The notes beneath the pieces were generated by a model that saw only the letters and a program-made list of their open reading frames with translations, made no database searches and was not told the origin of the DNA. Below, piece by piece: positions 1 through 64,000 of a stretch of DNA of 64,000 bases. Source of the DNA: Urechis unicinctus. Lineage: Eukaryota > Annelida > Polychaeta > Xenopneusta > Urechidae. Location of the stretch: positions 69,356,527 to 69,420,526 of the forward strand of contig CM067356.1 of NCBI GenBank assembly GCA_034190875.2, written 5' to 3'. Position 1 is the stretch's first letter. Each line of letters starts with the position of its first letter. Position numbers and translations under genes: made by a program.

Positions 1-69
1 CGTCGTGCTTGTCTGAAACCATCATGCGATGTGATGGCAGCGGGATTCTAACACGAAACACACAACCCA

Positions 70-2640
70 ATTCATGGTACTTGTGGAACATCTCACGTGT
101 CACACTCAAACACATAATTTTGAATAATCCCACTAGCATCTTTCTTACAGTTAGCGCATGCCCACACAGATATACGTATCTCGGTTGTTCTGCTTAGTTA
201 CTTTTGTTAACAGGCATTGGCGAAGTGGCAAAATATGTGTTCTTTCAAATCTCTTATTGATTGAGCATGAAATAATCCCTGCATCACTGTACTAGGGAAA
301 GAAATCACAAGTATCAATGTATAAGTACACACACGAGATGATTGCGAAAACACTGCACGTATCGCCATTTATTATGGCTGCGTTATTGCTTTGGTCAACA
401 GACATTGTCGAAGAGGCAATATTTATGTCAGTTCAACATTTAAGATTCAATAACAAAACTTACATGAAACATAAATCAATACCCATATAACGGTACTTGT
501 GAGATACTCCATTAGTCTCAAACACACACACCCATCATTATTAAAAATAACCCCATAAATATCATTCTCTGAGTATGCACACGCGAACATGTGTTAAGTG
601 TTGCCAACAGACATTGGCTACTACATACAAATCGTTTAATGTTGAGTTATTAAAAAGCAGATAAAGTATGAAATATTTCTTTAAAACTGGATATATTACC
701 CATATCACGGTAGATCTCTCAAGTTTCATCCTCCCTCAAAAACAACTCGGGTACTGAAATTATTGCTTTTATACTTTATTCTAATTGCTCTTTGGTTGCA
801 GTTGCTAACAAGTATTAAAAAGGGACAATATTTGAAAATAGAACAGTCGTATCTGTCACGCACCAAACGTATCAATAACTACGTATAGAACTGGGTTCCA
901 CTAGGCCTCACTATGGTGGCATAACCGAGGCATACATACGAGCTATCGTTAATAGTAATTAAGATTGCACGCACAGTGACTCTGGGAAAAAGACTAAAAG
1001 TGTAGGCCGCATCAGGAACAAGTCTAATGAAGAATGCAAATTATCTAGCACCATTAAGACTGTTGCTATCTGTACTCACTTGAAATACGTTCAAGTCTAT
1101 TCGACGGCACACTATATCATCAGTTGTGTCGGGTAATAGAAAGGTTGTTTTCACACCGATTTTGACTTGACGTTTACATCGACATTGTTGCAACAGCTGA
1201 ACCCAGCAAAGTTAACTTGATATTTATAGGTTATGCTACATATCCATCTGCGTAGGATTCACGTTTATGGTCTCCTGTATACATCGCTTGAAGTCGTACA
1301 ATCGGTTATAAGTTATCTTTTACACAACAATGTCCCTAGGTTGACCTTTACCATATTTCAAGGTCACTACAAAATAGCCAATTGTTGACTCTTAATAACT
1401 TGAAATGTCAACAGCTTTTCTGTCCATATTGACATCATTGATGGATCATTAGCTTGACATTGACCAAATTGTCAACTTAAAAGGCTCCTACAATGATAAC
1501 GTTCTGATACAATATTTCGACAAAATACAGCCGATATGGTAACCCCATTTAATCAACTCATGGAGCCTACAAAAGAAGAAGCCAGTAAACTTTAGTTTAC
1601 CTTGACCTCATTTTCAAGGTCACAAAGGTGAACTAAGTTTACTTTTTCAAAGTGCATCGAGCTTCCAATCGTTGGCCGTGTTAGTTATTGCATGGTCGCA
1701 GTGGTTGATATGCAATATGTGGTTATTATTCGTACAGTTGGGGACACAAATTCGTATTAAGTTTTGAAAACATCGCGATTATGTGTTTTTTTCTGAAAAT
1801 TATTTCACGCACTTGCCCACAACCATTTATGAAGAGCAAACATAAATATCTGTTCGTCTTTCAGAATTTGAAAGAACCGGATTAAGTGTTAAATATTATC
1901 AATCATATGGAAAATAAATACCCGCATCACGTTACATGTGAAGCATCTCACAAGTCTTCCACTTACGAATAATCCAACAAGTATCATGCTATTAGTATGC
2001 GCACGCGAACACGTGTTGAGCGATGAAAATATTTTTTTTTTCGTGTTATTTCTTTGAATGCTTTGTTGCTCTTGGCAGCATTAATTTGTGAAAAGGTCAC
2101 ACATGCGTCTCGTAAATTTAAGAAATTTGAAAGCAGTAAAGTATCAAAGATATATCCTAAACATAGTATAAAACCCATATCAGGATACTTGTGAAATATC
2201 CCACAAGTTTAACACTCAGGCAAATTTTATGAATGACCTCATTACACTTTGCCCCACAAGTGGCAAGAGGGCGATGTGCATTGTCCTGCATTCATTACAT
2301 CCATTGACTGACTATCAAAACGAAGAATGGTGTGAATAAAAGAAATAAACTATGACATAATTAACTAAAACGTTAAACCCGCACAATGGTTCCCGTGAAA
2401 TATCTAGCACAATTCCCACTCATACACAGCTTATGAATAATCCCACAAGTCTCATTCTATCTGCTGGCACACAGGAAGACAAGCTTAAGAATGAGAAAAA
2501 TTAAGGGATTTATAACTGATTAAGCAGGAAAAACTCATCTTACATATCAATAACGCTGGCACCCGAGTGCCACACTCACTGACACGTCCATCTTAATTAA
2601 AGATAACATTTTATCAATGCGCGAAAGCCAACACCGGTTG
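70..2640. repeat. Degenerate tandem repeat block
   Basis: A motif recurs in diverged form near 70, 490, 1920, 2165, 2370 and 2550: a stretch like ACGGTACTTGTGAAATATC, then CACAAGTCTCACACTC, then GAATAATCCCACAAGTATCATTCT-like sequence, often followed by GCACACGCGAACA and AACAGACATTGGC. Spacing is irregular (about 200 to 450 bp, with one larger gap). I read it as an old satellite or tandem duplication. No coding signal was found in this stretch. Confidence 0.55.
1341..1623. repeat. Pair of TTGACCTN...CAAGGTCAC motifs
   Basis: The strings TTGACCTTTACCATATTTCAAGGTCAC (1341-1367) and CTTGACCTCATTTTCAAGGTCAC (1601-1623) are near-palindromic: TGACCT at one end, AGGTCA at the other. They occur twice within 280 bp. 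Such half-sites also match nuclear-receptor elements, but in a repeat-rich setting an old mobile-element terminus is equally possible. Confidence 0.3.
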
Positions 2641-2899
2641 TGTGCAACAAACGTTGCCTTTACATGCTCTTCTTACTCATCCTTTTATGCACATGCCAAA
2701 TAATAAAATTATACTTTTTTCCTACCATATCTCCAGGGGTGACACATCGTACGTGCTGGCGTATCAGATAAAGAAAGCCATCACTAACTTGTGTATTATA
2801 AACGTTCTGTACGCTTAATATTTAATAATAACTATGTATTTTCATTACACTAACGAATTGCAGGAATTTCATACTTGGTAAAGCGTCTACAATGATCTA

Positions 2900-4439
<1,540 letters not shown>

Positions 4440-4440
<1 letters not shown>

Positions 4441-4860
4441 GCGAGGCAGAGTCTTTTGCTGCCACCTCCTGAAACTTTTTCTTTTATCGGCAGAGACTTC
4501 TGCTGCCTACTCTTGGAACTTTCTCTTTTATCTTCTGAGATGTCCCATACTGGCGTCTGAGATTTCCTCTACGGGTGATTTAGACTTTCTCTATTAATGT
4601 CGGAAAGTTATTCTACCGACGTCTGAGACCTCCTCTTCTAACGCTTGCGACGAACTCTTTGAACCTTTAAAAATATTCCTACTATTATCTGAGATTCCCT
4701 CAACCAACGTTTGGGATTTTACTATGACGGTCTGAGACTTCCACTGCTGTCGTCTAACTCTGCTACTGATATATCCTATACTCACGCCTGAGACTCCTTA
4801 TATTTACATCTGAAACTTCCTCCTCTAACGCCTGAAACAAAACGAAAACTATATTCAATG
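4440..4860. repeat. GTCTGAGACTTCC-type minisatellite
   Basis: Imperfect tandem units of roughly 45-50 bp. Each combines a TCTGAGACTTCCTCT-like core, a CTGCC/CTACC element and TTTCTCTTTTAT. The same family lies in inverted orientation at 36.57-37.39 kb, where it reads CAGCAGAAGTCTCAGACGATAAAAGAG. This places the third-copy block and the left arm flank in the same duplicated neighbourhood. Confidence 0.7.
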
Positions 4861-5294
4861 CAACCAGAACGTTACTGTGAACCAATTGGACAGATTGACC
4901 CTCACCTATTTCTGCGTTCATGAACCCTGCAGGGTGCATCAGTGCCGTATGAACAGGCCTGAAACTTCATGACAACATTTATCACGCGTCATCTGTCCAT
5001 GCCCGCACAAAGACGATATCACGGCTGACTACTGTCTCCCCGATGAATGTTGCTTTAGCTGTCAAGGTAAGGTCACCCAGATGATGTCGCCAAGTGTCAC
5101 AAAGTTATGGTTAGGAACAACAATGCACCAGATCACATGACAACTGCGCTTAAACGGGAGATTGTGACTTGATGCGTTGTAGCATCGCGACCAGCATACT
5201 GATGAGACTGACAGCTTAATCGTTCCAGTATTTATTAACAATCATTCACCTCCATCCATGGATTTCACCATCGTTGATCAATCATCAGCTTCAC

Positions 5295-5631
5295 TCATTA
5301 TTATTGTCATTCATTAAAGACACATCTACTCATCATGATCATTCGTCGTGATCGATTTTATCCATCATGCTTTTCCTTTACCACATTTCATTATCATCGT
5401 TCATTAAAGACACATCTACTCATCATGATCATTGGTCGTGATCGCTTTTATCCATCATGCTTTTCCTTTACCACATATTATTATCACCGTTGCAACAAGT
5501 TACCCCCAAACACCTTCATGATAATCCATCACGAAGCAATGATAATCATCATCTTCTTCTTCTTCTCCTTCTTCAAAATTCATCATCATCATCATTATCA
5601 TCATCATCATCATCATCGCCAGCAGCAGCAG

Positions 5632-5679
<48 letters not shown>

Positions 5680-5830
5680 TATCAACAACAACATTCAGAA
5701 CGTTTAAACCAATCTTAACCCATCACAGTTACCATCATCATCATAATTTCTCATCTAAGCTAATCATCATCATCATCGTGATCGTCGTCAGAGCTAATAT
5801 AATCTAATCACCATCATCGTCGTCGTCAAA
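5295..5830. repeat. Tandem 90-bp duplication and (CAT)n tract
   Basis: A ~90 bp unit (TTCATTAAAGACACATCTAC to TTTCCTTTACCACAT) is repeated twice at about 5310-5485. It is followed by interrupted (CAT)n/(TCA)n with CTT and CAG interruptions (5540-5780). Open frames giving poly-His, poly-Ser or poly-Met are repeat artefacts. Confidence 0.85.
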
Positions 5831-5984
5831 ATCATTACTTCTTATTGTCACAGTTAAGCTAGACCCATCATCATCATTTCAATGGTCATACAACACCACT
5901 AACATCCTCATCATTTCCGATCATCCCAAGCGACGAAAACCAACAATCCTCATCCATCCAGGTCTGTGTTCAAGCGATTATAGG

Positions 5985-8330
5985 GCTACACCCAGGGGCA
6001 CTGATTGAATACAAGCGCATCCTGGTAAGCCTCATTCCCAGCGATATGTAGAGCTTGAGATTCCTTTAGTAGACCACATATTACTCTTTGCTGCACATGT
6101 TGGATATTAGCTTCTCAACTCCATTTCCAGTGCTCCCCAATGCACCTTGGAGATTCTTCTGATAGTCTGACAACCATTTATTCTGCACAAACATTCGGTC
6201 TTGTTTAATGGATAGTCATTGTGATCAGCATGTTACTCTGCAGGGTATTCCGGATCAACTTCGAGTATATATCCGGTTTCGGCTTTGTTGGGATGGTCCT
6301 GTATCTAAAGTAAGGTCTCTGGAATTAACCCACTCAATCAACCCAGTGGGTAGTGGCTGGCTCATCGCCCACCCATACAGGTTGTAAGCGTCAAGGTACT
6401 GGAAGTAGCTCGCTGGTTTATCCCGCTCAAAGCCATCCTTGTACAGGTTATTAGCTTCAGCGTAGCGACGCGACACCGTGGTTATCCAACCACGCAGGCC
6501 CTTCTCAATAAATAGGTTTCTGACATAGCCAGTGAATAACTCTAGCTCCACACCTGTGCTCCTGAGCAGGGCATCACATGACAGGCCAGGGCTGGTGTTG
6601 TAGTTGCCCGGGTCCAGCCCGTACTGTCTCAGACAGGTCTTGCGGAATATATCAAACACATCAGCTAATAGTAGTACATATGTGCGCGACATAAATCGTG
6701 ATAGTCACCCATATTTGTACACTCAAATACTTTCCATTCCTTTTTCGCATGTTTATAATCTACAATGGATATACTTTGTGAGGAAGCGGGACATTAAACT
6801 TATCCCAATCATCCATAAACCCATATGGGTATACTCCTTAATGTAGTAGAAGCCGGCATTTCATTTCGTCGGGCTCATACTTAGCTGTTACTGCAAAGGC
6901 ATCTGGGTTGTTTGCAGACACTAGCTTGTCAAGCGAGGCCAGGAAGAACTGGGCACTGTCAATGAAGCGTAACTGTCCTATCGATAGGGATATGTACTTC
7001 TCCGTATTGTTTGGAATACAATTGATCTCCCCTTACACCTAACTTATGACCTGCATCAAAAGGTCGGAGTCCTGACCCTGTAGGCTGTTGAATACTAAAG
7101 GCACAGCCGTTGCCTTACGACTCAGCCGCAGCTTCAAGTTGCAGGTGTTATGGGCTGGTCCCCTGTAGTTACCTGTTATATAGCAGTGGTCGCAGATGGA
7201 GTCGCTGCCCAGTTCCCTTTTACACACATGACTGTGGGTTGCCGCCTTGCGCACTCTTTTATCCTCACGCGTCATGCGCATGGGAACAGGTTTTGACAGA
7301 ACTGCTTTGATCTTGAGCTCTTCCTGTTGCAGGGCTTGCAATAATTTCTCCACAGTGTCGCCTCCTCTATACACCACATGGGGTTCGGGTTGACCATCCA
7401 ACCGGACAACTACAAAGCCGTAACCGCATGGCACATATTCCTCTGTTTTATGCGTGTTGCTCTTGGTAGGATCAAATGCAAAGCCTGAAAGTTTCACCGC
7501 GAGATGCAACTGCTTCTGCCAGTTCGGATGTTTTCCCCCTCCTCCGGCATGGCAACTCGCACAGCAACCTGCTCTATCCCCAAGCACTCAGGCTTGTGCT
7601 TATAGAACAACTTTTCAATGGTATAACCATGTCGGCATCACTCACAGAAGAACTTGCGGTGTTTGTGTTTGCAATGATCATATAACAAGCGGTTCAGATC
7701 TTTGATTAGTGTATAATGAAACTTACTATTTTTTCTCAATAAGCATGAGCTTTAAACGTAAAATACTACTAAGTTGTTTACTAAAGTGATGCATAATAAC
7801 AGATCCCTTTTCCCATCCAAAGGCGTTTAATGCAATATTTGGTACATGCTTTGGTACCTTCTCAATATGCGATAGTGGTTTTTGATTAACTTCTAGCCCT
7901 TTACCCTCAAATAGGGTTAGTAACCACTGAATGTTATATTAAGGTGGTCTTTGAGGGTCCTTAGCAACCGGATGTAAAGCAGCTTCAATACACTATTGAA
8001 GTCAGCAGACATCTATGTTATTTATGTTTATGATTGCCTTCTTAACCGCTAAATCACTTGGTAGTGGTAGGTAGGAACCACCTTTCAATGTATAATAATT
8101 AGCAATATCAATCCACAGAGTATTGACTGACTGAAATTCCCAGCCGAAACCTTTATTGGTCCACTTCTACAACCTCTTTTGGATATAAGCATTGCTCTGG
8201 CACACCCTATCGTTTACATCTTCTGAGGTGGGCACTTCCTCCTGCTTATTACGCAATCAAGGCTCAACATACTCAGTGCCGCCATCGTCGGCCTGCTTCA
8301 TGATTCTCACCTGCAGGGCAAACTACTGAC
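5985..8330 (-). pseudogene. Polinton-type family B DNA polymerase relic
   Basis: Read on the - strand, the region follows the layout of protein-primed family B polymerases of Polinton/Maverick and adintovirus-type elements. There is an N-terminal extension (about 8330-7690). Next is a zinc-finger-like segment with CDHCYITGNYRGPAHNTCN (in the frame 7587-7039). A middle part contains INCIPNNTEKYISLSIGQLRF (about 7030-6970). Then comes the block ADVFDIFRKTCLRQYGLDP and YLDAYNLYGWAMSQPLPTG (6692-6255), ending with GYILEVDPEYP-like sequence around 6265 and a last recognisable LSLGM-like motif near 6035. At least four in-frame stops or frameshifts break it, and the usual exonuclease D-x-E near the zinc finger is not visible. 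It is an inactive fossil. The strand and position put it just outside the palindrome's left edge. Confidence 0.85.
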
Positions 8331-8491
8331 ACGCAAATCTGTTTAGCTCTTTAAGCTCATCAGTCAAACCTTTATGCATCTGCCGACCCACACCTCTTAA
8401 GAACATTACAGCGTCAAAGCAAAGTGGATGAGACTCAGAGACGTTCATCACCTATCCACGCAAGTGGTTTTTATCAGCCCACTTAGTCTTC

Positions 8492-8680
8492 TTGAACTTA
8501 AGACGTGGTGTACGAACTTGGGTTACCAATGGTTTTACTCGTGGTGGGAGCACTGCTACTTCCATTGGTTTTACTCATGACCTGGGTACTTGTGACACCA
8601 ATGATTTTACTCGTGGTGTAGGAGTTGGGGGCACCAATGGTTTGGCACGTGGCGATATTGACCCACATCAATACACATAA
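8492..8680 (+). other. Short ORF with repeated TNGFTRG motif, unrecognised
   Basis: A 62-codon frame containing a four-fold imperfect motif of the form TNGFTRG (VTNGFTRGG, TSIGFTHDL, DTNDFTRGV, GTNGLARGD). A copy with part of the same motif is in the right arm at 29521-29330 on the - strand (GTNGFTRGGS). It lies in Polinton-derived sequence between the polymerase N-terminal relic and the coiled-coil ORF. It may be a remnant of an element protein, and no function is assigned. Confidence 0.3.
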
Positions 8681-8755
8681 TAATTTTTAATTGCGCGGAC
8701 ATTTACACTCTGTATATATCATTATATTCAATAAACGAGGGCATAAGGTATAGAA

Positions 8756-9049
8756 ATGAACACCAAAGAGCGTATTGCTGAACTTGATGGTTTTGTAAAA
8801 GAGTTAGATCAACATTATCTGAGAGACGAGAAAATAGAACTGGAGGACGAGCTGAGAGATCTTGTGGGTGATATGGAAGGCCTGGAGAATATTATGAGAG
8901 ATCTTGTGGATGATTTTGAAGACCTGAAGAATATTATGAGAGATCTAGAGTTTAAGAACGATGATCGTATGGAGCGAGTGGAACGCCTAGAGGGTCACAC
9001 GAGCTTGTGTTATCTGACAAGGGAGATATTAAAAGGGCAAAGGGAGTGA
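8756..9049 (+). CDS. Small coiled-coil ORF linked to Polinton debris
   Basis: A 97-codon ORF starting MNTKERIAEL and rich in E, D, L and K, with heptad-like spacing. The unit (L/M)(E/D)DLxNIMRDL is duplicated internally (about residues 42-67). The N-terminus is closely shared with an ORF at 60195-59893 (MNTKDSIAEL), and decayed versions sit at 29.05-29.26 and 35.8-36.0 kb. In each of the three CAP-gene copies it directly precedes the polymerase tail relic. Its 3' end overlaps that relic in another frame. The repeated association suggests a small element-encoded protein. A structural or regulatory role is a guess. Confidence 0.45.
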   Translation: MNTKERIAELDGFVKELDQHYLRDEKIELEDELRDLVGDMEGLENIMRDLVDDFEDLKNIMRDLEFKNDDRMERVERLEGHTSLCYLTREILKGQRE

Positions 9050-9265
9050 AGAAGGTTGTGGTTAGGGCACAACTACACCATGCACAATACATATAATCTC
9101 TGTTCACATGGAAACAGTTCCATCATGGAATGAACATACTACACAGTGATGGTCACAAGATATATAGGCTACACGTCAACAAGGTGTCACTCTCTCCGTT
9201 TGACTCAAAAAGATGGATAGATTCGAAAGGAGTCAATATTGTAGCTTATGGACACACTAGTTTAC
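8998..9265 (+). pseudogene. C-terminal tail of Polinton-type DNA polymerase
   Basis: In a frame different from the coiled-coil ORF, the sequence reads SDKGDIKRAKGVKKVV, then FHHGMNILHSDGHKIY, then VNKVSLSPFDSKRW, ending near VAYGHTSL. This succession (AKGVKK, then K-rich, then NK-LS-DxKR, then YGH) is the characteristic C-terminus of these polymerases. At least one stop interrupts it (around 9090). The same tail is at 35808-35569 and, more decayed, near 29050-28815, always upstream of the CAP-plexin exon 1. Confidence 0.7.
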
Positions 9266-9275
9266 ATGTAAACTA
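9258..9275. promoter_or_regulatory. Perfect 18-bp palindrome (copy 1)
   Basis: TAGTTTACATGTAAACTA is a perfect inverted repeat located ~435 bp upstream of exon 1. It is unchanged in the other two copies (28791-28808 and 35538-35555), although neighbouring bases have diverged. Each half contains TGTAAAC/GTTTACA, a forkhead-like core. Regulatory function is inferred only from conservation. Confidence 0.45.
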
Positions 9276-9710
9276 ATTTTGGCAGAGGGTGGGCTAACTC
9301 TGCCAGTGCAAGCTGCAATAAAATGTGTAGTGTTGATGAAGGGCGGTGAACCAGAACCTCCACTCTCTATACTACTACACGGGTATGTTTCTTATTCGAG
9401 TCCTCTCATGCGTGGAACAGAAAACGACATTTGAGTTACTTTAACGTATGTCCGTAACGCATGAATGCTCACCAGACTTAAGCGAAAATAGTTGAAACCC
9501 ACGCTGTCCATATAGTCAGCGAAGAGTACGTACATTTAGGGTAACGCATATACGACAAAAAAAATGAAAAACTTAAAGTTCATGCTAGATTGGTTGAGAC
9601 GTCCCTTTTAAGGACGAGATGTTGTCGCTCGATGCAAGGAATTGCTTGGAGCGCAGTGTCAGAGGCAAAGAGCGGTGTTGTATCGGCGTGAGAAGACGCG
9701 CGTGACAAAT

Positions 9711-12700
9711 ATGACCGCAACAAGCTTGTCGGCAATATGCGTGATAGGCCTTTTACGTCTGACCAGCGGCCAGCCCCATCCTGACACAGGGCCTGGGCTA
9801 AAGACGCCTTGGCCCGAGCCAAAGCCGGCTTTGCCAAAGCCAATACCTGAACTTTATCCGCCACACGTTTCACATCCTTGGATGAACCATATGAGGTCGC
9901 AAAAGAACGCATTGACACGTGCGGATACTCGACAGAGCGATGCTCGTATGAGGAGGTCAGTGGCAACCGGGAGAGGGTTGTCAAAAACAGAGAAAACCCA
10001 CCTCCTTGATATTCATAACTACTTCCGCCGAATATCCGGTGCTACCGCCATGAATAAACTGGTGAGCTCATTTTCTTGGTATCTGATGCATACTGGCCAT
10101 TGATTACTCTGAAGTCTACATGACGTGCTATCATTCGTCACGATTTGACGGAGGCAAGGTTACGTCAGTGATCGAGACACACACAATGTGTTTCTGTGTA
10201 CGTGTTCCCATGTTTAAGGGTAATCAATGTGTTTCTGTGTAAGTGTTCCTCAGTGTAAACAATGTTTATATGTGTGCATGTCAGGTAAACAACGTGTATC
10301 AGTGTACTTATTCCCATATGTCAAGTCTAACAATGTGCATCGGTGTATTCGTCTGGCTCTGTGTAGTGGTTGTGTATGTGGATATGTGTTGTGGTTTTTC
10401 GTCTGGCTGTGTGTAGTGGTTGTGTTTGTGGATGTGTGTTGTGGTTGTTCGTCTAGCTTTGTGTAGTGGTTGTGTATGTGGATGTGTGTTGTGGTTGTTA
10501 GTCTGGCTGTGTGCTGTGGTTGTTGTCGTGGATGTGTGTTCTGGTTGTTCGCCTGGCTGTGTGTAGTGGTTGTGTATGTGGATGTGTGTTGTGGTTGTTC
10601 GTGTAGCTTTGTGTAGTGGTTGTTTATGTGGATATGTGTTGTGGTTGTTCGTCTGGCTCTGTGTAGTGGTTGTGTATGTGGATATGTGTTGTGGTCGTTC
10701 GTCTGGCTTTGTGTAGTGGTTGTGCATGTGGATGTGTATTGTGATTGTTCGTCTGGCTTTGTGTAGTGGTTGAGTGTGTGGATGTGTGTTGTGGTTGTTC
10801 GTCTGGCTCTCTGTAGTGGTTGTGTATGTGGATGTGTGTTGTGGTTGTTCGTCTGGCTTTGTGTAGTGGTTGTGTATGTGGATGTGTATTGTGTTTGTTC
10901 GTCTGGCCTTGTGTATGTGGTTGTGTATGTGGATGTGTGTTGTGGTCGTTCGTCTTGCTGTGTGTAGTGGTGTGTATGTGGATGTGTGTTGTGGTCGTTC
11001 TTCTTGCTATGTGTAGTGGTTGTGTACGTGGATGTGTGTTGTGGTCGTTCGTCTTAATGTGTGTAGTGGTTGTTTGTCTGACTGTTTGGTGATTGTGTAT
11101 CTGACTGTGTGTAGTTGTTGTTCGTCTGGTTGTTAGAATATATTGTTTGTCTGGCTGTATGTATTGGTTGTTCGTCGAGCTGTGTGTAGTGGTGTTTTGT
11201 CTGGTTGTGTATAGTGGTTGTTCGTCTTGCTGTGCGTATTGGTTGTTTTCCTGTCTGTTTAGTTGTTGTTGATCTGACTGTGTGTAGTGATTGTTAGTGT
11301 GGCTAGTTGAAGTGTTTGTTTGCCCGACTGTGTGTTATGTTTGCTTGTATGGTTGTGAGGATGGCTTTGCACATGGCTACGTATAGTGGCATGTTGTAGT
11401 CTTTTTGTGGGGTAGGGCGTTTTGATTATTTGTAGGATAGGGCTTTGTTGATTTTTTATGAGGACATGGCTGGTGATGTATTGAGGAATGTGGCTGATGA
11501 TGTAGTTATGAATGTGGCTGATGATGTAGATAGGAATGTTGCTGCTTATATAGTTTGGAATGTGGCTTATGGTGCAATAAGAATGTGGTGATGGTATTGT
11601 TAGGGATGTGGCTGATGATGTATTTAGCAATGTGGCTGGTGATGTAGTGAGGAATGTGGCTGATGAAGTAGTTGGTAATAAGGCTGATGATGTAGTTAGG
11701 AATGTGGCTAATGATGTAGTGAGAAATGTGGTTGATGATGTAGCAAGGGATGTTGCTGATTATATAGTGTGGAATGTGGCTGATGATGCAATAAGGAATG
11801 TGGTTGATGGTGTAGTTTGGAATGTGGCTGATGACGCAATAAGAATGTGGCTGACGATGTAGTATGGAATCTGGCTGATGGTGTAGTTAGGAATGTGGCT
11901 GATGATGTGGTTAGGAATGTTGCTGATGATGTACTTATGAATGTGGCTTAACAAGGGTAACGATCTTGACACACTGAATTTATTAGGCTGACGCCCTCGG
12001 TTGCTCTGTTTGAACGTCCTCTCTGTTACATCACTAACGCATGCGGTATAACGCCGTACCATATCGTAATAGAGGGAACTCGCACAAAGGCAGTCGATGT
12101 TGACCCTGACTCACGAACACAGGTTCACATTGTTTCCCCTGACACATTGGATCACGCACACAGAATAACATTGTTTACCCTGACAGATAGTAACACGCAC
12201 ACAGATTAACATTGTTTAACCTGACACATGGGAACACACACACAGATTCATATTTTTTACCAGGACTCATAGGAATACGCACACATATTTACGTTGTTTA
12301 CACTGACACATGGGAACACACACACATAAACACACTGTTTACCATGACACCGGTAACCGTTGCTTACCCTGACACATAAAAACACGTGTCACGTGTTGAT
12401 TGCCCTGATACAACATTTAACTTATGTAGAAATGAGTTAGTCCCGGAGGTTGGCACACAGCTTAACCTGATATAAGCAAACAGCCCACACCGACGCAAAT
12501 ACGCAGCTACTTCATACAAACGCGCAGTTTGCCCTGTTACATACACATTTGTTCTAACACACAATTACACGGAATCAAGCTCGATGCTTACCTTAATACC
12601 AACACATTATTCTCTTTGATATGCATGATCTATGATGACACATCATTTACAGTGATACGGGCATATTTCTATAAACTCTATGATTACGCAGCTCACGAAG

Positions 12701-15700
12701 CTATAGCTAGTTATTTAGAATAACGTATACCGATTTAGAATGGACCGTCTCATGGTAAACACATATCGTATGATTCGGTACGCGTATAGCAATGCGGTTG
12801 ACGTTCAACAAGAATATTACATCTCCTTAATAATGCGAGATATGTAATTTGTCCTGCTTAGTCCAAGAAAATGTCACCCCTCTTGTTTCCAGTTTAATCC
12901 GAGAGATACCATATTCCTCTATAATTTGAGAAATATCATGTTTCCTTTTTAATCTGAGCGTCATCATTTTTGTAGCTACCTGCGTATTTCATCATTACAC
13001 GCACGTTGTGTTCCCCATAATGTTGCCGTTGTCGATCTCGGCTCATTTTTGGCACGGTGTGGGCCGTGTGTTGTTTCAGTACTGGAGCGATGATCTGGCG
13101 AGACATGCGCAGACGTGGGCAGAAGGCTGCAATTTCAACCACGACCAACGTTCGGGGGCACCGAATAAGTATGTTTCACCGCTTAAATTTTACATTTATT
13201 TGAATTATCGCATCATTCTCGTCGCTATTTGGTGCTACACTGCTAGGTGTGTTGTGTCAGTATCGGTCAGAATCTGTACGCCAGTACGCATGTACGTGTC
13301 AACCTGACGCAAGCTCCCCAGCTCTGGTACAACGAAATCCAATACCACGACCTGGCTACACGGGATTGCCAAGATGGCATTGACCCTATAACAATGAATG
13401 ACATCGTGTGTGGCCACTACACTGCGGTAAATCGTTCTTCCTACAGTTAAATACTTTATGTGCGTATGTGTACACAAACACCGTATGCAAAAGCCGAAGT
13501 TTTCGTAGGCGACAACTGTTACACAGCCCTCACGTCTACGCATGTTGCGTTGTTGGTGCTGTTAATGTTACAGATGGTTTGGGCCACGACACTACAGCTG
13601 GGATGTGGCTATTACAAATGTCCCTCACTCAGAGGCGTACAGGTTGCCAGCAACGCAAGCTACGTCGTCTGTAACTACAGCCCAGCGTAAGTTATTCTAA
13701 TGCCACAAATTCTTTCCAACCAGACGCGCAGCATTGAAGTCTTGTTCAGACTTGGTATATGATCCATGCTATCCGTGTTCTGGAACAGCTTGCATCGTCT
13801 TGTGCGTATTTCTGTTATATCGATGTAAGATGACCTTTAGAGAGACACCAAGGGGAAGTTTATTGTTCTTATTGAAAAAAGTTATGAAAGTCGAGATTGC
13901 TGGCGTGATGTTGGTTAATTACGAGATGATTCGGGGATTACTGGCGTGATGGTGGTGAATTACGAGGCGATTCCGTGATTTCCGTGTGATGTCGATAAAT
14001 AACGAGATGATTAAGTGATAACTGTGTGATGTTTGTGAATTACGAAATGATTCAATGATTACAGTGTGTTGTTGGTGAATTACGAGACAATTCAGTGATT
14101 ACTGTGTGATGCCGGTGAATTACAGTACGACTGAGTGATAACTTGTGTGATGTTGGTAATTACGATACGAATCAGTAATTACAGGTGTAATGCAGGTGAA
14201 TTTCGATACGATTGAGTGATTAATGTGTGATATCGGTGAATAACGAGATGATTCAGTGACTAATGGTGTGATGTCGGTGAATTAAAACACGATTAAGTAA
14301 TTACTGATGTTGTTGAATAACAAGATGATTCAATGATTATTGGTGTGATGTTGGTGAATTACGAGACGATTCAGTGATTACTGGTGTGACGTCGGTGAAT
14401 AGTGGGATGATTGAATGGTTACTGCTGTACTATCCGTCGGTGATGAATAACCCATCAATGATTGCTCAGAAATCGCTAGATGCCATATTATCTTATTTTC
14501 TTCTATGCAGAGGCAATGTCAGAAGCCAGCCTCCCTTTGTCCGCGGCGCAGCATGTAGTGGATGTACCCACATGAAATGTGATAATGGTCTTTGTGATTG
14601 TGAGTTTTCTATATTAATTTCTAACCAAATGAGTGTTATAAAGTTGATAACGATTTCCAACACATGGCTACTGGTTCTTCGTATGGAAAGATAGGGTTGT
14701 TTGGAGCGAGGCGGTGGACTAGGTCAGTGAGTTAGGGGCGGGATAGTTAGGCGGGGATGCGGGGTATAACTAGCACAATCCACCTGAGTGAACGCGACAT
14801 TATGGGATTCTTAGGAATTGTGACTCCGACGCTGTGGTGTGTGACAGGGATGTGCTTCCACTGTTCTGTCTCAGGATACAACTGTACACAATGTGCATCG
14901 AGAAATGGCGACCTCCCCAGCAGATGTACCGGTACGTATATCATCAGTGCTTCGTTTAGCACTTGTTAAACCCCATACTACCAGACTACAGTGGAGGCAA
15001 ACCAGTTCCATTGTCAAATCATCCTCAATTTTGGCAGTGTTTTGGTTTCTAATCGGGCATTTAAATCTGATTAGGTTAGGATGCTTGGCGTGTGTATAAG
15101 ACCCATTGTTTAATATAATCGAAGCAAAGGGTCGAACTGAAGCGTAGTTTATAAAACTGATATGAATATAACATTGTTTATTTGTTGTGAGCAATATCTG
15201 ATGAAGTCTATTGACTAACGACAAACACTTGTTGTTATTATACTTTTTTGTTGATCTACCTTACAGTCAGGGGTTGATAGCAGCTCCATCTAAAGGATCT
15301 ACCGTCAGACACGTGCAAGTGAGGCTGACGTCGCGGTTCCTCTTATTTACTTCCGGCAGTAACAAGGTCACGCTACGCCGCGAGCAGTTCTTTAGCATCA
15401 TCTGGGAACTGACCGTCACAACAACAAGGTGAAGCTAAAGTTACTGCGCGTCAGAACTGATTTGTTCATGGCCTTATCTACATGTTCCAATTCAACCGAT
15501 CGAATATAAGGTGGGAATGTATCCCAGATAGCTACCATCTCGTAAGTGGAAAGTTGTTGATCACTGTTATGTTTTTTTCTGACAATGGTCATTTCTGTCT
15601 GGTTATTTCTTAGAAAGTAAGATCTTGAATTTATGATAAATAATTGATAATGGTTCTCGTCGTTATTTATACCTTGAACATGATCACAAATATTTTTATC

Positions 15701-18068
15701 CAAGCAATTTTGATTATTTGGTAGGAATGAGATAACATTAAATGATGTAAGTGTGAGACTATTCTCAGCCATCATGGACAGTAGTGTGTATGCACCATAG
15801 ACATCGTTCCTATCAGAACCATTTCCCACTGAAACCTTTAACGCACGCGTGGCAGCCATCATACTTTGTAACTTCCGATAGTTCACGTCAGCTATGTGCA
15901 AACTCTGATCAAGATCGATTTGTGACAGATTGAATGTCTACACCCTGGAATTCCAAGCGCCACCTATGCCGCAAAATTACTCTGGACAAGATTGGCAGAT
16001 CTTCCTCTTTACTGACGACGCAAACTACTGTGACCTCGGCATGACCTTCGCTTTCTATGGCGACCCATCTGTTAACTCGATCCAACCACGCAACACCATC
16101 TTAGGGTAAATAAATAGATCTTGTGTTTTACTATATGTGGTAGGAGCGAAACGGATGGTGACTGTTATCCAACATGTTTTTGGATTTTTCCAGAGGAGGA
16201 ACGAGGATGACTGTGTCTGGCAGGAACTTGGACGCTGTGGAGAAGGCTCAGATCGTCATCAAAATGACAAACTACAAACCGAGTGGAGATGAAGTCACCA
16301 AATTTAATGGCGTGAGTGCCGATAGACAGCGTTATAGATCAACAGAGTCTGGTTTAACTTGTCCGTGTAAAACTTGTGACAGGTGACCCCTGTGGGCATG
16401 ATACAGCTGCATACTTGAGAAGCATTAACATAAACCGTGATTCATTCTTCATCTACCTGCGTATTACCGTAATTACTAACCGCCTGTGTTGTTGATTGTG
16501 TGAAGGAGCCATGTGACCATCAGTCCTATGGTAACGTGTTCATATGCACCACGCCTGAGGTCACACCATCACCCAGAAACCATACCAGTCGACGCAAACG
16601 GCAGACCGAGGACGCCATGGTTAACACGGACCAGCTCGAGTTCGAAATCAATGTCGAATTTGACGGCGCCACTTTTGTTCTGCCGTTGTATGACAACCCA
16701 AGCAACTGTGGCAGTGTCTGCGTCTTTCAAGATCCACACGTGTACACATTCTTTCCCCTTGAGACGGAGTGTGCTGACCGATCCCAAATCACAATTCATG
16801 TAGGCTCTCTATCAACAGAGTTATCTAGTCTGACATATGCGTCGTCGATATTATAATTGGTTTAAATAATTGAGGAAAGGCAACGTTCATTCCCCCGTTT
16901 GATATGTGCATATGACAAACAGCAATAAAACCCATGTTCTCTTGTCACCTAAGAAATACGCTATTCGATCTTTGAATGTGTGGTTGTATCAGAGTTAGCT
17001 GCGTTTGCATTAGGTTAGACTGTGTGTTTGTATTAGGGTCACTATGTGTGTTGTATCGTGGTAAAATGTGTATTTGCATCCGGGGAACTATGAGTTTGTA
17101 TCTTGGTTAACTTTGTATTGTGGCAGGGTGACTGGTTGGACTTGAGCGTCAGTAAGAATGATTACAGCATCAGCGTGGGACATCGCGGCGTGTGTGTGGT
17201 TAGTTCCATCACCACTAACGTCATCCGATGCCGCCTTATCCATTATGGCTTACAACGCAACGGATCGCTGCCCGTAGTGGTAATACCAGATTACAATATT
17301 TTTTTTGTGTGGATACTGTCAAATCGATTGGACAGAAACATACTGCTCAGGGGTGTATAGAAACATTTCATCAAAAAGCCATTCAGTGTAAAAAAATATT
17401 AAAAATAATCAGATTGGATCTTCATTACTTTTGAAAAGGACATCCTTGAAAAAGTCGAGTCCAATCGACAATCCCGCCTATTTTTACAATAGTTATTGAG
17501 CCCCGTTGCTTAGTTTTGGCAGGACGTGAACAACAGATCAAATATGGCTCGAGGTAGGCACTGTTAGACACTTGAAGCTGATAATGGAGGGAATTTGAGT
17601 GTTAGTCAGTTGATTTTGAAGGCAGCTGTGATCAAACATTTTGAGTTTAAATTAAATGATTACCAAGAGAGAGTTTTGATCGAGTCATAATAGTATTTTG
17701 ATAGACACATAAAATAGAGTAATAATTGAATGAAAACGCAGGACAAATCTTTGAGATGCAATATTATAATAAACACATTTATCCCCAGGCTAAACAAGCC
17801 CCTAAATATAAGGTCAAATTTTATATTTCAACACTAACTTCTTTCTGAACTCTATTTTGATTAGTCATATTGTCACTCTTTCCTGCAGGTGCGCGTAGGC
17901 CGACTGGTCTTCTTGGTCGCCTACCTCTGCAACGTCAGCAGTCCAACTGTTGGTGTGCCGTTAAACCCTATACCTACCAGCAGTGCTACGTCCAGCATCA
18001 ACTGGCCCCGGATTGATGGAGCGGCTGGGGATGGTATTCTGCATACAATCAATGATTATCGCGAATGA
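9711..18068 (+). CDS. CAP domain-plexin-like IPT protein, + copy (13 exons)
   Basis: Exons: 9711-10061, 13080-13168, 13261-13426, 13574-13686, 14511-14599, 14848-14931, 14992-15044, 15271-15428, 15929-16105, 16194-16311, 16506-16799, 17127-17279, 17889-18068. All have GT/AG borders and compatible phases, giving 674 aa. I started at the ATG that gives the signal peptide SLSAICVIGLLRLTSG. A proline-rich stalk follows (PEPKPALPKPIPELYPP). The CAP domain (about 95-255) shows HNYFR, GQNLYAS, LWYNEI, CGHYTAMVWATT and YVVCNYSPAGN. A Cys-rich stretch (about 250-298) follows. Then come plexin-like parts: GGTRMTVSGRNL, QDPHVYTFFP, SVGHRGVCVV and VVVRVGRLVF. A furin-like SRRKRQ lies in exon 10. Unlike the - copy, the last exon is frameshifted: it ends INDYRE with no membrane helix, so the product may be secreted or the gene decaying. 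Exon 7 (14992-15044) has a weak donor (gtttct) and is the least certain; its choice keeps the whole frame open in both copies. Confidence 0.8.
10170..11300 (+). repeat. Intron 1 minisatellite A (~50 bp units)
   Basis: Tandem units of about 50 bp read TGGTTGTGTATGTGGATGTGTGTTG then TGGTTGTTCGTCTGGCTGTGTG, well ordered between about 10340 and 11090 and looser afterwards. The first part (10170-10330) is of the TGTGTTCCCATGTGTCAGGGTAA type described for minisatellite C. Matching reverse-complement arrays are at 26.5-27.7 kb and, shorter, 33.9-34.2 kb. ORFs through it are artefacts. Confidence 0.9.
11460..11948 (+). repeat. Intron 1 minisatellite B (24 bp units)
   Basis: About 20 tandem copies of a 24 bp unit, AGGAATGTGGCTGATGATGTAGTT with variants. 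Because 24 is divisible by three, one frame stays open and encodes repeated VRNVADDV. That is a property of the unit, not evidence of a protein. Reverse-complement arrays are at 26025-26430 and 33280-33900. Confidence 0.92.
12060..12420 (+). repeat. Intron 1 minisatellite C (~45-50 bp units)
   Basis: Units of the form ACACACAGATTCACATTG then TTTACCCTGACACATGGGA, six or more degenerate copies. Equivalent arrays sit in intron 1 of the - copy (25560-25870) and beside the orphan exon (34230-34680). Confidence 0.85.
13890..14450 (+). repeat. Intron 4 minisatellite (~40 bp units)
   Basis: About 13 units resembling GATTACTGGTGTGATGTTGG then TGAATTACGAGACGATTCAGT fill most of intron 4, between exon 4 (ends 13686) and exon 5 (starts 14511). 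The reverse-complement array occupies the same intron of the - copy (23510-23950). It was therefore present before the inverted duplication. Confidence 0.88.
16970..17115 (+). repeat. Short repeat in intron 11
   Basis: Four to five units of ~28 bp resembling GTGTGTTTGTATCAGGGTTAACT lie just before the acceptor at 17126. The - copy holds the same array at about 20845-20990. The location next to the branch-point region is conserved. Confidence 0.65.
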
Positions 18069-18124
18069 CCATCTGTAAATCACTTACGATTAAACCTAGT
18101 TGTTAAAACTTTTTCCGTTGACTT

Positions 18125-19110
<986 letters not shown>

Positions 19111-19823
19111 GTGACGTAATGACCAGTGATATTATGCCAGTGGCGTATTTATGATATTTGTAGCCAAAGCTTAATAACGAAATTAAATGTTTATGTACCT
19201 AAAGTGATTTTGAATTTTTTTCTCATTCAGTGACACAGTGATTTTTTTTTGCCGATTATTGTTCCCCTATCTCTTATACACGCGTGCAAGCATTTTAATT
19301 CAATCCACCATCTTATTTACAATAAATATACACGCATAAAGGAGAAAACCTATTAGTCTTATAAGCTAAGACAACAACGTTAGTTAAAATAGTGCGTGTA
19401 ATTACGGTAAACGCAAGCACCTCGTGCTACTGTCGGATAAACGTAACATAAATGCGGATTGATTGATCGCCATTTTGATATTAATTCAAAAAGGTCAGTA
19501 CCAAGGCAACGTTCTTGACGTCACAAGAATTTCTCAATGAATGATTCATCTTAGGTGACAGTTTCATTCAATGTTGACTGATCGCATTGACACAACCAAT
19601 GACATCACTTTGGGCAATTATGCTTAAACATTTAGAGAAAAACAGTTCCTGTGAAATCGGTTATCATTGATCCAATAAATGTTATGCATGGTAATTGTAC
19701 CAATTACAACATATGTACAAATTCTCCGCCCCCTCCTTTAATAGCACATACGTCAGTTTTTGTGACCAACTTTTAGAACAAAGCCAATTGTTCGGCATTC
19801 TTTCAACCTGACAAAATAAGACG

Positions 19824-19829
19824 TTTATT
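19824..19829 (-). terminator. Polyadenylation signal AATAAA for - copy
   Basis: On the - strand AATAAA occurs 34 bases past the stop codon of the - strand CAP-plexin gene (stop at 19865-19863). This is a short 3' UTR if used. The + copy has no equally placed signal. Confidence 0.45.
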
Positions 19830-19862
19830 TGCTCCTCAGTAATCTGTTTTTAAACATCGTAA

Positions 19863-22800
19863 TTAATTGCGACTGATCCGCTTGTTAACACGCCAAAGAC
19901 AGTAAACACATGCTATGATACAGAACGGTGCGATACAAAGCATATTCAATGCCCAAATCAGAGGCCCGGTGATGCTGTCCGTAGCAGAGGTAGCTGGACT
20001 GCTGGTAGGTGTAGGATTTAACGGCACACCAACAGTAGTGGGACTGTTGGCGCCGCAGAGGTAGGCGACAAAGAAGACCAGATGACCTACGCGCACCTGC
20101 AGGAAGGAGTGACAATCTGACTAATCAAAATAGAGCTCAGAAAGAAGTTAGCGTTGACAATATAAAATTTGACATGAAATTTAGGGGCTAATTTGAACTG
20201 TGGATAAATGTGTTGATTATAATATTGCATCGCAAAGATTTTGTCAGCGTTTTCATTCAATTATTACTCTATTTCTGTGTCTATATAAATACAATAATTA
20301 CTCGATCATAACTCTCTCTAGGTAATCAGGTAATGTAAACACAAAATGTTTGATCATTTTTATATATATATCTAAACCTTGAAAACTGCCTTCAAAATCA
20401 ACTAACTAACACTCAAATTCCGTCCATTTTCAGCTTCAGGTGTCTAACAGTGCCTGCCTCGAGCCATATTTGATCCGTCTTTCACGTCCGGCCAAAACTA
20501 AGCAACGGGGCTCAATTACTATAGTAAAAATAGGTGGGATTTTCAAGGATATCCTTTTCAATATTTTTACACCAAATGACTTTTGATGGAATATTTCCAT
20601 AAACCCCTGAGCAGTATGTTTCTGTCCAATCGATTTGACAGCATCCACACACAAAAAAATGCAATCTGGTATTACCACTACGCGCTGCGGTCCGCCGCGG
20701 TATGGCCAATCTTTGATAAGGTCAGGGCGGCATCGGATGACGTTAGTAGTGATGGAACTAACCACACACTTGCCACGATGTCCAACGCTGATGTTGTAAT
20801 CATTCTTACTGGCGCCCAAGTCCAACCGGTCACCCTGCCACAATACAAAGTTAACCACGATACAAACTCATAGTTCCCCGGATGCAAACACACAGTTTAC
20901 CACGATACATCACACATAGTTACCCTAATACAAACACACAGTCTAACCTAATGCAAACACAGCTAACTCTGAAACAACCACACATTCAAAGATCGAATAG
21001 CTTACTTCCTAGGTGACAAGAGAACATGGGTTTTATTGCTGTTTCCCATTTGCACATATCAAACGGGGGAATTAATGTCGCCTACCATTTTCCTCAATTA
21101 TTTAAACCAACTATAATATCGACGACGAATATTTCAGACTAGAGCGCATACATTAATTGTGGTTTGGGTTCGGTCTGCACACTCCGTCTCAAAGGGAACG
21201 AATGTGTACACGTGTGGATCTTGGAAGACACAGACACTGCCACAGTTGCCTGGGTTGTCATATGACGGCGGAACAAAAGTGGCGCCGTCGAATTCGACGT
21301 TGATTTCGAACTCGAGCTGGTCTGTGTTAACCATGGCGTCCTCGGTTTGACATTTGAGTCGACTGGCATTGTTTTTGGGTGGTGGTGTGACTTTAGGCGT
21401 GGGACATATGACCATGTATCTATTGGACTTACATGGCCACTTCACACAATCAACAACACAGGCAGTTAGTAATGACGGTAATACGCAGGTAGATGAAGAA
21501 TGAATCACATTCTATGTTAATGCTTCTCAAGTATGCAGCTGTATCATGCCCACAGGGGACACCTGTTACGCAAGTTGTATTCGGACAAGTTACACCAGCA
21601 TCTGTAAATAACGCCGTCTATCGGCACTCACGCCTTTGAACACAGTGACTTCATCGCCACTCGGTTTGTGGTTCGTCATTTTGATGACAATCTGAGCCTT
21701 TTCCACAGCGTCCAAGTTCCTGCCAGACACAGTCACCATCGTTCCTCCTCTGGAAAAATCCAAAAACATGTTGGATAACAGTCACCATTCGCGTCGCTCC
21801 TAAGCGAGGCATAAGTCTACCAGTTGATTCTCCGCATATAGTAAACCACAAGATCTATTTATTTACCCTAAGATGGTGTTGCGTGGTTGGATCGAATCAA
21901 TAGATGGGTCGCCATAGAAAGCGAAGGTAATGCCGAGGTCACAGTAGTTTGCGTCGTCAGTAAAAAGGAAGAGCTGCCAATGTAGTCCAGAGTATTGTTG
22001 CGGCATAGGTGGCGCTTGGAAATCTAGTTTAGAGCGATCCAACCTGTCACAAATCGCTGAAGTGAACTATTGAAAGTTACAACGTATAGTGGCTGCCACG
22101 CAAGTGTTTAATGTTTCAATGGGAAATGGTTCTGATAGGAACAATGTCTATGGTCCATACGCGCTACTGTCCATGATGGCTGAGAATAGTCTCAGACTTA
22201 CATCATTTAATGACATCTCTTTCCAAATGAATAAGCAAAATTATCTGGATACAAATATTGGTGATCATGTTCAAGGTATAAATAACGAAAAAAACCATTA
22301 TCAATTATTTGTCATACATTCAAGATCTTACTTTCTAAGAAATGACCAGACAGTCTACCATTGTCGGAAAATAACATAACAGTGATCTATAAATTTCCAC
22401 TTACGATAGCTATCTGGGATACATTCCCACCTTATATTCGATCGATGGAATCGGAACATGTAGATAAGGCCATGAACAAATCAGTTACACGTTCTGACGC
22501 GCGGTATGAAAAGCCTCACCTTGTTGCTGTGACGGTCAGTTCCCTGATGCCGCTAAAGAACTGCGCGTTGCGTAGCATGACCTTGTTACTGCCGGAAGTA
22601 AATAAAGAGACCAACGACGTCAGCCTCACTTGCACGCTTCTAACGGTAGATCCGTTAGATGGAGCTGCTATCAACCACTGACTGTAAGCTAGATCAACAA
22701 AAAAGTATAATAACAACAAGTGTTTGTCGTTGATCAATAGACTTCATCAGATATTGCTCACAGCAAATAAACAATGTTATATTCATATCAGTTTTATAAA

Positions 22801-25800
22801 CTACGCTTCAGTTTGACCCTTTGCTTCGATTGTATAACATAATGGGTCTTAACCACACGCGAAGCATCCTACCTATATCAGATTTAAATGCCCGATTAGA
22901 AACCAAAACACTGACAAAATTGAGGTTTGTTTGACAATGCAACTGGTTTGCCTCCACTGTAGTATGGGGTTCAACAAGTGCTAAACGAAGCACAGATGAT
23001 AAACGTACCGGTACACTGGCTAGGAAGGTCGCCATTGCTGGATCGACATTGTGTACAGTTGTATCCTGAGACATAACAGTGGTAGCACATCCCTGTCACA
23101 ACACACCAAGGCGTCGGAGTCACATTTCTTAACACACCCATAATGTCGCGTTTGCTCAGGCGGATTGTGCTAGTTACACCCCGCATCTCCACCTTACGAT
23201 CCCGCCCCTTAACTCACTAACCTGGTCCACCGCCTTGCTCCAAACATCCCTCTCTTTCCATGCGAAGAACAATAGCCGTGTTTGAAATCGTTATGAACTT
23301 TATAACAATCATTTGTTAGAAATTGATATAGAAAACTCACAATCACAAAGACCATTATCACATTTATCGCGGGTACATCCACTGCATGCAGCGCCGCGGA
23401 CAAAGGGAGGCTGGCCTCTGACATTGCCTCTGCACAGAAGAAAATAGGATGATATGGCATCTAGCGATTTCTGAGAAATCATTGATGGGTTATTCATCAC
23501 CGACGGATAGTATAGCAGTTCTCACTCAATCATAGCTCAATTCACAAGCATCACACCAGTAATCACTGAATCGTCTTTTTATTCACCAAAATCGCACCAT
23601 TAATCACTGAATCATCTCGTAATTCACCAACATCACGCAAGTAATCTCTCAATCGTGTCGTAATTCACCAGCATCACACAGTAATCACTGAATTGTCTCG
23701 TAATTCACCAACAACGCACTGTAAACATTGAATCATCTCGTTATTCACAAGCATCACTCAGTTATCACTGAATCATCTCGTTTTTTATCGACATCACACG
23801 GAAATCACGGAATCGCCTCGTAATTTACCACCTTTACCCCAGTAATCACCGAATTATCATGTAATTCACCAACATCACACCAAAAATCACTGAATCATAT
23901 CGAAAATTACCAACATCTCGCCATTAATCACGCCTCTCAAAACCATTTCGATAAGACCAATAACTCTCCCCTTGGTGTCTCTCTAAAAGTTATCTTACAT
24001 CGATATAACAGAAGTACGCACAAGACGATGCAAGCTGTATAAGAACACGGATAGCATGGATCATTTACCAAGTCTGAAAAAAAACTTCAATGCCGCGCGT
24101 TTGGTTGGAAAGAATTTGAGGCAATAAAAAAACTTACCCTGGGCTGTAGTTACAGACGACGTAGCTTGCGTTGCTGGCTACCTGCGCGGCTTTGAGTGAG
24201 GGACATTTGTAATAGCCACATCCCAGCTTCCGTGTCGTGGCCCAAACCATCTGTAACAACAACAGCAACAACAACGTAACATGTGTAGACGTGAGGGCTG
24301 TGTAATGGTTGTCTCTGATGAAAACTAAACCTGTTGGATACGATGTTTTTTATACATATACACACATATAGTATTTAACTGTAGGAAGAACGATTTACCG
24401 CAGTGTATTGGCCACACACGATGTCATTCATTGTTATAGGGTCAATGCCATGTTGGCAGTCCAGTGTAGTCAGGTTGTAGTATTGGATTTCGTTGTACCA
24501 GACCTGGAGAGCTTGCGTCAGGTTCACACGTACATGCGTACTGGCGTACAGATTCTGACCGATACTGACGCACCACACATAGCAGTGTAGCACCAAATAG
24601 CGACGGGAATGATGCGATAATTCCAATAATTGTTAAATTTCAACGGCGAAACATACTTCTTTGGTGGTATCACCAAATGGCAATGGGAATGATGCGAGAA
24701 TTCAAATAAATGTCAAATTTAAAGCAGTGAAAAATACTTATTCGGTGCCCCCGGAGGTTGGCCTCGGTAGAAATCGCAGCCTTCTGCCCACGTCTGTGCA
24801 TGTCTTGCCAGGTCATCGCTCCAGTACTGAAACAACACATGACCCTCACCAGGCCAACAATGAGCCGGGATTGACAACGGTAGCGTTATGGGGAACGCAA
24901 CGTGCGTGTAGCTACAAACATAATATTGCTCGGAATAAAAAGATAACATGATATTTCGAAGATTATAGGGCACATATGGTATCTTTCTGATTAAACAAGA
25001 AATACGTTATTTCTCAGATCAAACAATAGGGGTGAAATATTTTCGGATTAAGCATGACAAATAATTTAATCCCGCATGATTAAGGAGATGTTAAATTCTT
25101 GGTGAACGGCAACCTCATCGCTATAATCTCACAATAGGTGTTTACTTAACCGGTATACAATATTCTAAATAACTAGCTATTGCTTCGTGCGAAGCGTAAT
25201 CATAGAGTTAAACATGCCCGCATCATTGTAAATGATGTTACCTCATAGATCATGCATATCAAAGATAACAATGTGTTGGTATTAAGGTAAGCAATATATT
25301 TGTATAACATTAAACTGTCTGCAAGTATGCAGGTAATTCGTGCGTTTGTATCAATATATGTGTTATTATCAAGATAAACATCGAGCTAGATTCTGTATAA
25401 CTGTGTGTTAGACAAAATGTGTATTTATCAGGTTAATCTGCGGGTTTGTATGAAATAGCTGCGTATTTGCGTCGGTGTGGGCTGCGTGCTTATATCAGGT
25501 TGAGATGTGTGTCAACCTCCGGGACTACCTCATTTCTACATGAGCTAAATGGTGTATCAGAGCAATCAACATGTGACAGGGTGTGTTTTTATGTGTCATG
25601 GTAAACACCGTGTACCGATGTGTGTCAAGGTAAGCAGTGTGTTTATGTGTGTGTGTTCCCACGTGTCATGGTAAACAACGTGAATATGTGAGCGTGTTCC
25701 CATGTGTCAGGGTAAAAAAATTAATCCGCGTGCGCGTTCCCAAGTTTCAGGTCAAACAATGTTAATCTGTGTGCGTGTTCTTATGCGTCAGGGTAAACAA

Positions 25801-28354
25801 TGTTATTCTGTGTGCGTGCTCCAATGTGTCTGGGGAAACAATGTGAATCTATGTTCGTGAGTCAGGGTCACCATCGTTTGCCTTTTGTGGGTTTTTCTCC
25901 TATTACGTTACGGTATTGCGTTATACCGCCGCGTTAAGTGATGTAACAGAGAGGACGTTCAAACTGAGCTACCGAGGGTGTCAACCTAATACATTCAGTG
26001 TGTCAAGATCGTTACCATTGTCAAGCAACATTCCTAACTACATCATCAGCCACATCACCAAAAACATCATCAGCCACATTCCTCACTACATCACCAGCCA
26101 CATTCCTAAATACATCATCAGCCACATTCCTAACAAAACTATCAGCCACATTGTTAATGCATCATCAGCCACATTCCAAACTAAATCATCAGCCACATTC
26201 CTAATTACATCATCAGCCACATTTCTCACGACATCATTAGCCACATTTCTAACTACATTATCAGCCATATTACAAACTACATCATCAGCCACATTTCTCA
26301 CTCCATCATTAGCCACATTGCCAACTACCTCATCAGTAACTTTCCTAGCCACATCATCAGCCAAATTACTCACTATATTACCGGCCACGTTCCTCAATAC
26401 ATCCCCAGCCATGTCCTCATAAAAAATCAACAAAGCCCTATCCTACCAATAACCACGACGCCCTACCCCACAAAAACACTATTACATGCCACTATGCGTA
26501 GCCATGTGCAAAGCCATCCTCACAGCCAGACAAGTAAATATAACACACAGCCGGGCGAACAAACACTTCAACAAGCCAAACTAACAATTACTACGCACCG
26601 TAAGAAAAACAACAACTAAACAGTCAGACAAACAACCACTACGCACATCCAGAAAAACAACCAATACACACAGCAAGACAAAGAACCAATACACACAGCC
26701 AGACAAACAATATATTCTAACAACCAGGTGAACAGCAACTACACAGTCAGATACACAATCACCAAACAGTCAGTCAAACATCCACTACACACACATATAG
26801 ACGAACATCCACTGCACACAGTCTGATAAACAACCACTACACACATCCATAAAACAGCCACTTCACACAGCCAGATATAAAACTACTACACACAGCCAGA
26901 TAAACAACTAATACGAACAGCAGGATGAACAACTACTACCCACAGCTACACAAACAACCAATATGCACAGCCAGATAAACAAACACAATACACAGTCAGA
27001 TAAATTACCAATACTCACAGCAAGATGAACAACAACTACGCACAGCGAGATAAACAACCAATATACACAGCCATACAAAGAACCGCAACGCACAGCCAGA
27101 CAAACAACCACTACATACATCAAGACGAACAACAGCTACGCACAGCTACGCACAGCCACACAAACATCCACTACACACAGCCAGGCGAACTACACACAAC
27201 CACACAAACAACAAATTCGCACTGTCAGACGAACAACAACTACACACAGTCAGACGAACAACACCCAGCCGGATAAGCAATCACTACCAAAGGTCAAATA
27301 AACAACTGCAACCAACAGCCAGACAAACCGCTAATAGACACAGCAAGATGAACGACCACAACACACATCCACATACACAACCACTACACACAGCCAGACG
27401 AATAACCACAACACACATCCACATACACAACCACTATACAAAGCCAGACGAACAACCACAACACACATCCACATACACAACCACTACACACAGCCAGACA
27501 AATAACCACAACACACATCCACATACACAACCACTACACACAGCCAGACGAATAAGCACAACACACATCCACATACACAACCACTACACAGAGCCAGACG
27601 AACAACCACAACACATATCCCCATACACAACCACAATACAAAGCCAGACGAACGACCACAACACACATCCACATACACAACCATTACACACAGCCAGACA
27701 AACAACCACTAGACACGCGCACCGATGCACATTGTTAGACCTGACATACGGGAATAAGTACACAGATACACGATATTTACCTGACATGCACACATATAAA
27801 CATTGTTTACACTCAGGAACACTGACACAGAAACATACTGATTACCCTGAAACATGGGAACAGGTACACGGGTACACATTGTTTGTGTCTCGATCACTGA
27901 CGTAACCTTGCCTCCGTCAAATCGTGACGAATGATGGCACGTCAAGTATACTTCAGAGCAATCAATGACCAGTATGCATCAGATACCAAGAGAATGAGCT
28001 CACCAGTTTATTCATGGCGGTAGCACCGGATATTCGGCGGAAGTAGTTATGAATATCAAGAAGGTAGGTTTTCTCTGTTTCTGACAACCCGCTCCCGGTT
28101 GCCGCTGACCTCCTCAGACGAGCATCGCTCTGTCGAGTATCCGCACGTGCTAATGCGTTCTGTTGCGCCCTCATACGTTTCAACAAAGGATATAAAACGT
28201 GCGGCGGATAAAGTTCAGGTATTGGCTTTGGTAAAGCCGGTTTTGGCTCGGGCCAAGGCGTCTTTAGATCAAGCCCTGGGTCAGGATAGGGCTGGCCACT
28301 GGTCAGACGTAGGAGGCCCATCACGCATATTGCCGACAAGCTTGTTGTGGTCAT
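19863..28354 (-). CDS. CAP domain-plexin-like IPT membrane protein, - copy (13 exons)
   Basis: Exons on the - strand: 28354-28004, 24826-24738, 24564-24399, 24250-24138, 23429-23341, 23092-23009, 22956-22904, 22677-22520, 22043-21867, 21749-21632, 21439-21152, 20834-20676, 20096-19863, giving 692 aa. Order: signal peptide (SAICVMGLLRLTSG), proline-rich stalk, CAP (HNYFR, GQNLYAS, WYNEIQYYN, CGQYTAMVWATT, YVVCNYSPGGN), CRISP-hinge-like Cys cluster (CSGC, CDNGLC, CYHC, CTQC). The plexin-like region has GGTMVTVSGRNL, LEFEINVEFDGATF, FQDPHVYTF, ISVGHRGKCVV and VVVRVGHLVFFVAYLCG. It ends with a Ser/Thr/Pro linker, one helix (PLIWALNMLCIAPFCIIACV, about 661-683) and tail RVNKRISRN. It is predicted type I membrane-bound with almost no cytoplasmic part, so without the plexin GAP domain. 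CAP His is Gln in CGQYT, the usual GEN Glu is Gln in GQN, and the furin site is replaced (SRLKCQ). It is the better-preserved copy. Function is unknown; an adhesion or recognition role is a guess. Confidence 0.82.
23510..23950 (-). repeat. Intron 4 minisatellite of - copy
   Basis: About 11 units of CACCAACATCACACxAGTAATCACTGAATCGTCTCGTAATT type, the reverse complement of the array at 13890-14450 and in the same intron. Confidence 0.88.
25560..25870 (-). repeat. Intron 1 minisatellite C of - copy
   Basis: Degenerate units with GTGTGCGTGTTCCCATGTGTC then AGGGTAAACAATGTTAATCTG, equivalent to 12060-12420. A few further units lie at 27715-27880 next to exon 1. Confidence 0.85.
26025..26430 (-). 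repeat. Intron 1 minisatellite B of - copy
   Basis: About 17 copies of the 24 bp unit, read here on + as CTACATCATCAGCCACATTCCTAA. Same position within intron 1 as the + copy array. Confidence 0.92.
26500..27720 (-). repeat. Intron 1 minisatellite A of - copy
   Basis: CACACAGCCAGACAAACAACC units, loosely ordered from 26500. From 27345 to 27705 they become a regular ~50 bp array with ACACACATCCACATACACAACCACTA. This array is the counterpart of 10340-11300. Confidence 0.9.
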
Positions 28355-28790
28355 ATTTGTCACGGATGTCTTCTCACGCTGATACAACACCGCTCTTTAC
28401 CTCCGATACTGCGATCCTAGCAATTCCTTGCATCGAGTGGCACTTTCTCGTCCTCAAATGGGACGTCTCAACCAATCCAGCATGAGCTTTAGGTTTTTCA
28501 ATGTTTTGGTCGTAAAGGCGTTACCCTAAATGTACGCACTCTTCGATGACTATATGGACGGCGCGGGTTTCAGCTATCTTCGCGTTTAGTCTGGCGAGCA
28601 TTCATGCGTTAAAGACATAGTTCAAAGTAGCTCAAATATTGTTTTCTGTTCCACGCATGAGAGGATTCGCATTAGAAACATACGCGCGTAGTAGTATAGA
28701 GAGTGGCGGTTCTGGCGCATCGCTCTTTATCAACACTACATCACTTATTACAGCTTGCTCAGGCAAAGTCGGCCCACCCTCTACCAAAAT

Positions 28791-28808
28791 TAGTTTACAT
28801 GTAAACTA
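28791..28808. promoter_or_regulatory. Perfect 18-bp palindrome (copy 2)
   Basis: TAGTTTACATGTAAACTA, identical to the copies upstream of the other two exon 1 sequences; ~437 bp upstream of the - copy start codon. Confidence 0.45.
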
Positions 28809-28814
28809 GTGTGT

Positions 28815-29265
28815 CCATAAGCTAAAGTATTGACTCCATTCGAACCTATTTATCTTTTTGGGTCGGAGAGAGTGACACCTTGTTGACGTGAAGCCCATAC
28901 ATCTTGTGACCATCACTGCATAGTATGTTCACTCCATGATGGAACTGCTTCCATGTAAACAGAGATTCTATGTACTGTGTATGGTGTAGGTGTCCCTTAC
29001 CGCAACCTTCTTCACTCACTTTGCCATTTTAATACCACCCTTGTGATACATCACAATCGTGTGTGACACTTACTAACAAGTTTCACTATGCGTTCCACTT
29101 GCTGCAATAGATCATCGTTCTTAAACCCTGGATATCTCATAATATTCTTCAAGTCCTCCATATCACCCACAAGATTTCTCAGCTCGTCTTCCAGCTCTAT
29201 TTGCTCGTCTCTCGATGATGTAGATCTAACTCTGTTACAAAACCTCCATGTTTAGTGATACGCTA
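28815..29265 (-). pseudogene. Polymerase tail and coiled-coil relic, right arm
   Basis: On the - strand 29265-29055 aligns with the coiled-coil ORF of the left arm but is riddled with stops and has lost the start. 29050-28815 aligns with the polymerase C-terminal tail (FHHGVNILCSDGHKMY, then VNKVSLSP). It is more decayed than the left-arm version. Confidence 0.6.
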
Positions 29266-29629
29266 TTTGGTGTTTATTTCTATACCTGATACCTCTCGTT
29301 TTTGTTATAGAGTGTAAACGTCTGCACAGTTAAAAATTACTATCGAGGTGGGTCAATATCGCCACGTGCCAAACCATTGTAGCCCCTAATTCCTGCACTA
29401 CCATTTTAACCATTGGTTCCCCTAGTACCCGGGCCATGAGTAAACTGGTGGAAGCAACAATGCTCCCACCACGAGTGAAACCATTGGTACCCCCAGTTCG
29501 TACACCACGTTTTAAATTCAAGAGGACTAAGTTGGCTATTAAAAACTATTTGCGTGGACGCTGTAATGTTCGTAAGATATATGGGTCGGCAGATGCATTA
29601 AGTTTTGACTGATTAGCATAAAGAGCAAA

Positions 29630-29795
29630 TCAGATTTGCGTGTCTGTAGTTTGCCCTGCAGATGAGAATCATGAAGCAAGCCGAAGATGGCGGCACTGAG
29701 TATGTCGAGCCTGGATTGCGTAATGAGCAGGATGAGGTGCTCACCTCAGAAGATATTAACAATAGGGTGTGCCAGAGCAACGCTAATATCCGCTG
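29630..29795 (+). pseudogene. N-terminal fragment of Polinton-type polymerase
   Basis: Reads MRIMKQAEDGGTEYVEPGLR then QDEVLTSEDINNRVCQSNA. It matches the reverse complement of 8185-8330, the N-terminal extension of the polymerase relic. It ends abruptly at the edge of the inverted duplication. Confidence 0.6.
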
Positions 29796-29799
29796 AAGC

Positions 29800-31250
29800 A
29801 CTTTCCCACACGAAGACGGCCTACAAGAGAATGATGTGATTTTAACGAGTGAGGAACGTGCCACAGTACGTCAGCAGCAAGCAAAGACCTAGCATGCAAA
29901 ACTGCTGCTGAAGACTGATCAACGTACTGCATATGCCATCAATTGAACATGACACGGCTAGCCCGCCGGCCGCAAAGTCTGAGCAAGCGGAGCCCTGTTG
30001 CACCCCAGGCGTGGATATGTCTTCTAAGAGAGATAGGCTTGTTGCTGCTGTCAGTACCTCGGCGATCAGCACCTATCGACTTCAAAGAATGAATCAATGT
30101 CCCATGAAACGATTACAAAGCTCTATGCAAAATATGGAGCTCGAGGGGACGCTTGAATGAGGCAGACTCTGGGGCAGTCTGTTTTTTTGGTGTTGCTTAT
30201 ATGTTTCTGCCAATCTTCCCCCGAACATCAGCCAAACCTGATTACGAACCCCGACACTGACCCGTTTGTGGGACACGCGCTAAGATGTGCCAGATGTGAA
30301 CTTTATCATCGCTATAGTATGATGTTGGCTCCGCTTGCCACGGCCCTAACAGCCGCCAAATATTGCGAATTTGGAGCAAGCACCCCCGCAATTTGGGACT
30401 GGCCGTCCGACAACACTCCTGCAGAGGACCTGCCTGGCTGCTGCCAATTAGAGGAACACAATTAGTACATAAGATGGAAAACGCAAATTGAGAGATAACG
30501 GCGGTGATTAGTGATTAGCCTGTGTCTCGACCTCAACCTGCGAAGGAGAAACCTGCAACAGATGATAAAAAAATGAGGCAGACTGAAAGAGCGCTGCGGC
30601 TCAAAAAGCTAATCAAAATAGACTTTTGAGAGAGCTGCGGGATGCTAAGTCGACGTCTGAAATTCAGGCCCACCGGTTTGAACAGGTCGGTGAAAGGGGG
30701 TCAGCCGCAGGGCACATGGGTAAGACTTGTCTTGGCCAGCATGGACGACCTCACCTTTGTTTGTCGGCAGAGTTGGGATGATTGCACTAGCATTGCATTG
30801 CTACAGGCAGAAAGTGGTAGCCTCACACACTAAAGAGGTTATGCCCAGGAGAGATCAAGCACCCCTGGACGCTCATTAATAGGATCCGTTTTATATGGAA
30901 TAAGATGACAACACCAATTACAGATGGAAAAATGCTCGCCAATGCGCTGTACAACGGCACAGGTTTTGCCAAGCATGCCAATATGATCTCTGGGTGGTGA
31001 AGCGCAACATTTTGATTTCACCCCACGCGACCTGGCTATGGCTGTTGCTGATGTACCACTAGCTATGGCCACATAGGATATTCTAATTAAACAAGGAATC
31101 TTACAAGTTGATATCCTGAAATAATAGCCACAATTAAGCTGCTTGTTGGAGGCGCTCTTGTTAACGCACTTGTATTCTCTGGAAGCAACTTTTATTCTCT
31201 AAATTGCGGAGCAGCCAAGCGGATGCGGAATTTAAATGACATGATATGAC
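29800..31250 (+). other. Probable Polinton-derived stretch, genes not identified
   Basis: Several short frames read on + between the polymerase fragment and the integrase relic. One (about 30910-31125) reads NALYNGTGFAKHANMI, then after a frameshift FDFTPRDLAMAVADVPLA and ILIKQGILQVDILK, before a stop. I cannot name the protein. Its position and decay fit another gene of the same element. Frames at 30157-30465 (102 codons with a hydrophobic start) and 30642-30833 are unrecognised. Confidence 0.35.
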
Positions 31251-31379
31251 AATCGAGCAGCTTCAATCTACTCAGGCAGCATGGGCCAAAACTTGAACTG
31301 AGCAGTTAGACTTCATCATTGAGCCACTCTGTCGTTAGGGACATGCCGAGCATACTTCTCGGATTGTGGACTAGGCGAT

Positions 31380-32450
31380 GCATGAGTACTACATCTTGAT
31401 GGGTACATCCATCGACAAGTTGGACTCAGCCAGAGCTTTTAGACCTCTAAGAGCCCTCAGATGGCCAAAAAGAGCGTGAGGTGGCGTTCATTATACTAGG
31501 AATGGCTTGGCTAGCTAAGAAGGTGATTTTGGAGGCTCGAGCATTTACTTTGAATGGATTGTCGTGTGCGAAAGATCTCATATAGTCCTGAAGGCTACTG
31601 GAAAGGCATCACATCCATCGAGAACCTTGCAAGAGAAGTGAGGGTTTCTGAGGAGGTTGCCAACAGGTGTCTAACAAAGCGAGCTGTATGGCACCAAATC
31701 AATCTCTTATTTCCTCCTCATGACGTTGTGAAGCTTCCAACTTACAAGTATGCCCTAACGATGGTGGAGGTTGCCTTACACTACAAGGCGGCCAAGGCGT
31801 TGGCTACAAAGTAGACTAAAGAGGTCGCAGTCGCGCTCAAAGGAATATACAAGTGAGGGCTGCTGGATTGGCTTAAACTACTTCAGGGGGACCCAGAAGG
31901 GGAGTTTACGGGACAGTGAATCAGCTGCTAGAAAAACATTGAGTATCAGTCATGTGCTGCTGTGTTACCAGGCTATACTAGAGCGATTTAACTGAACACT
32001 TGCTGAAAGACTCTTTAGACACCAGTATGCCGTAGAGTTAAAGGATACTGGAAAACGATCAATTGAGTGGGTTTTCCGACAGCAGGATGTAGCTTCTGAA
32101 ATAAATAATGAGGTGACCCGCTTGACTGAAAAAAAACCTTAAGATGCTGCAAAGGCCGAACGATGTGCATAAAATCCATCACAGTCAATCAAGTGCGCCC
32201 CCTGGGAGTTAAACAGTAAAATTTTCTGTCTGATGCTGGCGTTCACAGCCTCCACCAGCCTGGCAATGTCAACTAGCTGCAGGCCACTGACGGTGTGGTC
32301 ACACAATGTTAACCCGATTGGACACTCTGTCACTATTAATCTGGTGAGCCTGTACAATAATATTTGTCAGATGGACCGTTCCTCCGCTTTGTAAGGGAGT
32401 AGCTGCTTGTGGTGCTGTCCGATATCCAGCTGCCACCCGACGGTAGTGCC
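31380..32450 (+). pseudogene. Polinton-type integrase relic
   Basis: A retroviral-like (DDE) integrase of the Polinton class, broken into several frames. It shows SYSPEGYWKGITSIENLA and VSEEVANRC (from 31554), then INLLFPPHD and YKYALTMVEVALHYKAAKAL. There is a stop at 31812, then WLKLLQGDPEGEFTG in the next frame. Further pieces are LAERLFRHQYAVELK, NNEVTRLTEKKP (about 32000-32140) and a C-terminal YLSDGPFLRFVRE with LLVVLSDIQLPPD (about 32360-32445). An internal deletion removes the part between AVWHQ and LLFPPHD. More than five stops or frameshifts make it inactive. Confidence 0.8.
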
Positions 32451-33076
32451 AATTAGCCAAAAGGCAGATAGATAGTAATGGAAGCAACTGGAAAATGCCC
32501 CTGATTATTACTCGGGAAGAGAGACCCTAGTGACAGGTCCTGTGTAGTGGGACTTTTGTGCAATGAACAGGTTTCAGATTAAACAGTGGATCGTAAATTG
32601 GCGAGTGTCAGAAGAATATAACAAATAACCTAGGGCTGTTTATGGATTGTGGATTCGAAATGGTTAACCACAGGTGCCTTTTTAAGAAGAAGAGACTTGA
32701 GGGCTTTGAACCGGGTCGCAGGAAGGCTCCTTCCCCGGCGACTCACGTTGAGACTGGTACGACTGAGGAAGTCATGCTAGATAAACCTTCAGGAGCTAGG
32801 TAGACCGAGCCCCCCACGTCCCCCGGCTGCCCCGGTCACAGATGGTGGTGCCACCCTCGCACACAAACCCTCTCAGGCTAGGAGGACCACTCATGTACGC
32901 TCTGTAACCTCTCAGCTCAGGAAGGCCATACACAGTCCCACTATAGCCGGCATAAGTGCGAAGGTCGATGACCTCCTAAACACGTAGGGGACAGAGGGCG
33001 GGTGATAGGGATAGGTGTCCAGCATCTTTCCTAGAACTTTCATGTTCTCGGTTCTGTGGAGTGGTTGTGCTTGGTC

Positions 33077-33253
33077 TTAGTTACTGGTTCCATATGGGTC
33101 ACTGTCTTTTATCATGTCGGCGAAGATATCTTTTGTGCAGATCTCCAGGAGGAGGGAGTTAGAGTTGCTATACAGTAGGTTCAGGTTTCGACCATACTGG
33201 GGCTTTATGGTGTTGTAGTATAAGTCGTACATGAGGTGCTTTGACAGGTCGAG
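33077..33253 (-). pseudogene. Polymerase palm fragment with lost catalytic Asp
   Basis: On the - strand DLSKHLMYDLYYNTIKPQYG is followed by LLYSNSNSLLLEI and FADMIKDSD. This is the motif C region of a Polinton-type family B polymerase. The usual Y/F-x-D-T-D-S catalytic core reads YSNSNS, so both aspartates are asparagine. It abuts minisatellite B of the orphan third copy and remains in frame with it. Confidence 0.75.
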
Positions 33254-33279
33254 TATGCACATCCCCATTATATTAGCAG

Positions 33280-33900
33280 CAAAATTCCTAACTATATCAT
33301 CAGCCACATTCCTAACTACATCATACGCCACTTTCCTCGCCACATCACCAGCCACTTTCCTTACTATTTCATCAGCCACATTCCTAGCTATATCCACAGC
33401 CACATTCCTTACTACATCATATGCCACATTCCTCACCACATCCTCAGCCACATTCCTAGCTATATCAACAGCCACATTCTTTACTACATCATATGCCACA
33501 TTCCTCACCACATCCTCAGCCACGTTCCTCACTACATCATCAGCCACGTTCCTAACTATATCCTCAGCCACATTCCTAAATATACCATCAGCCAGTTTCC
33601 TAACTATAACATCAGCCACATTATTCGCTTCATCATCAACCTCTTTCTGTAAGCACATGATCAGCCTCTTTCTTTTAGCACATCATCAGCCACTTTACTG
33701 ACTTCATCATCCCTCATATTCTCACCTATATCATCAGCCACATTTCTCACTTCATCATCAGCCTTATTTTATACTACATCATTAGCCACATTCTTCACTA
33801 TATCGTCAGCAAATATCTCAGCACATCATTGGCAACGTTCCTCACTACATCATCAGCCTCATTCTTAAGTACATCATCACCCACATTCTTCACTTAATGA
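33280..33900 (-). repeat. Minisatellite B, third copy
   Basis: About 25 units of the 24 bp repeat, read on + as CACATTCCTAACTACATCATCAGC. Two-unit higher-order repeats of 72 bp are visible at about 33380-33530 (TTCCTAGCTATATCAACAGC then TACTACATCATATGCC). Confidence 0.9.
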
Positions 33901-34680
33901 TCAAACTAACACTACACACAGCCAGATAATGAGCCATTACACACAGCCAGGCAAACAACCTATACTCACAACCAATCAAATAACTAATTCAAATAGCCTG
34001 ACGAGCAACTACTGCATACAGTTAGATATACATCCTCTAGACACAGCCACACAATCAGTCAATACACACTATCAGATAACCAATCACTGAACAGTTACAA
34101 CCACAACACAAAGCCAGATAAACAGTCACAACATACACACACATAGCCAACCATTACACACAGCAAGCATGGCAAACACTACACACAGCCAGATAAACAG
34201 CCGCAGCACACATCCACGTGCACAACCAATAATTGACACGCACACGTATACACATTGTGTAACCTGACATGTGGGAACAAGTAAAGAGAAGCACATTGTT
34301 CACTTGATATGCTTGCAGATATACATTGTGTAACCTGACGTATGGGAACAAGAACACATATATACATTGTTTACCTGACACGCTTACATATGCACATTGT
34401 TTACCCTGACATACATAAAAACACATACACAGAAACACATTGTTTAACCTGACATATGGGAACACGCACACATTAACTCATTGTTAACCCTGACACACAC
34501 AGGACAAGAAACTTGCACGAAAATACACTGTGTATCCTGATACACACGGGAATGCGTACACATAAACAACATTGTATACCCCGACACGCGGAAAAACGTA
34601 TACAGAAAAATAGTTTACCATGATACAAACAGGAACACACGGAAAAACACATTGTTTAGTATGCCCATGCGAGGAGATAC
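33900..34680 (-). repeat. Minisatellites A and C, third copy
   Basis: 33900-34220 holds CACACAGCCAGATAAACAACC units (family A). 34230-34680 holds about nine units with ACATTGTTTACCTGACAC and GGGAACA (family C). The order relative to exon 1 (C, A, B) matches the + copy's first three arrays. Confidence 0.85.
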
Positions 34681-34804
34681 ACTTTTACACATTGTTTGTG
34701 TCAGAATCACTGACGTAGCCTTGCCTCCGTCATGTCGCGTCGAATGATGGCACGTCAGGTAGAAGTCATGTTAATAACGGCCAAATACAAGAGAATGAGC
34801 TCAC

Positions 34805-35155
34805 CAGTTTATTCATGGCAGAAGCACCAGACGCTCGGCGGAAGTAGTTATGAATATCAAGGAGGTGGGTCTTCTCTGTTTCTGACAACCCTCTTCCGGT
34901 GGCTGCAGACCTCCTCATTCGCGCATCGCCCTGTCTCATATCGGCACGTTTCAAGGCGGTCTTGTGCGATGTCATACGGTTCATCCACGGATGTGAAGCG
35001 TGCGGCGGATAACGTTCAGGTCTTGGCTTTGGCAAATCCGGCAATGGCTCGGGCCAAGGCGTCTTTAGCCCAGCCCCTGGGTCAGGATGGGGCTGGCCAC
35101 TGGTCAGACGCAGGAGGCCTATCACGCATATTGCCACCAAGCTTGATGCGGTCAT
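34805..35155 (-). pseudogene. Orphan exon 1 of a third CAP-plexin copy
   Basis: A 117-codon frame beginning MTASSLVAICVIGLLRL, exactly the 351 nt of exon 1 in the other two copies, with proline-rich PEPLPDLPKPRPERYPP and the CAP start LLDIHNYFRRASGA. It ends at AAACTG followed by gtgagc, so the donor is intact. No exon 2 to 13 sequence follows: intron 1 breaks into polymerase debris at ~33.25 kb. The frame itself has no stop, which suggests either recent truncation or splicing to exons elsewhere. Confidence 0.75.
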
Positions 35156-35537
35156 ATTTGTCGCGGGCGTTTTCTCACGCGATATAACACCGCTCTTTTC
35201 CTCTGTTACTACGCTCCTAGCAAAAGGTACGTCTCTACCAATCTATCATGAGCTTTTTTTTCGTGTCGAGAAGGCGTTACTCTAAATGTGCACACTCTGC
35301 GCTGACTATATGGACAGCGTGGGTTTCAGCTATCTTCGCGTTAAGTCTTGCAAGCATTCATGCGCTACAGACATTCGTCCAAGATACTCAAATGTCGTTT
35401 TTTGTTCCTCGCATGAGAGGATTCACATAAGAAGCATACTCGCGTAGTAGTATAGAAAGTGGCGTTTTTGGCGCACTACCCCTCATCTACGCTACACCAC
35501 TAATTACAGCTTGCTCAGGCCCTAACTCTGCCAAAAA

Positions 35538-35555
35538 TAGTTTACATGTAAACTA
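35538..35555. promoter_or_regulatory. Perfect 18-bp palindrome (copy 3)
   Basis: TAGTTTACATGTAAACTA, ~383 bp upstream of the orphan exon 1 start, identical to the copies at 9258 and 28791. Confidence 0.45.
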
Positions 35556-35568
35556 GTGTATCCATTAA

Positions 35569-35808
35569 CTAAAGTATTGAATCCATTCGAATATATCCAT
35601 TTTTTTGAGTCAAACGTAGAGATACCATGTTGAACTGTAGCCCACATATCTTGTGACCATCACGGCGTAGCATGTTCATTCCATGACGGAACTGCTTATT
35701 TGCAAACAGAGAATTCATGTACTCTGCATATCTTTTAGCCACAACCTTCTTCACTCCCTTTGCCCTTTTAATATCGGCTTTGTCAGACATCACCAACTCG
35801 CATGACAT
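35569..35808 (-). pseudogene. Polymerase C-terminal tail, third copy
   Basis: The best-preserved version of the tail: MSDKADIKRAKGVKKVVAKR, then LFANKQFRHGMNMLRRDGHK, then FNMVSLRLTQKNGYIRMDS, 79 codons without a stop. It is frameshifted at the end relative to the left arm (SLSPFDSKRW). It overlaps the coiled-coil remnant upstream. Confidence 0.7.
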
Positions 35809-36008
35809 TTACTGACAAGCCTTTTTAGGTGTTCTACTCGATCCCTATGATCATCGTTCTTCAACTGCAGATCTCTCTTAATATTCTTCCGGCCTTCCAA
35901 ATCATCCACAATATCTCTCCTAATATTCTTCAGGTCCTCAAGATCTATCAGCTTGTACTCCAGTTCTATTTTGACACAGCCCGGCGTAGAACGCATTATT
36001 GATTGCAT
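35790..36008 (-). pseudogene. Coiled-coil ORF remnant, third copy
   Basis: 72 codons rich in D, E, L and K, with the duplicated unit LEDLKNIRRDIVDDLEGRKN and LKNDDHRDRVEHLKRL, matching residues ~30-85 of the ORF at 8756-9049. The MNTK-type start is missing. Confidence 0.5.
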
Positions 36009-36009
36009 A

Positions 36010-36560
36010 AGGACCTATGTACAGGAACTTCTGGGGGCACAAACACATGCTCATACCCGCGTTCTGGGTACAAGCACTGCGTTAGACAATTATGAAGCAG
36101 TTCTTGGTTGATGTTGACGACGCGGCTTAGTCCGCTGTTGAACTACCAGCTGCAATAAAACGGTACCAAAAGGCTTTGAAGTTTGCAGGATACAGGGTGT
36201 ACTTTGTCTTTGACATGAGGCTTTACATTGCGCCAAGCAACAATTAGTTTGTGTAAAACATTTTGATTATCATTTCGACCGACAGGCAGAGGATCGGCAT
36301 CAACACTGATGTCAATGTGGCTGTACATTTCCATATAGGAAGCTTTGACATGCAAGAAGCCATCAAACCCACCTCTCAACTTGTCCCGAACGGCCTACTT
36401 GATAGACCACCCCTCATAGGAAAGGCGCATACAGTACTGGGTTCAGCTGTTTTTAAATCCATTCCTCACGACCGGGCTTGTCAGCTGTTGTCGATGTAAG
36501 TGTATATATCCCTGGTAGATCCAGTACCAGGGCTGAGATTGTCATTCAAATCGTTGTGAG
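36010..36560. other. Unassigned stretch upstream of the third copy
   Basis: Open frames of 78 codons exist on both strands (36379-36143 on -, 36263-36499 on +) and overlap. Neither is recognised and both lack supporting context. The position corresponds to Polinton-derived DNA in the left arm flank. Confidence 0.25.
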
Positions 36561-36569
36561 GATAGAGGC

Positions 36570-37390
36570 CGGCTTAAGAAGAGGAGGTTTCATATTTTAG
36601 TAGAATAAATTTTCGACATTAGTGGAGAAAGTCTAAATCATTAGTTAGGGAAATCTCAGACGCCAGCATAGGATGCATCAGACGATAAAAGATAAAGTGT
36701 CACAAATAGGCAGCAGAAAAAGAGAAAGTTTCCGGAGGTATCAACAGAAGTCTCAGTCGCTAAAAGAGCAAGTTTCAGGAAGTGGCAGCAGAAGTCTTAG
36801 ATGATATAAGAGAAAGCATCAGAAGGTGGCAGCATAAGTCTCAGATGGTAAAGGAGAACGTTTCAGGAGGCGGAAGCAGAAGTCTTAGACAATAAAATAG
36901 CAAGTTTGAAGAGGTGGCAGCAGAGGTCTTAGACAATAAAATAGAAAATATCAAAAAGGGGAAGCAGAAGTCTAAGACAATAAAAGAGCAAGTTTCAGGA
37001 GGTGGCAGATGAGAAGTCTTAGACAAAAGAAAAAAATATCAGGAGGTGGAAGCAGAATTCGCAGCCGATAAAAAACAAAGTTTCAGGAGGTGGCAGCAGC
37101 AGTCTCAGCCGATAAATCAGAATGTTTCAGCAGGTGGCCCTAGAAGTCTCAGGCGATGGTAGCAGAAATATTTCTGACGTTAGTTTACGAAAACCCTGAC
37201 GTCACTAGAGAATAGACTATGAGAGTCGGACGTTCGAAAACGTTGGCTCGACATTGATAGCGGTGGGCTCATACGTAAGAAGAGAGAGGCTTAGACGTTG
37301 GTAGAGGTAGATCCGACGTTGATAGCGGGTGGCTCAGACGTTGATTATGACAGGCTCAGACGTTGGAAGAAGGGATGGTTATAATAGGAG
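36570..37390. repeat. GTCTCAGAC-type minisatellite
   Basis: About 15 units of 45-50 bp with GCAGAAGTCTTAGACAATAAA and GAGCAAGTTTCAGGAGGTGGC, becoming GACGTTGGTAGAGG-like from 37230. Reverse-complement relative of 4440-4860. Confidence 0.8.
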
Positions 37391-37399
37391 GGGAATTAT

Positions 37400-40300
37400 C
37401 AAATGTTAGTAGAGTCAGTCTATGGCATAGACAATTTACAACTCTAGATGAGGATCAAGTCAAAATGTATAACATTTCCCTATCCATCATGTAAAGTCTG
37501 AGGTAACATGCGAGTAATAACAAATCATATTGCGCTTGACGCTTCGCTGATTTTCGTGACGCCCAGCATAGTAAATATTTACTTCCTTCTGTCCAAATTG
37601 CAATACTCACGCAAGGAACATTCGTTACAGGATATTGTCATGATGATGTGAACGTTATGTTTAACAGGATGCTTGTGACGATATAGATCAGTTAGTTCAT
37701 GGGCCGCTGAACCATAAAATAAACGTGGCCGGAAAATTTTGAGTGTCAATGACCGACAAGACTAATACTACAACAGCGTCAAAACGCAGGGTGAAGTGGT
37801 CGTCGGGCAGCATTTTAGCTGTATTAAACCCACAACAGTTCTGTTGCGCATAAAATCATCAACCAAAATTTGTACCACAGCACCTTTCCATTAAGTATAT
37901 GGCGATTAAAGAAGTCACTCGTGTAGATAAAGCCGGTCTTGAACATTATGATCAAATCCATTTACCGAGATTTTCTATATGGTTTTAACTGATGAACGTT
38001 TTGTTGTGAACATTCCTCCTGCATGATGCAAGCAGGCGATATTTCAGGAGCATATCTGTATTAATAGCAGATTCCAGAGACATCGGATCAAGCGTCTCCT
38101 GTACTTTTGTTGATGGTATGGTAATAACTAAAACACTTGTTAGAGACAAACTCACTGAATACCTACTTATACATAACCTATTGAATTAATTTCATAATTT
38201 TGTTCCGTGCAAGCGCTCTTGGCTCACCACACTTTCGGAAATCTAGGTGACATTTCTTAAATGATAGACTCTGGGTACCTTGTTAATGTAACGTAGTATG
38301 ATTTTGTTTCCACCCTCAAGCATCATTAGCTATGTACTCGAATTGAAAATGGGTAACTCAGTAATCGAAGTTAGACAGTAGTGTTAAATGGCGTTGAATC
38401 AGACAAGAGTTTTTACGGTTGTCCCTAAAAAGTCGGCCCTGTCACCCGTTCTTCTCTTAATCTTCGTATATGATCTAGCTTGTTCTGTTGACATAACGTT
38501 AAAAAATTTGATGGCACATCAATCTTCTCCTGGGCGAGGACCAAAATTGCTCACGACGAATCTGACATAAAGTGCTAGGCTGCGGAAATTAAAAATGCAG
38601 TACTGAAACTTTTAGCCGCACCGTTTTTTGTATACATATTCCCGTTCACTAACATGCCTAGCATTGATCTCAAATAATGATGTAACATTGACTGTTTTAT
38701 ATGCACTTGTACAGTTAGCAATGTCGAAGACACGTTAACTTGCAACTTTTTGGCGTGATACATCGGCGACATGCGTGAACCGACGAAAATCACCGTGTGG
38801 ACATCAGCTAACATCGCCGAGAATGACCATGTTTATCATGCTCCAGATCATAAAATCAAATTGTACTATCAAATTTAGTATTCTACTTTTCTCACCTTTA
38901 ACTTTAAGAGTTATGATGATAGATCACAATAAGTCGTCTTCATTAACTAGTTTCTATGCGCTGGTTGATAGTTTAAGACCAAGGACTGTTTTTATTAGAT
39001 GCACTCACGACGAAATATTGAGATCATCTCGTATTGCATAACTAAATAAGATGCCCTTTCTCTCCACCCAACTAACAAATGCCAACCATTGGCTGCATTA
39101 TATCCAGACTTCATGCGGTATTTTGTATTAGATAAATGGCATAATTTCAGGCATCTGTTGTCACTTTGTTTCTCATGCAGTGCCAAAAAGTGAAGTGTCA
39201 CAGGTGCAAAAACTACAGACACGTATTGTAGTTTATAATTCATTGCTAGGTTTGATTGACAAAACCATAAGGAAACGGCTGCAGTTATGCCCATAGGGGG
39301 CAATGACTCAAGACCAAGCCTGTAACAACATCTGAAAGGCGGGGTGGATGTTGCCCATAGTGTGAATAAATCACGCCAATCAGAGGAACTGTCGTGTTTT
39401 CTGCTCCAAACTTCGTAACAAACATTTGCACAATATCTGAGCGTTGTATGTGCGGTCGATTCATGTTAAAAATACATCGTTAGCAACTCTTTGTGTCGCA
39501 AAAGACCAAATAACGGGCTGCCAATGAAATTTGTTAGTGCTTGTTGGAGAATTATTATGTCAGGATGCTCAGGCAGCGTTACTGACTTAAAACAGATTAC
39601 ATATAGTCATTTAGCAAGCGACGATTATATGCACTGATATGTCAACGGACGGTCTATGTACAATTTTGTGTCTAGTGCTATCAGACAGCCAGAGACAACC
39701 AATACGTGCACAAATTAAATATAGTTCGCAATGGTACATGAATGGTGGATGTATTACCCTCTACAAACGAGCCCATACGCGTGCACACCACATCTGCTCG
39801 CCCACAAGCTCATAAGAAATCCGTCCCAAACCGCGCCACAATTAGATACATTCATTACATGCCAATGTTTATGTATCATTCCGTATGCATCCATCAAACA
39901 ACGTCAGGTTAAGGCGAATAAGAGTCATTATATGTTACGTGTAGACATCGTTGATTACTTTTGCGTCAGAGCGCCAAATTTTGTTGAGCCATGTTTGTCG
40001 TTCAAAACTGCCTTGCAAAACATGGAACGTTGTTGCGCCACTAGGTTTCGCGTCTCTGGCTGCATTAGGACACGGGTGAGGCAGAGTAATACCCGATTGT
40101 ACGTTATTTGGCATGATATGATAAGTACATATAAGGCTGCATTTTATAACCTGCTCGATAAACGCGGATTCGCTAAAAGATAACACAAGCCCATTGCTGC
40201 ATGTATACACTTATAACAAATACGACAAGCAGATAAAAAGAAACGGACTTATCCCTTGTAGCAATTTGTCTGCTGTCGTTATTGCAATAAAAGCATTGCC

Positions 40301-42530
40301 AGCGACATCATAGATATGATTCGAGTCAAATGGATGATTGCATAATTTGTAAATCGGACGACCCTATGGAAATCAACAGCGAGCGATTATTTGTTCAGCT
40401 TATTTGCATAAAGTGCTATATTTTCAATAATGCGACCTCATATCAAAGCATATTTCTAGCAGTTATGTCATGTGGTGTAGCATATTTCGAAACATACATC
40501 TTTTATTCATTATCTTTACACATGATGTATCACAATTAAGCAAAAAAATTTGTTAGACCAATGTTTGTCTTATTTTGTTTGAGTATTTATCAATTGTCAA
40601 TATTTTATATTGTGTATATAATATTTGGCCCCACATAACGTATATTAACATAAATTTGCAGGCGGAAATATAAGTTATATTTAAAGCTATTAATCCCGCG
40701 GTGAAAAATGTACCTTAGGCTATATTAGGAATAGAAAACATGGAAAGCATCTGTTGCATTGGGAAGATTCTGCTAAATAACACAAATAACATTGTTGGTT
40801 CACAAGTACAACTGCTGTACATTTTTAATTAAACTCATATGCATAGCTTTAAAGTCACTATTGCTTAGAATGTAGAGTACTCTAACGATTGAAATCATAC
40901 TGCCTTGTTGTTTTCGGACCGCAATTTCGAGAATTATGCATCTAGATCTTAACAATTTACTTTGGCTTCTAACTAGGATTTACACATGTCTTGTTATTGC
41001 CTCGATTCATTTATATTGTTATAATCATTATGTCACGCACAAGACACTGCCTTTCAACATTTCAATTAAACCACAGGTGTTCCAAGCCAGCTATTGCCAT
41101 TGTATGTCCTTGGATGAATAATTGCAAATTTGTCGATACACGCCACCCGCCGTCTCTTAGGACGAATGAAGTCCTTTAATTGTAACTATGACAGTCTTTT
41201 TAAGATATGAAGGTTAATGTATTCAAAACGGAAACCAAACATCAATTTTGTTTATTTTGTAGATAACCTGTACACACCGTGCGGGCCCTAATAATCATAT
41301 GGAAATGGCTGCAACCGATTGCGAAATTTATTTGGTGATAATTATAATAAGCTAAACAATACACATTTTATAAACATGCAATATGTTCATGAGGTATTGA
41401 ATGACACTCGCGTTCATGGTAGAGCCATGAATAAGCTATTAGCTGGCGTATTCTACCGATGCGTGTATATGATGTTAATAAATTATTCTGTATACTTTTT
41501 GGCAAATGTGTTTAAACAAGAAAAGATAATAACACCTTAAGCCTGGTAACGATTTAACCGTATGACACAGGGGTTGTTTGATTAACGGTGTATATACCAA
41601 ATGCACTGAGCTCATAACTCGACTTGGTTGTTGATTTAACATCAAAGTGCATTTAAGTGTGGCTAAGGATGTAATATTGATTTATATGTTATTCATTCGC
41701 AAGGACAATGTTTGCTGCTCTGTAAGTGAAAATCGAGCTCGAACAAGTTTTAGCTTGACTCATACAAAGTGTAGTTATAGCGTTGAAGGCTATATTGCAT
41801 GATTGGCTTGTTTGTATATGCAGAAAAAACAATTAATCAACATTATTGCAGTTTTATCATCAGCATTTTGTGTTAGACCTACGCCTCCATGATACTTATG
41901 ATACATTTGGAAGTTTATCGACAACACATTAATCAACATTGATATCATGGTTTAACAGATAAGGGTAGATGCAGCACACTACACGGACAACGAAGCAGAG
42001 GTTATCACATGGTTCTTTGTTTTCTTTTGTTTTTGCTTGAAACAATTGTGTCTTTTGCATAACAAAATTACAAATCATCATATACTAACAACATTGTCAT
42101 ATTTCTAGATGCATGAATTGCGCAGCTTTGCTGATTCGATCAATGCAGAGCAGGACGCACATTGCACCGATGTGCATCGTTAACATCGTTTTCAACAACT
42201 ATGGAGAACCTCTGAGACTACAACCTTATCAACGGATGCATTTTAGATCGTTGTAAACATCTAACATAGTTCAGAACTGTCAACATGATAACTATAAACG
42301 ATACAAATGGTGAAATCACATCACCCACTATGGAACATGGTTATATGTATGAAGGCTAGGCTTTGGTATGATAAATCGACGGTAATTGCACTACTTGGGC
42401 GCCCTTGGCATAGGCGAGCCGTCACATTAATACCAACTATTGTCCGTTTCCCAATAGCCAAACCTAATGGGATCAGAACCCCGGGATGCACATATAATCA
42501 TCTTATTTCATCGCCTTTAGCACATTAGAA
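37400..42530. other. AT-rich, no supported gene
   Basis: Only short frames occur. The longest is 150 codons at 39731-40183 on +, with overlapping frames on -, no family resemblance and no splice context. I see no repeats longer than a few dozen bases and no mobile-element protein I would defend. Confidence 0.5.
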
Positions 42531-42539
42531 GACCAAAGT

Positions 42540-43395
42540 CGCCCTCGTTGCCTTGCTTGTCTATTGCTAAGGTCTTGGTAGCCTCAAAGAAAAGAAGACC
42601 GTTATGCGTATCTGTGAATAATAGAACCGCAAACTAACTGATGGATTTACTTTATCACGTACCTTGGCAGCACACTCTCTAACACAATCCATATAGATGA
42701 CGAAGTACTCTCCAGGATATCCAAGGCTAGCCAAGCTTTTGGCAGACTTAAACACTCCGTATGGAATAGGAAAAGACTCATCCTAGAAACCAAACTCTAG
42801 GTCTATCGGGCTGCAGTTCTACCTCTCTTCTTTATGATGCCGAGTCCTGGACTGTTTACCAACGCCATGCAAGGAAGATTAACCGCCTTCACCTTACTTG
42901 CCTGAGAAAACTCTTGAACATCAATTGGCAAGACATGATTCCTGACACTGAAGAACTTGCCAAAGCCAAAATGCCAAGCATCTTTGCAATGCTCAAGAGA
43001 ATCCAACTCCGCTGGGCTGGTCATGTCCTCAGAATGATGGACAAAAGAATACCAAAATAGCTCTTACATGGCGAACTCACCACTGGAAAAAGATCTTGTG
43101 GTGGCCAGAAGAAAAGGTTCAAGACTCCCTAAAGGTGTCGTTAAAGGATTGTAGCATCAACCACACTAGCTGGGAGACAATAGCTCAGGACAGACAAGTG
43201 TGGCGTTCCAAAACCATTAAAGGAGCTGAGGCATATGAGGCTGACCGTATCGTGTGTGCTGTTGCAAAAAGGGAAGCCAGGAAATCAAGACATGCAGCGA
43301 TTCCCAACCTCAATGCCAACACAGGATAAACTCAGGACATCTCCGTCCTGGCTAGGATGAAAGATGACTGAACGATGGTCCTCTTCACATATTGG
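42540..43395 (+). pseudogene. Non-LTR retrotransposon 3' end (RT thumb/C-terminal region)
   Basis: Broken frames on + read ITYLGSTLSNTIHIDDEVLS then RISKASQAFGRLKHSVWNRK (42650-42770). These continue as NRLHLTCLRKLLNINWQDMI, PSIFAMLKRIQLRWAGHVL, then RIPKxLLHGELTTGKRS and FKDSLKVSLKDCSINHTSWE (43096-43330 frame), ending REARKSRHAAIPN. This order is the C-terminal part of LINE reverse transcriptases common in invertebrates. Three or more frameshifts and stops, and no upstream RT palm, make it a 5'-truncated dead insertion. Confidence 0.8.
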
Positions 43396-43399
43396 ACTG

Positions 43400-44050
43400 G
43401 TAATACGATGCATGCAGTGCTGGTTAATACAGGACCGAATAATTCGCAACTCTCATTCTGATATTAATTATGTCGTATCCTTTTACAAGTAACATGAGAT
43501 TCCTGACGTGATTAAGAATGGATGCATTTGATTTGTCGACCAATCAGCGAAGCGCAAGAATTTTACCCGATCAATGTCGCCTCAACTCCCTACGGTATGG
43601 TCGGTGACTAATAAGGGTTCACTCTATCAGAATAGACGCCTAAAATAGCAAGGTATTGTATTGAATTTTACTTATGCCCTCGTTGTCGAGTAATGGATGA
43701 AATAGAACAATCAGTCTTTGCGTGTCAAAGCATTAGCAAGCATTGGTCGGTTGTTATTTACGTTGTTCATATTGATAATTTGCAAAACACATATTTCCTA
43801 CCAGCACTAGCCGAGTGCTTTGGCAGCTCGTTATTAAGGGGCCATGTGTGACACAAACCGTTGCGTTGTATTTGATGAAGCTGCTTAATTGAAACATATA
43901 TATTCCCTTAGAAGCCACGTCGGAGAACAATTCATTTTCCTCTGACTCCAAATTAATTGCTGAAGAGCGAAAATTGTTTTGCTTGCTTTACTCCAACTTC
44001 TTTCCGCACCGCGAAAAATAAGTTGCATGAAACAAAAACCGCGGTCGCGC
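43400..44050. other. No supported gene
   Basis: Immediately after the LINE end there is no clear poly(A) tail or target-site duplication that I can define. Small frames only. Confidence 0.4.
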
Positions 44051-44054
44051 TTGC

Positions 44055-44392
44055 TTTAGTGTTTCAACCAGCCAACACAGACTACTATGCTGTTAACTGT
44101 GCTTGTAATCAGTGTTTCAAGCGAGTGAGGGTACATAACGCGCATGACACTTTAGAGAAAACGTAAACTCTGTCATTTGTAAATACCCATATGGCCTCTC
44201 TCTCCCTTTCCAACCGCTCTCTCCCTCGCGCTCTGCTTTAGTGTTTCTAACAGCATCCAACACAGACTACTATGCTGTTAACTGTGCTTGTAATCAGTGT
44301 TTCAAGCGAGTGAGGGTACATAACGCGCATGACACTTTAGAGAAAACGTAAACTTTGTAATTTGTAAATACCCATATGGCCTCTCTCTCCCC
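44055..44392 (+). repeat. Tandem duplication of a ~165 bp unit
   Basis: The unit from GCTTTAGTGTTTC through CCAACACAGACTACTATGCT, CAAGCGAGTGAGGGTACAT and TACCCATATGGCCTCTC occurs twice in direct orientation (44055-44200 and about 44237-44392). The copies are nearly identical, so this is recent. Confidence 0.88.
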
Positions 44393-44505
44393 TATATATC
44401 CCTCTCTCTCTCTATCTATCTATCTATATATCGCTCTGTGTTTCTGCTTGTCTCTCTCTCTCTCTAGCTCTCTATCTATTTTATATATTATCTCTCGCTC
44501 GAATA
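44195..44505. repeat. CT-rich simple sequence
   Basis: (CT)n, (TCTA)n and CTCTCTCGCTC stretches follow each unit of the tandem duplication. Confidence 0.8.
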
Positions 44506-44509
44506 AATT

Positions 44510-47330
44510 AATGATATTGCTATTTTGCTGACGATATGAATTAACAAAACCCAGTTTTTAAAGGCTTAGTTCCGGTGACAATATGCATTAGGAATACTTA
44601 AAGCCATGACAAATATTTACAAAGGCCACGCACAAGAGATATTTGTGATTAAAAACAATCGCTATCATCCCCTACAGCAACGATAAACAATGCGACGCCC
44701 CGGACAAAATGGGAGGCGGCTACAATCCAGCATAGTCCAGAGGTTGAACTTATTCATTCGGTTTCATACTGGCCACCTTTTCTATTTATGACTGCTTAAG
44801 AGATGCAGCAATGTAACTGTACGATTTTTAAACTGTTCAGAGAATTAAACGAAATATCATGTCTATGCTCTTGTAGAGCAATTACAGGTTATTCAACAAT
44901 GTCAGATTTGTTTTACCTGTTGTTATGCTACTTACCATTCTGTCGAAGTTTGACGCGACATCATGCATGTGGGGTAGGTCGCAGATGGCGTTGTTAGCTG
45001 CATATACTTTCATTTCCTTCATTACACGCATTACCATAGAATTTGGAATTTTGCCTAGATTACGATTTACAAGCAGTAAACAATTCTAACCTGGTTACAT
45101 TTTTGGGAACATACTACAAATGAACACTTAAGTTATGCACTGCCTATGACCATTATTTCTTTAGACAGGGCAGACATTCTGTAAATGATTACTTCACTGC
45201 GTTCTTATTTATAATCGTTACTGTTGTAGCTCACTAAGTTTCAATCAGTCATTAATATGGATGGTGTTTTCATTAATGATGTGTTATATGTATATTTCAT
45301 AACCTGTAAGGTTAACGTAACGAACGACTTGGCTAGTGAGTAATTCGGTTGAGTCATAATCAAAAATTCCCTGTCACCTGTAACCTAACACGGAACAAGG
45401 GCATAGAAATATGTGCTCTGTACTCTTTTTGCTATAAGTGTGCTGGTGTTGATGATCATATAAGACACTCAGCGTCTCTGTAAACTTCAATATCGCTTTC
45501 TAGCACACAACCACATACACATCTCTGTCAGTGAAACAAAATACAATGGCTGTTTTGGCGATGAAAACTAGTAGCGTTTTAAAAGGGTTCTTCCCGTCAA
45601 GAAACATAACAATACTTCGGCTGTTAGGCAATATTTCAAGGCAATTTTTATATCAGGTCCACCGACGATATTTGTGGTTTTTCGATAGAGAACCATGGAT
45701 TGTTTGCTTTATAGCATTACTATTTACGTTGCTTAGTGTTGTAATGAACGCCCGACTCCTCGCACTATCGTTAGTGAATATATTACCATTACAACTCTTA
45801 TTTAGGGAATGAATATTCGACTTCGTATTTTGGGTTTGCAAAACCATTATTCATCGAATTCATATTATTTTATCATTGAACCTTTGTACAGAATATTGTT
45901 TATATTTGTGGCCAACACGGCCAGGAAGTGACAAATTATTCATTAACGATACATTATGTTTGCTAATACAGTGAATCGTGAGAACCGTTGGTTATGACGA
46001 AGGTATCACAACCGAAACGTCGCATGATATGCATCTGTTAACACAACTTGGTTACATGAAATTAAGTTCGATAACCTCTATTAAGAGTTTGGCAATACTA
46101 AATAAGGCATAATAGTGCTTTCAAGTAAATGAGCATATCATTTATCATTAAACACACCGATCGATTGATTGCGTATGGGAATGTGAATTAAATCCATAGT
46201 TGACCGCTGATTTTCTCCATTTTGCGTATGAGGCATTTCCTATGAGAGGAAATTGACAACCTGTCATTCGCGTAACCTGACTTGCTTGTTCTGACAGATG
46301 GCGTGATAAGACGGTCTCTTCCTAGAAAGCAGCTTAGTGTCTATCAAAATATGATTGCTGACCGTATTCAAGGATTGTGCGGACTGATCTCTGTGAAAGG
46401 GGATGTAAAAGATCCTCTACTAACATGCAAAACCATTAGCGTTAGGGCGTTGCACAATAGCCAACAGAAGGTTGGATGTGTTTTTACATACAACAAAAGC
46501 AAGCCACATTGTGTTAGGGAGATTGAAAGCCAGAAATGTACGTTTTTCATTTATGTGCCATGATTGACCCTTCCCAGTCCAAAACATATCACTTGACGCA
46601 AACATTTAACTTTGTCTCAACATTCGGTAATAACCTACTTGTGATGCAGCTCCATACTTACTGTGGTCGTGCAAAATAAATCTGTGATAAATCGGTGTAT
46701 AAATCTGTGATAATGTATTCATTCACTGATCAAACCTCCAAGCCAAGTCGCTATACAAATACATGATAAAGAAAAAGGTAATTGTGTGTGAAGTCGCGAT
46801 ATGCATAAAATATGTTATCTAGAACCGCCTGCTTGTCACTTATCTTTCTCTCCGTCCCATTCATCACATTTGATATAAAAGTCACATTGTTACATGTTGT
46901 CAGAACGGGACGCCTAGGATCATAGCACAGAAGTAATCAATGTTTGTATTTGCTTGTTGCCGACAGTAAGCGCACTGCTAATGCAAAGGTAGGGTTTCCG
47001 ATTTTGTATTAAGTCTTTATGGCTCCTAACTTCCCGTATAAGTGCCATCGTATTTTTCCATAGATATGGCGATATGCTTGCAGCGTGAAGTAAGTTATTA
47101 AAACAGGTGCCATTTCGCTACATCATGGTGTCGGTAGACATACCGTGTGGAGCTGCTCATCATAATGGTGGAGGGTTGTATGAAAGCAAAGAGTAACAAA
47201 CCCAAGAAAAATGTCAAGGCGCAGTGGTGCAATTTATACGTTTATCGAACCTCGAATGGTGTAATGCATAAAGCAAATAGATGCTTGTTTAACATTTGGG
47301 GGGCACGAACGTGCATATATTATATGATTA
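44510..47330. other. No supported gene; two small unrecognised frames
   Basis: Frames at 45531-45812 (93 codons, hydrophobic segment WIVCFIALLFTLLSVVMNA) and 46282-46563 (93 codons, five cysteines) stand out slightly. They lack splice context or family resemblance, so I do not call them genes. Confidence 0.35.
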
Positions 47331-47334
47331 TACT

Positions 47335-47545
47335 TTATATAGTCATGAATGAATACTTTCTACCCAGTCACGTCTCAATGTAACGCGCTGAAAGCAATAA
47401 AACATTTAATCAATTGCCGATCTCAAATTAAATTTTTAAAAACAGGAAAATCGATTACTAACCACATTTATTTGTGATGCACCCAACAAGATCATAAATG
47501 AGCCCTCCCATGAAACTGCACAGGCAGAAACAATTGTGATGGGTG
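47335..47545 (+). repeat. ~210 bp duplicated segment, copy 1
   Basis: From TATATAGTCATGAATG through AAAGCAATAAAACATTTAAT and GATCTCAAATTAAATTTTTA to CCCTCCCATGAAACTGCACAG. Recurs with ~80-90% apparent identity at 48150-48380. Both copies contain AATAAA, so they could be duplicated 3' UTR or repeat ends. Confidence 0.7.
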
Positions 47546-48149
47546 ATTAAAAAGGTAATATGCAAAGTCACATTAATTGATCAGTGTGGTTGTTCTATTA
47601 AATATGTAAAATGTGCGCCCTATGACTAACTTTGTTTACATGGTAAAGTCAAATCGGCTCTTATTTGTGTACTCGTCTAACTTCGATTTTATGCTAATTG
47701 CATAATCATAAAACGGTAAGAACTTTAAATGTTAGTCGATCATCTTTAGTTGGAGGACATTTTGGTTGGGTTGTCATCGACAGTTCGTACTAGCTGCCTA
47801 AAGTAGAGAATACAGTACTTGTACAGCGCAATTATCTATTGCTAATATCTATCACGCTCTGAAAAAAAATACCCTGTATGACTCAAAAGCTGTGGTGGTA
47901 AAATGTACACTTTGTGCAGTAGCAGCAGGATTTCAAATAGCCCGACAGAAGCAACGATTCTGCAATAGTTGAATCGAAATCAATGATAGCTAGAGCAATA
48001 GATATGTACTCTGTTGAAAATATTTTGCATTTCTGTGGCAATTAGCATAAGCCGCAAACTTACGGCTGGAGCATGGTGTCCGAGATAACTATACATTCTA
48101 GGTCATTGATTGAATACTGAGCGCGCATGTATCAAATGATTATACTTTA

Positions 48150-48385
48150 TATAGTACTGAATGGTAAAGGCTTTTTTGAGAAGAACTTGCAACCCACACG
48201 CACGCTTTCACGTCTCGTCTATGTCACGCGCGCTTAAAGCAATAAAACATTTCATCTAATGCCGATCACAAATTAAATTTTAAAAAACAGGAAACTGGAT
48301 AACTTTCAACATTTATTTGTGATACATCCAACAAGCTCACAAATAGCCCTCCCGTGAAACTGCCTAGGCAGGACAATGGTGATAA
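48150..48385 (+). repeat. ~230 bp duplicated segment, copy 2
   Basis: Direct-orientation copy of 47335-47545, with a ~30 bp insertion (TTGCAACCCACACGCACGC region). Confidence 0.7.
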
Positions 48386-48563
48386 ACAGGAAGATGGCAG
48401 AAGTCACAGGCTCAATAGTTATGGGGATGCACTTTGACCTTGCTGTCACATCTAGAGAAATTGACAATGCGACATTTGAAATTCGAAAAGAGTGCTCATC
48501 CGTAGGTGTTACGTATTGCTTTTTTCTGCCATTGAATACCATGACATTGAAAGTAAGCCCGAA

Positions 48564-48566
<3 letters not shown>

Positions 48567-48630
<64 letters not shown>
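48567..48630. repeat. (GA)n microsatellite
   Basis: About 60 bp of uninterrupted GA dinucleotides. The flanking frame (48376-48846) stays open through it as Arg-Glu repeats, which is not evidence of coding. Confidence 0.93.
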
Positions 48631-48635
<5 letters not shown>

Positions 48636-50039
48636 TACATATATCTCATGGAATGGTGTTACACAAAACTTTAAATATACTGATAAAAAAGGTCCAAGAA
48701 CAAAATATGAAGCTTGTTTAATGCTTTGTCATGATCTCCATCCAAGCATTTGGGTTGCCTACGTGAAGCTCGAAAATCGAGCAATCTTCCATTTGTTAAC
48801 TCGGTTTTATATCACATATATTACTATTCAGTTCAATCGTACATGATATGATGATATTCAAACGGAAATTTTCTTTGCGACGTCGGGAGAAGCGAATTAT
48901 ATGTTAGTCCCTAGAAAGAGAAAAACAGAAAGTATTGTCATGGGATGTGGCTTTGAAGGGAAATGTAAAAGTAGCTAACAAGTGTGACTGCTAGTATGTT
49001 TTCCTTTGATTGATAATTGCGTGGATGTTTTTATAATAATGTTCCCCAAAGAAGCCGTTTTACTAGGCAGCATGCACGAAGTACAGAAAAGTTCGATGAA
49101 AGCAAATGTACTTGGCGCTATATTAAAACAAGTGGAGCCCGAGGAAGGTTTACTGCTATCTGTGTCTCTGAGTACTGCCAGCTCCAAAATAACAAAAAAA
49201 AAAACGTTTCAATTATTGTCCAGTCGTTTCACAAATCACACAACTTAAGGATGCAAATCAGAGGAGAGATGACAGTTAGCTAATCACTAAAGTGCCAGAG
49301 GTGGAGTGATAGCCAAATAACGAGCTGTGTCCTATGAAAAATCTCACATACATCAAAATATTGCAACGATGATAATCATTGATAAATTTAAAGAATATTT
49401 AGCGTTCCAACTGTAACATAGAAATCAGCGTACCCATATATTTTCCGTTGTTGATATTACCAAGCCTCCCTTAACTCTGGATATTTCCTGTCCCAAGATG
49501 GTTGGCTATCCTATCCTAAAATGCATAAAAACCCGAGGCGAGTTATAGCAATACATTACCCAATTAATGGTGGAGTATTAATATTATAACGTATTATGTT
49601 AATATAATAACGGGTTCTTGAATCAAATGTTGTACGAACCTTGTCCAGTATCTTTCCAATAATAAAAATGCTGTGGAGTGGAGTTCTACAAGTGGTGCAA
49701 TAGCATAGAGATGAGTTTTGTAATGTCGATATCACAGTTAAATCTGCATACGTAATGACTAACACACCGGCTATCAGAATGCAGACTTTGACAATCTCGA
49801 GCCAAGTAGTTATACTAGTAACTGGGCGCAACCATGCACGCCACACATGAGATTCTCAATTTATTCGATGATAAAATTCACCAGCATTTGGATCAAGTTT
49901 TGCGGATTGTGGCACATGGTAAAAAAAGTCTCTTTCGGTAAAGGTTGGCATTACCATGTCTGGTAATGAACCATTTTTTCTATGGGATTTTACACACATC
50001 TCTTTGGTTTAAGCGGATTTCTTGTTTAGATTCGAGTTC

Positions 50040-51580
50040 CAGAAGTCTCAATCCTCCCTTAAAATATGTAAATACTTGATACCCAGGTTTTCATTTTTAC
50101 TTGTCCTTTGGGAGGATTTTGCACGCGTATTGATACATATGTACCAGAGGGCAGGAGTTTATCAGAACTAGAATTAATATGTTTCCTACTCCTAGCTTCA
50201 TTCTGTAACTCTTCAGCTTCTCTAATTGCTTTAAGTCTCTCACCTTCATTTCGCTTACCACGGATTTTAGGCAATCGTTGTCAAGTTCCATATATAGCCT
50301 GATATGGACTAATTCCATATGGGCCTATTGTGATATTCTATGAATACAGGGCTTCAGCTAAATACTTTATCCACTTTCGTGAATCGACTTCAGTTAATTC
50401 TAACAAAAGTTTTGGATAATACCATTAAATCTTTTCAACCTTCCCTTACTCTGGGAATGATGTTCAATCCCACATTCTCCCATCCAATCTCCAATAGGTT
50501 AAGAAGTAAATTCTCCGCCATTGTCGGATACAATATCTTCTGGGATACCATAGCGACTAATGATAAGAAATGGTAAAGTCTCGCTAACTAACTCAGAGGA
50601 TTTAATTGCTAATGGAATTGCTTCCGCCCAACCTGTCATATGTTTGGTATAAGTTAACAGGTATCTTTTTCCATGCTTACAACGGGGAAATGGACCAACT
50701 AAATAGATGCCCCGAATATGAAATGAGGTGGTACTGGCATATCTCCAGTTATTGAAGTTGGGTTTGGTGGTGTAAGTGCACAACAATGCACGTAAGTGGT
50801 TATTAATTCTCTGACATGCTTTCGCATTCCAGGACAGATTTAAGTTTTTTGAACACTAGCCAGAGTTTTCACAATGCCTGTTTGGGCTGTTTCTTCATGA
50901 CAGCATTTTATTACGCATTGACGATACTGCCTAGGTAAGAGAACACGGAGCTAAGCATCCAAGGCCTTGGCTTGCGAGGCCATATTATATAACTCCGTTC
51001 ACAGATACATATGGCGAGTCATTATTATCCTGTTCAGGTTCAATGTTCTCATAAAAAAACTCACCTCGCTTACCTTCCATTTATGTATCTTGCGTTATAC
51101 TTCTGCTTTCCATGGGTCTGGGTTGACTTTTATTTGGATTAAGTGACGTACGATCAGAGGTTTTAACGATGCTCCCCGATATAACATATCTGCAGCTTGA
51201 TTTAGCTTTCCTGGTAGAATAATATCATCTCTCAACATCTCACTAACACAATTCTCCATTATACGCATCTTACAAACAAAATTGTTAAAAGTGTTGTTGC
51301 TAATAAGTGTATGCGTTGAACCTGTAAATATTAGTGCAATTTAACTTATTGACAGGGCATCCTCTGGCTCTAAAAGTGTGCGTTTTTAATATTTTGAACA
51401 ATCATAGGTCCAATGACGACCACCGTACTTCTAGCATGGGCTGGTGAGAGGCCAAGTGTTGATATAGGGGTCATAACCGTTCTGCAGTTACGAGCAACGT
51501 GGCTTGGTTTGCCACATCGGCAGCATTCTAGTGGGGCTTCCTCAACTTTTCGTTGGTGTTTGATGACAAATTCTAGCAAA
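50040..51580 (-). pseudogene. Ty3/gypsy-type retrotransposon relic (gag knuckle and integrase)
   Basis: On the - strand, 51579-51370 contains CCRCGKPSHVARNC, a C-x2-C-x4-H-x4-C nucleocapsid knuckle. About 51190-51160 has NQAADMLYRGASL, resembling the RNase H/integrase linker. 50786-50499 encodes an integrase core: YLVGPFPRCKHGKRYLLTY, TGWAEAIPL and ISRYGIPEDIVSDNGGEF. After a frameshift, GPYGISPYQAIYG (about 50330-50290) follows. The first catalytic Asp before VGPFP reads Tyr; the Asp of SDNGG remains. The reverse transcriptase is missing between knuckle and integrase, so it is an internally deleted, inactive copy. LTRs were not identified. Confidence 0.82.
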
Positions 51581-51599
51581 CGTCCTCTTGCAGTTAATG

Positions 51600-54145
51600 C
51601 GCCATCAAGTTTGGAAAAGGGGTAATATGCACCCTAGCTAATACTTTGCTGGAATCTCCACTGTCACACGAAGGAAAGTCCTTTCCAAAATGAGCCGCGC
51701 AACTGGAGAAAAAAGGCGAAGGCCCACGTGAGGAGGGGGGAGATTTGCTTTGCTGTATACTGGACATTTCACGAATATTTGAACTTTAGATATACTCTAA
51801 GAAGCAAGTTTTTCTTAAGCCAAATGTTTCTTTTGTATAATGACAATCGTGGCGTGGGAGTTGGATTTCCCATAGGCCTTTGACCAATCCACGCTATTGG
51901 ACCACGGCCTCTGGCGTAAACGAACCCGCATGGGCTAAAGTAGACTTGTTAGCCATTGACCAATGAAATTTAGCGCAGGCCATATCGTGCTGATAATTGA
52001 TGGGGGAAGGCAGGGGGAACACAATTACATTTTTCAGTCCTAGCACCAGACATCGCTGTTAGCGATAGTAAGTCATGTGTTCAAGCTTTTAGCAAACTGC
52101 GGGGATTATACATTCATATCAATAGTGAGCCTTTACCAGGCGTCGGTATGTCATGCAAAACTGCAGCCTTCCAGCACACTTTGGCATTGTTTGACTCCTA
52201 TTTAGGTACAATCAACTTTCCATTGGTAAGACAATCAATGGTGTGATCTGTTGCAGTCCATGATATCCTTGCACTCAGGCAAACGTTACCCTCCACATAT
52301 AGGAAATCATGGTTCTGTCCATGCCATGTGTCCAGATTTAAAACACGCGAGATCAGTTACGCCAAGTAACCCATCCTTCCCAGAAACTTACCAATATCAT
52401 GGAAATTAAGCGATACCTTAATGCCACCCCCCGTTCTAAATATGTCTGACTGGACTGGCATATTTGTATTTTTCCATGTATCTAACGTCCCATTCTAAGT
52501 CACGAAAAAGGGACTCATGTAGAAGACACAATCACTTCATCCGATGTTCCTTCCGCAGCAACTCTGACATCAGTTGAAACTTTGCAGTTTGTGTCCAGCA
52601 AGAGTGTGCTCAACAGGATATCTCTTCTACAGATCATATCATTTGTTCTAAACTGACTATTTGTATCCAACATCTTTAGCAATATATGATACTAAAGACA
52701 GGAGTATGAACTCTACCTAGCTCTAGCTTATATCACTAGACAGACGATGTTATCAAAACTGTAAGGACAAAATCAAACGATTATCGATTACATATTCTCG
52801 ATTTCAGCTATATTGCAGAGATGTATTCAAAGCCACATAAGCAAATATTCTTCTTTGAATTAAGCATATCATATATGATTCTTGGAATGATTTCTCATAT
52901 TTTCGATCCCTCACATGTGACTTTGTCTGGCTCACATTATGCTTTTTAACAAGGAACAGCAGATAAGAGCAAGGCCAAATACTCTAATGAAGAGACATAT
53001 CCGCCGCAATTTCAATGCCATAGCAACTAGTCACTTATTGCCAAAAAACCTCATTTTTTTCGCTTACACACACACACGCCTCACACGATTAAACACACAC
53101 ACGGAAAAAAAATCCATTCGTCTTTCAGGAATGTGATTAAACATCGATTCCATGACGTCATTCAACTCACCTTTGGCTTGTTGCCGTTTGTAGATTTGGT
53201 TATATTTCTGCCAAAGGAAATTGACAGAGGTACATTTTTACCAGCCCCTCCGTGTGGTACTGTGTATCCCATCTATGATTCTATGTAGTGGCATGATACA
53301 AAGCCGGATCCGGAGATCCCCCCTTTGTATTTGTGGATGCGATTAACAAAATCAACCAGTATGTCACTGAGATATTTTATCGTATTTGAATAGGATTCTA
53401 TCCGTATAATGCAATTCATTTATATACACAAACTGAAGTGTATTCGCATTCACTTTGTATAATATGCAATGTGGGCCTCTTGGGAATACAACACTCGGGG
53501 CACTATATAACCGGCCCGCTCATATGATTTAGGAAAGGAATTTTTCTAGTCCAGAGATGAGATTTTGACCGATAATCTAGGGAAGCCTCATTGTTAAAAA
53601 CCTCAATGAAACCAATCAGCAACTTAACTCCTGGACTCGTGTTATTTCTCTAGCTAGTCCCCACTCAAGCAACTACAAGCAGCAAAGAAAACTATAACGA
53701 ATGCATTTGCATATGATCAATATTTTGAAATGTTGTGCTGCAAGAACTGAACAGAAGTTAATATCATATGTCCCTGCATGAGTTCGAACAAATTGAACTT
53801 AACTTAGCACTGTTGGGTACGTTTCTTATAGACCAGATATTGGATCGATCGTCAGTGAATGAACGGTGAGGTTGAGCCTTTCTTGTCTTTCCCTATTTTG
53901 TACCCTTCACCGGGAAAGGTGGGAAGTTCCCATCGAATGATAGGTTCTTTAGCTAGTGTTGTCTCCGATTCTCCCAATAATCTACTGATTCATTTTGGAT
54001 CAAACACCATTCTTTTGGTGCAGGTTGTAGCTATGCCATTTGGCAAGTGGGTGATGAAAGTATGACTCGATGCAGTTATATGCAATCTGTTTGACATTTA
54101 ATATATTACATGAAGTAATATGAGGTGAAACGAGTTCGATTCGTG
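51600..54145. other. No supported gene
   Basis: AT-rich sequence with short frames only. A CACACACACACGCC stretch (about 53068-53105) is the only simple repeat of note. Confidence 0.45.
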
Positions 54146-54148
54146 TAT

Positions 54149-54535
54149 TATATTTCTAAAGTGCGTGAGCTATCTTTACATTCCCCTATCTAGCCTTGTA
54201 TAGTTCAGAGGTGTGAAATTCAGACTAGCTGCTTTTGCCATGCCATGGAGGGGCTACTTCCCCAACAAATACAAACATCAGTCACGACACACAAGTAGGC
54301 GTAACCGGTTTCCTTACCGACTTTATCAGGAGCGGTTTACTACATATAAAATAGCTACCAGGGGGAGGTTGTTGGGGAGAGGAGACAAAGGCTATGGAAC
54401 AGCAAATGTGACATATTTGCATGTAGCTCCGTGCGGAATGCAATGGTGGTCATTACTGTATAACAGGACATATTAGCGCTTTCGCGGCATAGCTCACACC
54501 TGGAGCACGTGGAAGTCTGATGGACCACAACATCC
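54149..54535 (+). repeat. ~390 bp dispersed repeat, copy 1
   Basis: Shares with 59547-59925 the order: TTTCTAAAGTGCGTGAGCTA, CTAGCCTTGTATAGTTCA, GGGGCTACTTCCCCAACAA, CAAATGTGACATATTTGCAT and GTGGTCATTACTGTATAACA. The two copies are in the same orientation and perhaps 75-80% identical. Confidence 0.75.
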
Positions 54536-54874
54536 AAATTATATTCTATATATTTACCTTATTCAGTCAACTACAAGCTTAGCTGCGGGATTAAGTATGT
54601 GCAAAGTGTCCATGACAACCATTCGTGATCAGTGACTAAGCACATCGATTCACGAAATTCTTCCTTAACAATAAAAGCTGTTTTAACTTATTCTTATTAC
54701 GAGACAAAGAGTCATTGGGTTCCGTGGCTTTCCATGTGTAAATAGTACCCGTATTAAGCGCTAATTTAATATCTCATTTTATTGATCATCTTAAACCACA
54801 TTTCTGGCCAACAATATTTCTTAGCCAAACATTTGAGTTGCACCGAGTAAGTAATAAAATGCAAGATTCTTTTT

Positions 54875-55155
54875 ATGATTTATTATGATAATGATGATAA
54901 TGATGACAATGATATCGATGAAGATGATGACTAAGAAGTCAATGATCATCATGATCATGGTTATGATGATAATCATTATCATGGTGCCAATGTGATTAAA
55001 ATGTTGATGAAGGTGTAAGGATGATAATCATCATAATTATGATGATAAATGATGACAATGATGGATATAAAAAATGATGACTATGATGTTTATTATAGTG
55101 GCAATGATGATGATTGTTAAGAACATTATGATTATGATGATGATGATGTCATTTT
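54875..55155. repeat. GATGAT/ATGATA-rich simple sequence
   Basis: Irregular mixture of ATGATGATA, GATAATCAT and ATGACAATG. No unit is regular enough to call a minisatellite. Confidence 0.85.
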
Positions 55156-55740
55156 CGCTAAGTTCACCTCACCCCATAATGGGCATGACACTTAACGTTA
55201 ATCAGTTTCTAAACCCTACAGGCCGCAATCTTTTAAAATTTTAGCCTCAACATTCCTTCAGGATCTAGGTATAATCCACACAATATACTACATGGAATGG
55301 CTTCAAGCTGCAAACTACATTAAATGGCTGTCGATTCACCATGCATGTACAGACTGCATCTTACATTCCATTGTTTCGCTACATTTTACACCATACTCTT
55401 CATTAAATGGCCTCAGCTGGATTTGTAGTCACTACTGCATCGTGCCCTCTTGATAGGAGGAAATGAAATTATAAACGGGCGGGACTTTCAAAGTTACACT
55501 TCCTTGTGAACATTCACCAAACCAAACGACTGCCACCTCGCATGACGCCTCAATATATTTGGTAAACGACACCCAGTACAGCGCATGAGAGGTGACCCGA
55601 GTCAAACGTCGCATATAACGAGTAAGGGCGTTCCTGTGAGGACATGGTATCTGCGTTCTGATGCGTAGTAACCCAATTGAACCGGGCCATTTTACCTGTC
55701 TTTCTTGAACGCTATCTCTTTTGACGTACTTTCTCCTCAG

Positions 55741-55827
55741 TTGGAATCTAGGTTAACTGTAACGTTCCCAGCGCATCGTCTGCAACATCATCTGATGCAC
55801 ACAGAAGACGGTCTTCACTCCATCCAG
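55741..55827 (+). other. Possible exon in unit 1
   Basis: TTTCTCCTCAG precedes TTGGAATCTAGG and CTCCATCCAG is followed by gtatgtgaa, so acceptor and donor look good. Unit 2 carries the same piece (58235-58323) with both splice signals kept and a 1-base length difference. The frame is therefore not conserved. It could be a non-coding exon or part of a decayed gene. Nothing in the ~30 residues is recognisable. Confidence 0.25.
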
Positions 55828-56029
55828 GTATGTGAATATTTGCAAAAGGTCGTTTTAATTGACTGGTCTTAGTAATCTGCGTACTTGTGTGATTAGCTCG
55901 AGAGATCCATACATTGCTTGCATGGTCTGCTGGCCTGTATATAACTGAATTATGATATTCTCATATATTTGCGGAACTACTTCAATATATTACTATTTCT
56001 CGGCTTAATACATGCACCTTATCTACCAC

Positions 56030-57260
56030 AATACAATATCGACCACAACCCAACGCATAAACCACCTACCTACACTCAACATTGGCCGCTACCCCTCATC
56101 GACCAACTGCCCACATCAACCACATCCCAACATCTACACAAACTACTGTTCTACATCGACCGCCATCCCAGTTCGACCCCTAACCGACGACGACCCAAAA
56201 TCAACCACTCGCCCACATCGACCACCATCCTGCAATGACCACCGTCCCCAAATTTCCTGCTACTCAACATAGACCTACGTTATCAACCATCGCCCTCATC
56301 GGCCACTGCGTTTCAGCAACCTCCATCTATTATCGGCCACAACCTCATGTCTATCACAACTCCACATTAACCAATCCCTAACATAAACTGGCATCTCAAA
56401 TCGACCACCTACCCACCCGCTACATTGACCGCTACCCCACATTCCCTGCTACCCCAAATAGACCACCCTTATCAACCACCGCCTTCATCTACCACTGTCT
56501 ATCAACAACCGGCATCCCAAATCGACCACAAACCCACATCGATCACTATCCTACATTGACCGCTACTCCACATTCCCTGCTACCCCACATAGACCACCCT
56601 AACCCACCACCTCACATGGACAGGCCACCCCATACCTATAACCAACTCACATCGACCACCATCCAAAATCGACACACACCTAACATCAACTGGTTGTCCC
56701 ATCGACCACAATCCCACCACAACTCGACATCCACCCCACATTGAAAGCATCCCCACATCAAGCGCCATTCTACATCCACATCCACTCCACATCGGCCACT
56801 TCTCTGATTGATCACCATCCCACATCGACCATATTCCAACAATGATTGCCACCTCACAGCATCCACCACTCCACATCGACTTCCACCACCCCCACATCGA
56901 CCCACAATGATTGCCCACCACGCATCGACCACCACCCCACATCGACCACCCTACATCCACATCCACATCCACATCCACATCGGCCACTTCTCTGATTGAC
57001 CACCATCCCACATCGACCATATTTCAACAATGATTGCCACCTCACAGCAACCACCACTCCACATCGACCACCACCCCACATCGACCACCACCACGCATCG
57101 ACCACCACCCCACATCGACCATAAACCCACATAAACGGCCATTCCAACATCTTCCATCACCAAAATTGACAACTGCCCCTCACCATTCGCAAACCAACTT
57201 CGACCTTTACCTACATCGACCACAACCTAACATCGACCAACTCTCCTCATCGACCGCCAC
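56030..57260 (+). repeat. CACATCGACCACCACCC minisatellite
   Basis: Tandem units of about 16-17 bp (CCCACATCGACCACCAC with variants CCTACATTGACCGCTAC and so on), grouped in longer higher-order blocks. Proline/histidine/threonine frames and their - strand tryptophan/glycine counterparts are artefacts. Confidence 0.9.
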
Positions 57261-57875
57261 TCCTAATCCACAGTTACTTCTTCATGTCCACCTCTGCCAC
57301 CCGAATTACACCACCTTTTGAACATATGTCAGACGCTAGCCTGTCATCAAGACGAAGTTTCCTATTCGAAAAAATTCCATGCTGTACGCTTTTACCTTTG
57401 CAAACTCGCCTAGCCCAGGCAACAATCTTTTAGGGCGTGCCGCCTAAATTCAGTAAGGCATTATGGTCTTTCCAAACACATACGGCGAAAACCTTACTCT
57501 CTGGTGATAAAAAGAACTTTATATCGGCGGTACACGTATCACCGTCCGAGCGCAAACATTGTTCACCTGTCTGTGTACGCTGAGAATGCGGGAATAGGCT
57601 TATAAAATAGAACTTGACACGGTGTCACGAATATATCATTATCATATGATAAGTCGGTGCAGCAATGTATGTGATTGGCAAGAAACCATTGCAGGTGATT
57701 TTTGTCCCAATGTAGACTAGGATAGTTGAGATGACCAAGTCATGCTTTCGCTGAGTTATCTTGATCTGTACCGTTCGTGGCTATGTATTATTTAGCTTGC
57801 ACAAATGCCATCGCAATCAGTGCTGTTTGTCGATTTGTATGCATGTATGTATGCTTCTTAACTTTTATGTTGTTT

Positions 57876-59547
57876 CGCTCTACATTTTGCACCATACTCT
57901 CCATTAAAAGGCCTCAACTGAATTTGTAGTCTCTACTGAATCGTGCTCTCTTGATAGTCGGAGTTGCAATTATAAATGGGCGGGACTTTAAAAGTTACAC
58001 ATCCTTGTGAACATTCACTGAACCGAACAACCGCCATGACGAATCATGCTTCAAAACACATAGCAAACGACACCCATTAAAGCGCATGAGCGGAGCCACG
58101 CGTCACATATAACGAGTAAGGGCGTTTCTGTGCCGACATAGTATCTGCGTTCTGATACGTTGGTAACCCATTTATACCGGGTCATTTTACCTGTCTTTCT
58201 CGAACGCTATCTCTTTGACGTACTTTCCCCTCAGTTGGAATCTAAAGTTAACTGTAACGTTTCCACCGCTTCGTCTGCCACATCATCTGATGCACACAGA
58301 AATCGGTCTTCACTCCATCCAGGTATGTGAATATTTGCAAAAGGTCGTTATAATTGACTTGTCTTAGTAATCTGCCTACATACCCACATCGACCACCGCG
58401 CTACATTGACCGCTACCCCACATTCCCTACTACCCCAAATAGACCACCCTTATCAACCACCGCCTTCATCTACCACTGTCTATCAACAACCGGCATCCCA
58501 AATCGACCACAAACCCACATCGATCACTATCCTACATTGACCGCTACTCCACATTCCCTGCTACCCCACATAGACCACCTTAACCCACCACCTCACATGG
58601 ACTGGCCACCCAATACCTATAACCAACTCACATCGACCACCATCCAAAATCGACACACACCTAACATCAACTGGTTGTCCCATCGACCACAATCCCACCA
58701 CAACTCGACATCCACCCCACATTGAAAGCAACCTCACATCAAGCACCATCCTACATCCAAATCCACTCCACGTCGGCCACTTCTCTGATTGATCACCATC
58801 CCACATCGACCATATTACAACGATGATTGCCACCTCACAGCGACCACCACTCCACATCGACCACCACCCCACATCGACCACCACGACGCATGAAGCACCA
58901 TCCTACATCCACATCCACTCCACATCGGCCACTTCTCTGATTGACCACCATCCCACATCGACCATATTCCAACAATGATTGCCACCTCACAGCAACCACC
59001 ACTCCACATCGACCACCACCCCACATCGACCACCACCACGCATCGACCACCACCCCACATCGACCATAAACCCACATAAACGGCCATTCCAACATCTTCC
59101 ATCACCAAAATTGACAACTGCCCCACATCGTCCGCAAACCAATTTCGACCTTTACCCACATCGTCCACCCCTTTACATCGACCAACTCTCCTCATCGACC
59201 GCCACTCCTAATACACAATTACTTCTTCATGTCTACCTCTGCCACCCGAATTACACCACCTTTTGAACTTATGTCAGACGCCAGCCTGTCATCAAGACGA
59301 AGTTTCCTATTCGAAAAAAATCCATGCTGTAGGCTTTTACTTTTGCAAACTCGCCTAGCCCAGGCAACGATCTTTTAGGGCATGCCGCCTAAATTCAGTA
59401 AGGCATTATGGTCTTTCCAAACACATAAGGCAAAAACCTTACTCTCTTGCGGTAAAAAGCACCTTTTATCGGCGGTACACGTATCACTGTCCGAGCGCAA
59501 ACCATGTTCACCTGTCTGTGTACGCCGAGAATGCGGGAATAGGCTTA
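57876..59547 (+). repeat. Tandem segmental duplication, unit 2
   Basis: Direct copy of unit 1 with a shorter minisatellite (58375-59210). It ends at AATAGGCTTATA, exactly where the 54.1 kb dispersed repeat's second copy begins. The second duplication and that repeat therefore share a breakpoint. Confidence 0.88.
58375..59210 (+). repeat. CACATCGACCACCACCC minisatellite, second array
   Basis: Same family and same higher-order order as the end of the first array: 58390-58860 aligns with 56410-56880. Confidence 0.9.
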
Positions 59548-59925
59548 TATTTCCAAAGTATGTGAGCTATGTTTCGATTCGCCTTTCTAGCCTTTTATAG
59601 TTCATAGGTGTAGAAATCAGACCGACCGCTTCTACCACGCTATGAAGGGGCAACTTCCCTGGCAATCACATACATCAGTCAAGACTAATTGACAACTTTA
59701 TAAGGAGCAGTAAGCTGAATACAAAATGGCCCCCTCTAAGGGATGGGAGTCGGTGAGACGCAAGCTATGGAAGAACAAATGTGACATATTTGCATGTAGC
59801 ACAGTATGGAATTTCATGGTGGACATTCTTGTGTATCGGGACACACTGGCGTTATCCCTGCATACTTCACGCGTAGGGCACGAGTGACTTCATTACAAAT
59901 AAAAGGTTAGATAAATATACCTAAT
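59547..59925 (+). repeat. ~380 bp dispersed repeat, copy 2
   Basis: Second copy of 54149-54535. It is followed directly by the - strand coiled-coil ORF. Confidence 0.75.
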
Positions 59926-60195
59926 ACAGTCAACTGTAGGCTCCTCTAGATGTTTCACTGTTTTCAGAATGTCATCGTTTTTAGTCTCAAAATCCCTGAC
60001 GGCATCTCTCAGCTCGATCTCTAAATCCATCTCCTCTCGTGTACAATCTATATATAACTTTAACTCTTTTGCACAGCCTTCTAGCTCAGCAATACTGTCT
60101 TTGGTGTTCATTTCTATAACTCGTTTATTCGGTGACTGTCCGCTCATGCGTGGTAGAATGCAGTTGGGGGTCGTTACGATTGCCACATGGTACAT
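59893..60195 (-). CDS. Small coiled-coil ORF, MNTKDSIAEL type
   Basis: A 100-codon frame with an upstream in-frame extension. Counting from the internal ATG that matches the 8756 ORF, it reads MNTKDSIAELEGCAKEL, then EIELRDAVRDFETKNDD, then LKTVKHLEE. It shares start, acidic heptads and KNDD with the ORF at 8756-9049 but lacks that ORF's internal duplication. The sequence after VDC is unrelated. No polymerase tail was recognised nearby, so its link to Polinton debris here is weaker. Function unknown. Confidence 0.4.
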   Translation of the reverse strand: MYHVAIVTTPNCILPRMSGQSPNKRVIEMNTKDSIAELEGCAKELKLYIDCTREEMDLEIELRDAVRDFETKNDDILKTVKHLEEPTVDCIRYIYLTFYL

Positions 60196-60199
60196 TAAA

Positions 60200-61110
60200 C
60201 TACTCTGTCAGCAGCAGTTTTGGTGATCACCGTTTGGTGCTCTCTTTATGGCATTGCAGGGCTTGAGTTGTTGATTACCATCGTATTGTGAGGAGGCATC
60301 CTGGCCCTCTACACAATACATGCTAACTTCAACCTCCAGTACTCATTCCCAGTAAAAGCACCCCCTCCCAATGTAGTAGAGGAGATAATAATGAGGCACG
60401 TGGGGTAAGCTGTGAGGGGTTGATAACACAAAACCTAAAGTGGAAGTGGCCCTGCTTGAACTGGACAGCAGTCATCATACCATGGTGCTTTTCATTTTTT
60501 TTCATTTGTACCAAAAACATTTTTACATTTTTTTAAACTATTGTGTAAAGTTATTTTACAATTTTTATTCAAATTCATTTACAATGTTTTCATTTTTTAA
60601 TATTATTTTTTTTACATGTTTACAGCGCGTTAAAGTCCGTGCAATGAAATCACTATGTGCACTGGGTCGATAACATTCACTCTCCGCTAGTAGGTGGCGA
60701 AGCAGGTGCACTGCATGTTTTTCTGATGCCTTCTGGTGCTTCAGCGTTCCTACGTTGGATCATTGCGCTTTTGTCATTGATTAAAACCGCCTGGAATGCT
60801 TTGACTGATCTAGCCTTAATTTTCCCCCTTCATTGTGTTTGTGACCGCAGCAAATATTAGTTTAAACTAATGATCCGAGATATTGCCATCTTTAAGTGAT
60901 TGCATGTAGTCCACAGTTGCATCCAGTACTGTGGCAATTGGAATGGCAACCACTGTAGACATTACACCTATGCCACCTGCGCAAGGACACATATCAACCG
61001 TAAATAAATCAGTGTCTACTGCATTCATTGAGTTAACTGTACGCCTGTATATTTGTACATAACACAATATTGTTTAATATCTTTCTCAAAGTTATCCTTC
61101 TTGAGGCTGA
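60200..61110. other. Unassigned stretch
   Basis: Frames of 60-80 codons on both strands. The - strand frame 61067-60867 (VDMCPCAGGIGVMSTVVAIP) and the broken + frame at 60270-60400 (NFNLQYSFPVKAPPPNVVEE) look protein-like by composition. I do not recognise them. They may be further element genes next to the coiled-coil ORF. A T-rich low-complexity tract lies at 60490-60625. Confidence 0.3.
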
Positions 61111-61228
61111 TATCATTCAACTTTTAGGAATGCCCTGAATTCTCATCGGTGGAGGGCAGCGATGCCGTCCGAATGGTTGTTTGTTGTTACATACGCCCAC
61201 ACACATATGCCCACACACATACGCCAAC

Positions 61229-62236
61229 ATACATACATACATACATACATACATACATACATACATACATACATACATACATACATACATACATACATAC
61301 ATACATACATACATACATACATACATACATACATACATACATACATACATACATACATACATACATACATACATACATACATACATACATACATACATAC
61401 ATACATACATACATACATACATACATACATACACATACATACATACATACATACATACATACATACATACATACATACATACATACATACATACATACAT
61501 ACATACATACACATACATACATACATACATACATACATACATACATACATACATACATACATACATACATACATACATACATACATACATACATACATAC
61601 ATACATACATACATACATACATACATACATACATACATACATACATACATACATACATACATACATACATACATACATCACATACATACATACACATACA
61701 TACATACATACATACATACATGCATACATACATACATACATACATACATACATACATACATACATACATACATACATACATACATACATACATACATACA
61801 CATACATACATACATACATACATACATACATACATACATACATACATACATACATACACATACATACATACATACATACATACATACATACATACATACA
61901 TACATACATACATACATACATACATACATACATACATACATACATACATACATACATACATACATACATACATACATACATACATACATACATACATACA
62001 TACATACATACATACATACATACATACATACATACATACATACATACATACATACATACATACATACATACATACATACATACATACATACATACATACA
62101 TACATACATACATACATACATACATACATACATACATACATACACATACATACATACATACATACATACATACATACATACATACATACATACATACATA
62201 CATACATACATACATACATACATACATACATACATT
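61229..62236. repeat. (ACAT)n tetranucleotide microsatellite, ~1 kb
   Basis: About 250 units of ACAT with some ten single-step interruptions (CACAT at 61430, 61510, 61690, 61800, 61858 and 62140; TCACAT at 61678; one TGCAT). Because all frames are open on both strands, ORFs of up to 416 codons (Tyr-Ile-His-Thr or Met-Tyr-Val-Cys) cross it. None is credible. Confidence 0.98.
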
Positions 62237-62347
62237 AATACATACATATATTCATACTTAGATGCATACATACATGCAGACATAAATACTTACATATATA
62301 CATCTTCATTGTTATCTGCTCATTATTTCAGGTTACAAAAACGCATC

Positions 62348-63273
62348 ATGAGTACTCTAAGTGTTTTACTGTGGTGGACGCTTATATCACCCAGCGCTGC
62401 ACTTACTTTCTCCATCACCGGTCGATCTTGACGCTACATATTTTTATGTCATAAACAATCTCCTTACAACTATTCCGGCAAATAATTTTCGGACCTTCCA
62501 CCAACTGTCGAATTTATACTTATACAAAAACTCTATATCATTCATATCGTCCCAGGCATTTGAAGGTACAATGCTGGATGTATTAAATATCAGTGAAAAC
62601 CAAATGAGATCGCTTCCTTCCTTCTACAGCGTGAGAAGCACATTGTCTACAATCAATGCGGAGTACAATACAATAGAAACGTTGAGCAGTGAGGTGTTTA
62701 GCTATTGCAGTAACCTCCGCTATGTTAATCTTCAATATAATTTGCTGATATTCATTGACGACGACGCATTTAGTGGAACTAACCTGTCGACATTATATTT
62801 GTCACACAACCGTTTAGGAGCGTTGCCTTCCCTTTACAGCATAAGGAGCTCTCTAACAACAATCTACGCCCAGCATAACGCAATCGAAACGTTGGATCGT
62901 GGAGTATTTAACGACTGTGGCAAACTCCAAAGTGTCTATCTTCAGAACAATGTATTGTCATACATATCAGGTGATGCCTTCAATGGAACAAATCTGTCTA
63001 CGTTACACATATTTGACAACAGTTTGATGGCGCTACCTTCTTTTGAAAGCGTCAAAAACTCCCTGGATATAATCCATATGGATTCGAATGCAAGTTTTCC
63101 GTAACTGTAATAAGCTTAGAACAGTACATCTGCGCAACAATTCGCTATCATTAATTTCTAAAGACGTGTTCAATGGAACGATCTTGGCAGAATTGTACCT
63201 TATTACGGCTACGCAACATTATAAAGAATGTGGTCGGGTATTACATCCACACTCCTCCGACTGGTGCTGCTAA
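62348..63273 (+). pseudogene. Leucine-rich-repeat protein gene, frameshifted
   Basis: An ATG at 62348 opens a signal peptide (MSTLSVLLWWTLISPSAA) and stops after 28 codons. The LRR array continues in the next frame from about 62405 (SPVDLDATYFYVINNLLTTI). Roughly nine 21-24-residue repeats follow, such as LSNLYLYKNSISFISSQAF and LRYVNLQYNLLIFIDDDAF, grouped in ~72-residue triplets (IRSSLTTIYAQHNAIETL type). The first frame ends at 63104. After a short deletion the array resumes in another frame (VFRNCNKLRTVHLRNNSL, 63090-63190) and ends at CC before 63273. A cysteine-rich N-cap is missing. Two frame breaks point to a decayed extracellular LRR gene; sequencing error is the alternative. Expected role: secreted or surface recognition. 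Confidence 0.8.
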
Positions 63274-63381
63274 CATTGATGGAAAATCAAGATTGTGACA
63301 TTACTTTAACCTATAAGTAGTTTGGTTCCAGACAATAGCTTTTCATAACTATGTTTTTTTTCATTATATGCAGACTTAAAA

Positions 63382-64000
<619 letters not shown>

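Follow-up and report, generated by a model that had tools for sequence, protein, structure and literature searches.

A tandem array in Urechis unicinctus probably encoding a chimeric protein with a CAP/SCP head and a plexin/Met-type stem

The locus and its gene copies

The window analyzed here, a stretch of 64 000 nucleotides from Urechis unicinctus, contains two copies (A and B) of a gene in which exons for a CAP domain are followed by exons for IPT modules (Table 1). They belong to an array of at least seven copies within 264 kb of contig C15, with CAP exons and then IPT exons in that order in six of the seven. Copy C, located 110 kb upstream of the window, is intact. In five of the seven copies (A, D, E, F and G), sites have been lost, the sequence is truncated or carries stops, or the frame could not be resolved. 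No single exon was judged to hold a whole domain.

Table 1. Features of the array genes within the window, numbered according to the 12-exon model unless otherwise indicated.
Feature	Position	Strand	Description
Copy A	9711..18068	+
Copy A exons 1-6	9711-10061, 13080-13168, 13261-13426, 13574-13686, 14511-14599, 14848-14931	+
Copy A exon 7 of the original prediction	14992-15044	+	Probably intron sequence (seven-copy alignment)
Copy A acceptor site	15258..15259	+	AC (ctac); AG in B, C, D, F and G
Copy A exon 7 equivalent	15260-15428	+	Acceptor absent
Copy A exons 8-12	15929-16105, 16194-16311, 16506-16799, 17127-17279, 17889-18068	+
Copy A furin-like site RRKR	16590..16601	+	Corresponds to RIRR of the genome's own plexin gene
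Copy B	28354-19863	-
Copy B exon 1	28004..28354	-	Signal-like peptide; Pro-rich pro-region containing RLRR; CAP domain begins
Copy B signal-like peptide	28354-28295	-
Copy B exons 2-4	24826-24738, 24564-24399, 24250-24138	-	Remaining CAP domain, with GQYTAMVWATT and YVVCNYSPGGN
Copy B exon 5	23341..23429	-	CAP hinge (PPFVRGAACSGC..CDNGLCD), phase 1 end
Copy B exon 6	23009..23092	-	PSI-like exon, phase 1 start like the plexin PSI exon here
Copy B exon 7 of the original prediction	22956-22904	-	Probably intron sequence (seven-copy alignment)
Copy B exon 7	22520..22688	-	Preceded by acceptor AG (22690-22689); assigned by eye as the probable first half of a degenerate IPT
Copy B exon 8	21867..22043	-	End of degenerate IPT, start of first clear IPT
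Copy B exon 9	21632..21749	-	First clear IPT (GGTMVTVSGRNL)
Copy B exon 10	21152..21439	-	Completes first clear IPT; linker; last IPT begins (QDPHVYTF)
Copy B RLKC	21361-21350	-	In exon 10, at the place of the furin-like site of other copies
Copy B exon 11	20676..20834	-	Last IPT (ISVGHRGKCVV)
Copy B exon 12	19863..20096	-	End of last IPT (VRVGHLVFFVAYL), stalk, transmembrane segment, tail YCLWRVNKRISRN, stop
Copy B transmembrane segment	19961-19905	-
Lone extra exon 1	34805..35155	-	No companion exons matched beside it within the window

The original prediction had given both copies 13 exons spliced in frame. Its exon coordinates and totals (2025 nt for copy A and 2079 nt for copy B) could be reproduced, and the models were indeed open in both copies with GT-AG at all introns. 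Alignment of the exon 7 region from all seven copies, with copy E aligned only partly, suggested that the 53-nt exon 7 of these models is probably spurious and represents intron sequence, as the AG before it is absent in copies C, F and G, a 1-nt deletion lies inside it in copies C and G, and the AG before the exon 8 of these models is likewise absent in C, F and G. An alternative acceptor is found 11 bases upstream of that exon 8, in phase with exon 6, and reads tctag in B, C, D and G and ccag in F. Splicing of exon 6 straight to this acceptor gave 12 exons with 2037 nt encoding 678 amino acids in both B and C, the two copies having equal exon lengths and GT-AG at every intron. Copy A reads ctac at the acceptor and therefore has no canonical in-frame 12-exon model; its transmembrane frame, present in copy B, is also lost by a frame change, so that copy A can no longer be regarded as the sound gene it had been taken for.

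Sequence relations of the CAP head and the stem

Using the Pfam cut-offs of 21.1 bits for CAP and 20.9 bits for TIG, the CAP family matched copy A (exons 1-6) at 73.9 bits and copy C at 71.8 bits, with exons 1-5 corresponding to a CAP/SCP protein, and TIG matched two stretches each in the later exons of copy A (57.6 bits) and in copy C (46.7 bits). In copy C both domains exceeded the cut-offs on the single spliced protein of 678 residues, which together with the gene structure upheld the proposal that a CAP domain is joined to plexin-type IPT exons. PSI was the third Pfam family against which the spliced exons had been proposed to be checked, and it gave no match in scans of the copy A and copy C proteins.

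The best PDB match of the CAP part was GLIPR1 (6.7e-25). Many but not all CAP proteins have a site of two His and two Glu residues. In the GLIPR1 alignment one His and one Glu of the four residues that we take to form this site were kept and the other Glu was replaced by Gln, while the other His was Lys in copy C, Gln in copy B and kept in copy A. The CAP heads of B and C are thus predicted to have two of the four site residues replaced. Another SCP gene (L004) has a similar hinge followed by a phase-1 intron, and no TIG match was found near it.

With regards to the stem, PDB matches of the IPT part were Met (5.3e-10) and plexin-A1/A2 (about 1e-5). The same genome has a true plexin gene at C2:19.284-19.304 Mb. 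When the two were compared pairwise, with composition correction switched off, the array gene matched it at 48.5 bits (E 8e-11). Exon borders of the plexin gene were placed by hand, using GT-AG sites and the open frame. The plexin PSI exon and exon 6 of the array gene both start in phase 1 and reach their first shared Cys after the same distance, whereas their end phases differ (0 versus 1) and exon 6 has fewer Cys. Exons 8-12 correspond to the later IPT exons of the plexin gene in position as well as in start and end phase; a counterpart of the first plexin IPT is absent in the array gene.

The IPT modules precede a transmembrane helix, as in plexin, with hydropathy of 2.29-2.5 over 19 residues in copies B, C, D and G. 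In copy B the stop codon lies 13 residues past this hydrophobic window, the reading frame thus ending after a short tail with no tyrosine kinase domain. Pfam scanning of the 678-residue copy C protein gave no match to Sema, kinase or Crisp. None of the at least 10 Sema matches and none of the at least 88 Plexin_cytopl (plexin-GAP) matches in the genome, among the matches listed, lay on contig C15, in agreement with the claim that the protein lacks both Sema and GAP. Among the genome Sema matches, a frame of 3469 amino acids adjoins a run of N.

Origin of the gene and alternative readings

We consider it probable (about 0.78), judging from gene structure and domain matches, that the family is a tandem array of one chimeric gene, in which CAP/SCP exons 1-5 were joined to a plexin/Met-type stem. 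A CAP/SCP gene would have been joined through phase-1 introns upstream of a plexin/Met-type PSI exon, the CAP domain thereby coming to occupy the position of Sema in plexins. The product would be a type I membrane protein with a signal peptide, a removable pro-region (R-x-R-R) and the CAP head, continuing with a PSI-like knot, a degenerate IPT module and two clear ones, and ending with a transmembrane helix and a tail of about 10-13 residues. We infer that it is made from a single transcript and displayed at the surface with no signaling of its own, and that it may be cleaved at the RRKR loop, a site lost in copy B.

The locus could alternatively hold two adjacent separate genes, the first a CAP gene whose last exon is exon 6 and the second an IPT gene, which we find unlikely. 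In copies A and B, reading on from exon 6 beyond its donor soon meets a stop (CTGTYIISASFSTC and CTGTFIICASFSTC), and a CAP-only product is therefore possible. However, exon 6 resembles the plexin PSI exon and would thus belong to the IPT side, even though it is in phase with exon 5. A second promoter and signal peptide would moreover find little space in introns 5 and 6, which are just 248 and 320 nt in copy B; inspection by eye between exons 5 and 8 revealed no start with a signal peptide, and the exon order is kept in the six copies mentioned above.

The chimeric gene may instead have arisen and duplicated only for all copies, including B and C, to become pseudogenes or nearly so, as could be suggested by the state of the five other copies and by dN/dS near 1 for many pairs. 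Against such decay, which we regard as quite unlikely, stand the uninterrupted frames and GT-AG borders of B and C, and the absence of indels between these two copies over 2037 exon nt, compared with 32 over 3140 intron nt when intron 1 is excluded (Fisher P = 1.3e-7); for exons 6-12 alone, the Poisson probability of no indel between B and C was 3.6e-6. Values of dN/dS ranged from 0.47 to 1.14 in the CAP segments and from 0.70 to 0.95 in exons 7-11, and copies A and B were 88.3% identical in exons and 89.5% in introns, the exons hence being no more alike. These values point to weak constraint, and selection may have been relaxed. Positive selection in exon 7 was considered but not adopted: dN exceeded dS in nine of ten pairs, but the pairs are non-independent, B versus C gave only P = 0.07, and exon 7 of copy A is without acceptor.

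Usage of the 13-exon form, in which the 53-nt exon 7 would alter the linkers slightly and keep copy A in frame, is very improbable, since its open frames and GT-AG borders in A and B are countered by the absence of AG before that exon and the next in C, F and G and by the deletion in C and G.

Predicted role and relation to known systems

Taking the array to encode one chimeric protein, our guess as to its most likely role would be a non-enzymatic binding or decoy protein of the cell surface, in immunity or reproduction, based upon the replaced CAP-site residues of B and C together with fast evolution or weak constraint. It is a more tentative thought, and rather doubtful, that the genes form a new class of surface recognition proteins, tandemly expanded and evolving fast, with CAP as head in place of Sema and the signaling parts gone; they might serve as decoys for, or partners of, plexins or semaphorins, or take part in immune or gamete recognition. 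To call it a new class of guidance-like protein, as originally suggested, goes beyond the evidence.

Strict multi-term literature searches, which constitute weak evidence, found no published description of a CAP plus IPT/TIG layout. No protein with both CAP and TIG was found in a cross-species protein collection, where animal coverage looks thin so that absence is not implied; four proteins matched, all with CAP and two with a further non-TIG domain, and one of the searches scored only the 7998 candidates sharing most words. Having neither Sema nor GAP, the array genes would be missed by surveys keyed on those domains. If true, the array gene, in which an unrelated module of secreted type stands in for the Sema head, would clearly exemplify exon shuffling that swapped a head and left the exon junction legible, and would indicate that a plexin stem can be used as a scaffold for display.

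With the GLIPR1/CRISP-type CAP superfamily the array protein shares a Cys hinge and a CAP domain with CAP1- and CAP2-like signatures, and it differs in its fusion to an IPT stem with a membrane anchor and in the replacement of two of four site residues in B and C. With plexin/Met receptors it shares the IPT modules with the last one being membrane-proximal, the transmembrane helix and perhaps the PSI-like exon, and with the plexin gene of the same genome also the intron positions and phases of exons 8-12 and a furin-like site in the same IPT linker; it differs from these receptors by having CAP for Sema, no GAP or kinase and a short tail. According to one survey, which selected on Sema, plexin domain structure is conserved across all clades surveyed, and Met-LP receptors occur in Lophotrochozoa and Echinodermata (PMC6374515). 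In Met-LP receptors a plexin ectodomain is recombined with another module, an intracellular kinase (PMC6374515). The array protein resembles them in such recombination, but it has no intracellular domain and it is the N-terminal head that appears to have been swapped.

Gene models and domain matches

Splicing the exons of the original prediction reproduced its totals of 2025 nt for copy A and 2079 nt for copy B, both open and with GT-AG introns, and Pfam analysis of copy A identified both predicted parts, a CAP domain (73.9 bits, exons 1-6) and plexin-type IPT modules (TIG, 57.6 bits, in two stretches of the later exons). The predicted borders between these two parts are probably incorrect, judging by alignment of the exon 6-8 region across the copies, of which copy E was alignable in part only. 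The proposed 53-nt exon 7 had no preceding AG in C, F and G, with 1 nt deleted from it in C and G, and the acceptor proposed for the following exon 8 likewise showed no AG in C, F and G. An alternative acceptor was found 11 bases 5' of the latter, reading tctag in B, C, D and G and ccag in F, with a phase agreeing with the end of exon 6. The ensuing 12-exon model, used for exon numbers below, gave 2037 nt and 678 amino acids in both B and C, with identical exon lengths. Since copy A has AC instead of AG at this position, and its last exon is out of the frame encoding the membrane segment, this copy is probably decaying or the source of a shorter product.

For the whole 678-residue copy C protein, Pfam gave CAP at 71.8 bits and TIG at 46.7 bits, and listed no other families. 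In comparisons with the PDB, the IPT part of copy A matched Met (E 6.4e-7) and plexin-A1 (6.9e-5), and a four-copy profile matched Met (5.3e-10) and plexin-A1/A2 (about 1e-5). The CAP part of copy C matched GLIPR1 (6.7e-25).

The tandem array and evidence on its maintenance

The region examined extended from 130 kb upstream of the window to 70 kb past its end, 264 kb in all (of which 7800 N), and contained seven copies, A to G, with CAP and then IPT exons in order in six of them. A and B stand tail to tail in a large, imperfect inverted duplication with a repeat-rich centre, where a repeat family is found that is perhaps a mobile element.

Features of the array and the window (G000:C15:69356527-69420526; genome of 1.19 Gb, 926 contigs)
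Feature	Position	Strand	Observation
Copy A		+	
Copy B		-	
Copy C	110 kb upstream	+	12-exon model, 678 aa
Copy D		+	Reading frame uncertain
Copy E		-	CAP exons 2-4, beyond them a trace
Copy F	downstream	+	Stop in exon 4; exons 1, 2 and 12 missing
Copy G	downstream	+	Exons 1, 2 and exon 3 acceptor missing; stop where its exon 10 starts
Solitary exon 1	34805-35155		
Further exon 1 occurrences	upstream of D		One whole, one comprising the first 97 nt
Inverted duplication	8181-12611 vs 25353-29791; 12585-18014 vs 19956-25293		76-84% identity by piece
Repeat family	18136-19456 (centre); 2918-4445		Pieces 78-90% identical
Intron 1 of A and B	10348-11948; 26024-27716		50-nt and 24-nt tandem repeats
Related tandem repeats	33277-34484		Adjoining solitary exon 1
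Antisense open frames	15419-15937; 22346-22678	-; +	Within or overlapping intron 7 of A and B; protein-like (AIWDTFPPYIRSVELEHVDKAMNKS..)
Open frame	62361-63101	+	Leucine-rich-repeat look (by eye)
Frame	50502-50855	-	Resembles retroelement integrase core (by eye)

Between B and C, no indels were found in the twelve exons (2037 nt), compared to 32 in ten introns (3140 nt, leaving out the long intron 1; Fisher P 1.3e-7), and zero indels had a Poisson probability of 3.6e-6 when exons 6-12 were taken by themselves. Substitutions make a weaker case for a maintained gene than these indels. Identity was 91.2% in introns and 94.0% in exons for B and C, and 89.5% and 88.3%, respectively, for A and B, the exons of which are no closer than the introns. 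The dN/dS ratio for B and C was 0.54 in exons 1-6 and 0.73 in exons 7-11, and across the pairs examined, all without copy D, it ranged over 0.47-1.14 in CAP segments, 0.70-0.95 in exons 7-11 and 0.74-6.6 in exon 7 alone. The fusion protein is either evolving fast or under weak constraint.

Origin of the stem and of the fusion

On another contig, C2, a gene at 19.284-19.304 Mb combines a Sema exon (25.5 bits against a cut-off of 23.7) with a PSI exon and IPT exons, with plexin GAP matches just 3' of these on the same strand (C2:19297054-19300369), a combination that makes it a true plexin. Its exon borders were assigned from GT-AG signals and the open frame. By these, the PSI exon begins in phase 1, four residues ahead of the first shared Cys (TVYKCHVLGQDCSQC), as does exon 6 of the CAP genes (MCYRCYVSGYNCTRC); the end phases differ, being 0 in the plexin and 1 in the CAP genes. 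Its later IPT exons have border phases equal to those of CAP-gene exons 8-12 through the start of exon 12 (2-2, 2-0, 0-0, 0-0, 0-), and a pairwise search aligned the two IPT parts at 48.5 bits (E 8e-11, 191 alignment columns). The plexin has RIRRQTQQEN at the position of RRKRQTEN or similar in the CAP genes (RLKC in B). In the exon comparison the first IPT of the plexin had no counterpart in the CAP genes, and exon 7 appeared, by eye, loosely like the first half of its second IPT. The stem donor may have been either a plexin or a Met-type gene, with the best PDB score being that of Met.

Another SCP gene, at locus L004 (C2:59.19 Mb), has a similar hinge with a phase-1 donor directly after it, one codon earlier than in exon 5, and none of the listed TIG matches lay near it. 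A phase-1-to-phase-1 intron join of a CAP gene and a plexin- or Met-type stem accounts for the fusion.

Proposed protein and known families

The sequence has a signal-like N-terminus (hydropathy 2.2 across 11 residues) and R-x-R-R before the CAP head, followed by the stem and a membrane segment, the hydropathy of which is 2.29-2.5 across B, C, D and G, among which D and G are damaged or of uncertain frame. The pro-region and the RRKR loop would be cleaved by furin-type proteases (not in B), with the plexin stem displaying the CAP head. Because two of the four CAP-site residues are replaced in B and C, the head would bind rather than cut in these copies. The frame of copy B meets a stop 13 residues past a 19-residue hydrophobic window and, there being no tail domain, the protein should act as a decoy, co-receptor or adhesion protein. 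As the array is tandem and fast-evolving, one guess is a role in immunity or reproduction.

The predicted lack of Sema and GAP domains agreed with the genome-wide matches, with none of the 10 Sema and none of the 88 Plexin_cytopl matches listed (the genome holding at least these numbers) being located on C15, the contig of the window. At C2:19.177-19.597 Mb (loci L020, L041 and L042) plexin-type genes form a dense tandem cluster that occupies both strands and accounts for 79 of the 88 GAP matches listed, in 16 to 21 groups by the spacing chosen, as well as for many TIG exons. Aplysia has two plexins according to a survey of Sema-containing proteins (PMC6374515), which also states that plexin structure is conserved throughout all clades, covers the Met and Met-LP receptors of molluscs, and in the portion consulted makes no mention of a CAP head. 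Literature searches with strict multi-term queries found no description of the fusion. We regard the CAP-IPT gene as two known families in a new domain arrangement. Domain tests make its protein neither a plexin nor a Met receptor, and its head is a CAP domain.
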